From the NCBI GenBank assembly GCA_020850355.1, contig JADZEX010000036.1:1-50328 (forward strand): DNA of 50,328 nucleotides, given 5' to 3'. Every line of letters starts with the position of its first letter. Positions within the stretch are counted from its first letter, which is position 1. Below, in pieces: positions 1 to 50,328 of this stretch. This DNA comes from Fimbriimonadaceae bacterium (lineage in GTDB: Bacteria; Armatimonadota; UBA10988). The notes below the pieces were generated by a model that was given only the letters and a program-made list of their open reading frames with translations, did no database searches and was not told the DNA's origin. Position numbers and translations under genes: made by a program.

Positions 1-139
1 ACGGCACGAAGTTGCCGAAGCCCTTCGAGGCCTGATGCTTCGTGATCGCCGCCGTCAGCGTCGTCTTGCCGTGATCGACGTGCCCGATCGTCCCGACATT
101 CACGTGCGGCTTGGTCCGCTCGAACTTCTGCCTGGCCAG
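1..139 (-). CDS. tuf: Elongation factor Tu, N-terminal fragment (cut by window edge)
   Basis: EF-Tu brings aminoacyl-tRNA to the ribosome as a GTP complex. Only the first 46 codons lie in the window; the rest is beyond base 1. The translation begins (L/M)[18 protein letters not shown] and continues into HVDHGKTT, the EF-Tu P-loop, so identity is certain. No in-frame ATG, GTG or TTG lies near the expected N-terminus. The codon at the usual methionine position is CTG (137-139), with GGGAG (148-152) eight bases upstream, so I take CTG as the start. Reading further upstream in this frame runs into the end of fusA. It is the fourth gene of the str operon, 41 bases after fusA. What I see: sequence and Shine-Dalgarno. 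What I infer: initiation at CTG, read as methionine. Confidence 0.95.
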
Positions 140-147
140 GGTCCCTA

Positions 148-152
148 CTCCC
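148..152 (-). promoter_or_regulatory. Shine-Dalgarno GGGAG that supports a CTG start for tuf
   Basis: Read on the minus strand, GGGAG sits eight bases before the CTG codon at 139-137. It is the only well-placed ribosome binding site for the tuf frame, and no conventional start codon is near it. A second purine run (AGGGA, 142-146) is too close to the CTG to serve. Confidence 0.6.
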
Positions 153-180
153 GCCGACGGCTCCGCGTCGGTCAGCCGCC

Positions 181-2262
<2,082 letters not shown>

Positions 2263-2287
2263 CCTGTCCGCCTTCGAGCGGGTCGAC

Positions 2288-2758
2288 TCAGACGCGATAG
2301 TGTGCATATGCCTTGTTGGCCTCGGCCATGCGGAAGACTTGCTCCCGCCGCTCATAGGCGCCGCCGCTGCGGCTGGAGGCGTCGATCAGTTCGGCCGCGA
2401 GGCGCTCGATCATGCCCTTCTCGCCACGGCTCCGGGCGGCGCCGACGATCCAGCGGATGGTCAGCGCCACCGACCGGACCGGCCGCACTTCGGCCGGAAT
2501 CTGGTAGGTCGAACCACCGACGCGCCGGCTCTGGACCTCGATCCGCGGCCGCACATTGAGGAACGCCTCTTCAAAGACTTCGAGCGGATTGCGGCCGGTG
2601 CGCTCGGCGATCCGGAGCAGCGCGCCGTAGAACACATGCTCGCTGCGGCTGCGCTTGCCACCCTTCATGAGGTAGCGGATGAAGCGCTCGCAGACGGTGC
2701 TGCCGAGCACCGGGTCGGGCGGGGTTTCGCGGTGGTGAATGCTGTGCTTGCGGCTCAT
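2288..2758 (-). CDS. rpsG: 30S ribosomal protein S7
   Basis: S7 is a primary 16S rRNA binder that nucleates the 30S head and lies near the E site and the mRNA exit. The 156-residue length and the motifs [16 protein letters not shown], the central VGGSTYQIP and C-terminal [12 protein letters not shown] match the family end to end. The ATG at 2758 has AGGAGG five bases upstream, a strong ribosome binding site. It lies 12 bases downstream of rpsL and 25 bases before fusA in the str operon. In E. coli S7 represses its own operon by binding the rpsL-rpsG intergenic mRNA. Here that gap is only 12 bases, so the same mechanism would need a different RNA target. Confidence 0.98.
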
Positions 2759-2770
2759 CGCGCCCTCCTA

Positions 2771-3193
2771 CTACTTGGCCTGCGGCCGCTTGGCGCCGTA
2801 CTTGCTGCGACCCTGCATGCGCTTCGCCACGCCGGTCGTGTCGAGCGTGCCGCGGATGATGTGGTAGCGCACCCCGGGCAGGTCCTTGACGCGGCCACCG
2901 CGGATCAGCACGACGCTGTGCTCCTGCAGGTTGTGGCCGATGCCGGGGATGTAGGCGAGCACCTCGCGGCGGTTGGTGAGCCGCACGCGGGCCAGCTTCC
3001 GCATGGCCGAGTTCGGCTTCTTGGGCGTCGTGGTGTACACCTTGGTACAGACGCCACGCTTCTGCGGCGAGCCGCCGGGAATCGGGTAGCTCTTCCGCTT
3101 CTTGCTGTTGAAGCCGCTCTGCAGGGCGGTCGCCTTGCTCTTGCGCACCTGCCGCTGACGGCCCTTGCGAATCAACTGATTGATGGTCGGCAT
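2771..3193 (-). CDS. rpsL: 30S ribosomal protein S12
   Basis: S12 sits at the decoding centre and contributes to accuracy; changes in it cause streptomycin resistance. The 140-residue protein carries [12 protein letters not shown] (the loop containing the K42/K43-type accuracy residues) and [13 protein letters not shown], which contains the lysine and the aspartate that RimO-type enzymes methylthiolate in many bacteria. Both loops look wild type, so there is no sign of streptomycin resistance from S12. The start is ATG 3193, with AAGGA eight bases upstream. It is the first gene of the str operon, behind a leader of about 260 nt and the promoter at 3459-3487. rpoBC, its common upstream neighbour, is absent. 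Confidence 0.98.
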
Positions 3194-3451
3194 TGCTGCA
3201 GTCCTTGCCCTTCACCCGCCGCCGGGACGCGCACAAAGGCGTCGGGCACCAAAACGCATGGCGGTCTGGCGTGGTCGCGCCGTGGCGGGGACCGGTGCCT
3301 GCCAGGCTGCGACACTCCCACCCGAAGACACGGTCCGATGGCGCCTGAGCGCCGTGCCTGCTCGCCTACTGCGCCGCTCGCAGCGGTTCGAACAATGCCC
3401 TTGGGGGTCGACGTCCGATTGTGGCGCGCCGGCCGCGCCGGCTTTCCACAA
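3194..3451 (-). other. Long 5' leader of the str operon, no gene seen
   Basis: If transcription starts about seven bases after the -10 element at 3459-3464, the rpsL mRNA has a leader of about 260 nt. With the promoters at 3459-3547 this makes a 370-base gene-free stretch up to 3564. The leader is GC-rich with several short self-complementary runs, such as GGCGCGCC near 3424. I find no credible leader peptide and no known riboswitch or ribosomal-protein target. A regulatory role is inference from length alone. Confidence 0.4.
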
Positions 3452-3458
3452 GGTCGGG

Positions 3459-3487
3459 AGTCTAGCATCGCGGGGGCATACGGTCAA
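3459..3487 (-). promoter_or_regulatory. Sigma70-type promoter of the str operon
   Basis: On the minus strand the sequence reads TTGACC (3487-3482), 17 bases, then TAGACT (3464-3459). Both hexamers are close to the consensus and the spacing is ideal. It points at rpsL and would start transcription near 3452. Confidence 0.7.
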
Positions 3488-3518
3488 GGGTTAACCTGGG
3501 AACTTGGCGGCGCTGTCG

Positions 3519-3547
3519 TTGACACGGCCGACGGCCGCGGCTATCGT
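3519..3547 (+). promoter_or_regulatory. Sigma70-type promoter of the glycosyltransferase gene
   Basis: A perfect -35 TTGACA (3519-3524) is followed, 17 bases later, by TATCGT (3542-3547), a 4/6 match to the -10 consensus. The start codon is at 3564, so the leader would be only about 10 nt. It is divergent from the str promoter, with 31 bases between the two -35 boxes. Confidence 0.6.
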
Positions 3548-3563
3548 GCCGCCGGAGGTCGTG

Positions 3564-4574
3564 ATGCCGTCCCCATACTATGTCTCGCAAGCCACCCTGC
3601 GGCAGCAGACCGGCGTGATCGTCCCGACCTGGTTCCCGGCGGACTACGACCCGGCCGCCGCCGCCGCGGTGCTGGCGACGACGCTCGCCGACACCGAACT
3701 GATTGCCGCGCCGCAACACTGTCTGGTGGTCTCCGACGGCTCGCAAGTCGCCGCGGACGCCGCCCGCGAGGTCCTGCCGGCGGCCTGCGTGGTGGTCTTG
3801 GAGGCCGGCCCGCACGGCAAGGGTGGCGCCGTCGCAGCCGGCTTCGAGCGGTTGCTGGAGCGGCCGGAGCTGCACTGGCTGGTGGTCCGCGACCACGACG
3901 GCGACCACTTCGCGGGCGACCTGCCGCGGCTCCAGCGGCTGGCCCTGCAGATGGCCGCCGAGGCTGGCGTGGAGCGGATCCTGGTGAACGGCGGGCGCCG
4001 CGACCCGGCCCGGCCGATGGGCTGGGTGCGGGCCGAGTATGAGCGGCTGGTGAACGCCGTGGTGTGGCGTGGCCTGGCCTACTGGGCGGCCTGGCAGGGC
4101 GCCGCGGTGGACGAGCGCTGGCTCGAGCCGGGGACCGCCGAGCCGGACCTGCAGAGCGGCTACAAGCTCTACAACCGGGCCGCCGCGGAGGCGCTGGTGC
4201 GGGCGACGGCGGGCAGCAGTTTCCCGCTGCGGCGCTGGGGCTGCGAGGTGCTCGCCACGGTGGAGGTGCTACGGGCCGGCGGGGCGGTCGGCGAGATCAA
4301 CCGACTCTGCCTCGACGAGCAGCCGTTGACGACCTACGAAGGCGACGCTTCGCGAGTCCAGATCCATGGCGACATCCTGCGGTGGGTGGCGCGCCGCCTG
4401 GCGCTGCCGGCGGGGGCAGTGGCGCTCTGGTTCGACGCCGCGCTGGCCCGGCGGCCGTTGCGGACCTTGCCCGGCCTGGTCGAGCCCCTGGCGGCCCTGC
4501 GGCGCTATGTGCTGGAGGGTCTGGCAGCCGCCGACCTGGCGGCTGCGCCGTCGCGGGCGCCCTGGATCGTCTAG
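3564..4574 (+). CDS. Glycosyltransferase family 2-like protein
   Basis: This is a 336-residue protein with GT-A/GT2 features. VIVPTWFP (18-25) is a nucleotide-binding beta strand. VSDGS follows near 56-60, and GPHGKGGAVAAGF (82-94) is the loop seen in polyprenyl-phosphate sugar transferases. VVRDHDGDH (107-115) supplies the DxD-type metal site. Later, GYKLYNR and WGCEVLATVEVLRAGG resemble the acceptor and catalytic-base region. There are no clear membrane segments, so a cytoplasmic or peripheral location is likely. Substrates cannot be told from the sequence. I start at ATG 3564, with GGAGG five bases upstream; the frame is open to 3504, but that part contains the promoter. The next gene starts at the very next base after the stop, implying translational coupling. 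Confidence 0.7.
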   Translation: MPSPYYVSQATLRQQTGVIVPTWFPADYDPAAAAAVLATTLADTELIAAPQHCLVVSDGSQVAADAAREVLPAACVVVLEAGPHGKGGAVAAGFERLLERPELHWLVVRDHDGDHFAGDLPRLQRLALQMAAEAGVERILVNGGRRDPARPMGWVRAEYERLVNAVVWRGLAYWAAWQGAAVDERWLEPGTAEPDLQSGYKLYNRAAAEALVRATAGSSFPLRRWGCEVLATVEVLRAGGAVGEINRLCLDEQPLTTYEGDASRVQIHGDILRWVARRLALPAGAVALWFDAALARRPLRTLPGLVEPLAALRRYVLEGLAAADLAAAPSRAPWIV

Positions 4575-5291
4575 GTGGCCCGCCGCTTCGCCAGCGAGGA
4601 AGCGCTGGCCGCGCTGGTGGCGCAGTGGCTGGAGGCGGCCGACTGGGAGGTCTACGCCGAAGTCCAGCCGCAGCGCGGTGCGCCGGTCGCGGACCTGGTG
4701 GCCCGGCGGCGAGGCGTGCTGTGGGTCGTCGAGTGCAAGTGCAGCCTGTCGCTGGCGCTGCTCGACCAGGTCCACCACTGGCTGGGCCGCGCGCACTATG
4801 TCTCGCTGGCCTGCCCCCGCCCGACCCGCGGGCGCGGCGCGGGGGTCACTGCGTCCTGGCTGCGGGCGGTCGGCGCGGGCTGGCTGGAGGTCGTCGGCGG
4901 GCCTGGCGGAGCGGTTCAGGAGCGGGTCAAGCCGCGGGTCTTGCGAACCGCGGCCAGCGGTCCGCTGGCCGCCGCGCTGCGCGAGCCGCAGAAGGCTTAC
5001 GCGGCGCCGGGCAACCCCCACTCGCGCCGCTGGACGCCGTTCCAGGAAACGGCCCAGGCGTTGCGGCTGCTGGTGGCGGCCGAGCCTGGGGTGCTCTTGA
5101 GTGAGGCCGTGGCGCGCCTGCCCCACCACTACCGTTCCGCCCGCACGGCCCGCGGGACGCTCAGCAAGTGGCTGGCGCAGGGGGTCATCAGCGGGGTCCA
5201 CCAGCGCAAAGTCGCCGGCCGGCTGCGGCTCTACCCCGATGTCGGCTGGGAGTCCTGCGAGCCGCCGCACCAGTCGTCGAAGATGGTGTAA
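4575..5291 (+). CDS. PD-(D/E)XK nuclease-like / winged-helix protein
   Basis: This is a 238-residue protein of no family I can name. Residues 1-80 look like a PD-(D/E)XK nuclease core: a helix with E8/E9, then PVAD (D40), a beta hairpin, and VVECK (E53, K55), followed by LLDQVHHWLGRA. Residues 150-225 look like a winged helix, with LSEAVARLP, a recognition helix around RTARGTLSKWLAQG, and a basic wing. It could be a DNA-binding nuclease or a non-catalytic relative. The GTG start directly follows the TAG of the glycosyltransferase gene, with no obvious Shine-Dalgarno, so translation probably depends on the upstream gene. The last 61 bases overlap, tail to tail, the end of the RND pump gene. 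The fold call is from motifs only. Confidence 0.6.
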   Translation: MARRFASEEALAALVAQWLEAADWEVYAEVQPQRGAPVADLVARRRGVLWVVECKCSLSLALLDQVHHWLGRAHYVSLACPRPTRGRGAGVTASWLRAVGAGWLEVVGGPGGAVQERVKPRVLRTAASGPLAAALREPQKAYAAPGNPHSRRWTPFQETAQALRLLVAAEPGVLLSEAVARLPHHYRSARTARGTLSKWLAQGVISGVHQRKVAGRLRLYPDVGWESCEPPHQSSKMV

Positions 5292-8200
5292 GTGACCGGC
5301 ACGATCAGCAGCGTCAAGAGCGTCGAGAGCAGCAGCCCGCCGATCACGGCAATCGCCATCGGGGCGCGGATCTCGGCGCCCTTGCCGATCTTAAGGGCCA
5401 CCGGGAGCATCCCGCAGACGGTCGCGGCGGTGGTCATCAGGATCGGCCGCAGCCGGCGCGCGCCGGACTCGACCACGGCGGCCGCCCGCGCGAGACCCTC
5501 GCGGCGGAGGTGGATGGTGTGGTCGACGAGCAAGATGGCATTCCGGACGACGATTCCGAGCAGCAGGATCAGGCCGATCCCCGAGACGATGCTGAGCGAG
5601 GAGCGGGTCAGCACCAACGCCAGCAGCGCCCCGGCGATGGCCATTGGGACGGACAGCATGATGGTCAACGGATGCACCGCGCTGTTGAACAACGCGGCCA
5701 TGATGCCGTAGACCAGCAACGCGCCGAGCAGCGCCGTGGCGGTCATGTACTTGGCCGAGGCGGCCATCGTCTCGGCGTCGCCCCGCCAGCCCCACCGCAG
5801 GTCGGGGTGCCGGTTGGTGGCCGGCGCTGGCCCGCGGTCGGGCGCCACGCCGAGCTCCGCCAGGACCGCGGTGATGGCGGTGCGCGCCTCGCCCAGGCTG
5901 ACGCCCTCGGCGAGGTAGGCCTTGAAGTTCAGGTCGCGCTGGCCGTCGCGGCGGTCGATGCGGGTCGGGCCGGTGCCCGGGCGCACCTCGGCGACTTCGG
6001 CCAGCCGGCCGACCCGGCCGGCCGCGGGGGCCACCGGTAGCCGCTCCAGGTCGGCCGGCAGCCGGCGGTCGAAGTCGCGCAGGCGGAGCCGCACCGGGAG
6101 CAGCTCGCCGCCGATCCGAGCGGTCAGGCTGCTGTCGCCCTCGAGGGCGGCGCGCAACTCGCGGCCGACGCTGCCGGGGTAGACGCTCAGCTCGCCGGCC
6201 TCGCGACGCTTCAGGCGGACCTGCAGCTCCGGCTGGCCGAGCCGCCAGGAGACGTCGGCGTCGAGCAGTTGCGGCAGGCTGTCGAGCCGGCGCAGCAGCT
6301 CCTCGCCGACGCGGCTCATCGAGTCCAGGTCCTGCCCGTAGAGACTCAGGTCGACCGGCGCCCCGGCGCCGCCCCAACCCTTGACGGCAATGACCTGCCA
6401 GCGGGCCTGGGTCTGGCGGCGCAACAGCTCGCGCAGCCCGGCGGCGACGGCGGCATCGCTGCGGCGGCGGCCGTCGCGGCGGCGGCCGAGCAGCCGGTCA
6501 AGCAGGTCGCGCCGGTTGCGCAGGGTGATGTTGATCTGTGCGTAGCTCGGGCCGTAGCGGCTGACGACCCCAAACCCGGCCTCGATCCGGCCGAGCGTCG
6601 TGAACAGCGTGGCGACCTCGGGCACCGTCGCCAGTTGGGCCTCGGCGGCGGCCACGACGCGCTCGGTGGCGGCGTTGGTGGCCCCGGCTGGGAGCTCGAC
6701 GTTGACCACGATGGTGCTCAGGTCGGCGGCCGGGATGAAGTCCACGCCCAGCGCCCGCCAGGCCAGCAGGCCGGCCAGCGCGAGCACCGTCCAGCCGCCG
6801 GCGATGGTCCGCCAGCGGTGCCGCAGGGCGACCTCCAAGATGGCGCGGTAGCGGGACTCCAGCCGGCCGTAGCCCTCCGGCGGCCGCTGCTCGGCGACGG
6901 TCAGCGGGTGCCGCTGGTACCAGACCGCGGCGAGCATCGGCACGAGGGTGTAGGCGACCAGCAGCGAGAGCGCCGCCGCGGCCGCGACGACCAGGCCGAA
7001 GTCCTGGAAGAACTGCCCGACGATGCCCTGCATCACGGCGATCGGCAGGAACACCGCCAGGTCGACCAGTGTGGTCGAGGTGTCGGCGAGCGCGATGTCG
7101 TTGCGTCCGTTGAAGGCCGCCAGCGCGGGCGGCTCGCCGCGTTGCAAGCGCCAGGTGATGGCCTCCAGGCAGACGATGCTGTCGTCGACCAGGATGCCCA
7201 CCGACAGCGCCAGCCCGAGCAGCGACATCTGGTTGAGCGTCGTGTCGCCGTAGCCGATCAGCGCGAAGGTGCCGACCAGACAGACTGGGATGCTGGTCCC
7301 CACAATCACGGTGCCGCGCCAGTTGCGCAGGAAGACGTAGATGATGCTGGAGCAGAGCACGACCCCCAGCAGGATGCTCAGGTTGACATCGCTGAGCGCC
7401 TCGTGGACGGTCGCGGCGGTGTCGCGGGCGATCCGCACTTCGAGGTCGGCGGGCAGCCCGGCCGCGGCGATCGCGGCGCGGACGCCGGCGGAGACCTGCA
7501 CGGTGTTGGCGCGGCCCTGCTTGGTGACGATCAGCCCCACCGCCGGGCGTTGCTGCAGCCGGATCCGCACGTCGTCGTCGCGGCTGCCGAGGGTCACCGT
7601 GCCGAGGTCGCCGAGGCGCAGCGGGCGGGCCGGCTGCCCAGCCAGGGGGCGCCGCTGCCGCAGCAGGCTGCTCGGATCGAAGCGCGGCGGCAGCGGCACG
7701 GCGCGCAGGTCGTCGAGCGAGGTGAACTCGCCGACCACGCGCACCGCGCGCTCGCGGTCGCCGCTCTGCAGGTTGCCCGCGGGGACGTTGCGGCCGGCCG
7801 CCTGGAGCGGTTCCAGGACCTGCGAGAGGGTCAGTTGCGCGGCCAGCAGCCGCTCGCGGTCGAGCGCCACCTGGACCTCGGCGGTCTGCCCGCCGAGCAG
7901 GCTGACCTCGCCGACGCCCGGCACGGCGCGCAGCCGCGGGCGCAGTTGCAGGTCGGCCAGGCGGCGCAACTCGGCCAGCGGGCGGTCGCCGGAGAGGCCC
8001 AGGAAGAGTACCGGCTGAGCGTTGATGTCGAGCCGCCGAAAGACCGGGTCCTGCAGCTCGGTGGGCAGCTTGCCGCGGATTCCGTCGAACGCCTCGCGAC
8101 AGCGCGGCAGCGCGGCGGTGACGTCGGTGCCTTCGACAAACTCGACGAAGCAGTGCAGGTAGCTCTCCTGCGACACGGTGTACAGATGCAGGACACCGTT

Positions 8201-8422
8201 CACGCCGCGCAGCGCGTCCTCCAGTGGCGCGGCGACGAGGCTCTCGACGGTGCTGGGCGCGGCGCCGGGGTAGATGGCACTGATGCTGACCGTCGGGATG
8301 TCGGCCTGGGGGTTCAGGTCGACCGGCAACCGCCGCCAACTGATCACCCCCGCCACGAGCAGCGCCACGGTCAGCAGGACGGTGAGGAAGGGACGCTCGA
8401 TGGCGTAGCGCGTGAGGCCCAT
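5231..8422 (-). CDS. RND efflux pump inner-membrane subunit (HAE1/AcrB-like)
   Basis: This is a proton-driven inner-membrane exporter of the resistance-nodulation-division superfamily, 1063 residues and full length. The N-terminal helix (9-29) is followed by the porter domain with PQADIPTVSISAIYPGA. TM4 carries GILVDDSIV with the paired aspartates of the proton relay, and a second porter half and TM bundle repeat the plan (GIVVRNAILLVDH). The DD motif is typical of HAE1 and multidrug pumps; heavy-metal HME pumps usually differ here. Its TGATG junction overlaps the adaptor gene by one base, so both are co-translated. No outer-membrane TolC-like gene is in the window. The end overlaps the nuclease-like gene by 61 bases. 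The substrate is not predictable; hydrophobic toxic compounds are the usual guess. Confidence 0.92.
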   Translation of the reverse strand: MGLTRYAIERPFLTVLLTVALLVAGVISWRRLPVDLNPQADIPTVSISAIYPGAAPSTVESLVAAPLEDALRGVNGVLHLYTVSQESYLHCFVEFVEGTDVTAALPRCREAFDGIRGKLPTELQDPVFRRLDINAQPVLFLGLSGDRPLAELRRLADLQLRPRLRAVPGVGEVSLLGGQTAEVQVALDRERLLAAQLTLSQVLEPLQAAGRNVPAGNLQSGDRERAVRVVGEFTSLDDLRAVPLPPRFDPSSLLRQRRPLAGQPARPLRLGDLGTVTLGSRDDDVRIRLQQRPAVGLIVTKQGRANTVQVSAGVRAAIAAAGLPADLEVRIARDTAATVHEALSDVNLSILLGVVLCSSIIYVFLRNWRGTVIVGTSIPVCLVGTFALIGYGDTTLNQMSLLGLALSVGILVDDSIVCLEAITWRLQRGEPPALAAFNGRNDIALADTSTTLVDLAVFLPIAVMQGIVGQFFQDFGLVVAAAAALSLLVAYTLVPMLAAVWYQRHPLTVAEQRPPEGYGRLESRYRAILEVALRHRWRTIAGGWTVLALAGLLAWRALGVDFIPAADLSTIVVNVELPAGATNAATERVVAAAEAQLATVPEVATLFTTLGRIEAGFGVVSRYGPSYAQINITLRNRRDLLDRLLGRRRDGRRRSDAAVAAGLRELLRRQTQARWQVIAVKGWGGAGAPVDLSLYGQDLDSMSRVGEELLRRLDSLPQLLDADVSWRLGQPELQVRLKRREAGELSVYPGSVGRELRAALEGDSSLTARIGGELLPVRLRLRDFDRRLPADLERLPVAPAAGRVGRLAEVAEVRPGTGPTRIDRRDGQRDLNFKAYLAEGVSLGEARTAITAVLAELGVAPDRGPAPATNRHPDLRWGWRGDAETMAASAKYMTATALLGALLVYGIMAALFNSAVHPLTIMLSVPMAIAGALLALVLTRSSLSIVSGIGLILLLGIVVRNAILLVDHTIHLRREGLARAAAVVESGARRLRPILMTTAATVCGMLPVALKIGKGAEIRAPMAIAVIGGLLLSTLLTLLIVPVTYTIFDDWCGGSQDSQPTSG

Positions 8423-10407
8423 CAGTCGACCTCGAGCGGCGCCCCGTCGTAGAGGGCCAGACCCTCGGCGACGACCACCGGCGCGCCGACGCGGAGACCG
8501 TCGAGCACCTCGACCGCCTGCGGCGTGCGCAGTCCGAGCGTCACGGCCTGGCGGCGGGCGCGGCCCTGTTCCAGGAGGTAGACCGCCGCCCCGCCGTCGC
8601 TGCCGTCGAGCACCGCGGCGGCCGGCACCTGCAGCGCCGCGGCGGCCGTACTGACGGCGATCGCCGCGCTGGCGTGAAGACCGGGCGGCAGGTCGGGATG
8701 CTGCACCACGATGCGCACCTTGAAGCTGCGGCCATCGCCCTCGGCGACAGCGGCGACCTCGCGGACGGTGCCGCCGAAGGGCCGTGGCGCGCCCGGCACG
8801 GTGACTTCGGCGCGCTGCCCGACGGCGATCTGCAGGCGCTGCTCGGGGGTTGCCAGGGCCTCCAGATCGGCCGTCGCGGCGGCTTCGATCACGGCCACTG
8901 GCATACCCGGCAGAATGGTGTCGCCGGGCCGCACGGCAAGCTGCGTGACGGTGCCGCTGACGGGCGCCAGGAGGGTCGTGCGGCTGAGCTGGAAGCTCGC
9001 CAGGCGGTGCGCCGCCTCGGCCTCTTGCAGCCCCGCGCGGGCGGCCAGCAGATCGGCGGCGAGGACCTGCTCCTGGGCCAGCGTGGCGCCCGCCTCGGCT
9101 TCGCCGGCGCGGGCCATCGCGGTGTTGGCGGCGGCCGCGGCGGCCTGGCCCTGGGCCACGGCGACGCGCGCCAGGGCGGCTTCGGCGGCGGCCACGCCGG
9201 CGTCGGCCTGGGCGACCTGCGCCGCCGCCGCGCGGGAGGCCGCGGCGGCCACCTCGACGCGATCGGCGCGGGCCTCGGCGGCGGCCTGCCGACCCGCTTC
9301 GGCGCGCGCCAGTTGGGCCTCGGCGGCAGCGATCTCGCCGGCCGAGACGCGCGTCCGGCCGCGCCCGACCTCGGCCGCCTGGACCCCGGCCTGGGCCTCG
9401 CCGACCAGCGCGGCGGCAGCCTGCCGCTCGGCGGCGGTGGCCCCCGCGGTGGCCTTGGCCAACTGCGCCTCGGCGGCCTTGAGCTGCTGCTCGGCGATGC
9501 CTAACTGGGTGCGGGCACCGGCCACGGTGTCGCCGGCGATGCCGCCGTGTTGGAGCAGGTACTCCAGATCGGCGACCTCGCGCTGGGCCTGCTCGCGCCC
9601 CAGGCGGGCCTGCTCGACCTGCGCCCGGGCCGCGGCCAGATCCTCGACGCGGGCCCCGTCGCTGGTCCGGCGGGCATTGGCCTGGGCCGCCTCGAGCCCG
9701 GCCGCGGCCCGGCTGACATCGGCCGCCGCGGCGGCGGTGGCGAGGTCGGCGCCGGCCTGGGCCCGTTGCAGGTCGGCGCGGGCGGCGCGCACGCCGGCTT
9801 CGGCCGCCGCCAGATCGGCGGTGGCCTGCGTCTGCGCCAAACTGACGCCCTTGGCGGCCTGCGCGGCCTGGGCCTGGGCGGCCTGCAGACCGGCGCGCGC
9901 GGTGGCCAGGTCGGCGATGGCCTGCGCGCGGGTCAGCGGCACGCCCAACCGCGCCTGGGCCTCGGCCGCCTCGGCGGCGCGACGCCCGCCCTGGGCCTTG
10001 CGCCGTTGCGCCTGTCCGGCCTGCCGCGCGGCGAGTTGCCCGGCCTGAGCCTTCGCCAGCAAGGCCCGCGAGGCGGCGACGCCCGCGGCGGCGCGGGCGA
10101 TGTTGCCGCGCAACTCGGCGTCGTCGAGCTGCACCACCAACCCGCCAGCCGTCACCACGCCGCCCTCGACGACCGCCACCCGCAGCACGCGCGAGGGCAC
10201 CTGCGCGGTCAGCTCGACGCGGGCAGTTGGCTGCAGCACGCCGTCGACGACGGTCGTGGCGGTCAGTGGCGCGCGCCGCACCGGGACGACCTGCACCCGC
10301 AGCGGTCGCGGCGGATTGGCGGCCGGCGGCTCCCGTCGCCCGGACAGGGCGAACGCCAGCAAGGCCAGGCCAAGCAGGCCACCGAGGATTGGTAGGAGCC
10401 GTTTCAT
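8422..10407 (-). CDS. RND/HlyD-type periplasmic adaptor with very long alpha-hairpin
   Basis: This membrane-fusion protein joins the RND pump to an outer-membrane channel. It is 661 residues, where AcrA-type adaptors have about 400. Order: N-terminal membrane anchor or signal (5-21), beta-barrel/lipoyl half (38-98), an almost pure Ala/Glu/Gln/Arg helical stretch (about 100-475), second lipoyl half (TTLLAPVSGTVTQL, 477-490, then VRPGDTI) and the beta-barrel and membrane-proximal part to 661. The hairpin tip motif LLQHGGIAGDTVAGAR sits near residue 290, the middle of the helical part, so each arm is about 180 residues. Within arm one, GVPLTRAQ...ADLATA and GVSLAQTQ...ADLAAA look like a duplicated unit. 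It starts 49 bases after rpoD and overlaps the pump start by one base. Confidence 0.9.
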   Translation of the reverse strand: MKRLLPILGGLLGLALLAFALSGRREPPAANPPRPLRVQVVPVRRAPLTATTVVDGVLQPTARVELTAQVPSRVLRVAVVEGGVVTAGGLVVQLDDAELRGNIARAAAGVAASRALLAKAQAGQLAARQAGQAQRRKAQGGRRAAEAAEAQARLGVPLTRAQAIADLATARAGLQAAQAQAAQAAKGVSLAQTQATADLAAAEAGVRAARADLQRAQAGADLATAAAAADVSRAAAGLEAAQANARRTSDGARVEDLAAARAQVEQARLGREQAQREVADLEYLLQHGGIAGDTVAGARTQLGIAEQQLKAAEAQLAKATAGATAAERQAAAALVGEAQAGVQAAEVGRGRTRVSAGEIAAAEAQLARAEAGRQAAAEARADRVEVAAAASRAAAAQVAQADAGVAAAEAALARVAVAQGQAAAAAANTAMARAGEAEAGATLAQEQVLAADLLAARAGLQEAEAAHRLASFQLSRTTLLAPVSGTVTQLAVRPGDTILPGMPVAVIEAAATADLEALATPEQRLQIAVGQRAEVTVPGAPRPFGGTVREVAAVAEGDGRSFKVRIVVQHPDLPPGLHASAAIAVSTAAAALQVPAAAVLDGSDGGAAVYLLEQGRARRQAVTLGLRTPQAVEVLDGLRVGAPVVVAEGLALYDGAPLEVD

Positions 10408-10456
10408 GAACTTCGCGCGGCCAGTTCGGCAGACCCGCGGCGAACCCTGCCGGTGG

Positions 10457-11575
10457 CTACTGCCCGATGTAGTCGCGGAGCTGCCGCATCTTGCTGGGGT
10501 GGCGCAGCTTCTTGAGGGCCTTGGCCTCGATCTGCCGGATCCGCTCGCGGGTCACCTCGAAGTGCTGCCCGACCTCTTCGAGCGTCCGCGGCCAGCCGTC
10601 GTCGAGGCCGTAGCGCATCCGCAGGACGTCGCGCTCACGCTGGCTGAGGGTGTTCAGCACGGCGTCGAGTTGCTCCCGCAGGACCATGTTGGAGGCCATG
10701 TCGGCCGGCGAGACGCAGCGCTCGTCTTCGATGAAGTCGCCGAGGTGCGAGTCTTCCTGCTCGCCGATGGGCGTCTCGAGGCTCAGCGGCTCGGGCGCGA
10801 TGCGCTGGATGTCGGCGACCCGCTCCGGCAACATGTCGAGCTCGGAGGCGAGTTCCTCGACGGTCGGCTCGCGGCCCAGCGCCTGCACCAGCTCGCGCTT
10901 GGTCTTCAGCAGCTTGTTGATGGTCTCGACCATGTGGACCGGAATCCGGATGGTCCGGGCCTGGTCGGCGATGGCGCGGGTGATCGCCTGCCGGATCCAC
11001 CAGGTGGCGTAGGTGCTGAACTTGTAGCCCTTCCGGAAGTCGAACTTCTCGACGGCGCGGATCAGCCCAATATTGCCCTCCTGGATCAGGTCCAGGAAGC
11101 TCATGTTGCGGCCGGTGTAGCGCTTCGCGATGCTCACCACCAGGCGCAGGTTGGCCTCGGTCAGCTTCTGCTTGGCTTCCTGGTCGCCCTGCTCGATGCG
11201 CCGCGCCAGTTCGAGCTCTTCTTCCTGGTTCAGCAGCGGCACGCGGCCGATGTCGCGGAGGTACATCCGGACCGGGTCGTCCAGCGGCACGCCCTCGCCG
11301 ATGTCGAAACGTTCGGCAAGGTCTTCGTCTTCGTCGTCATGGTCGACCGGCGCCGCCCCGGGCGAGGGACGCTGCGTTTCGTCCTCTTCGTCTTCCAGCA
11401 GGTCGATCCCGAGGGTCTCGAGCAGCCGTAGCGCCTCTTCGGTGTCTTCGTCGGGCTCCAGCTCTTCGTGCGCCGCGAGGTACGCGCGGACCTGCCCGAG
11501 GGTGACGCCCCCGGCGGCCTTGGCCATCTTGAGGAGTTCCGCCAGCGCTTCCTGCAGCTCTCGTGTCGCCATCAT
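10457..11575 (-). CDS. rpoD: RNA polymerase principal sigma factor
   Basis: This is the housekeeping sigma70/SigA, 372 residues, about the size of Bacillus SigA and without the long non-conserved insert of proteobacterial RpoD. A short region 1.1 and an acidic linker lead into [12 protein letters not shown] (region 1.2). Region 2 has [14 protein letters not shown] and the -10 recognition part with [15 protein letters not shown]. Region 3 follows, and region 4.2 is [20 protein letters not shown], the -35 reader. The frame is open to 11788, but that part is dnaG shadow. The ATGATG at 11575 overlaps the dnaG stop, so the ATG at 11572 is an equal alternative. dnaG-rpoD is the classic macromolecular-synthesis pair, here without rpsU. 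Confidence 0.97.
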
Positions 11576-13359
11576 CGCATTCCGTCGGTGCGCAGCAGCG
11601 CCTGCCGACTTCGCTCCAAGTTTTGCAGCACCTCGGTGAGTTGGCGGGACAGGGCCACCAGCTCGTCGAAGTCCTCGGACGCCAACCCCTCGCGCCGCGC
11701 CCGCAACTCGGCCGCCTGGCGCTCCAGCGCTTCGCAGGCCAGCTCGTCGAGCAGGCGCTGCAGCGGTGCGGTCTCCGCCGGCTCGCAAGCCAAGCGGGCG
11801 GCCAGGACGCTGGCGGCCTCACCGCAGCGCTCCAAGGCGGCCGCCAGGTCACCGCCCGGGGGCAACGCCGCCAACGCCGCGAACAGCTCGCGATGCACCG
11901 GGCTGACCAACTGCTCGCCCGCCGCACTCGCCGCGGTCACCAGAATCGGTTGTTGCACCAGCACGGCCAGCAACCGTTCGGCAACCAGTTCGCCGCGCCC
12001 CGCGGTGGCCGCGGCCCGCGGGGTCTGGCGCGCGCCGCCCCGTACGGTGCCACGCCGTTGCCGCAACGTCCGCGTCAGGGTGCGCTCGAACTCCTCTTGC
12101 AACCCAATTGCCTGACCTGCCCACCACTCGGCCACCCGCTGGACTAACTGAGCCTGACGCGGGGCGTCGGTGATGTCAGCCAAGACCGCCGTGACCGCCG
12201 CCAGGACCGCTTCCTGTTGCCCGCCAGCACTGCCATCACTGGCCGCCAGAGCGGCCCGCAGCCGGTAGTCGACCAGATCGGGCGGGTCCTGCAGCAACTG
12301 CGCGAAGGCCGCGCTGCCGGCGCTGCGGAGGTAGTCGTCGGGGTCCTGCCCGCCGGGCAGCGAGAGCACCCGGCCGTCGACGCCTTCTTCGATAAACGCC
12401 GCGGCCGCCCGTTCGGTTGCCGCGACGCCGGCTTTGTCGCCATCGTAGCAGAGGACCACCTGCGCGGTGTGGCGGCGCAAGAGCCGCAGATGCTCGCCAG
12501 TCAACGACGTGCCGAGCGTGGCGACGGCGTTGCGTTGGCCGTGTTGATGCAGCGCGATCACGTCCATGTAGCCTTCGACCACCAGCACCTGTTGCCCGAG
12601 ATGGTCGAGCGCGTGGGGCAAGCCGTAGAGCAGCCGGCGCTTGTTGAAGATCTCCGACTCCGGGCTGTTGAGGTACTTCGGCTCGTCATGCGGATCGATC
12701 ACCCGGCCACCGAACCCGACCACGCGGCCTTGGGGGTCGACGATTGGGAACATCACCCGGGCGCGGAAGCGGTCGTACCAGCCCTCGCCGCGCTCGCGGC
12801 GCTTCAGCAGCCCGGCCTCCTCGGCGTCGGCCAGACTGAGTCCCTGCCGCTGCAGGTAGCGGGTCAGCGAGTCCCAGCCGGGCGGCGCGTAGCCCAGGCG
12901 GAACTGCCTGCTGATGGACGGGGTCAGCCCGCGCTGCGTCAGGTACTCGCGCGCCACCGCACCGCCCTCACCGTTCCAGAGCGCCCGCTCGTAGAGCTCG
13001 GCGGTCAGCCGCAGCAGTTCGCCGAGGCGGTCCCGTCGGTCGGCCCGCCGGACCTCGCTCTGGCTGGTCTGGAGGGTGAACCCCAACTGGTTGGCCAACA
13101 GTTCGGCAGCCTCCCGGAAGTCGAGCTTCTCGGCCAGCATCACGAAGCGGAAGACGTCGCCCCCGGTGCCGCAGGCGCCGCGGCAGTACCACAGGCCCTT
13201 CTCGGGGTTGACGTAGAACGACGGCGTCTTCTCGGTGTGAAAGGGACACAGCCCACGGTGTTCCAGCCCGGCCTTCTGCAGCCGCACGTGGCGACCAATC
13301 ACTGCCAGCAGGTCGACCCGCTCGCGCAGTTCGTCTTTGGTGATCGACTGCAGCGCCAC
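11572..13359 (-). CDS. dnaG: DNA primase
   Basis: DnaG makes the RNA primers for Okazaki fragments. It is 595 residues. The N-terminal zinc-binding domain has [11 protein letters not shown] and [14 protein letters not shown]. The TOPRIM catalytic core has [22 protein letters not shown] and [10 protein letters not shown], with the conserved Glu and the DGD acidic residues. The C-terminal third, weakly conserved, is the helicase-interacting region. The start is GTG 13359, with GAGG about eight bases before it. The stop overlaps the rpoD start (ATGATG), indicating coupled translation. A strong hairpin at 13376-13410 separates it from the upstream secreted-protein gene, so dnaG likely has its own promoter, which I could not place. 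Confidence 0.97.
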
Positions 13360-13375
13360 CCTGAATCCTCGCGAT

Positions 13376-13410
13376 CGCAGTGGCGGGGCGGCGCGGGCCG
13401 CCCCGCTGCG
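13376..13410 (-). terminator. GC hairpin after the 900-residue secreted protein gene
   Basis: Arms CGGGGCGGC/GCCGCCCCG around a GCGG loop are extended by CGCAG/CTGCG across a three-base bulge. It lies five bases after the stop of the upstream minus-strand gene and before dnaG. No U-tract follows, so termination strength is inferred. Confidence 0.55.
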
Positions 13411-13414
13411 ACGC

Positions 13415-16117
13415 TCAGCGGTAGTTCAGCCGGACCACCTGCAAGGCCGTGACATGCTTATCCTGCAGCACCATGTTGAGGTTGCCGACCGGCCGGCCGA
13501 CCTCATCGCGGGCGTACGAGATGAAGTTCAGGTTGGGCTGCTGCTCGGCGACGTCGTTGATGAACTCGTCGTAGAGCAGCGGCGGGCCGTAGCGCAGCAT
13601 CACGTCGCGCAGGCTGCTGCCGATCATGATCCCGCGCTTCGTGCGGGCACCCTCCCAGGGCGAGCCCATCACCGAGATCTGGGTGCACATGCCGTCGCTG
13701 TCGAGCCCGAACTCGACCTTCGTGTCGCCGACCTGCAGTCGTCCCCCGACCAGCTTCGGCTTGTTGCGGAAGGTGTAGTCCCAGCGGAACTGCGTCTCGG
13801 GCACGGCGGTCGTCACAAGACAGAGCCCCGGGGCCGCCCGGGCGCCGAAGGCGATGTTGTAGCCGGTCTGCCCGGTCAGGTCGCCGTAGACCAGGTTGAG
13901 GGCCGCCGCCAAGCTCTCCCGGCTGACGCTGCCGGCGCCGCCGCCGCCCCCGCCGCCGCTGGCGCCGCCGGAGTCGCCGGGCGCCGCCCCACCGGCATCG
14001 GGGGGCGCGGCTCCGCCGCCCGAGGGTCCGGCCGGAGCCGGCCCGCCACCCGCCGGCGCCGGGCCAGCGCCACCACCGCCGCCGCTGACGGCCGCCCGCA
14101 GGCTTTCGAGGCAGAGCGGCTCAAGGTTCATCGTGTCGCGGCCGTAGGAGAACGGCATCGGGTAGCGGCAGAGCACATCGCCGGCCGGCTGCGCCAAGCT
14201 GACGCCGCCGGTCGTACCGCCGGCGCCACCGGCCTCGCCCGGACCGCTCGGACCGCCCGCCGCGGCGGGTCCGCCAGCCGCACTGGGCATCGCCGGGGCC
14301 TGCGCCTGGGCCAGCCCGGCGCGACCGGCCGGCAGGCCCGGCTGCATCGCCACCAGGCCGGCCGCCGGCGTGGCGATCACCGGTCCCGGCATGTCGTACC
14401 CACCACCCGTGCCGGGTCGCAGGTTCGGCGCGCCGCCGCCGCTGGCCCCCTCGATGGCGTCGGCCTCGCTGGCCTGACCGCCGATCTGGTTGGCCGCCGC
14501 AGCGAACAGGTTGCCGGTCCCTTCACCGAAGATCGTCGCGTCGATCGGCACGCCGGGCGGCCAGTCACCGGGATCCGGCGGCGCGGTGATCCGCGACAGG
14601 CGGTGGTTCGGCTGCTCGATGGCGTGCGGCTCACCGTACACCAAACGGCCGTTGCGCGGGCTGCGAATGGTCAGCAACTGCTGCGCGTTGAGCCCGAGCT
14701 GGACCCCGCCGAGCTGCCGCTCCTGGGCGTTCGGCCGCGGCTCGATGATCATCCGGATCACCCGCCAGACCTTCGGCCGGGGGTGATCCAGCAAGAAGCC
14801 GACGTTGTTGGTGTCGTAGTAGTGGATCAGCAGGTAGCGCCCGTAGAACGACTCCCAGCCGTCGGGCCAGCCGTAGCGGTCGAAGACCCGCTCGAGGCTG
14901 TCGCCAAGGGCGATCCCGCGTTGGCCATTCGGCGCGCTCGAGGTCCGCGCGCCGTCCCAGGTGCTGCGGCTGTTGGCGACGGTGATTCCGTCGACCTGCC
15001 AGGTGTAGAAGTTGACGGTCACCGAGAGCCAGGTGTCGATGCCCATCTTGTAGCAGAAGACGATGTCGCGACCGGGCTGACCGACGTGGAAGACGTGGTA
15101 GTAGATCCGGAAGTTGGCCAGGAAAGCCTGTGCCTGCGAGCGCTGCCGCAGCGTCGCGCTGGCCGCGGCCACTTCCAGCATCTGTTCCCGCAGGGTGGTC
15201 ACTTCCTGCAGCATCCGGGCGATCTCTTCGACCAGCCGCAACTGGTCGCCCAGCGTCGCATCGCCCTGGTTTTGCAGCACCCGCCGGCGCTCTTCCCACT
15301 GGAAGACCCGCGTCTCGAGGGCGTTGATGCGCTGCATCAGCTTAATGAACTCACGCTCCGCGGCGTCGGGGGGAATCTCCGAGGCCTTGAGCTGTTCCAT
15401 GTAGGCCGAGGTGACCGCCGTCTCAAACGAGCCAACCGCGGCATTGACGGCGCCGTCGATGCCGCCGCCACCACCACCGCCGCCACCGCCACCGCTCGGG
15501 CCACCGGGCGCCGAGGGGCCGCTGGCGCCGGGAGCGGCCGGCCCGCCGGGCGCTGGCGGCGGCGGGGCCGCGCCCTGCGCCTGGGCGATGAACTCGTGAA
15601 TCCGCTGCTTCGCCAGCGGGTCGTCAATCTGGTCGGGCGCCATCCCCCGCGCGACGCCGGAGGGCGGGGCCGAGGCCGAAGAGGCCGATGGTCCCCCGCC
15701 CCCACCCCCGCCGCTGGGGCCGCCGCCGGAACCACCGGGTGCGCCGGGCGCCCCGGCGGCCCCGCCGCCACCGCCGCCGAAGCCCCCACCGCCGGCGGCG
15801 TTGCCGCGGCCGTAGGTGCCGAGGTAGAAGTTGTACTGCCCGTTGCGCCCCACCCCGCTGCCGGTGAACAGCGGCGGCCGCGTGCCGAGCCGCATGATGA
15901 TGTGGTCCGGCATCTGGTAGACGCGGCGCAGCTTGCCCTGTTGCGCGGTCTGGATGTTGTCGAAGTTCCACTTGCCGGTGATGCTGCGGCCATGCCAGCC
16001 GAGCTTGACCCCCGCCAACTGGTCCTCGTAGAAGGGCAGCGTATCGAGTTGCTGCGCCGGGGCCGCCCCCAGTGCCAGCAGCACGAGCACCCCGAGTTCG
16101 AGCCGTTGCCGCCTCAT
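13415..16117 (-). CDS. Secreted Gly/Pro-rich protein with a duplicated domain
   Basis: I do not recognise this 900-residue protein as a named family. A signal peptide (1-21, cleavage after APA) precedes a folded stretch with GVKLGWHG and WNFDN. Low-complexity Gly/Pro/Ala runs (about 105-155 and 185-222) follow, then a helical, coiled-coil-like segment (about 240-330). A domain at about 350-457 contains GIALGDSLERVFDRYGWP. More Ala/Gly/Pro linker precedes a C-terminal domain (about 785-898) with GIMIGSSLRDVMLRYGPP. The two domains share W-x-GART, G-x-x-GxSL-x-x-V-x-x-RYG-x-P and flanking strands, so they look like an internal duplication, loosely reminiscent of BamE/OmlA-type 'GxS..V..xxG.P' motifs. 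The ATG start has GAAGGAG five bases upstream. A good promoter lies at 16221-16249. Confidence 0.75.
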   Translation of the reverse strand: MRRQRLELGVLVLLALGAAPAQQLDTLPFYEDQLAGVKLGWHGRSITGKWNFDNIQTAQQGKLRRVYQMPDHIIMRLGTRPPLFTGSGVGRNGQYNFYLGTYGRGNAAGGGGFGGGGGGAAGAPGAPGGSGGGPSGGGGGGGPSASSASAPPSGVARGMAPDQIDDPLAKQRIHEFIAQAQGAAPPPPAPGGPAAPGASGPSAPGGPSGGGGGGGGGGGIDGAVNAAVGSFETAVTSAYMEQLKASEIPPDAAEREFIKLMQRINALETRVFQWEERRRVLQNQGDATLGDQLRLVEEIARMLQEVTTLREQMLEVAAASATLRQRSQAQAFLANFRIYYHVFHVGQPGRDIVFCYKMGIDTWLSVTVNFYTWQVDGITVANSRSTWDGARTSSAPNGQRGIALGDSLERVFDRYGWPDGWESFYGRYLLIHYYDTNNVGFLLDHPRPKVWRVIRMIIEPRPNAQERQLGGVQLGLNAQQLLTIRSPRNGRLVYGEPHAIEQPNHRLSRITAPPDPGDWPPGVPIDATIFGEGTGNLFAAAANQIGGQASEADAIEGASGGGAPNLRPGTGGGYDMPGPVIATPAAGLVAMQPGLPAGRAGLAQAQAPAMPSAAGGPAAAGGPSGPGEAGGAGGTTGGVSLAQPAGDVLCRYPMPFSYGRDTMNLEPLCLESLRAAVSGGGGGAGPAPAGGGPAPAGPSGGGAAPPDAGGAAPGDSGGASGGGGGGGAGSVSRESLAAALNLVYGDLTGQTGYNIAFGARAAPGLCLVTTAVPETQFRWDYTFRNKPKLVGGRLQVGDTKVEFGLDSDGMCTQISVMGSPWEGARTKRGIMIGSSLRDVMLRYGPPLLYDEFINDVAEQQPNLNFISYARDEVGRPVGNLNMVLQDKHVTALQVVRLNYR

Positions 16118-16220
16118 CCGCGACTCCTTCGCGCCTGGCGCCGCCCCAGCGTCGGATGCCGGTTGGCTGCGCCGTTAGACAACCCGCCGCGGCGGCCGGT
16201 TGCCACCCGTCGCGCCGGTC

Positions 16221-16249
16221 AGTCTGCCATGCGCCGAACGCCCTGTCAA
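16221..16249 (-). promoter_or_regulatory. Sigma70-type promoter of the 900-residue secreted protein
   Basis: On the minus strand a perfect TTGACA (16249-16244) is followed after 17 bases by CAGACT (16226-16221), one step from TAGACT. It would give a leader of about 97 nt before the ATG at 16117. It lies in the gap after the polytopic membrane protein gene. Confidence 0.6.
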
Positions 16250-16265
16250 GCAGCGGCGCCGGCGG

Positions 16266-18272
16266 TTAGTCGAAGCCCAGGCTCGGCGCCTGCACCTCAA
16301 CCTGGAAGAGCGCCTTCCCGAGATAGCAGACCAGCGTCCAGAAAAAGGCCATCGTGAAGGTCCCCAGGACCAGCCCCAGGAAGAAGGGCATCGCGCGGCG
16401 GTAGGCCTTCATGCCGCCGCTCTTGAGGATCATGCCCTTCAGGCACCAGGTCAGAAACGCGCTGAACCAGAACACCAGCAAGGTCCACGAGGCGCAGACG
16501 GCGTAGCCCAGCGGGTGCAGCGGCCACCAGACCTGCGTCGCGCGCAGAAAGACCAGCCCGCTGCAGACGACGATCCCGACCAGGTACGAGGGCAGCGCCA
16601 CCGGCGAAGTGCGGACCTGTTGCTGCATCGCCGTGACGGCTTCCTTGACCTGCCACTCGGCATTGCCGCGGGGATAGCCGTAGATGCTGATCTGCCCGAG
16701 GTCGTGGCTGATGTTCAGGAAGAAGTAGCAGCCGGCGATCATCGCCCCGACGACACCCACAAAGATCGGCAGCAGCAGATTGCGCGGCCGGTACCGCAGC
16801 TCGCGGGCGAGCTTCTGGTTGTCCAAGAAGTTGCTCAGCAGGACGCCCCGCAGGTCGCGCGTGAGGACCGTGTCGAGCATCGCCAAGACGGTGATGTTGC
16901 GCGCCCCGAGGCTCCAGTGTGGCCGCACCAGGCGGATCAGGTCGAGCGGCCGGAAGCTGGCCTCGGTCTGTAGCAGCCCCGCCTCGGCCACCCCGCGGCT
17001 GAGGACCAGCGCCACCACGAAGAGGTAGACCCCCAGTTCGACAAAGCCCAGCCAGGCGTCGAGGCCGGCGTACCAGCACCAGAGGATCGAGCCGAGGAAG
17101 CTGAGCAGCAGCCCCCAGACCGCCACGCGGTAGGGGATCACCTCGTCGTTGGCGCCGTCGCTGAGCAGGCTGCGGCCGCGCTGCACGGCACCGCGCAAGA
17201 CCGGCCCGAAGTGCGTCCAGCCGGTACGCAGGAGGTAGACCACCAGCACGGTGTAGGCCCCGGCGACCTGGTAGCCGATGTAGAGCTGCGTCGGGTACTG
17301 CGGCATGGAGACCAGTTGGTAGGCCAACTGGGTGGCGATCACGTCGGTCAGGCGGGTGACCAGGAAGAAGAACCAGAGGCTGAACAAGAGGTCGCTGCTG
17401 AGGAAGTAGAAGAAGCCCACCGCGCCGAACGAGATCACCACGCGGGTGAAGTAGATCCCGTTCCAGGGCTTCGTGGTAAGGAACTGGTTGACGTTCCAGG
17501 AGAGCGCGATCTCGGGCACGCTGGGAATGTTGGCGTGCAGGCCGTTGATGGTGTAGACCAGCACCGGCAGCGCGGCGCCGAACCAGGTCAGGCGATTCCG
17601 GAAGAGGTCCCCCGCGCTCTGTTCGTCGATCAGCGCCAGCGGCAGCGTGACGAGCGGAAAGACCAGCTTCTCGTTGTCGGCCCACTGTCGCCGCAGAATC
17701 ACCGCCAGGCAGAGGAACGACAGGTAGACCAGACTCAGCAGCCCCGACCAGCTCAGCAGGGGCCCGAGCCAGAGTCGCCAGGGCACCTTGGCGTTGCCCT
17801 CGTGGTAATCGACGGCGGCGTCCTGCCGGTCAACGCCCTCGGGATCGAAGACCACCAGCCACGGTTCGAGGTTCTTCGCGAACAGCTCCATGTACTGGTT
17901 TTCGGCCGTCGCGTAGTAGCTGGCGTGGATCAGCGGCGGGATCAGCTTCTCGATGGTCCCGCGGCTGGACATCATCACGGTGATGGTCATCACGACGTAC
18001 AGCGGGAACAGATCGCGCGCCGCCAGGAAGCGGATCCCGACCAGCCACTTCAGCAGCCGGGACAGCAGCACCAGCAGGAACAGCCCGCCGAGCGCTGCCG
18101 GGGAGAGCTGCATGATGCCGATCTGCAGCTTCTGCAGGACCATGTCGCCATACACGGTGATGTAGGCCATCGCCGCGATCAACGGCCCGGCGACCAGCAG
18201 CGCGCGCAGCCGCATCGTCGCGAGCGGCGGCTCGGCGGTCGGGTCAGGACTCAGCTCGTGGTTCATCGGCAT
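16266..18272 (-). CDS. Large polytopic membrane protein (possible DUF6785/DUF6784 family)
   Basis: This is a protein of about 668 residues with roughly a dozen or more hydrophobic segments, starting at LLVAGPLIAAMAYITVYG and ending near TFTMAFFWTLVCYLGKAL. A soluble stretch after the early helices contains SYYATAENQYMELF and NLEPWLVVFDPEGV. I recall similar proteins annotated as DUF6785/DUF6784, distantly like OPT-type transporters, in Armatimonadota and Planctomycetota; that assignment is from memory and tentative. The function is unknown. I start at ATG 18272 (MPMNHELS), with ATG 18266 as an alternative. The longer open frame upstream lies inside the FAD gene and is its shadow. The gene begins five bases after the FAD-oxidoreductase stop, so they are likely one operon and may act on the same compound. 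Confidence 0.65.
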   Translation of the reverse strand: MPMNHELSPDPTAEPPLATMRLRALLVAGPLIAAMAYITVYGDMVLQKLQIGIMQLSPAALGGLFLLVLLSRLLKWLVGIRFLAARDLFPLYVVMTITVMMSSRGTIEKLIPPLIHASYYATAENQYMELFAKNLEPWLVVFDPEGVDRQDAAVDYHEGNAKVPWRLWLGPLLSWSGLLSLVYLSFLCLAVILRRQWADNEKLVFPLVTLPLALIDEQSAGDLFRNRLTWFGAALPVLVYTINGLHANIPSVPEIALSWNVNQFLTTKPWNGIYFTRVVISFGAVGFFYFLSSDLLFSLWFFFLVTRLTDVIATQLAYQLVSMPQYPTQLYIGYQVAGAYTVLVVYLLRTGWTHFGPVLRGAVQRGRSLLSDGANDEVIPYRVAVWGLLLSFLGSILWCWYAGLDAWLGFVELGVYLFVVALVLSRGVAEAGLLQTEASFRPLDLIRLVRPHWSLGARNITVLAMLDTVLTRDLRGVLLSNFLDNQKLARELRYRPRNLLLPIFVGVVGAMIAGCYFFLNISHDLGQISIYGYPRGNAEWQVKEAVTAMQQQVRTSPVALPSYLVGIVVCSGLVFLRATQVWWPLHPLGYAVCASWTLLVFWFSAFLTWCLKGMILKSGGMKAYRRAMPFFLGLVLGTFTMAFFWTLVCYLGKALFQVEVQAPSLGFD

Positions 18273-18276
18273 CGGG

Positions 18277-19569
18277 CTATTGCATCCAATTGGCCAACTC
18301 CTCCAGGCCGCCTGCCACGGCGGCGAACGGCACCGCCGCTGGCTGGCAGCCGCGGGCGGCGGCCAGCGCGGCGCAGACCCCGGCGGCCTGACCCAGCGCC
18401 ACGGCGTTGCCGGTGACGCGGTAGCTGCTGTGGGCGATGAAGTCGCCACTGAGGCAACGCCCAGCCAGCAGCAGGTTGTCGACGTCGGCCGCCAGCAGCG
18501 CGCGGAGCGGAATGTCGTAGGGTTGCGCCCGCACGCCCTCACCGCTGTAGCCCTGGTGCTGCGCCGGGTTGGTGGCGTGGACATCGACCGGGAAGGTCAC
18601 CCGGCAGACGGCATCGTCGTGCCGCGCGCCGGTGATCAGGTCGTCCGCGGTGACGGTGTACCGGCCGGCGATGCGCCGCCCCTCGCGGACGCCGATCTGG
18701 GCGCCGGTGGCGACGATCCGCAGGCCGGCCCAGGGCCCGCCGAGCGCCCGCAGGGCGGTCGTCAGGCCGAACACCTCGGCCCGCGCCCGGCTGGTCGCGG
18801 CGCTCAGGGCGCTGGCGTCGTCGCAGCGCACGCCGTACTCGTGGTTGGCCATCATCGCCACCAGGCCGCCGGGCAGGGCGAACAGCGTTGGTTGCGAGTA
18901 GGACGGTTGCACGCCGGCCCGCGCCAGCTCCGCCAGGAAGCGCACTTTGCACTGCCCGACCTGCGGTTGGCCGTGGAGCACCCCGATCGCCTGCAGGGCC
19001 GCGTGGTCGAGTCCGCCCAAGAGGGCCATCAACGACAGCGGCTGGCACTCTCCGCTGCCCGGCCGACCGACCTCGTAGCGACAGCCGGCCCAGGCCGCGA
19101 GGTCGCCGTCGCCGGTGCAGTCGATGCACACCGGCGCGCTCCAGGCCTCGCGTCCCGACTTGCTCTCGGTGAGCACGGCGGTGACCTGGCGGTCGGCGAC
19201 CCCGGCGGCGACGACGCGGGTGTGCAGCCGCACCGCCACGCCGACCTCGGCGCACAACTCGTCGAGCACCAGTTTCATGGTCTCGACGTCGTAGGCGTAG
19301 GAGAGCTGCCCGTCGCGGGCCGCCAGGCGGGCCAGGATCAGCGGCAGCAGGCCGCGCTTGTGCTGGTGATCGAGCAGCCAGCAGAGCGCTCCGCTGGTCC
19401 AGATGCCGCCAAGCTGGCCATGCGTTTCGAGCAACCGCACCCGCGCCCCGAGGCGGGCGGCGGCAAGCGCCGCGGCGACCCCGGCCGGCCCGCCGCCCGC
19501 GACGATCACGTCGCACTGCGCCACCAGCGGCAGCTCCCGCGGCGGTTCGTGGTACGTCGCAGCGCTCAC
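18277..19569 (-). CDS. FAD-dependent oxidoreductase (FAD_oxidored type)
   Basis: This is a 430-residue flavoprotein. The N-terminal Rossmann motif is DVIVAGGGPAGVAAALAAARLG, followed by LLETHGQLGGIWTSG. The middle has CIDCTGDGDLAAWAG, and the C-terminal FAD loop has PLRALLAADVDNLLLAGRCLSGDFIAHSSYRVTGNA. This layout fits the FAD_oxidored family, common next to sugar-catabolic genes in Planctomycetota and Armatimonadota, where substrates are mostly unknown. No secretion signal is evident. The start is GTG 19569, overlapping the stop of the upstream lipoprotein gene by four bases (GTGA). The frame is open far upstream, but that is lipoprotein-gene shadow. It is followed after four bases by the polytopic membrane protein. 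Confidence 0.85.
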   Translation of the reverse strand: MSAATYHEPPRELPLVAQCDVIVAGGGPAGVAAALAAARLGARVRLLETHGQLGGIWTSGALCWLLDHQHKRGLLPLILARLAARDGQLSYAYDVETMKLVLDELCAEVGVAVRLHTRVVAAGVADRQVTAVLTESKSGREAWSAPVCIDCTGDGDLAAWAGCRYEVGRPGSGECQPLSLMALLGGLDHAALQAIGVLHGQPQVGQCKVRFLAELARAGVQPSYSQPTLFALPGGLVAMMANHEYGVRCDDASALSAATSRARAEVFGLTTALRALGGPWAGLRIVATGAQIGVREGRRIAGRYTVTADDLITGARHDDAVCRVTFPVDVHATNPAQHQGYSGEGVRAQPYDIPLRALLAADVDNLLLAGRCLSGDFIAHSSYRVTGNAVALGQAAGVCAALAAARGCQPAAVPFAAVAGGLEELANWMQ

Positions 19570-20063
19570 GGCAACTCCAGACTCGCCCGCAGCCCCTCCG
19601 CCGCCGACCGCAGCGCGGGGGCCAGCTCCTGGCGGGCGACCCACTCCAGGACCCACCCGCCGGCGATCACATCGCGCTGGCCGACCTCGCCGGCGGGCAG
19701 GGTCAAGTCGCACCGCAGCGCAGCCCGGCCGGCGATCGTGCCGGCCTGCGGCGGCCCGCTGACGGTCTGCGGGAACTTCGCCGCGACCTGCGTGCTGACC
19801 TGCTGCGCCAGCGCCTCGACCGGCCAGGTGGCGGCCGCGTCGATCCGACTCAGCACCAGCCGCTCCCGCGCGGTCGGCGCGATCACCACCAACGGCCCGG
19901 CGGCGGCGTGGTGCACGGTGACCGGCCAGTTCGCGGGCTTCGTCAGCCGGAGGCCCGGCAACTCGCCGACGGTCCACGCCTCGGGCGCCCCGGCCGGCGG
20001 CAGACTCGGCCCACAGCCGCTCAGCAGCAGGGCCAGCAGGCAGCTCGACAGCGGGCGTGGCAT
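19566..20063 (-). CDS. Small hypothetical lipoprotein
   Basis: This is a 165-residue protein with a lipoprotein signal: MPRP, a hydrophobic core, and lipobox LLSGC with Cys17 as the lipidation site. The mature part (GLRLTKPANWPVT..., LVVIAP, then GTIAGRAALRCDLTL and GGWVLEWVA) has no motif I can place. Its general pattern resembles small PsbP/DcrB-like lipoproteins that follow a 'gf.l..P..W' strand. It is presumably membrane-anchored facing the periplasm. The start ATG 20063 follows GGAGAG. Its stop overlaps the FAD-oxidoreductase start, so the three minus-strand genes 20063-16266 probably form one operon. Confidence 0.75.
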   Translation of the reverse strand: MPRPLSSCLLALLLSGCGPSLPPAGAPEAWTVGELPGLRLTKPANWPVTVHHAAAGPLVVIAPTARERLVLSRIDAAATWPVEALAQQVSTQVAAKFPQTVSGPPQAGTIAGRAALRCDLTLPAGEVGQRDVIAGGWVLEWVARQELAPALRSAAEGLRASLELP

Positions 20064-20134
20064 CGCTCTCTCCGCCGACCGGCGGACGGCGTCGACGGGT
20101 TCTTCGACTCGCTGGATTGGATCCCTGCCGACGT

Positions 20135-20143
20135 GCTATACTG
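20135..20143 (+). promoter_or_regulatory. Extended -10 promoter candidate for the MscS-like gene
   Basis: TGCTATACT is an extended -10 (TGn plus TATACT at 20138-20143). No good -35 lies at 16-18 bases; TTGGAT (20119-20124) is too close. It is 68 bases before the ATG at 20211. Confidence 0.45.
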
Positions 20144-20210
20144 CGGGGTCGTTGCTACGGCTGCCCGAGGCCCCGTCGCCGGGGCAGCGGCGCGTGGAGT
20201 CGGGACTCCC

Positions 20211-20762
20211 ATGAACACCCTCGCCGGCTTGCTCGGCGCCCAGGTCTGGGTGCGGCTGCTGACCAACGTGGTGCAGAGCGTGGTCACCGCCATCCCGGCG
20301 GCGCTGGCTTGCGAAGCGGGTGGCTGGCTGTTGCGGTGGTGGGTCTTGCGCCGCCTCAACCCGGTCTTCGCCCGCGACGCCGGACGCGACCCGGTCGAGC
20401 GGGCGCGGCGGCGGCGGATGCTGCGGGATGGCACCGTGATTGGGCTGCGCTGGTTCCAGAACAGCCTCGCGACAGTGATCATCCTGACCCTCTGGGGCGT
20501 GCAGCCGCTGGCCACGGTGCTCTTCCTGGCGCTGTTGGCGGCGGTCAGCCAGACGCTCTGGCGCGACGCCGTGGCGACCTACCGGCTGCTCTGGGACGAT
20601 GTCCTGGGGGTCGGTGATCAACTGGCCATCGACGGCGGCGGCCGGGGGATCGTCAGCGAAATCGGCTGGCGACGGGTCAAGCTGGTGGCGGCCGACGGCC
20701 AATCGCTGTCGCTGCCGGCCGGCGAGGTGCGGGCGGTGAAGCTGGCCGGCCCCGGCGGCTGA
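20211..20762 (+). CDS. Small MscS-like membrane protein
   Basis: This is a 183-residue protein with hydrophobic segments near residues 15-45 and 80-115. They are followed by a soluble beta domain, VLGVGDQLAIDGGGRGIVSEIGWRRVKL and DGQSLSLPAGEV. That C-terminal stretch matches the core of MscS-family channels (a 'vGD.i...g..G.V.eI..R' strand, then a 'd.....vP' segment). The protein is shorter than MscS (286 residues), and the usual VPN asparagine is replaced by an alanine, so gating or conductance is not assured. I start at ATG 20211, the last in-frame ATG before the membrane segments. The upstream part of the frame crosses the divergent intergenic region. The BFN gene starts 10 bases after its stop. 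Confidence 0.65.
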   Translation: MNTLAGLLGAQVWVRLLTNVVQSVVTAIPAALACEAGGWLLRWWVLRRLNPVFARDAGRDPVERARRRRMLRDGTVIGLRWFQNSLATVIILTLWGVQPLATVLFLALLAAVSQTLWRDAVATYRLLWDDVLGVGDQLAIDGGGRGIVSEIGWRRVKLVAADGQSLSLPAGEVRAVKLAGPGG

Positions 20763-20772
20763 GGTGGCTTGG

Positions 20773-21222
20773 ATGGCTGAGGAGTTCTGCGCGGTCGAGC
20801 TGCGGGGCGTCGCCGAAGACAAGTTCGGCTACGACTTCGCGCTGCTGTGCGACGCCCAGGGCCGGCAACTGCCGATCTGGATGGGCCGCTGTCAGGCGGT
20901 GGCGATCGCCTTCAAACTGCAGGGCGAAACGATGCCCCGGCCGCTGACCCACGATCTGCTGTGTAATAGCGTGGAGCGGCTCGGGGGACAGATCACCCGG
21001 GTGCTGATCGACGATTTCTGGCAGGATACGTTCTACGCCAAAGTGTGCTTGGCCGCTACGGCGGGCGAGCCTGAAATGCAAGTGGACTGCCGTCCGTCCG
21101 ACGGCATTGCCATCGCCATCCGGGCCGGGGTCCCGATCCTGGTCCGGGAGGATGTCTTGGAGGAGGGCAAGGTTCCTCAACCTCTCACGCCGGATCTTGA
21201 GGACGAGGACGACGCCGGATGA
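20773..21222 (+). CDS. Bifunctional nuclease (BFN/DUF151) family protein
   Basis: This is a 149-residue DUF151 domain protein. The conserved core is visible: the strand pattern QLPIWMGRCQAVAIAFKLQG, RPLTHDLLCNSVERLGG, and the hallmark RPSDGIAIAIRAGVPILVREDVL. Plant and some bacterial members have reported RNase/DNase activity, but the biochemical role in most bacteria is unsettled. The acidic tail (DLEDEDDAG) is disordered. I start at ATG 20773, which has GAGG (20761-20764) eight bases upstream. A GTG at 20764 would add three residues. It probably shares a transcript with the MscS-like gene just upstream. Confidence 0.85.
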   Translation: MAEEFCAVELRGVAEDKFGYDFALLCDAQGRQLPIWMGRCQAVAIAFKLQGETMPRPLTHDLLCNSVERLGGQITRVLIDDFWQDTFYAKVCLAATAGEPEMQVDCRPSDGIAIAIRAGVPILVREDVLEEGKVPQPLTPDLEDEDDAG

Positions 21223-21228
21223 CGTACT

Positions 21229-21281
21229 GGCCTGACGAGGGCCTGACGATGCCGGATCTATCAGGAGGCCTGACGAGGGCC
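21229..21281 (+). repeat. Short direct repeats upstream of acs
   Basis: GGCCTGACGAGGGCC occurs exactly at 21229-21243 and at 21267-21281. A degenerate copy, GGCCTGACGATGCC, sits at 21240-21253 and overlaps the first. They fill the 81-base gap between the BFN stop and the acs start. They could be regulator sites or replication slippage; I cannot choose. Confidence 0.6.
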
Positions 21282-21289
21282 AAGGAATG

Positions 21290-21295
21290 GGAGAG
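21290..21295 (+). promoter_or_regulatory. Shine-Dalgarno GGAGAG that supports a CTG start for acs
   Basis: The purine run GGAGAG lies eight bases before CTG at 21304-21306. The GTG at 21316 is 20 bases from it, too far for normal use. No ATG, GTG or TTG is in frame at the right distance. Confidence 0.5.
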
Positions 21296-21303
21296 TAGCC
21301 TCG

Positions 21304-23232
<1,929 letters not shown>

Positions 23233-23254
23233 TCCTCGCCCCCAGTCCAGCGCA

Positions 23255-23286
23255 CCGGCCCGGCCTGCTCCGGCAGGTCGGGCCGG
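23255..23286 (+). terminator. Hairpin terminator after acs
   Basis: Arms of 14 bases (23255-23268 and 23273-23286) pair completely apart from one G-U, with a TCCG loop. It begins 22 bases after the acs stop. TCTGCCTT follows, so there is no real U-tract. Confidence 0.65.
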
Positions 23287-23377
23287 TCTGCCTTGGGGCC
23301 CCCTGTTCAGCGCGGGCGCCACCGCGTATGCTCTACGGCGCGCGGCGGCGAAGGCCGGGCGCCAAGGAAGTACGACG

Positions 23378-24376
23378 ATGGCGAAAGTGCGAGTGGCGAT
23401 TCTGGGGTGTGGTGGGATGGCGGGCGGGCACGCCCGGCGCTTCGCGGCGAACCCCGATGTCGAGCTGGTGGCCCTCTGTGACGTCGACGAGCCGCGGGTG
23501 GCGGCCTTCATTCAGCGCAACATCGCGGACTACCAGCCGCGACCGGCCATCTTCACCGATCCGGCGGCGATGTACGCCACGGCCCGGCCCGATGCGGTGT
23601 CGATTGTCACGCCGCACACGCTCCATTTCGAGCACGGCCAGCAAGCCCTGGCGGCCGGCTGCCACGTGCTGATGGAAAAGCCGATGGTCACCGACTCGAC
23701 CCAGGCCCACGCCCTGGCGAAGGAGGTCGCGGCCAGCGGCAAAGTCTTCTGCATCGGCTACAACACGCCCTGCACCCCCGAGTTCAAGTACCTTCGCGAG
23801 CTGATCCGCAGCGGCGAGTTGGGCAAGCTTGAGCTGGTCAGCGGCTGGCTGGTGCAGAACTGGAAGCGCGGCACGTCCGGCAGTTGGCGCCAGGATCCGG
23901 CGCTCTCGGGCGGCGGGCAGATGTACGACAGCGGCGCGCACCTCTTCAACAGCCTGGTCTGGCTGGTCGAACAGCCGGTGGCGCAGGTGCAGGCCTTTGT
24001 CGACAACTGCGACACACCCGTCGATATCAACGGCACCGCCAACATCAAGTTCGCCGACGGCACGCTGGCGACGATCACCATCGGCGGCAACTGCCGCGAT
24101 GCCGGCGCCGGGCTGACCTTGAGTTTCGTCGACGGCCGCGTCGAGGTCGATGGCTGGGGCGGCTCCTGGATCCGCATCTTCAAGGGCGGGCAGGTGAAGT
24201 ACCCGGCGATCAGCGGCACGGCCGACTCGCCGATGGACAACTTCGTCGACGCCATCCTGGGCCGCGCCCCGGCTCAGACCAGTCCCATCAACGGCGTGAT
24301 CCAGAGTGAGCTGATGGACGCGATCTACGAGTCCGCGCGCACCGGGACCGTCGTCACGGTGCAGTCGCAGGCTTAG
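23378..24376 (+). CDS. Gfo/Idh/MocA-family NAD(P)-dependent oxidoreductase
   Basis: This is a 332-residue sugar or cyclitol dehydrogenase. Rossmann motif VAILGCGGMAGGHA (6-19), then ALCDVDEPR ending the second strand, and MEKPMV, the family's EKP signature with the catalytic lysine. GYNTPCTPEFKYLRELI follows, and DSGAHLFNSLVWL carries the D-x3-H pair that binds substrate. The C-terminal half is the alpha/beta dimerisation domain. There is no signal peptide, so the protein is cytosolic. The start ATG 23378 has AAGGAAG upstream at good spacing. It is monocistronic by position and convergent with a second family member, from which it is separated by a perfect hairpin. The substrate cannot be read from sequence. 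Confidence 0.92.
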   Translation: MAKVRVAILGCGGMAGGHARRFAANPDVELVALCDVDEPRVAAFIQRNIADYQPRPAIFTDPAAMYATARPDAVSIVTPHTLHFEHGQQALAAGCHVLMEKPMVTDSTQAHALAKEVAASGKVFCIGYNTPCTPEFKYLRELIRSGELGKLELVSGWLVQNWKRGTSGSWRQDPALSGGGQMYDSGAHLFNSLVWLVEQPVAQVQAFVDNCDTPVDINGTANIKFADGTLATITIGGNCRDAGAGLTLSFVDGRVEVDGWGGSWIRIFKGGQVKYPAISGTADSPMDNFVDAILGRAPAQTSPINGVIQSELMDAIYESARTGTVVTVQSQA

Positions 24377-24386
24377 CTGGCAGCGC

Positions 24387-24426
24387 CACCGCCGCCGCTC
24401 CCCAGACGTCAGGAGCGGCGGCGGTG
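24387..24426. terminator. Perfect bidirectional hairpin between two oxidoreductase genes
   Basis: CACCGCCGCCGCTCC (24387-24401) and its exact complement (24412-24426) flank a 10-base loop. It lies 10 bases after one stop and four bases from the other convergent stop, so it can serve both genes. No U-tract is present on either side. Confidence 0.75.
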
Positions 24427-24430
24427 ACGG

Positions 24431-25546
24431 CTAAGCCTCGCCGTCGATCGTCCAGTCGGCCAGCCCCAAGGGCAGCGGCGCCGGCTGGGCGCAGGTGCTC
24501 TCCAGGCTGACGTGCCGGCCCTCGGCCGAGGCTTCGTGGAGCGCGTGGATGATGTCGATCACGTGGTACCCCAGCGCGCCGTCGGCGCGATGCGGGCGGC
24601 CGGTGCGCAGGCCCACCGCCAGGTCGGCGAGGCCCACGCCGCGGCTGTTGTCGTTGTAGCCGAAGGCGCACTCGACCGGCGCCAGCTCCTTGCCGTCGGC
24701 GCGGCGGAGCAGAATCGGCCCGCCGAAGTTGTTGGGGTCGATGCAGCGTAGTGAGCCCTCGGTGCCGTACACCTCGAGGTGTGGCAACCCGGTGGGATGC
24801 ACATCGCTGCTGATCAGCAGCGTGCCCACCGCTCCGCAGGCGAAGTCGAGCACGGCCGCAAAGTGGGTCGGCGTCTTGACGACCTCGGCCAGCCCCGGCT
24901 GGTCGCTCCAGAACTCGCGCGCCGAGCCAGTGACGCGGGCCACCGGACCGAGCAGGTGAATCAGGGCGTGCAGGTAGTAGGGTCCCCGGTCGAAGCTCCA
25001 GGTCACCCCGAAGTCGAAGAAGTTGGTGCGGTAGAAGCTGACGTAGCCATCGCCAGCCGCCTGTGGCGGCGCCGGGCGCTTGAAGGCGTGCAGATTGGCC
25101 AGCGCGCCGACTGGCCGACCGATGGCGCCCTGGTCGATCAACTGCCGGGCGGTCTGCCAGGCGCCCCCGAAGAAGGTATCGGGCGCCGCGCCGACCCGCA
25201 GGCCCTGCGCGGCCGCCAGCCGCAACATCTCGCGGCCGTCCTCGCGGTAGACCGCCAGCGGCTTCTCGATGTAGGGCGACTTGCCGGCCTGCAGCGTCGC
25301 GATCCCCACCGGGCCATGCGCCCCGTGGGGTGTCAGGTTGAGCACCACCTCGATGTCGTCGCGGGCGAGCAACTGGTCGGGTGAGCCATGCCAGGCGATG
25401 TCGTACTCAGCGGCCCGCGCCTGCGCCGCCTCGGCGCGCAGATCGGCCACCGCCACGATGTCGAACGCGCTGAAGCGCTTCGAGTTCTCGAGGTACTTGC
25501 CGGCGATCGCCCCACAGCCGATTACACCAACGCGCACTGCATCCAC
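24431..25546 (-). CDS. Gfo/Idh/MocA-family oxidoreductase
   Basis: This is a 371-residue NAD(P)-dependent dehydrogenase of the same superfamily as its convergent neighbour but clearly a different subgroup. VGVIGCGAIAGKYLENS is the nucleotide motif, IEKPLAV the EKP signature, and FDRGPYYLHALIHLLGPV carries the D-x-GPYYL pattern of a common uncharacterised subfamily. The tail (HVSLESTCAQPAPLPLG) is typical of that subgroup. The GTG start at 25546 has GGAG seven bases upstream; the frame is open 16 codons further without a good site. It follows the SGNH-like gene by 64 bases on the same strand, possibly in one transcript. It is cytosolic; substrate unknown. Confidence 0.9.
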   Translation of the reverse strand: MDAVRVGVIGCGAIAGKYLENSKRFSAFDIVAVADLRAEAAQARAAEYDIAWHGSPDQLLARDDIEVVLNLTPHGAHGPVGIATLQAGKSPYIEKPLAVYREDGREMLRLAAAQGLRVGAAPDTFFGGAWQTARQLIDQGAIGRPVGALANLHAFKRPAPPQAAGDGYVSFYRTNFFDFGVTWSFDRGPYYLHALIHLLGPVARVTGSAREFWSDQPGLAEVVKTPTHFAAVLDFACGAVGTLLISSDVHPTGLPHLEVYGTEGSLRCIDPNNFGGPILLRRADGKELAPVECAFGYNDNSRGVGLADLAVGLRTGRPHRADGALGYHVIDIIHALHEASAEGRHVSLESTCAQPAPLPLGLADWTIDGEA

Positions 25547-25610
25547 GACGTTGCTCCTGCTGTCGGCGGGAGCGTTCGGACCGCTCGCCGGCAATCCTGC
25601 GCCGGCTGGC

Positions 25611-26564
25611 TCAGCGCAGGTACCAGACCTTCGCGGTCGGGTCGCTCTGACAGAACCGCAGCAGCAGGTCAGCGACCTTGCGGCGGCCGCTGTCGCTGGG
25701 ATGGGTGCCGTCGTCGGCGCGGCAGTCCGACTGATTCCAGACCAGGCCGTCAGCTCGGGCGGTGGTGCCGTCGGTCCAGAGGTAGGGCCCCCACAGCAGC
25801 AGCGGGGCGCGGACGGCGCCCTTGGCCGGGTCCCAGTTGAGCTCGGCGGCGCCGCCGATCTGGTCCAGGATCAGCCGCCGCACGGCGTAGCCGCTCTCGT
25901 AGGCGTAGGGCTCGGGGTTGAGGGCGGTCTTGGCCCAGCCGGCGTAGATGCGGCTGGAGAGGTAGGCCAACCGGAGATTGGGGTAGCGCTCGCGCAGCTT
26001 CGATAGATTCTGCGCCAAGGCGGCGCGCAGGGCGTCGGCGTGGCCGGGGTACGCGCCGTAGCGGGCTGGCCCGCCGAGGGCCTGCTTCAGCCAGACCACC
26101 TGCACTTGTTCTGGCCGGCAGCCGGCGTTGATCACCCGCCAGTGCAGATTCTCCCACGGTTGCAGCGACTGGTTCCAGGTGTTGGCATCGGCGCCGCCCT
26201 GGGCGCCATCGACCGGCACCACCCAGGCTCCCCGCGTGGCGTCGTCGCGGGCCAACGGCAGGAAGGTGCTGAACTCCTGCGTGGTGTTGCTCATGCCCAC
26301 CGCCAGCAGGGCCAGCCGCCCGCTCTGGGAACTCGCCCGGACCTGCTGGGCGACGGCCAGGGCGGCCTGCCGATGCGCCTCGGGCGGGCTGTTGTGGCCG
26401 CCGCCGTAGAGCCCGCCATCCTCGCCCTGGTAGCGATCGTCCGCGGTCATGTCGCAGAGCGGGCGGCAGCCGACGGTCGCTCGTGGGGTCGGCGGCTGCC
26501 ACTGCTGCGCTCGCGCGCAGCCCACCACAGCCAGCAGGAGACCGGGCCACACTATCCACCGCAT
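25611..26564 (-). CDS. Exported SGNH/GDSL-like hydrolase candidate
   Basis: This is a 317-residue exported protein. The first 20 residues are a signal; VVGC16 would fit a weak lipobox, and ARA-Q19/20 would fit ordinary cleavage. LLAVGMSNTTQEF looks like a block with an SGNH-type serine. DDGTHPSDSGRRKVADLLLRF near the C-terminus is the characteristic Asp-x-x-His end of SGNH/GDSL esterases. NLRLAYLSSRIYAGW in the middle is typical of acyl-esterases with this tail. The role is probably deacylation of a carbohydrate or other ester, but no substrate can be named. I start at ATG 26564, with GGAGG five bases upstream; a GTG directly before it is possible. It is divergent from the GH172 gene. Confidence 0.7.
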   Translation of the reverse strand: MRWIVWPGLLLAVVGCARAQQWQPPTPRATVGCRPLCDMTADDRYQGEDGGLYGGGHNSPPEAHRQAALAVAQQVRASSQSGRLALLAVGMSNTTQEFSTFLPLARDDATRGAWVVPVDGAQGGADANTWNQSLQPWENLHWRVINAGCRPEQVQVVWLKQALGGPARYGAYPGHADALRAALAQNLSKLRERYPNLRLAYLSSRIYAGWAKTALNPEPYAYESGYAVRRLILDQIGGAAELNWDPAKGAVRAPLLLWGPYLWTDGTTARADGLVWNQSDCRADDGTHPSDSGRRKVADLLLRFCQSDPTAKVWYLR

Positions 26565-26670
26565 CACGCCCTCCGTCCAACCCAGCTAGCGATACCCTCC
26601 TGGTGGCAACGGCAAACCGCGGCGGCAGGAGCGGCGGTGGTGGAGTCGTAACAGCGCCCAGGAGCCCGCG

Positions 26671-28254
26671 ATGTGTCTGCGTCTCTGGCTGTGCTGCCTG
26701 CTCGCCTCCGCGGCCAGCGGCGACGACCTGCTCGAGAGCCTGACCCGCCCGCTGCCTGGCCGCAGCCGCCGGGCCAGCTCGACCAACCTCCTCAACGGCC
26801 GCCCCCGCGGCGACGCCGCCGAGGCCAGCAACTTCGACAACTCCAATGTCGCGCCAGGCGCCACCAAGGTCCTGCTCGACGAACGCGGGCCGGGGGTGAT
26901 CACGCATCTCTGGCTGACCTTCTTGGGTCCCGAGCCGCAGGGCTGGGCGCGGGAGGGGTCGGCGTCGCACCAGGACATGCTGCTGCGAGTCACCTGGGAC
27001 GGTCGCTCCCGGCCAGCCGTTGAGGCGCCGGTCGGGGACTTCTTCGCGAACTGCTTCGGGCGCCGCAGCGAGGTGATCAGCACCCCGGTGGTGGTCGAGG
27101 ACGCCGACAGCTACAACTGCTTCTGGCGGATGCCGTTCCGGGAGCACGCCAAGATCGAGATCGTCAACCAAGGCAGCCGGCCGATCAGTCTGCTCTACTA
27201 CAACATCGACTGGATCCAGCTCGACCAGCTCCCCGCTGAGACACCCTACTTCCATGCGCAGTACCGCCAGGAGTACCCCGTCGCCAGCGGCCAGGACTAC
27301 GTCGTGCTGGACACCCGTGGCCGCGGCCACTACGTCGGCACGGTCCTGGCCGTGCGCACCCGCAGCCCGTCCTGGTTCGGCGAAGGCGATGAGAAGGTCT
27401 ACGTCGACGGCGAGGCCGAGCCCTCGATCTGGGGCACCGGCACCGAGGACTACTTCCTCTCGGCCTGGGGCCTGCAGCGCACCAGCACGCCCTGCTTTGG
27501 GGTGCCCTACTTCGACCAGTGGGGGATCATCGGCGGCCACACCAGCGCCTACCGCTGGCACCTGCAAGACCCGATCGTGTTTCAGACCGGCCTCAAAGTG
27601 ACCTTCGAGCATTACGGCTGGATCTCGGCCGACGAGAACCCGGACGGCAAGGTCAACAGTTGGAACGAGCGACAGGACGACTACGCCAGCGTGGCTTTCT
27701 GGTACCAGACTGGCGAATCGACCTTCGCGGCCCGCGCCCCGAGCGGCCCAGAGCGCCGCCTGCCGAGCCTGGACCGCCTGACAGTCTACGCCAGCGACCA
27801 CGCCGCCGAGTCGCACAGCCCAGGCGAGGCCTTCCGGCAGCAGTTGGCACTCTACCCCGGCCCGCAGTTGCTCTTCAAGCCGGCCGACGCCACCGAGGCC
27901 TGGCTCCGCCTGCCCTTCCGCGTGGAACGCAGCGAGCCCCTGCGGCTGCTCTTGCAGGTCACCCGGTCGTACGACTTCGGGATTTGGCAGGCCTACCTCA
28001 ACGACGTCAAGGTCGGCGCGCCGTTCGACTGCTGGAGCGAGCAGATCGCCGACCAGGAGGTCCACCTGCTAGACTTCTGGCCGGCGCCGGGGGAGTACGT
28101 CCTGAAGCTGGTCAACGTCGGCCGCAACCCGCGGTCGAGCGGCAACTACCTCGGCCTGGAGTCCCTCCGCCTCCGCGAACGCCGCCCCCGCGTGGCGGAG
28201 TATGGTCGCGACAAGGACAAGGACTGGCGGGTGGCGCCGGGGTTGTACCGTTAG
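26671..28254 (+). CDS. Secreted glycoside hydrolase family 172 (DUF2961) protein
   Basis: This is a 527-residue protein with a signal peptide (about 1-17, LCCLLASAASG). The body is the DUF2961/GH172 fold: RRASSTNLL and NFDNSNVAPGATKVLLDERGPGVITHLWLTF at the N-terminus, then GTGTEDYFLSAWG with the family's conserved acidic residue, and WHLQDPIVFQTGLKVTFEHYG. Characterised GH172 members act on alpha-fructofuranosides or arabinofuranosides using two glutamates. The C-terminal region (about 400-505) looks like an extra beta-sandwich. The start ATG has AGGAG six bases upstream. Its stop overlaps the stop of the converging RloB gene by four bases (TTAG). Confidence 0.85.
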   Translation: MCLRLWLCCLLASAASGDDLLESLTRPLPGRSRRASSTNLLNGRPRGDAAEASNFDNSNVAPGATKVLLDERGPGVITHLWLTFLGPEPQGWAREGSASHQDMLLRVTWDGRSRPAVEAPVGDFFANCFGRRSEVISTPVVVEDADSYNCFWRMPFREHAKIEIVNQGSRPISLLYYNIDWIQLDQLPAETPYFHAQYRQEYPVASGQDYVVLDTRGRGHYVGTVLAVRTRSPSWFGEGDEKVYVDGEAEPSIWGTGTEDYFLSAWGLQRTSTPCFGVPYFDQWGIIGGHTSAYRWHLQDPIVFQTGLKVTFEHYGWISADENPDGKVNSWNERQDDYASVAFWYQTGESTFAARAPSGPERRLPSLDRLTVYASDHAAESHSPGEAFRQQLALYPGPQLLFKPADATEAWLRLPFRVERSEPLRLLLQVTRSYDFGIWQAYLNDVKVGAPFDCWSEQIADQEVHLLDFWPAPGEYVLKLVNVGRNPRSSGNYLGLESLRLRERRPRVAEYGRDKDKDWRVAPGLYR

Positions 28255-28889
28255 GTCCCGGCAGCGGCCGACGATGTGATCCCGAGCAGGCCGCCGACCA
28301 GTAGATGCACCGCAGTCGACGGGCAACCGTGCGGTGGCGACTGCTCGTCTTGGCGCCGTGTGGCGAGCTGGCCGGCCCGCTGTACCGCCGCGGCGGTGTG
28401 CGCCCTGACCAGTTCGTAAGGGTCTTCGCCGTGCTTGTACGTCTCGAACCCGGCCTGCTTGCAGAGCTCGGCATCGATCCTGCTGCCAGCGCAGACGGCC
28501 GACCAGTCGCGAAAGTGCAGCAGCAGCCACAGTTCGAAGCGTGGATTGGACCAGGCGACCTGAATCGCCAGACCACTCGTGGTCTCGCCCGGGTTGGTCA
28601 CGACTTCGTCGAAACACGGGAAGTCATCGCAGTCGCATACCAACCACACCCGATCCAACTCCGGATCCAACTGCCGGCGGTCGCCCTGCTTCGAGCATTC
28701 CTCACGCATCTGATGTGGGCTCGTCGCAGACAGGCAGGTCACGATCGTGGCGGTTAGTCGTTCGCGCCGGCGAATGCTCTCGAAGTACCGCTGCTCCCCG
28801 TGGCCACCGCACAGGATCAACCAGCAAGGCCGCTGGTCCCGGGACTCAGGGCGGCGGCCTGGCTGACCCGGTCTGCGCGACTTGGCCAT
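28251..28889 (-). CDS. RloB-family protein (AbiLii-like)
   Basis: This is a 212-residue protein of the RloB family. The hallmark WSNPRFELWLLLHF is present near residues 132-145. LILCGGHGEQRYFESI occupies the position of the family's usual EG-x-TE-x-x-Y motif, and VWLVCDCDDF is the acidic strand, so the core resembles a TOPRIM-like nuclease fold. RloB with an RloA ATPase makes the AbiL abortive-infection system. The effector mechanism is not settled. The start ATG 28889 is two bases after the ATPase stop, with AGAGG within that gene's end as ribosome binding site. The C-terminal tail (SPPHGCPSTAVHLLVGG) is unlike the core and may be variable. The substitution in the first motif could affect activity. 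Confidence 0.75.
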   Translation of the reverse strand: MAKSRRPGQPGRRPESRDQRPCWLILCGGHGEQRYFESIRRRERLTATIVTCLSATSPHQMREECSKQGDRRQLDPELDRVWLVCDCDDFPCFDEVVTNPGETTSGLAIQVAWSNPRFELWLLLHFRDWSAVCAGSRIDAELCKQAGFETYKHGEDPYELVRAHTAAAVQRAGQLATRRQDEQSPPHGCPSTAVHLLVGGLLGITSSAAAGT

Positions 28890-28891
28890 TC

Positions 28892-30154
28892 CTACACCTC
28901 TGGCAGGACCGGAATCGCGCCGAATCGGCCGCTGAGGTAGCGGGAGCGCAGGTCGGCCTCCGGACGCAGGTTCCTATACTCGGCCAGTGCGACCAAGGTC
29001 GACTGCTGTTCGGCGTCTTTGTCCATCAGCCAGACCTGGTCGCGGCGCAGCAGGCCAGCCTGCAACAGACCGGGGTTGTGCGTGGTCAAGATCAACTGAC
29101 CCGCCTCGGCGGTCTGGCCTTCCGGCCGCCGCGCCGCGTGCCACCTCGCCAGCAGGTGCTCCGAAAGGAGGGGGTGCAGGCGCAGATCGAACTCGTCGAT
29201 CACGAAGACGTTTCCATCGCGCGCGGCGTCGAGCAGTGGCTTCGACAGCTCGACCATCCGACGTGTGCCGGCAGATTCGTCGGTGCCCAGCCCGAACTCG
29301 ATCTCCTTTCCGTCGGCCCGGCGCCGGACGACTGTGGCGCGCAGCGCGAAGGCGTCCTCGGTGCCAGCCAGGTCGCGGAAGGCCTCGCGAACTACCGGTG
29401 GTGTCGTGGCCTCGTCGAGCACCTCGCGCAAGGCGACCTTGCGAGCGACAACCCGATCCAGGCTCAGGTCGAACCCCCGCAAGTACTCGGCGACCTGGGC
29501 GCCTTCCTCGTCGGAGATCAGGACTCGGTTCAACGTGTACGAAGGCGAAAGCGAGCGGTCCATCACGAAAAGCCGCTTGGCAAACCACTTGGCGACGGCC
29601 TGCGCCTTCGGGTGGTTGCGGTCGGCAGCCACGGTCAGCAGCAAGTTGTCGGCGGCACACTTGGTCAGCAGGAAGCCACGATCCCCGCGCCAGCTCCGGC
29701 CCCACTCGCAGGTTGGCCCAGTGCGGTGGAACAGCAGACGGGTCCGCGGCCGGCCCTCGAACAACCATTCCTCCTGCACCCGCTCGTCGTCGAAGGCGAA
29801 GCCATAGGTGTACTGCTCGCCGTCCTGGTAGAAGATCGCCTCAAACTCGGTCGGCTCCCTGGCGGCGGCCGGGTCCAGCAGGAATGGTCTGCGCGCGACA
29901 CTCTCGTCGATGGACGCGAATCTCGATCCCCGGACCATCCGGTCCATCAACAGCAGCGCCTTGACCAGGTTGGACTTCCCGCTGGCGTTCGGTCCGTAGA
30001 TCACCGCGCTGCGGAGCAGGCGGAGCGGTTTGGCTCCGCGCGTGTCGACCGTCACGACTCGCGGATCGTCCGGCTCGCGGTCGGTGGCCACCAGGCTGAG
30101 CTTCACCGGGTCGCGGAAGGACCGGTAGTTCGTCACCGAGAATTCGATCAACAT
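28892..30154 (-). CDS. RloA-family AAA ATPase (AbiLi-like)
   Basis: This is a 420-residue ABC/SMC-type ATPase of the AAA_21/RloA kind. The N-terminus MLIEFSVTNYRSFRDPVKLSL is typical. Walker A is GPNASGKSNLVKA (about 55-67). The C-terminal half has NVFVIDEFDLRLHP (Walker B) and LILTTHNPGLL (H-loop). With RloB it forms the AbiL-type phage defence pair; the ATPase presumably senses infection and controls RloB. I start at ATG 30154; the frame is open far upstream, but that crosses the promoter and a neighbouring gene. The promoter lies at 30191-30219. Codon use and the leader are less GC-rich than the surroundings, compatible with transfer. Confidence 0.8.
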   Translation of the reverse strand: MLIEFSVTNYRSFRDPVKLSLVATDREPDDPRVVTVDTRGAKPLRLLRSAVIYGPNASGKSNLVKALLLMDRMVRGSRFASIDESVARRPFLLDPAAAREPTEFEAIFYQDGEQYTYGFAFDDERVQEEWLFEGRPRTRLLFHRTGPTCEWGRSWRGDRGFLLTKCAADNLLLTVAADRNHPKAQAVAKWFAKRLFVMDRSLSPSYTLNRVLISDEEGAQVAEYLRGFDLSLDRVVARKVALREVLDEATTPPVVREAFRDLAGTEDAFALRATVVRRRADGKEIEFGLGTDESAGTRRMVELSKPLLDAARDGNVFVIDEFDLRLHPLLSEHLLARWHAARRPEGQTAEAGQLILTTHNPGLLQAGLLRRDQVWLMDKDAEQQSTLVALAEYRNLRPEADLRSRYLSGRFGAIPVLPEV

Positions 30155-30190
30155 GTGGCAAATGTCCAACGGAGCGCGCGTTTCATGTCC

Positions 30191-30219
30191 ACTATTGCTT
30201 GTCCTCGTCGAAATGTCAA
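30191..30219 (-). promoter_or_regulatory. Sigma70-type promoter of the AbiL-like pair
   Basis: Minus strand TTGACA (30219-30214), 17 bases, AATAGT (30196-30191). The start codon is about 30 bases past the expected start point. ATGTC motifs lie at 30162-30166, 30185-30189 and 30213-30217, bracketing the promoter and leader. Confidence 0.6.
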
Positions 30220-30329
30220 CCGGATCGCGAGAGTGGAGCACGCCAGGACGGTGAAGCGCACGATCTTCGGGGGAGCCCGGAAGCAGGAAGCGCGCCGGCC
30301 GCGGCGCACTGTGGTGCAGCGAGGACGTG

Positions 30330-31319
30330 ATGCAGTACCGTGAACTCGGCCGCAGTGGGATCCAGGCGAGTGTCGTGGCCTTCGGGGCCTGGGCGATTGG
30401 TGGGGGCCCGTGGTGGGGCGAGAGCGACGACCAGGAGTCGCTGCGCGCGATTGGTGCGGCGCTCGACGCGGGGATCAACCTGATCGACACGGCGCCGGTC
30501 TATGGCTTCGGGCGCAGCGAAGAGCTGGTCGGTCGAGCCATCGCCGGGCGGCGCGACGAGGTGGTGCTGTCGACCAAGTGCGGGCTGGTCTGGGACACCG
30601 CCGACGGGACGCCGTTCTTCGAGCAGAGCGGGTACACCGTGAATCGCTGCTTGGAACCGGCCAGCATCCGCAAGGAACTGGAGGGCAGCCTGCGGCGATT
30701 GCGGACTGAGGTGATCGACGTCTACCACACCCACTGGCCGACGGTGCCGCCCGCCACGACCAGCATTGCCGAGACGATGGGCTGCCTGCTGGAGCTGCAG
30801 GCGGCCGGCCAGATCCGCGCCATTGCCGTCTCCAATGTCAGCACGGCGCAGATGGACGACTACCTCGCGGTCGGTCGGATCGATGTCAATCAGGCCCGCT
30901 ACAGCCTGCTCGACCGCACCCTCGACGCGGAAGTGGCGCCCTATTGCGTGGCGCATGACATCAGCATCCTGGCCTACTCACCGCTGGAGCAGGGCCTGTT
31001 GACCGGCAAGATCGGGATGGACCGCGAGCTGACCGACGATGAGTTTCGCAGCAGCCTGCCCTGGTACAAGCTGGCCAACCGCCGCCGGGTGCTGGATTTG
31101 CTGGCCGGCTGGGCGGACCTGACCGCGCACTACGACTGCACACTGGCGCAGTTGGTGACAGCCTGCACGGTAGCGCAGCCGGGGATCACGATTGCCCTCT
31201 GCGGCGCTCGCAAGGCGGCCCACGTACTCGACAACGCGGTCGCCGGGCGGTTGACGCTGGACCCGGCCCACGTGCGGCGGATGCGGCAGGAGGTGGCCAA
31301 CCTGGGCCAGCCGGAGTAG
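30330..31319 (+). CDS. Aldo/keto reductase
   Basis: This is a 329-residue NADPH-dependent (beta/alpha)8 oxidoreductase. The catalytic tetrad is visible: NLIDTAPVYG supplies Asp and Tyr, VVLSTKCG the Lys, and VYHTHWP the His. The C-terminal cofactor-binding region with ITIALCGARKAAHV has the usual form. The N-terminus YRELGRSGIQASVVAFGAWAIGG is the common pattern of the subgroup that includes YghZ- and IolS-like enzymes. I start at ATG 30330, with GAGG five bases upstream; the GTG at 30327 is just before it. It is a lone gene on the plus strand between AbiL and the phosphate genes; no operon partner is seen. Substrate not known. Confidence 0.93.
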   Translation: MQYRELGRSGIQASVVAFGAWAIGGGPWWGESDDQESLRAIGAALDAGINLIDTAPVYGFGRSEELVGRAIAGRRDEVVLSTKCGLVWDTADGTPFFEQSGYTVNRCLEPASIRKELEGSLRRLRTEVIDVYHTHWPTVPPATTSIAETMGCLLELQAAGQIRAIAVSNVSTAQMDDYLAVGRIDVNQARYSLLDRTLDAEVAPYCVAHDISILAYSPLEQGLLTGKIGMDRELTDDEFRSSLPWYKLANRRRVLDLLAGWADLTAHYDCTLAQLVTACTVAQPGITIALCGARKAAHVLDNAVAGRLTLDPAHVRRMRQEVANLGQPE

Positions 31320-31329
31320 CCTGGCCGGC

Positions 31330-32316
31330 TCAGGTGATGATCTTGACGACCACCCACGAAATCGCTGCGGCGGCCGGGAGGGTCAGGATCCAGGCCCAGA
31401 CCACATTGGCCACGACCCGCCAGCGCACCGCGCTGAGGCGGCGCGACATGCCGACGCCCATGATGGTCGACGAGATGGTGTGAGTCGTCGAAATCGGCGC
31501 GCCGAAGTGCGACGCGGTGAGGATGATCGTGGCGGCACTGAACTCGGCGACGCAGCCGTGGATCGGCTGCAACTCCATGACCTTGCGGCCAACGGTCTTG
31601 ATGATCCGCCAGCCGCCGGCGCCGCTGCCGAGACCCATCGCGACGGCGCAGGCGATCTTGACCCACAGCGGGATGTGGAAGTCGTGGCCGCCGGCGGCCA
31701 GCGCGCCGCCGCTGAAGAGGGCCATCGTGATGATGCCCATCGACTTCTGGCCGTCGTTGCTGCCGTGGCTGAAGGCCATCGCGCCGGCCGACAGGATTTG
31801 CGTCAGACGGAAGCGCTGATTGAGCTGCCGCGGGGGCTGGCGGCCGAACAGCCAGAGGAAGATGATCATCATGATGCAGGCGCCGGTGATCCCCACGACG
31901 GGCGAGAGGATCAGGCCCAGCACGACCTTCTTGGCGCCAGCCCACTTGAGGTAAGTCCAGCCGATGGACCCGCTGACCGCGCCGACGACGCCCCCGACGA
32001 TGGCGTGGGTGGAGCTCGTGGGCAACCCCAACAGCCAGGTGATCAGGTCCCAGATGATCGCCCCGATCAGCGCGGCGACGACCACCTGGCTGGTGATGTG
32101 CTGCGGGTCGACCAGGCCTTTGCCCATCGTGTGCGCGACCCGCTCGCCCATCATGGCGCCCAGGAAGTTCAGCAAGGCGCACAGCACCACGGCGCTCCGG
32201 ATGCTCAGCGCGCGGGTCAGCACCGACGTGGCGATAGCGTTGGCGGCGTCGTGGAAGCCGTTGACATACTCGAACGCCAGCCCGAGGAGAATCACCGCCA
32301 GGACCCAGCCGTCCAT
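31330..32316 (-). CDS. pit: PiT-family inorganic phosphate transporter
   Basis: This is a 328-residue inner-membrane phosphate transporter driven by proton or sodium symport. The internal inverted repeat of the family shows: FEYVNGFHDAANAIATSV and LPTSSTHAIVGG in the first half, AFSHGSNDGQKSMGI and GAPISTTHTISSTIMGVG in the second. It has about ten hydrophobic segments. The start ATG 32316 has AAGG eight bases upstream and lies 21 bases after the PhoU-like gene, so the two form an operon. This pairing is the common 'low-affinity PiT plus DUF47' arrangement rather than the Pst high-affinity system. No Pho box was identified. Confidence 0.93.
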   Translation of the reverse strand: MDGWVLAVILLGLAFEYVNGFHDAANAIATSVLTRALSIRSAVVLCALLNFLGAMMGERVAHTMGKGLVDPQHITSQVVVAALIGAIIWDLITWLLGLPTSSTHAIVGGVVGAVSGSIGWTYLKWAGAKKVVLGLILSPVVGITGACIMMIIFLWLFGRQPPRQLNQRFRLTQILSAGAMAFSHGSNDGQKSMGIITMALFSGGALAAGGHDFHIPLWVKIACAVAMGLGSGAGGWRIIKTVGRKVMELQPIHGCVAEFSAATIILTASHFGAPISTTHTISSTIMGVGMSRRLSAVRWRVVANVVWAWILTLPAAAAISWVVVKIIT

Positions 32317-32337
32317 CGTGCGTGCCTTCCCTGCCGG

Positions 32338-32997
32338 CTAGGAGTTCTTTACCAGCGCCGCCTCGATCACGGTTGCGGTGTCCTCGCAATGGTCGATGGC
32401 CTCTTCGATGTAGCCGTAAATCTCGTGCCACTTGAAGACCTCAAGCGGGTCGTGGCCGCCGTTGAAGAGCTCCGCGAGGCCCTCTTTGACGACCCGGTCG
32501 CCCTCGTTCTCGAGCGTGTTGATCTGCGCGATGGCCTCGTGCTCGGCGCTCCGCAGCTTCGCCAGCCCGGCGCACAGCTCGGCCAGCTTGGCAGTGCAGC
32601 GTTGCAGCACGTCGGCCAGGGCGAGGGCGGTTGGCTGCATCTCGCGGACCTGGTAGAGCGCCGTCCGGTCGATCGCCGCGCGGGTGAAGTCGACCACGTC
32701 GTCGAGCCGGTTGCCGAGATCGAGGATGTCCTGGCGGTCGAACATGATCGGCGTGACGAAAGTCTCGTTGAGCCGCTTGACCGCCTCGTGGCGCTCCTGA
32801 TCGACGGCGTGCTCGAGCGTGGCGATCTGCTCCACCGCGCTGGCCGGATCGAGTCCGCCGGCGTAGAGCTGTCGCAGCACCACCGCGCCCTCGGCCGCCT
32901 GGCGGCTCATCGTCGCGAAGATTTCGAAGAAGTCCTCTTCCTTCGGCAGGAAGAAGTGCATCAGCCGCTGCAGGCCGCCCGCCACGCCCTTCGACAC
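32338..32997 (-). CDS. DUF47 / PhoU-like phosphate transport accessory protein
   Basis: This is a 219-residue, all-helical protein of the DUF47 family (Pit accessory protein). FFLPKEEDFFEIF at the start and DRQDILDLGNRLDDVVDFTRAAIDRTAL in the middle carry the metal-binding ExxxD/DxxxD patterns of PhoU-like bundles. WHEIYGYIEEAIDHCEDTATVIE gives the second set. It probably regulates the adjacent PiT transporter in the cytoplasm. The start is GTG 32997, with AGGAGG seven bases upstream. Family genes almost always sit directly before a PiT gene, as here. It is cytosolic; there are no membrane segments. Confidence 0.92.
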   Translation of the reverse strand: MSKGVAGGLQRLMHFFLPKEEDFFEIFATMSRQAAEGAVVLRQLYAGGLDPASAVEQIATLEHAVDQERHEAVKRLNETFVTPIMFDRQDILDLGNRLDDVVDFTRAAIDRTALYQVREMQPTALALADVLQRCTAKLAELCAGLAKLRSAEHEAIAQINTLENEGDRVVKEGLAELFNGGHDPLEVFKWHEIYGYIEEAIDHCEDTATVIEAALVKNS

Positions 32998-33140
32998 GAG
33001 TGCGCCTCCTGGCTGTTAGCTGCGCATGAGGAGCACGCTAACGCTGGGTCAGAACTCGATGAGCACGACGCGATTGTATGACCGAACGCGCTGCTGGTCG
33101 AGTCCCGTTTTGCGGCTGCCGAGCGGGGGCCTGAGAACGA

Positions 33141-33170
33141 CGCCGCGCAGCCGGAAGCGGCTGCGCGGCG
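33141..33170 (-). terminator. Hairpin after the duplicated-domain protein gene
   Basis: A perfect 12-base stem (33141-33152 with 33159-33170) has loop GGAAGC. It starts 28 bases after the stop of the minus-strand gene at 33199. It separates that gene from the phosphate operon that follows on the same strand. On the minus strand it is followed by TCGTTCTC, a weak T-rich run. Confidence 0.55.
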
Positions 33171-33198
33171 GTGGGACGGGGGGTGCCGGCCGGGGCGA

Positions 33199-34284
33199 TC
33201 ACTGCACGCCGATCACCTCCAGCTCCTCGATGGAGACGGAGTTCAGCCCTGGCTCCTGGCCGGCCAGGGCCTCCAGGTCGGCCAGGATCAGCGTCTCGAT
33301 CTGGTCCAGGTCCAGCTTGCCGTTCTCGTCTTTGCCGCCGTTGTCGGTTTCGAGCTTGAACTCGGTCAGGTCGAGCGCCAGCGACTGCGCGGTCCGCTGG
33401 AAGGGCACGTCGACCAGCATCAGATAACGACTCTCGTCGCGGCCGTCGCGGGCCTGCTCCTGCAGCACGACGATCAGCTTCATGGCCCGTTCGGACTGCA
33501 GCGTCAGCACGAGGTGCGTCGCGCCGGTCGCCGGCAGCGGCCCGACGGTGCCCAGGATGGCAGTGATCTGGCCGGGCTTCGGCTTGCCCCCGGTGTAGGT
33601 CCAGAGCAGCCGCCCCTTGGCCGGATCGGGCTCCACCTCGCCGTTCAGGGCGAACCAACTGAGCAGGTCGGTCTCGAAGTTGTCGAGCAGGAAGGGCAGC
33701 TTGCCGGTGGCGCTGTACTGGGTCGGCGATTCGGCGGTTTCGAGGCTGACATCGTCCAGCCAAAGCGAGCGAGTCCGCACTGCGTCGGCGGTCTGGTCGC
33801 CCAGCAGGCCGACCAGCCCGGTCGCGTCGATCACCACGAGGTGGGCGACCTGGGCGATGTCCAGCTTGCCGTTCTCGTCGCGGCTGTCCTTCGAGAGCTG
33901 CAGCCGGTCGAGGCCGATGTCGAGCGCCTGCCAGACGTTGGCGCGGCTCTGCACGATGCTCACCCAACTGCTGCCGTCCTGCTCGTTGAGCGCCACCGCC
34001 AGCGCGGCCCGGGCCGAGGTCCGCAGTTGCAGGCGCAGGCTGCGGGCGTTCAGCGGGGGGCTGCTCACAGGGCCGACCACAATCGGTGGCTCGCCGGCCA
34101 GTTGGTAGCTGTACTGCAGGGCGCTGCCTTCCTTGGCGACCTCGCGCTGGACCGTCAGGTCGCCGCCCTCGGGTACCGACTGCCAGCCGGCGACGCCGTT
34201 CTCGAAGCGCTCCAGGTAGACCGCGGCAGCGGGGCAGCCCACCGCCCAGAGACCGCCGAACCACGCCAGCACCAGGTACCGCAT
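33199..34284 (-). CDS. Exported protein with two tandem beta-sandwich-like repeats
   Basis: I do not recognise a named family. The 361-residue product has a signal peptide (1-22, LVLAWFGGLWAVGCPAAA). The mature part seems to be two copies of one domain. Copy one (about 23-185) opens with LERFENGVAGW and includes DRLQLSKDSRDENGKLDIAQVAHLVV. Copy two (about 198-361) opens with LLDNFETDLLSWF and includes TEFKLETDNGGKDENGKLDLDQIETLIL. The shared 'L..F.....W', 'DENGKLD' and 'hydrophobic-strand plus acidic loop' pattern suggests CIA30/CBM-like jelly rolls that bind carbohydrate. The start is ATG 34284, with GGAGGAG six bases upstream. It is divergent from the metal ATPase gene. Confidence 0.7.
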   Translation of the reverse strand: MRYLVLAWFGGLWAVGCPAAAVYLERFENGVAGWQSVPEGGDLTVQREVAKEGSALQYSYQLAGEPPIVVGPVSSPPLNARSLRLQLRTSARAALAVALNEQDGSSWVSIVQSRANVWQALDIGLDRLQLSKDSRDENGKLDIAQVAHLVVIDATGLVGLLGDQTADAVRTRSLWLDDVSLETAESPTQYSATGKLPFLLDNFETDLLSWFALNGEVEPDPAKGRLLWTYTGGKPKPGQITAILGTVGPLPATGATHLVLTLQSERAMKLIVVLQEQARDGRDESRYLMLVDVPFQRTAQSLALDLTEFKLETDNGGKDENGKLDLDQIETLILADLEALAGQEPGLNSVSIEELEVIGVQ

Positions 34285-34362
34285 CAGGCTCTCCTCCACC
34301 GTAGCGCGCGACTGCCCTACACTAAGGGATACACCGCCGCCGGGTCGCGAGTTTCAGAGAGC

Positions 34363-36450
34363 ATGGCCACTGCCCCCCGTCAAGCGTCTTGGGCCGTCAG
34401 CGGGCTCGACTGCCCGGTCTGCGCCAAGACCCTGGAAGGTGCCTGCGCCGGATTGCCGGGCGTGCTGGAGGTACGCGCCAACCCGGCCACCGGCAAGCTG
34501 TATGTGGTCCACGACGAGCAACTCAGCCTTGGAGACCTGGCCGCCGCCGCCCGGCGCGCGGGACACCCGTTGCAGACGACGGCGGCGCCGGTGGGCACCG
34601 CCCGCGACCGTTGGGGGTTGGCGGCGGCCCTGCTGCTGGCCGGCAGCGTGCTGCTGGAGGCCGGCGGCGGGCCGGCGGTCGGCGGCTACTGGTTGGCGAC
34701 CGCGCTGGGCGGCTGGCCGCTGCTGCCGGCGGCCCGGAGCGCGGCGCGGCAACGGCAGCTCGACATCAACGGCCTGATGGCGCTGGCGATGGCCGGGGCG
34801 CTGGCCCTCGGCGACGCTCACGAGGCGGCCCTGCTGGCGGTGCTCTTTGCGCTGGCGCAGCACCTCGAGCGGCGCGCCGCGCGACAGGGCGGGCGGGCGG
34901 TCGAGGCGCTGCTGGCGGCGACCCCGGCGACCGCGCTGGTCGAGCAGACCGCCGGGCTGGCGGCGCAGCCGGTCGACGCGATTGCGGTGGGCGCCGTGCT
35001 GCGGCTGCGGCCAGGCGATCGGGTGGCGCTCGACGGCAGCGTGCTGGAGGGCCTGGCCTGGCTGGACGAGGCGACGGTCACCGGCGAGAGCCACCCGGTG
35101 ACCAAAGAGCCGGGCAGCCCGGTCTATAGCGGCACCACGGTGGTCGATGGCACGTTGCGCGTGGAGGTCACCCGGGCCGCCGCCGACTCGACGCTGGCGC
35201 AGGTCGCCCGGCTGGTCGAAGAGGCGCAACTGCGCGCCGCGCCGACCGCCCGGCTGGTCGACCGCTTCGCGCGCTGGTACACCCCGCTGGTGGTGCTGCT
35301 GGCCCTGTTGACAATCGTCGGCGGTGTCTGGGCGGGCCTCGGCTGGGCCGCCAGCACCTACCGCGCGCTCTGCCTGCTGGTGATCGGCTGCCCCTGCGCC
35401 ATTGTGATTGCGACGCCGGTGGCGATCCAGAGCGGCCTCACGGCGGCCGCCCGCAGCGGGCTCCTGCTGCGCGGCGGCGAGGTGCTCGAAGCAGTCGGCG
35501 AGCTCCAGGCCGTGGCGTTCGACAAGACCGGCACACTGACGGCCGGGTCGCCCACCGTGGCCGGGCTGCACCTGCTGCGCGACGACTACGACGAAGCCGA
35601 CCTCTGGGCGGTCGCTGCCGCGCTTGAGAGCGCCTCGGCGCATCCGCTGGCGGCGGCTTTCGCGGCTGCCCCGGCCGCGCCGCTGGCGGTGACACAGTTC
35701 CGGACGCTGCCCGGCCGGGGGCTGACGGGCGTCCTGGCCGGCGGCCGCTGGCACCTCGGCAACCTGGCGCTGCTGGCCGAGGCGGGCATCGACCCGGCCG
35801 CCGCGCAGGCCGCTGCGCGGGCGGTCGAGGCAGCCGGCGACACCGCCATCGTGCTGGCCGATGACCGGCCGCAAGCGGTCTTCGCGGTCCGCGACGCGCT
35901 GCGCCCGTCGGCCGCGGCGGCCGTCGCCGAACTGCATACGCTGGGGCTGACGACCACGCTGCTGACCGGTGACCAGCCGGCGCCGGCCGCCGCGGTGGCG
36001 CGGCTGGTGGGCATCCGACAGTGGCAGGCGGCCCTGCGGCCCGAAGCCAAACAGGCTGCGCTGCACGACCTGACGGCGCAGCACGGTGGCGTGGCGATGG
36101 TTGGCGACGGGCTCAACGATGCCCCCGCGCTGGCGGCGGCGACGGTCGGCATCGCCCTCGGCACGGCCGCCGCCGGGGTGGCGCGGGAGGCCGCCGACGT
36201 TGGACTGCTGGGCAGCGACCTGACCGCGATCCCCCGCCTGATCCGCCTGGCACGCGCCGTGCGGCGGACAATCCGGTGGAACCTGGCCCTGGCGATCGGC
36301 CTGCGGCTGGTGCTGGTGCCGCTGGCGATCGGCGGCCAGGCCTCGCTCTGGCTGGCGATCCTGGGCGACCTGGGGGGCTCGCTGGCGGTCACCGCCAACA
36401 GCCTGCGCCTGCTACGACCAGCGCGGCGCGATCAGCCGGCGGCCGATTGA
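34363..36450 (+). CDS. P1B-type metal ATPase, Zn/Cd/Pb exporter type
   Basis: This is a 695-residue heavy-metal efflux ATPase. The N-terminal HMA domain has GLDCPVCAKTLEG (the DCxxC metal site). TGES is at about residue 240, CPC (IGCPCAIVIATP) in TM6 at about 342, DKTGTLT at about 386, the SAHPLA signature at about 427, and VGDGLNDAPAL at about 580. The last TM has LGDLGGSLAVTANSLRLLR, the D-x-G aspartate that marks the P1B-2 (ZntA/CadA) class. So Zn, Cd or Pb export is likely and Cu is not. The start ATG 34363 lies behind weak purines (CAGAGAGC). The end overlaps the convergent kinase gene by 19 bases. No metalloregulator is adjacent. Confidence 0.93.
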   Translation: MATAPRQASWAVSGLDCPVCAKTLEGACAGLPGVLEVRANPATGKLYVVHDEQLSLGDLAAAARRAGHPLQTTAAPVGTARDRWGLAAALLLAGSVLLEAGGGPAVGGYWLATALGGWPLLPAARSAARQRQLDINGLMALAMAGALALGDAHEAALLAVLFALAQHLERRAARQGGRAVEALLAATPATALVEQTAGLAAQPVDAIAVGAVLRLRPGDRVALDGSVLEGLAWLDEATVTGESHPVTKEPGSPVYSGTTVVDGTLRVEVTRAAADSTLAQVARLVEEAQLRAAPTARLVDRFARWYTPLVVLLALLTIVGGVWAGLGWAASTYRALCLLVIGCPCAIVIATPVAIQSGLTAAARSGLLLRGGEVLEAVGELQAVAFDKTGTLTAGSPTVAGLHLLRDDYDEADLWAVAAALESASAHPLAAAFAAAPAAPLAVTQFRTLPGRGLTGVLAGGRWHLGNLALLAEAGIDPAAAQAAARAVEAAGDTAIVLADDRPQAVFAVRDALRPSAAAAVAELHTLGLTTTLLTGDQPAPAAAVARLVGIRQWQAALRPEAKQAALHDLTAQHGGVAMVGDGLNDAPALAAATVGIALGTAAAGVAREAADVGLLGSDLTAIPRLIRLARAVRRTIRWNLALAIGLRLVLVPLAIGGQASLWLAILGDLGGSLAVTANSLRLLRPARRDQPAAD

Positions 36451-39305
36451 TCCAGCACCGTCCGCACCTTGCTGGCCAGTTCGCTGGGCGTGAACGGCTT
36501 CTGGATGAACCCGGCCTCGGCGGCCGCCACGCCATGGTGGACCAGCCGGTCGTCGGTGTAGCCCGACATGAACAGCACCGGCAGATCCGGACGCTGTTCG
36601 CGCAGCGCCGCGGCCAGCTCGCTGCCGCTGCCGCCCGGCATCACCACGTCGGTCAGCACCAGCGCCACTTGCTCGCGGTGCCGCTCAAACAGCAGCCGGG
36701 CCTCGTCGGCGCCAGCGGCCGTCAAGACCGCGTAGCCGTGGTATTCCAGCGCCCGGGCCGCCAGCCGCCGCAGTTGCGGCTCGTCCTCAACCAGCAACAC
36801 CAGCTCAGCGCCCCGGAGCGCCGACTCAGCGGGCGGTTGGGAGTCGGCCGGCGGCGCCGTCTGCGGGAACCAGAGCCGGAAGGTGGTCCCCGCGCCGGGC
36901 GCCGACTCGACGGCGATCCGGCCGCCGGCCTGTTGCACGATCCCGAACACGGTGGCCAGGCCAAGGCCAGTGCCCTGCCCCAGCGCCTTGGTCGTGAAGA
37001 ACGGCTCGAAGATCCGCCGGGCGGTGGCCTGGTCCATGCCGCAGCCGCTGTCGCTGACGGTCAAGCGGACCGCGTTCCCGGTGAGGGGCGCCCGTAACGG
37101 GTCCGGCGGCGCCTCGGCGGCATCGACCAGCGCCACGGCGAGCCGGATCTTGCCACCAGTTGGCAGCGCGTCGCGGGCATTGACCGCCAGGTTCATCAGC
37201 ACCTGTTGCACCTGCCCGCTGTCACAGCCCACCCAGGCCGGGTCGGCGGGTAGCTCCACCAGCAACTCGATGTCCTCGCCGAGCACCCGGCGCAGCATCG
37301 AGGCCAGCCGGCGGATCACCTCCACCAGGTCGGCGCCGCCCGGCTGCACGACCTGCTTGCGGCTGAACACCAGCAGTTGCTGCGTCAGGCTGGCGGCCTG
37401 TTGCGCCGCGTGGCGGACTTCCTGCAGGTCGGCCAGGAAACGAGGTGGCAGTTCGGGGTCTTGCCGCATGAAGTCGGCGTAGCCCAGGATGGCGGTCAGC
37501 AGGTTGTTGAAGTCATGGGCGACCCCGCCAGCGAGGCGACCGACGGCTTCCATCTTGACGGCCTGCTGCAACTGCTCCTGCGCTGCGGCCAGAGCCGCCG
37601 CCGCGGCCCGCCGTTCGCGCAGGTCCAAGAACGTGGCGACCCGGTAGCGCACTTCGCCGCGCTGGTCCTTGACGGCGACCACCTCCACCTGGACCGGCAC
37701 CGGGGTGCCGTCGAGCTGCAGCAACTCGGCTTCGTAGGCCACCTGGCCGTCGCGGTCGGCGACCGGGATCTGTTGCCCGACATGGGCTCGGGTGTCCGGA
37801 TGGTACATCGTCAGGATGGGCTGCTTGAGGCAGTCGGCGACCGTCCCACCGCGGAGGCGGGCGAAGGCCGGGTTGCAGGCCAGCACGGTCTCCTGCCCCG
37901 GCACGCCCATCGCGATGCCGTGGGCGCAGTGCTCGAAGGCGTCGGCCCATTGCCGGAGGGCCGCCACGACCCGCTTGCGCTGCAAGATGGCCGCCGCCAG
38001 GGCGCCGTACAGCCCCACCACCTCCTGCCGCGTCGCGTCGATCGGCTGCCCGGTCAGGGCGTTGTCGTTGACCAAGACTCCCAGAATCTGGTCGCCGACC
38101 TGCAACAGGGTCTTGCAGTGGTCGCCGTGAGCGACCACCTGCCCGCGATCCGACAGCGGGATCTGGCGGCGGATCTGCCAGCGGTCGGCGGGGTCCAGCT
38201 GCGGCACCAGGAAAGCCCGCCACTGGGCGTCGAGCGGCATTGCGAACTCGCGCTCATCGGTGGTCTCGCCACTCGTGTTGGTACCGAAAGTGCCCTGCAT
38301 CACGGGCGGCTCGCCCTGCAGCAGGAAGAGCCCCGTGCGGTCGAGTCCGAGCCGCTGGCGGGGCACCTCGACGATGGCGCGGTGCAGATCGTCCAGGGAT
38401 CCTGCCGCCAGCAGGTCATCGGCCGCCAGGAGCACCGCGCGGAGGCCGTCGAGCAGTTGCTGTCGGCGCAGCTCGGCTCGCCGCTGGGTGGTCACATCGT
38501 GAAACACCAGCACGACGCCGCTGACGCGCCCGGCGGCATCGCGGATCGGCGCGGCGCTGTCCTCGATCGGCACCCGGCTGCCGTCGCGGCGGAGCAGCGC
38601 CGTATGGTTGGCCAGGCCGACCACGTGACCAGCCGCCAAGACCCGCTCGACCAAATCCTCGGCCGGTTCGCCGGTGCGCTCGCTGACCGCCCGGAAGACC
38701 TCCTGGATGGGCTGGCCGAGCGCGTCCTCGAAAGACCAGCCGGTGAGCTCGGCGGCGACCGGGTTGAGGAAGGTGACCCGCCGCTGCAGGTCGGCCGCCA
38801 GGACGGCGTCGCCAATGCTCTCGAGCGTCACCCGCAGCCACTCCCGCTGTTCCCGCAGCGCGTCCGGCTGGCTGGCGGCCTGGCCCAGCGCCAGGGCCAG
38901 GGTCTGGCGGGTAGTCACCGGGTGCAGCGGCCGTGGCAGCAGCAGCGGCGCCGGCCAGCCGCCCGGCCAGGTCGGCGGCGGCCAGGCGGGTGGGTCCGCG
39001 GCGATCACCGCCAGCGGCTGCGGTGGGACGTTGGCGGCCGGCCAGTCGACGAGCCGCTCGCCGTCGACCACCAGGCCCGCCAGCGACGCCGCCAGCGCGG
39101 CCGGCAGGTCGCCGGCCCAGGGAGTCGCCAGACCGCGCAGCGCCGCGGTCACGAGGTCCCGCTCGACCGCGTCAGCAACCACGACTCCGACCGTCAAAGC
39201 GCTACGCTGCCCACTCCCCGCCGCGCCGTCGCCAGACGTCACGACTCGGCTCCCACGCGGTCCCAGCCCTGCCCCAAGCGGGACCACCATCGTGCCGTTC
39301 GACAC
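36432..39305 (-). CDS. Hybrid sensor histidine kinase with PAS, GAF-like and receiver domains
   Basis: This is a protein of about 957 residues. Order: a degenerate receiver-like N-terminus (about 38-140) lacking a phosphorylatable Asp site, PAS (about 155-275, AADLQRRVTFLNPVAAELTGW), a GAF-like domain (about 285-445), a second PAS (about 455-580), HisKA (VGRLAGGVAHDFNNLL, phospho-acceptor His), HATPase (LMNLAVNARDAL, DSGCGM, FEPFFTTK, GLGLATVFGIV) and a C-terminal receiver (VLLVEDEP, LTDVVMPGG, MSGYTD, KPFTP). There are no membrane segments, so sensing is cytosolic. The start is GTG 39305 or ATG 39290; neither has a strong Shine-Dalgarno. It lies 39 bases after the 114-residue gene. It is an orphan: no response regulator gene is adjacent. 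Confidence 0.9.
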   Translation of the reverse strand: MSNGTMVVPLGAGLGPRGSRVVTSGDGAAGSGQRSALTVGVVVADAVERDLVTAALRGLATPWAGDLPAALAASLAGLVVDGERLVDWPAANVPPQPLAVIAADPPAWPPPTWPGGWPAPLLLPRPLHPVTTRQTLALALGQAASQPDALREQREWLRVTLESIGDAVLAADLQRRVTFLNPVAAELTGWSFEDALGQPIQEVFRAVSERTGEPAEDLVERVLAAGHVVGLANHTALLRRDGSRVPIEDSAAPIRDAAGRVSGVVLVFHDVTTQRRAELRRQQLLDGLRAVLLAADDLLAAGSLDDLHRAIVEVPRQRLGLDRTGLFLLQGEPPVMQGTFGTNTSGETTDEREFAMPLDAQWRAFLVPQLDPADRWQIRRQIPLSDRGQVVAHGDHCKTLLQVGDQILGVLVNDNALTGQPIDATRQEVVGLYGALAAAILQRKRVVAALRQWADAFEHCAHGIAMGVPGQETVLACNPAFARLRGGTVADCLKQPILTMYHPDTRAHVGQQIPVADRDGQVAYEAELLQLDGTPVPVQVEVVAVKDQRGEVRYRVATFLDLRERRAAAAALAAAQEQLQQAVKMEAVGRLAGGVAHDFNNLLTAILGYADFMRQDPELPPRFLADLQEVRHAAQQAASLTQQLLVFSRKQVVQPGGADLVEVIRRLASMLRRVLGEDIELLVELPADPAWVGCDSGQVQQVLMNLAVNARDALPTGGKIRLAVALVDAAEAPPDPLRAPLTGNAVRLTVSDSGCGMDQATARRIFEPFFTTKALGQGTGLGLATVFGIVQQAGGRIAVESAPGAGTTFRLWFPQTAPPADSQPPAESALRGAELVLLVEDEPQLRRLAARALEYHGYAVLTAAGADEARLLFERHREQVALVLTDVVMPGGSGSELAAALREQRPDLPVLFMSGYTDDRLVHHGVAAAEAGFIQKPFTPSELASKVRTVLDQSAAG

Positions 39306-39344
39306 CCGTCTGGGCGGTCCTTGCGGGGGCTGGCAACAAGCCGT

Positions 39345-39689
39345 TCACGTTGCGGAGTCGGCATCCGACTGATCGAACAGCCGGTCCAGCGCCCGGGACT
39401 GCTCGTGCTCGCTGGCGGCGTACCAGAGTTCGAGGTAGGCCACCCAGAGGTGCTGCCGCGCCCGTTCGGGCGCGGGCACGGCCAGCATTTCCCAGAGGAA
39501 CTGCCGCACGGTCTCCTCGAGGCTGGCGGCCGGCGGGTCGTCGACGACATACCGCCCGTCCTCGACCGGGGTGACGGCGGGGTCGCTGTTGAACCAGGCG
39601 ACGAACTCGCGGACGTTGTCGTAGGTGGCGTGCTCCAAGCGGTCGCCAAAACGCCGAGCCACTTCGCGACGGAAGCGCTCGGCGTCCAT
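39345..39689 (-). CDS. Small acidic hypothetical protein next to pspA
   Basis: This is a 114-residue acidic protein that I do not recognise. It begins MDAERFRREVARRFGDRLEHATYDNVREFVAWF and ends with EHEQSRALDRLFDQSDADSAT, mostly predicted helix with a short beta insert (GRYVVDDPP). There is no signal or membrane segment. The start ATG 39689 has no clear ribosome binding site. It follows pspA by 22 bases on the same strand and so is probably the third gene of that operon. By position it may work with PspA; that is inference only. Confidence 0.6.
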   Translation of the reverse strand: MDAERFRREVARRFGDRLEHATYDNVREFVAWFNSDPAVTPVEDGRYVVDDPPAASLEETVRQFLWEMLAVPAPERARQHLWVAYLELWYAASEHEQSRALDRLFDQSDADSAT

Positions 39690-39711
39690 GGCCAGCCCCG
39701 CGGGGAGGCGG

Positions 39712-40428
39712 CTAGAGCTCGACGGAGCGGTCGACCGACTGCTCGGTGCTGACGCTGTCGCCCATGCCCATGCGGGCCTTCAGCTCGGCCAGGTCACCAT
39801 CGAGTTCGGTGGTCTGCAGACCCTTGAACTGCTCCTCGAGGTCGAGCCCGGCCAACTCGGCGTTGATGTCGACCGCGGCCTCGGCCTGGGCTTCGGCCTC
39901 CAGGACCTTCTGCTCCATGCGCTCGAAGGTCTCGAACGCGCTGGACTGCCCAATGCCCTGCAGCGTCTCCTGGATCTGGCGCTGCGCCTCGGCGCGCTTC
40001 TTGCGGGCGATCAGCAGGTCCTTGCGACGCTTGGCCTCTTCGATCTTGGAGTTCAGGCCGCGCAGCGCGGTCTTCAGGGCCTCCACCGCCTCGGCCTGCT
40101 TCTCCCACTGCGCCTGGTACTCGGACGCCATCTTCTGCGCTTCGTTGCGGCGCGCCAGGGCCTGCTTGGCCAGCTCTTCGTTGCCGGCCTGCAGCGCGGC
40201 CATGGCCCGCTGCTCCCACTTCGTGGTCTCCTCGACCTGGGCGTCCAGCGAACGCTTCAGCTTCTTCTCGTCGGCGATGGCGACCGCCACCTGGCGCTTC
40301 GCGTCGGCCAACTGCTCCTTCATCTCAATCAGCATCTGATTGAGCATCTTCTCGGGGTCTTCCGCCCGATTCAGGAGATCGTTGAGGTTCGCCTTGATGA
40401 TATCGGAGAGTCGCTTGAAGATCCCCAT
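39712..40428 (-). CDS. pspA: PspA/IM30-family phage-shock/membrane-stress protein
   Basis: This is a 238-residue, almost entirely helical coiled-coil protein. MGIFKRLSDIIKANLNDLLNRAEDPEKML is the amphipathic N-terminal helix and the family's opening. DEKKLKRSLDAQVEETTKWEQRAM and similar heptads make the ESCRT-III-like hairpin. PspA/IM30 oligomers bind stressed inner membranes and help keep the proton-motive force. The start ATG 40428 has GGAGGGGAG upstream, three bases after the stop of the YbjN-like gene. The acidic C-terminal tail (GDSVSTEQSVDRSVEL) is short and lacks the Vipp1 extension. It is co-transcribed from the promoter at 40866-40895. No PspF or PspB/C homologue is in the window. 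Confidence 0.92.
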   Translation of the reverse strand: MGIFKRLSDIIKANLNDLLNRAEDPEKMLNQMLIEMKEQLADAKRQVAVAIADEKKLKRSLDAQVEETTKWEQRAMAALQAGNEELAKQALARRNEAQKMASEYQAQWEKQAEAVEALKTALRGLNSKIEEAKRRKDLLIARKKRAEAQRQIQETLQGIGQSSAFETFERMEQKVLEAEAQAEAAVDINAELAGLDLEEQFKGLQTTELDGDLAELKARMGMGDSVSTEQSVDRSVEL

Positions 40429-40431
40429 CGG

Positions 40432-40824
40432 TCACTCCCCTCCGGTCAGCAACGGCCGGAGCTCAACGAAATGCGCCTGCGCCGCCATCACCAGCGACTC
40501 GAAGCTCGCCTGGAGCTCGGCGCGGTCCAACGTGTCGGCCCAGAGCGTATCGACCAACACCAACTCGCCGTTGCTGATGGCATAGGCCCCGAACGCCAGA
40601 TCCTGGGCGTTGAGTTCCAGCAGTCGCCGGAACAACGACTCGTGGCCGCCAGACGGCAGGTCGGCGACCTTCAAGCGGACGTACACAATCGGTGCGTCGT
40701 GCGAGACGACCACCGGTGGGATGTTGTCGGCCTCGTTGTCGAGCTGCCACATACCCTCCCGTAGCGACTGGAAGGGGATGTCCATCTGAATCAGGTAACT
40801 CTCAATCGTGTCGTTGTCGACCAC
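40432..40824 (-). CDS. YbjN/type III secretion chaperone-like domain protein
   Basis: This is a 130-residue alpha/beta protein of the YbjN-like or CesT-like class: IESYLIQMDIPFQSLREGMWQL, then IVYVRLKVADLPSG, LFRRLLELNAQDLAFGAYAISNGELVLVDTL and a final helix. Such proteins are small cytosolic chaperone-like folds that often stand immediately before pspA. The biochemical role is not established. The start is GTG 40824, with GGAGG about ten bases upstream. Only three bases separate it from pspA, so translation is coupled. Its promoter has a TTGACG box 18 bases from TATACT. Confidence 0.8.
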   Translation of the reverse strand: MVDNDTIESYLIQMDIPFQSLREGMWQLDNEADNIPPVVVSHDAPIVYVRLKVADLPSGGHESLFRRLLELNAQDLAFGAYAISNGELVLVDTLWADTLDRAELQASFESLVMAAQAHFVELRPLLTGGE

Positions 40825-40865
40825 GGCCGTGCCACCTCCTCGGCGGGCGCTTCGAACCGGCTCTC

Positions 40866-40895
40866 AGTATAGTGTCGCGCAGCGCCCCTCGTCAA
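40866..40895 (-). promoter_or_regulatory. Sigma70-type promoter of the YbjN-like/pspA operon
   Basis: Minus strand TTGACG (40895-40890), 18 bases, TATACT (40871-40866). It is a strong match and would start transcription about 35 bases before the GTG at 40824. A vegetative promoter differs from the sigma54 promoter of E. coli pspA. Confidence 0.65.
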
Positions 40896-40899
40896 ACAG

Positions 40900-40919
40900 G
40901 CCCGGCCGCGCGGCCGGGC
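40900..40919. repeat. GC palindrome between divergent pspA and metH
   Basis: GCCCGGCC, a GCGC loop, GGCCGGGC: an 8-base perfect inverted repeat lying just upstream of the pspA-operon -35 box. It could act in either RNA or as a protein site. Confidence 0.4.
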
Positions 40920-41032
40920 GGCGGGGATCGGGCCGGCGCCTTGACCGGTGGCGCCGCCGGCAGCAAGCTGTTAGGCGGCAGCCCGGCTGCCAGGCGGCCC
41001 GGCGCGCGGGGCGGGCGGCGGCGGAGGACGGT

Positions 41033-44506
<3,474 letters not shown>

Positions 44507-44542
44507 GCGCGCTCGTCACGGGGGCAGAGGAGAAGACGAGTC

Positions 44543-46537
44543 ATGCAGAGTGCGGAGTCGTTGACGCTGTATGCGTCGCCCGGCGTCGATGTGAATCTCG
44601 ACACCGTGGCGGTGGAGGACGTCGCGCTGGTCAGCCTGGCCAGTGGCGCCGCACCCACCGACCTGGCGACTGGCGTGTGGGTCGTCGGCGCCGCCGAGTT
44701 CGGCGCCACCCCGGCGGCCATCGCCGCGGCTCTGCAGGCCCTGCCGGCGCGTGACAACCTGGCCCTGGTGCTGGTCGCCGAGGTCGAGCAGACCTTCCTC
44801 TCCGCCGAGGCCGACGCGCGGGTCTTCGCCTACCTCAACCCCAAGGCCCCGGGGCACCTGCAGGCCAAGATCCTGCGCAGCGCGCTGGTCACCGTGCGGC
44901 TGCGGCGGCAGCAGGAGCAGATGGCCAGCGGCCTGCAGGCGCGCGACCGGCAGCTCAAAGAGCTCAACAACATCGGCGTGGCGCTGTCGGCCGAGCGGGA
45001 CGTCGACAGCCTGCTGGGCCTGATCCTCAGCAAGGCCCGGCAGATCACCTGCGCCGACGCGGGCAGCCTCTACCTGGTCGAAGACGCCGAGGGCAACGAG
45101 CGGCGGCTCCGTTTCAAGCTCAGCCAGAACGACAGCTTCGACCTCGACTACACCGAGTTCACGATGCCGCTGAACACCCGGAGCCTCGCCGGCTACGCCG
45201 GGGTGACGGGCGAAACGCTGCGGCTGGCCGACGTCTACGACCTGCCAGAGGACGCGGTCTACAGCTTCTCGACGAGTTGGGACGAGCAGACCGGGTATCG
45301 CACGAAGTCGATGCTGGTCGTCCCGATGATGAACAACAAGGGCGAGATCCGCGGCGTCCTGCAACTGATCAACCGCAAGCCGACCAGCGACCTCAAGCTG
45401 ACCACCCGCGCGACCTTCGAGGCCGAGGTGATCGGGTTCGAGGGCGGCGACCAGGAGCTGGTCGAATCGCTCGCCAGCCAGGCCGCCGTGGCGCTCGAGA
45501 ACCAGTTGCTGCTGGCGAACATCTCGAGCATCTTCGAAGGCGTGTTGATGGGCTGGGTGAAGGCGGTGGAAGACCGCGACCCGGCCACCGCCGGGCACAG
45601 CCACCGGGTCACCGTGCTGACCCTGGCGCTGGCCCGCGAGGTGAACCGCTGCACCACCGGACCGTACGCCGACGTCCACTTCTCGCAGCAGCAACTCGAA
45701 GAGCTACGCTACGCTGGGCTGCTGCACGACATCGGCAAGATCTACGTCCGGGTGGATGTCTTCTTGAAGGCCAAGAAGCTCTACGCGCACCACCTCAAGA
45801 TGATCCAGGAGCGCTTCGACTTCGTGCGCCGCACGCTCGAGGCGGAGTACAACCGCAAGAAGCTGCAACTGATGATCGACAACCCCCGCAGCGACTACGC
45901 GCGGCGGTTCGAAGAGATCGACCGCGGCTACCGCACGCAGTTGGAGCAGCTCGACGAGTACTTCGAGACGGTCCTGCTGGCCAACGAGCCGACCGTCCTC
46001 GAAGAGGGCCGCTTCGAGCGGCTCGCCGAGATCGCCGGGCGGACTTACGAGGATGTCTACGGCAACACGCAGCACCTGCTGCAGTCCGACGAGCTGCGGC
46101 TGCTCAACATCCGCCGCGGCAACCTCGACGAGAGCGAGCGGCGCGAGATCGAGTCGCACGTCGAGTGGAGCTACCGGATCCTCAGCCGGATCCCCTGGAG
46201 CCCCGAGCTGCAGCAGATCCCGTTCATCGCCTGGGCCCACCACGAGAAGCTGGACGGCACCGGCTATCCCAACAAGCTGAACGCCGACCAGATTCCGTTG
46301 CAGGCCAAGATCATGACCATCGCCGACATCTACGACGCGCTGACCGCGGCCGACCGGCCGTACAAGAAGGCTCAGCCCATCGAGTCGGCGCTGCGGATCC
46401 TGGGCTTCGAGCGGAACGACAACCACATCGATGCCGAGCTGCTGCGGCTGTTCAGCGAGAAACAGGTCTACAAGCTGGCGCACGTCGACCGCGTCGAGGA
46501 CCTGGTGAATCGACTGGTCTACGAGGACGTGCAATGA
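44543..46537 (+). CDS. GAF/HD-GYP phosphodiesterase-like protein with a large insert
   Basis: This is a 664-residue protein, probably cytosolic. Residues 1-120 resemble a receiver fold (NLALVLVAEVEQ, VFAYLNPKAPGHLQ) without an obvious phospho-acceptor. A GAF domain follows (about 150-325, VDSLLGLILSKARQITCADAGSLYLVE to VLQLINRK). The HD-GYP domain starts at about 335. HDIGK is at about 394 and HHEKLDGTGYP at about 568, with about 175 residues between them where the usual gap is about 60. Intact HD and GYP motifs suggest c-di-GMP hydrolysis, but the insertion makes the activity unsure. GGAG lies ten bases before the ATG. It is 36 bases after metH and overlaps map by four bases (ATGA). Confidence 0.88.
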   Translation: MQSAESLTLYASPGVDVNLDTVAVEDVALVSLASGAAPTDLATGVWVVGAAEFGATPAAIAAALQALPARDNLALVLVAEVEQTFLSAEADARVFAYLNPKAPGHLQAKILRSALVTVRLRRQQEQMASGLQARDRQLKELNNIGVALSAERDVDSLLGLILSKARQITCADAGSLYLVEDAEGNERRLRFKLSQNDSFDLDYTEFTMPLNTRSLAGYAGVTGETLRLADVYDLPEDAVYSFSTSWDEQTGYRTKSMLVVPMMNNKGEIRGVLQLINRKPTSDLKLTTRATFEAEVIGFEGGDQELVESLASQAAVALENQLLLANISSIFEGVLMGWVKAVEDRDPATAGHSHRVTVLTLALAREVNRCTTGPYADVHFSQQQLEELRYAGLLHDIGKIYVRVDVFLKAKKLYAHHLKMIQERFDFVRRTLEAEYNRKKLQLMIDNPRSDYARRFEEIDRGYRTQLEQLDEYFETVLLANEPTVLEEGRFERLAEIAGRTYEDVYGNTQHLLQSDELRLLNIRRGNLDESERREIESHVEWSYRILSRIPWSPELQQIPFIAWAHHEKLDGTGYPNKLNADQIPLQAKIMTIADIYDALTAADRPYKKAQPIESALRILGFERNDNHIDAELLRLFSEKQVYKLAHVDRVEDLVNRLVYEDVQ

Positions 46538-47337
46538 ACCTGGCGCTCCGCCGCCGCGAGGCCGACCGGCCGGCCCTCCGCAGCGCTGCCGAGATTGCCC
46601 AACTCCGCCGCAGCAACCGCCTCGCCCGGCGGGTGGTGGCCGAACTGGGCGCCGCCATTGCGCCGGACGTGACCACCCGACAGCTCGACACGCTGGCCCG
46701 CCGCCTGACCGACGAGGCCGGCGCGCGGGCGGCCTTCTACCAGTACAAGGTCGGCCAGAAGGTCTACCCCGATTACCTCTGCGCTTCGGTCAACGACGAG
46801 GTGGTCCACGGCATCCCCAACGACCGGCCGTTGCAGCCGGGCGATGTGGTCAGCCTCGACTACGGCTGCGTGCTGGACGGCTGGATCGGCGACACGGCCT
46901 TCACCTGGTGCGTCGGCGAGCCCTCGCCGACCGCGGCGCATCTGCTGGACGTCACCCGCGAGGCCCTGCGGCTGGGAATCGCCGCGGCGCAGCCCGGACG
47001 CCGGGTCTTCGACATCGCCAAGGCCGTGCAGGATCATGTCGAGGCCAACGGCTGCGGCGTGGTCCGGCAGTTGGTCGGCCACGGCGTCGGTCGCCGGCTG
47101 CACGAGCCGCCGCAGGTGCCCAACTTCGCGGCCATCGAGTCGCGCCGCGACCGGCTGCGGCCGGGGATGGTGATCTGCATCGAGCCGATGATCACCGCCG
47201 GCAGCTACGAGGTCAACGAACGCTCCGACGGCTGGACCATCGCCACCCGCGACGGCTCGCTGGCCGCCCACTTTGAACACGCCGTGGTGATCCTCAGCGA
47301 CGGGCCCGAGATCCTGAGTCTGCCCGACGCGATCTGA
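46534..47337 (+). CDS. map: Methionine aminopeptidase, type I
   Basis: This enzyme removes the initiator methionine from nascent proteins. The 267-residue product carries all five metal ligands of the type I family: Asp in SLDYGCVLDGWIGD (two Asp), His in GHGVGRRLHEPP, Glu in VICIEPMIT and Glu in HFEHAVVI. The N-terminal extension with two CxxC groups, found in some homologues, is absent. The start ATG 46534 overlaps the HD-GYP stop (ATGA), with GAGG seven bases upstream. This gene is usually in the ribosomal spc operon; here it is separate, next to an HD-GYP gene, and could be a second copy. Confidence 0.95.
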   Translation: MNLALRRREADRPALRSAAEIAQLRRSNRLARRVVAELGAAIAPDVTTRQLDTLARRLTDEAGARAAFYQYKVGQKVYPDYLCASVNDEVVHGIPNDRPLQPGDVVSLDYGCVLDGWIGDTAFTWCVGEPSPTAAHLLDVTREALRLGIAAAQPGRRVFDIAKAVQDHVEANGCGVVRQLVGHGVGRRLHEPPQVPNFAAIESRRDRLRPGMVICIEPMITAGSYEVNERSDGWTIATRDGSLAAHFEHAVVILSDGPEILSLPDAI

Positions 47338-47410
47338 GGACGCTCCGGCCCGCCGGCGGCATACTAGTTAACAGGTGGTCGGCCGACCGGCCCGCGAAGG
47401 AGAGTGTCGT

Positions 47411-47917
47411 ATGTCCCGCACCGTTCTGTTCAAGGGTAACCCGATGCACCTGGTCGGCCCGGCGTTGACCGTCGGTCAGCCGGTACCCGACGTCACCTGC
47501 ACCAAGGTCGACTTCAGCCCGGTCGCCGCCAGCAGCCTGCTCGGCAAGGTCGTGCTGGTCTCGGTCACCCCCTCGGTCGACACGCCGGTCTGCGATCTGC
47601 AGGCGAAGCGCTTCAACGAAGCCGCCGCCGCGCTCGGCGCCGGGGTTGTCGTCGCGAATGTCTCGCTCGACCTGCCGCCGGCGCTGAAGCGCTGGTGCAG
47701 CGCCAACGGCGCCGACAACCTGGTCGCCGTCAGCGACTACCGTGACCGCGCCTTCGGCACCGCCTGGGGCGTGCTGATCGACGAACTGAAGCTGCTCGCC
47801 CGCGCCGTCTTTGTGGTCGACCGGGAGGGTCACCTGGCCTACCAGGAGATCGTCCCGGAGGTCACCAACCATCCGGACTACGACGCCGCGCTGGCCGCGG
47901 TGCAGCGGCTGGTCTAG
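47411..47917 (+). CDS. tpx: Thiol peroxidase (Tpx-type peroxiredoxin)
   Basis: This is a 168-residue 2-Cys peroxiredoxin that reduces H2O2 and alkyl hydroperoxides, typically with thioredoxin. TPSVDTPVC carries the peroxidatic Cys (about 61) in the P-x3-(T/S)-x2-C motif, and RWCSANGADNL the resolving Cys (about 96), 35 residues apart as in E. coli Tpx. The N-terminus VLFKGNPMHLVGPALTVGQ and C-terminus YDAALAAVQRLV match the family. The start ATG 47411 has GAAGGAG six bases upstream. It appears to be a single-gene unit: 73 bases follow map, and a hairpin lies 14 bases after the stop. Confidence 0.95.
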   Translation: MSRTVLFKGNPMHLVGPALTVGQPVPDVTCTKVDFSPVAASSLLGKVVLVSVTPSVDTPVCDLQAKRFNEAAAALGAGVVVANVSLDLPPALKRWCSANGADNLVAVSDYRDRAFGTAWGVLIDELKLLARAVFVVDREGHLAYQEIVPEVTNHPDYDAALAAVQRLV

Positions 47918-47930
47918 CCTTGTCAGACGG

Positions 47931-47961
47931 CCTGCGGGAGCGTCTCGGGCGTTCCCGCAGG
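47931..47961 (+). terminator. Hairpin between tpx and the molybdenum hydroxylase gene
   Basis: Arms CCTGCGGGAGCG and CGTTCCCGCAGG pair over 12 bases with one G-U; the loop is TCTCGGG. It begins 14 bases after the tpx stop. No T-run follows. It ends 18 bases before the next gene's start, so it could also act as an attenuator. Confidence 0.55.
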
Positions 47962-47979
47962 TCGCTTCGGGAGGTCGTC

Positions 47980-50223
47980 ATGGCGGCAGTCGCCAGCGGC
48001 GTTGGCCAACGGGTTCCGCGGACCGACTCCGCCGACAAAGTGACTGGTCGGGCGCTCTACAGCGCCGACGTGTTTCGGCCGGGAATGCTCCACGGCGCGG
48101 TGCTGCGCAGCCCCCACGCCCACGCCCGGATCATCTCTGTCGACGCCTCGCGAGCGGTGGCCCTGCCGGGGGTCCACGCGGTGGTCACCCGTGACTCGCT
48201 GGCCGCCGACGTGGCGCTGATCGTCGAAGAAGAGGCCCATGCCGCGCGGCGCGTGCTGGATCTGCTGGCCGCTGAGAAGGTCCGTTACGAGGGCGAGAAG
48301 ATCGCCCTGGTGGCCGCCGAGACGCGCGAGCTGGCGGAGCAGGCGGTGGCGCTGATCGAGGTGGTCTACGAGCCGCTGCCGGCGCTGATCGATGTCGCCG
48401 CGGCGATGCTGCCGGGCGCACCGTTGATCCACGACGAGCAGACCGTGGCGACGCTCGACGACGGGCAGGTGCTGCACAACATCGCCGGGCAGATGCACCG
48501 CACCAACGGCGACCTGGCCGCCGGCTGGGCGGCGGCCGACCGCGTCTTCGAGGACACCTACACCATCCCGCGGGCGCATCAGACCTACCTCGAACCGCAG
48601 GTCGCAGTGGCCGAAGTCGACCCGCAGGGGCGGGTCACCGTCTGGACCTCGACGCAGGGCCACTTTGCCATTCAGTCCAACATCAGCAAGTCCCTGCGCC
48701 TGCCGCTGGGCGACATCAACGTCATCGGCATGACCATCGGCGGCGGCTTCGGCGGCAAGTTCGGCGGGGTGGTCGACACCTACGCCGTGCTGCTGGCCCA
48801 GGCCAGCGGCCGGCCGGTGAAGCTGGTCTACAGCCGGCACGACGAGTTTCTGGACGGCCGGCCGGCGCCCGGGCTGCGGATCACCATCAAGACCGGCGTC
48901 ACCCACGACGGGCGGATCACCGCGCGCGAGTGCTGGGCCTACTGGGACGTCGGCGTCGGCAGCGGCGCGTCGTGGGCCACCGGTCGCATCAAAGGGGTCT
49001 ACGACATCCCGGCGATCGCCCTGCACGCCTTCGAGGTGCATACCAACAAGCCCGCGCCGGGAGCCTACCGCGCGCCGGGCGCACCGCAGGTGACCTTTGC
49101 CAGCGAAGCCCAGCTCGACAGCATCGCCGCGGCGCTGGGGATCGACCCGGTCGAGCTGCGGCTGCGCAACCTGCCTGACGACAAGCCGCAGGTCGCCTTC
49201 CGCCGCACGCTGCTGGCGGCCGCCGAGCAGGTCGACTGGGCGCACCGCACCGCCGGGCCGGACGAGGGCTGGGGCGTCGCGATTGGCGAGTGGACCAACG
49301 GCGCCGGCCCGGCCGCGGCGGTCGTCTCGCTGGCGCCCGATGGCGGCGCGCAGCTCTTCTATGGCCTGATGGACCTGACCGGCACCGACACCGCCTGCGC
49401 GCAGATTGTGGCCGAGGTGCTGGACCTGCCTTACGAGCGGGTCCGCGTCACCCGCGGCGACACCGACAGCGCGCCCTACGGCACCGGATCGGGCGGGTCG
49501 GTGGCCCTCTTCTCGTTCGGCAACGCCGTCCGCGACGCCGCGCAGGCCGCGCGCGAGCAGCTCCTGGAACTCGCCGCGGCGCACTTCAGCGACCAGGCAC
49601 AGGCGGTCACCGTGGCGGATCTCGAGACCGTCGACCAGCAGGTCCGGCTGCGCGCCAACCCGGACAAGGCGGCCAGTTTCGCCGAGTTGGCGACGCTGGC
49701 GTTGCGGCAGGGCGGCCCGGTGGTCGGCGAAGGCCGCTTCAGCCCCAAACCCAGCGCGCCGACCATCTCGGCGCAGATCGCCAAGGTCCACGTGGATCGC
49801 GGCACGGGACAGGTGACGCTGCTGGAGTTCGCCCACGCGCTGGACGTTGGCCGGGCCATCAGCCCGGTGTCGTGTGAGGGCCAAATGGAGGGCGGCGCGG
49901 TGCAAGGCCTGGGCTGGGGGTTGATGGAGGAGATGCTCTACGACCCGCAGACCGGCCGCAACCTGAACCCGGACCTGCTCGACTACCGGGTCCCAACCAG
50001 TCTCGACGTGCCTCCACAGCAGACGGTGCTGGTCGAGGAACCGACGACCCACGGCCCGTTCGGCGCCAAGGGCATCGGCGAGCCGCCCATCGCGCCCGGC
50101 ATCGCGGCCCTCAGCAACGCCATCGCCGCCGCGGTGGGCGTCCGGCTGGAGCACCCGCCGTTCACGCCCGAGCGGGTCTGGCGCGCGCTGCAAGGCCTCG
50201 ATCCGGGGCCGGCCCGGACCTAG
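47980..50223 (+). CDS. Xanthine dehydrogenase-family molybdenum-cofactor subunit
   Basis: This is a 747-residue large subunit of the xanthine oxidase family, with a molybdopterin cytosine dinucleotide centre. It has the aldehyde-oxidase a/b hammerhead N-terminus (KVTGRALYSADVFRPGMLHG, then RSPHAHARI), GGGFGGKFGG, GAYRAPGAPQ (substrate/Mo-contacting Arg), and near the end GAKGIGEPPIAP with the catalytic Glu. It is a full subunit. The substrate could be a purine, aldehyde, nicotinate or similar; it cannot be told here. The FAD and 2Fe-2S partner genes are not upstream and may lie beyond the window. The start ATG 47980 has GGGAGG five bases upstream. The upstream open stretch to 47920 crosses a hairpin. 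Confidence 0.92.
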   Translation: MAAVASGVGQRVPRTDSADKVTGRALYSADVFRPGMLHGAVLRSPHAHARIISVDASRAVALPGVHAVVTRDSLAADVALIVEEEAHAARRVLDLLAAEKVRYEGEKIALVAAETRELAEQAVALIEVVYEPLPALIDVAAAMLPGAPLIHDEQTVATLDDGQVLHNIAGQMHRTNGDLAAGWAAADRVFEDTYTIPRAHQTYLEPQVAVAEVDPQGRVTVWTSTQGHFAIQSNISKSLRLPLGDINVIGMTIGGGFGGKFGGVVDTYAVLLAQASGRPVKLVYSRHDEFLDGRPAPGLRITIKTGVTHDGRITARECWAYWDVGVGSGASWATGRIKGVYDIPAIALHAFEVHTNKPAPGAYRAPGAPQVTFASEAQLDSIAAALGIDPVELRLRNLPDDKPQVAFRRTLLAAAEQVDWAHRTAGPDEGWGVAIGEWTNGAGPAAAVVSLAPDGGAQLFYGLMDLTGTDTACAQIVAEVLDLPYERVRVTRGDTDSAPYGTGSGGSVALFSFGNAVRDAAQAAREQLLELAAAHFSDQAQAVTVADLETVDQQVRLRANPDKAASFAELATLALRQGGPVVGEGRFSPKPSAPTISAQIAKVHVDRGTGQVTLLEFAHALDVGRAISPVSCEGQMEGGAVQGLGWGLMEEMLYDPQTGRNLNPDLLDYRVPTSLDVPPQQTVLVEEPTTHGPFGAKGIGEPPIAPGIAALSNAIAAAVGVRLEHPPFTPERVWRALQGLDPGPART

Positions 50224-50239
50224 TGTCCTGACTCGGACA
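50224..50239. repeat. Inverted repeat right after the molybdenum subunit gene
   Basis: TGTCC TGACTC GGACA gives 5-base arms around a 6-base centre, starting at the base after the TAG stop. The remaining 89 bases to the end hold no gene I can support. The pattern could be a short terminator, a protein site or the terminus of a mobile element; the window stops too soon to tell. Confidence 0.4.
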
Positions 50240-50328
50240 AACGGAAAGCAGGGATCTTGAGCGCGTTCCAGGCGGTCCAAAGGGGTGATCAACGTCCCGA
50301 AAGGACCCCCAATGGCCGCCGGAACGCG

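Follow-up and report, generated by a model that had tools for sequence, protein, structure and literature searches.

In the macromolecular synthesis operon of E. coli, dnaG and rpoD are preceded by rpsU, and the gene 5' of dnaG varies in other bacteria, being yqxD or serp1129 in Bacillota (PMC2824700). The Armatimonadota locus analyzed here shares with this operon the dnaG-rpoD order and the presence of an extra 5' gene, but the product of that gene is an exported protein and not a ribosomal protein or one of the genes described in PMC2824700. For the protein itself, the closest described folds are CAP_assoc_N (PF14504), found at the N-terminus of secreted Bacillota CAP/SCP proteins (PDB 4ifa and 4h0a), and DUF4309 (PF14172), represented by YjgB of Bacillus subtilis (PDB 4ygt). 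No paper on the function of either domain was found in open-licence PMC.

The window is the whole stretch of DNA that was analyzed, 50,328 nucleotides from a Fimbriimonadaceae bacterium of the phylum Armatimonadota. X is used here as the label for the Armatimonadota family gene or protein to which the gene at 13415-16117 belongs. With a probability of about 0.6, X is explained overall as an exported, CAP_assoc_N-like envelope protein carrying a loop, encoded as the 5' partner of dnaG-rpoD and doubled in the window. As read from sequence and models, the features of the locus are as follows.

13415..16117, minus strand: whole gene X, a 900-aa secreted protein made of two fused family units in the order A1-linker-B1-A2-linker-B2 (duplication scores, profile and A-segment matches)
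16055..16117, minus strand: signal peptide, residues 1 to about 21 (sequence and family trend)
15872..16027, minus strand: A1, opening part of repeat 1 in unit 1 (E-x-QLAGVKLG ... YQMPDHII), residues about 31-82 (duplication and family matches)
15422..15799, minus strand: low-complexity loop in unit 1, rich in Gly (37%), Pro (14%) and Ala (19%), residues 107-232 (composition)
15113..15421, minus strand: helical, charged, putatively coiled-coil-like segment inside the unit 1 insertion, residues 233-335 (composition, 2% Gly and 28% charged)
14948..15100, minus strand: strands probably completing repeat 1 of unit 1, residues about 340-390 (family alignment and homologue model)
14738..14926, minus strand: B1, repeat 2 of unit 1 (GIALGDSLERVFDRYGWP ...), residues about 398-460 (duplication score and profile)
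14603..14722, minus strand: A2, opening part of repeat 1 in unit 2 (ERQLGGVQLG ... YGEPHAIEQP), residues about 466-505 (duplication and family matches)
13913..14596, minus strand: insertion in unit 2 rich in Gly, Pro and Ala, residues about 508-735 (composition; modeled as disordered)
13652..13795, minus strand: strands completing repeat 1 of unit 2, residues about 775-822 (model strands at pLDDT about 80-91; profile)
13418..13636, minus strand: B2, repeat 2 of unit 2 (GIMIGSSLRDVMLRYGPP ...), residues about 828-900 (duplication, model and profile)
11572..13359, minus strand: dnaG (DNA primase), starting 56 bp after the end of X and its conserved downstream neighbor (gene-order comparison)
10457..11578, minus strand: rpoD (primary sigma-70 factor), following dnaG, with an approximate start codon (gene-order comparison)

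The first-pass annotation of this gene, made from the sequence alone, proposed a duplicated domain, a reading that would fall if the copies gave no pairwise alignment above background. Residues 335-470 and 755-900 align far above chance, with a score of 72 against 27.1±4.5 for shuffled sequences and none of 1000 shuffles reaching it, and the W-x-GART, G-x-SL, V and RYG-x-P positions fall in register. The duplication thus stands, and the limits first given to it (about 350-457 and 785-898) do not, because the segments that precede the linkers are duplicated as well. The segment after the signal peptide (EDQLAGVKLG..., residues 31-82) aligns to the segment after domain 1 (ERQLGGVQLG..., residues 466-505) with a score of 49 against 23.5±4.3, again unmatched in 1000 shuffles. 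Since both these segments and the domains are duplicated, the order A1-linker-B1-A2-linker-B2 follows for the protein. The A segments also match the equivalent segment of distant family members, with z up to 10-17, and score weakly when A1 and A2 are compared alone to the family profile (9.0 and 2.4 bits). All elements by which the family is defined, namely an E-x-QLxG[VI]xLG segment, a loop, W/F-x-Y strands and a GIxLG...YGxP repeat, occur twice in this exported protein. In full length, it scores 65.2 bits on a family profile from which it had been left out, where shuffled versions reach no more than 6.3.

Matches in the rest of the phylum measure about 220-400 aa and contain a single A-linker-B unit. 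The A and B segments of the window protein each match such single-unit proteins, and the window protein is thus two tandem family members fused head to tail. Adjacent unfused tandem pairs of X are found in several families (L064, L066, L070, L075, L096, L097, L098, L106, L118-L122, L131 and L137). Such neighboring pairs are frequent across the phylum, and the simplest origin of the window gene would accordingly be the fusion of one. In a tree of B domains, whose columns are too few to date or prove the window fusion, the tandem copies of family f9 form two groups, one upstream and one downstream.

The X family is close to universal in Armatimonadota and nearly confined to it. Of 291 genomes of the phylum, 248 contain a match to a 96-residue B-domain query and 263 a match to a 14-sequence profile; the profile count includes 188 of the 194 that are of good quality (190 less two outside hits). 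Only two of 106 genomes outside the phylum give a profile match; both are weak and linker-less, and remain weak leads because the E-values are per genome. One (L116, 1276-1755) is a 159-aa two-repeat protein with no loop, and the loop-free domain that it represents may belong to a wider, unnamed family. The other (L117, 49-1701) is a 550-aa protein that carries one B-like repeat at its C-terminus and, with an HExxH sequence, is metalloprotease-like in appearance. A scan of contigs, in which a 5-row alignment found matches and a diverse 14-row alignment was too divergent, returned nine named records, all of them Armatimonadota or unclassified metagenome bins. No relatives were found in the viral contigs searched, and no literature on this family was found in open-licence PMC. 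When the intact protein or only its B domain served as query, sequence searches of Pfam, NCBIfam and PDB gave nothing convincing.

In the window, X lies adjacent to dnaG-rpoD, on the same strand and 5' of both genes, as in the macromolecular synthesis operon. The order X-dnaG-rpoD is present in 32 of 40 inspected loci with a median gap of about 28 bp, in all nine named records, and in 92 of the 119 genomes that list both coordinates; a second copy of X in G255 would give a 93rd genome with X 5' of dnaG. Gaps between X and dnaG are mostly 3-120 bp, with 7 bp in genome G107, and loci lacking this order are concentrated in families f9, f10, f20 and f21. The family as computed, in both membership and gene order, is held to be virtually certain. 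Judging from this arrangement, X is most likely co-transcribed with dnaG-rpoD. The first-pass annotation had credited the gene with a good promoter of its own; this was not borne out by a consensus scan, which finds 0 sigma-70-like sites in 13200-16400 and is weak evidence either way in GC-rich DNA. Downstream of rpoD, on the minus strand (5231-10407), an RND-type efflux transporter (5231-8422) and a periplasmic adaptor (8422-10407) can be recognized by eye.

Gene order alone can persist without functional coupling, and X could be a housekeeping envelope protein that shares the dnaG-rpoD promoter by history, with no coupling to replication or transcription. This alternative has slightly less than an even chance. 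It agrees with the variability of the gene 5' of dnaG among other bacterial groups (PMC2824700) and with whole clades that have moved X away from dnaG while keeping it with envelope genes or alone, but most families of the phylum retain the order, at gaps between a few and about 100 bp. A stronger form of coupling is unlikely: X would be a phylum-specific envelope protein within the macromolecular synthesis operon, which would match the output of wall building to that of primase and the primary sigma factor; it would work via the large disordered loop inside its CAP_assoc_N-like domain, and the window lineage would have doubled it.

Export of X is well supported. The signal peptide named in the first-pass annotation is visible by eye in the window protein as MRRQR, a hydrophobic core and APA-QQ, and a crude rule finds a similar segment in 86 of 109 family ORFs. 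The same annotation suggested an envelope or surface role, which gains support from the near-universal signal peptides, from the secreted proteins among the nearest solved folds and from neighboring genes for a deacetylase and an S41 protease; such a role is considered probable. A gene for a TPR/polysaccharide deacetylase lies directly upstream of X in 13 loci of five families, and in L075 the upstream TPR protein carries a polysaccharide deacetylase domain (Pfam, 7.5e-39). The deacetylase gene is upstream of X with dnaG-rpoD downstream in L068, L069, L102, L105 and L124, and is found without dnaG-rpoD in f9. Both contexts are united at the L124 locus (genome G070, 2466-9874), which reads deacetylase-X-X-dnaG-rpoD. 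An S41/PDZ protease gene adjoins the X pair in three loci (f10 and f20), and in clades where X has left dnaG, either type of gene can be its neighbor. Deacetylase and protease are envelope functions, in keeping with the signal peptides of X. In the window, a DUF6785/DUF6784 permease gene (16266-18584, minus strand) is directly upstream of X in the place of the deacetylase gene. Similar permeases occur near X in L063, L127 and L128 with no conserved position, and the permease was rejected as a functional lead since it is not a conserved neighbor across loci.

These neighbors also bear on the proposal that X regulates or inhibits a cell-wall enzyme by binding the adjacent deacetylase or S41 protease, by analogy with CAP_assoc_N-CAP fusions. 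Both neighbors and the fold that X has in common with the N-terminal domains of CAP proteins speak for this role, but the deacetylase gene is missing beside X in most inspected loci and open-licence PMC yielded no paper on what CAP_assoc_N does. X could have such a role, though it is improbable.

The repeat and loop anatomy of the family is proposed with high confidence. The usual member is one unit, consisting of a signal peptide and two tandem repeats of about 55 residues, each with the order GIxLG-helix-YGxP-strand-strand-strand-strand, and the two repeats make up a single beta-rich domain of CAP_assoc_N/DUF4309 type. In the first hairpin of repeat 1 sits a disordered loop rich in Gly, Pro, Ala and Met, as a lasso off the domain and not as a linker of two domains. 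In a profile-profile comparison, repeat 1 with its loop excised matches repeat 2 with probability 97 and a score of 51.7, with 50 columns in register. Among column-shuffled profiles, 199 of 200 score at most 19.1; one gave 130, which is treated as a numerical accident and not as evidence. The AlphaFold2 model of a homologue (L054) has 115 of 191 residues at pLDDT>=90 and shows a helix and four strands, twice. Its Gly/Pro tract (residues 35-89, pLDDT <50) lies between strands 1 and 2 of repeat 1, and therefore the tract is an intradomain loop, in place of the spacer between domains that the first-pass annotation described. The model of the A2-linker-B2 half of the window protein has the same order of elements, with confidence at the two ends only and a mean pLDDT of 54. 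Because this model is mostly disordered and gave no match in a fold search against PDB, the window protein takes its fold assignment from the homologue.

By a simple rule for setting its boundaries, the loop has a median length of 126 residues in 76 ORFs (range 30-194), with 27% Gly, 14% Pro, 13% Ala, 8% Met and a low charge of 8%. It is typical of the family, and the giant Gly-rich spacers, at first called unusual, are no peculiarity of the window protein. A second Gly/Pro-rich tract forms a C-terminal tail in a few members (L054, 9650-10480, and L009, 751-1938). The presence of the tract throughout the family, together with its composition, fits a structural matrix or surface-layer protein in which this tract would be the silk- or collagen-like working part and the folded repeats only an anchor. 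Such a protein is quite unlikely, as the domain is conserved but the tract is unconserved in sequence and varies widely in length and composition, with only about 30-60 residues in some members.

The fold of X matches a known kind, that of the CAP_assoc_N/DUF4309 envelope proteins, as predicted from the L054 model. In a Foldseek search of PDB, this model retrieves 4ifa (2.9e-4) and 4h0a (9e-4), each with probability 1.00, followed by 4ygt (3.2e-3, TM 0.43 by target). X thus resembles CAP_assoc_N proteins in its best fold match, in its two-repeat G...YGxP pattern and in being secreted. Sequence likeness is fainter. With the loop left in, nine of 43 X members match CAP_assoc_N (best 9e-4), and with the loop excised, 11 of 14 do so weakly (best 3.8e-6; one of the 14, from L116, is linker-less by nature). 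The loop hides the family from standard domain searches, and once it is excised most of the members examined show a recognizable domain again. In PDB, the closest match by sequence is 4ifa as well, at a marginal E of 0.19, and it has a short turn at the position of the long Gly/Pro loop of X. The CAP_assoc_N model fails to hit the window protein at E<=10 or anything in the whole genome at E<=1. X also differs from CAP_assoc_N proteins in phylum and gene context, and in having no CAP domain, which is absent from the window protein and from the 43 members; most of these proteins end with the two-repeat domain. X was not filed as a member of CAP_assoc_N because no CAP domain follows and the curated Pfam cut-off of 29.3 bits is unreached where bits are shown (18.4 for the 224-aa L067 protein, loop excised). 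Likeness to DUF4309 is weak in sequence, with HMM matches in one of the 43 members (0.021) and two of the 14 loop-excised ones (0.009).

The first-pass annotation was instead reminded of BamE/OmlA, the outer-membrane assembly lipoproteins. X is exported to the envelope and shares with them a general sequence pattern, in which a glycine, a helix and G-x-P are followed by strands with W-x-Y and dG-x-V. This assignment is nevertheless very improbable. SmpA_OmlA (PF04355) has no match in the window protein at E<=10 or in the 43 members at E<=0.1, BamE is absent from the best 50 Foldseek hits of the L054 model, where CAP_assoc_N and DUF4309 proteins lead, and each repeat of that model has one helix and four strands and not two helices and three strands. 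X members are not generally lipoproteins, as a lipobox-like motif occurs in only four of 109 ORFs and the window signal peptide ends APA-QQ.

Finally, the reading of the window ORF as an artefact, either a GC-rich antisense frame or a chance likeness of a low-complexity protein, could draw on a 1006-aa open frame on the opposite strand and on the strong Gly/Pro bias, but it is refuted by the signal peptide, the phylum-wide conservation of the non-repetitive domains and of gene order, and orthologues of 866 and 900 aa in two same-family genomes (62-63% identity over window residues about 336-515), which make 13415-16117 a real gene.

For the favored explanation, an exported envelope protein at the head of dnaG-rpoD, a working model can be outlined. 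X would reside in the periplasm or cell wall, with one two-repeat domain per unit and a flexible lasso attached. The domain would bind or organize an envelope component, such as a cell-wall glycan or a wall enzyme like the neighboring TPR/polysaccharide deacetylase, and the loop would give it reach through the wall. Any specific glycan or wall-enzyme mechanism is doubtful; X sequences show no catalytic residues and no known ligand motif. Placement in the operon would tie the amount of X to growth, in proportion to the core of replication and transcription.

X is an undescribed, near-universal family of Armatimonadota with a fold of a known kind. As far as the tools and open-licence PMC papers tell, its loop insertion, phylum-wide operon position and fused double form are new. 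As a near-marker of its whole phylum, this exported protein offers a direct handle on the poorly studied envelope of Armatimonadota, and its linkage to replication and transcription genes through gene order offers one on whether growth coupling is a role of the variable gene 5' of dnaG.
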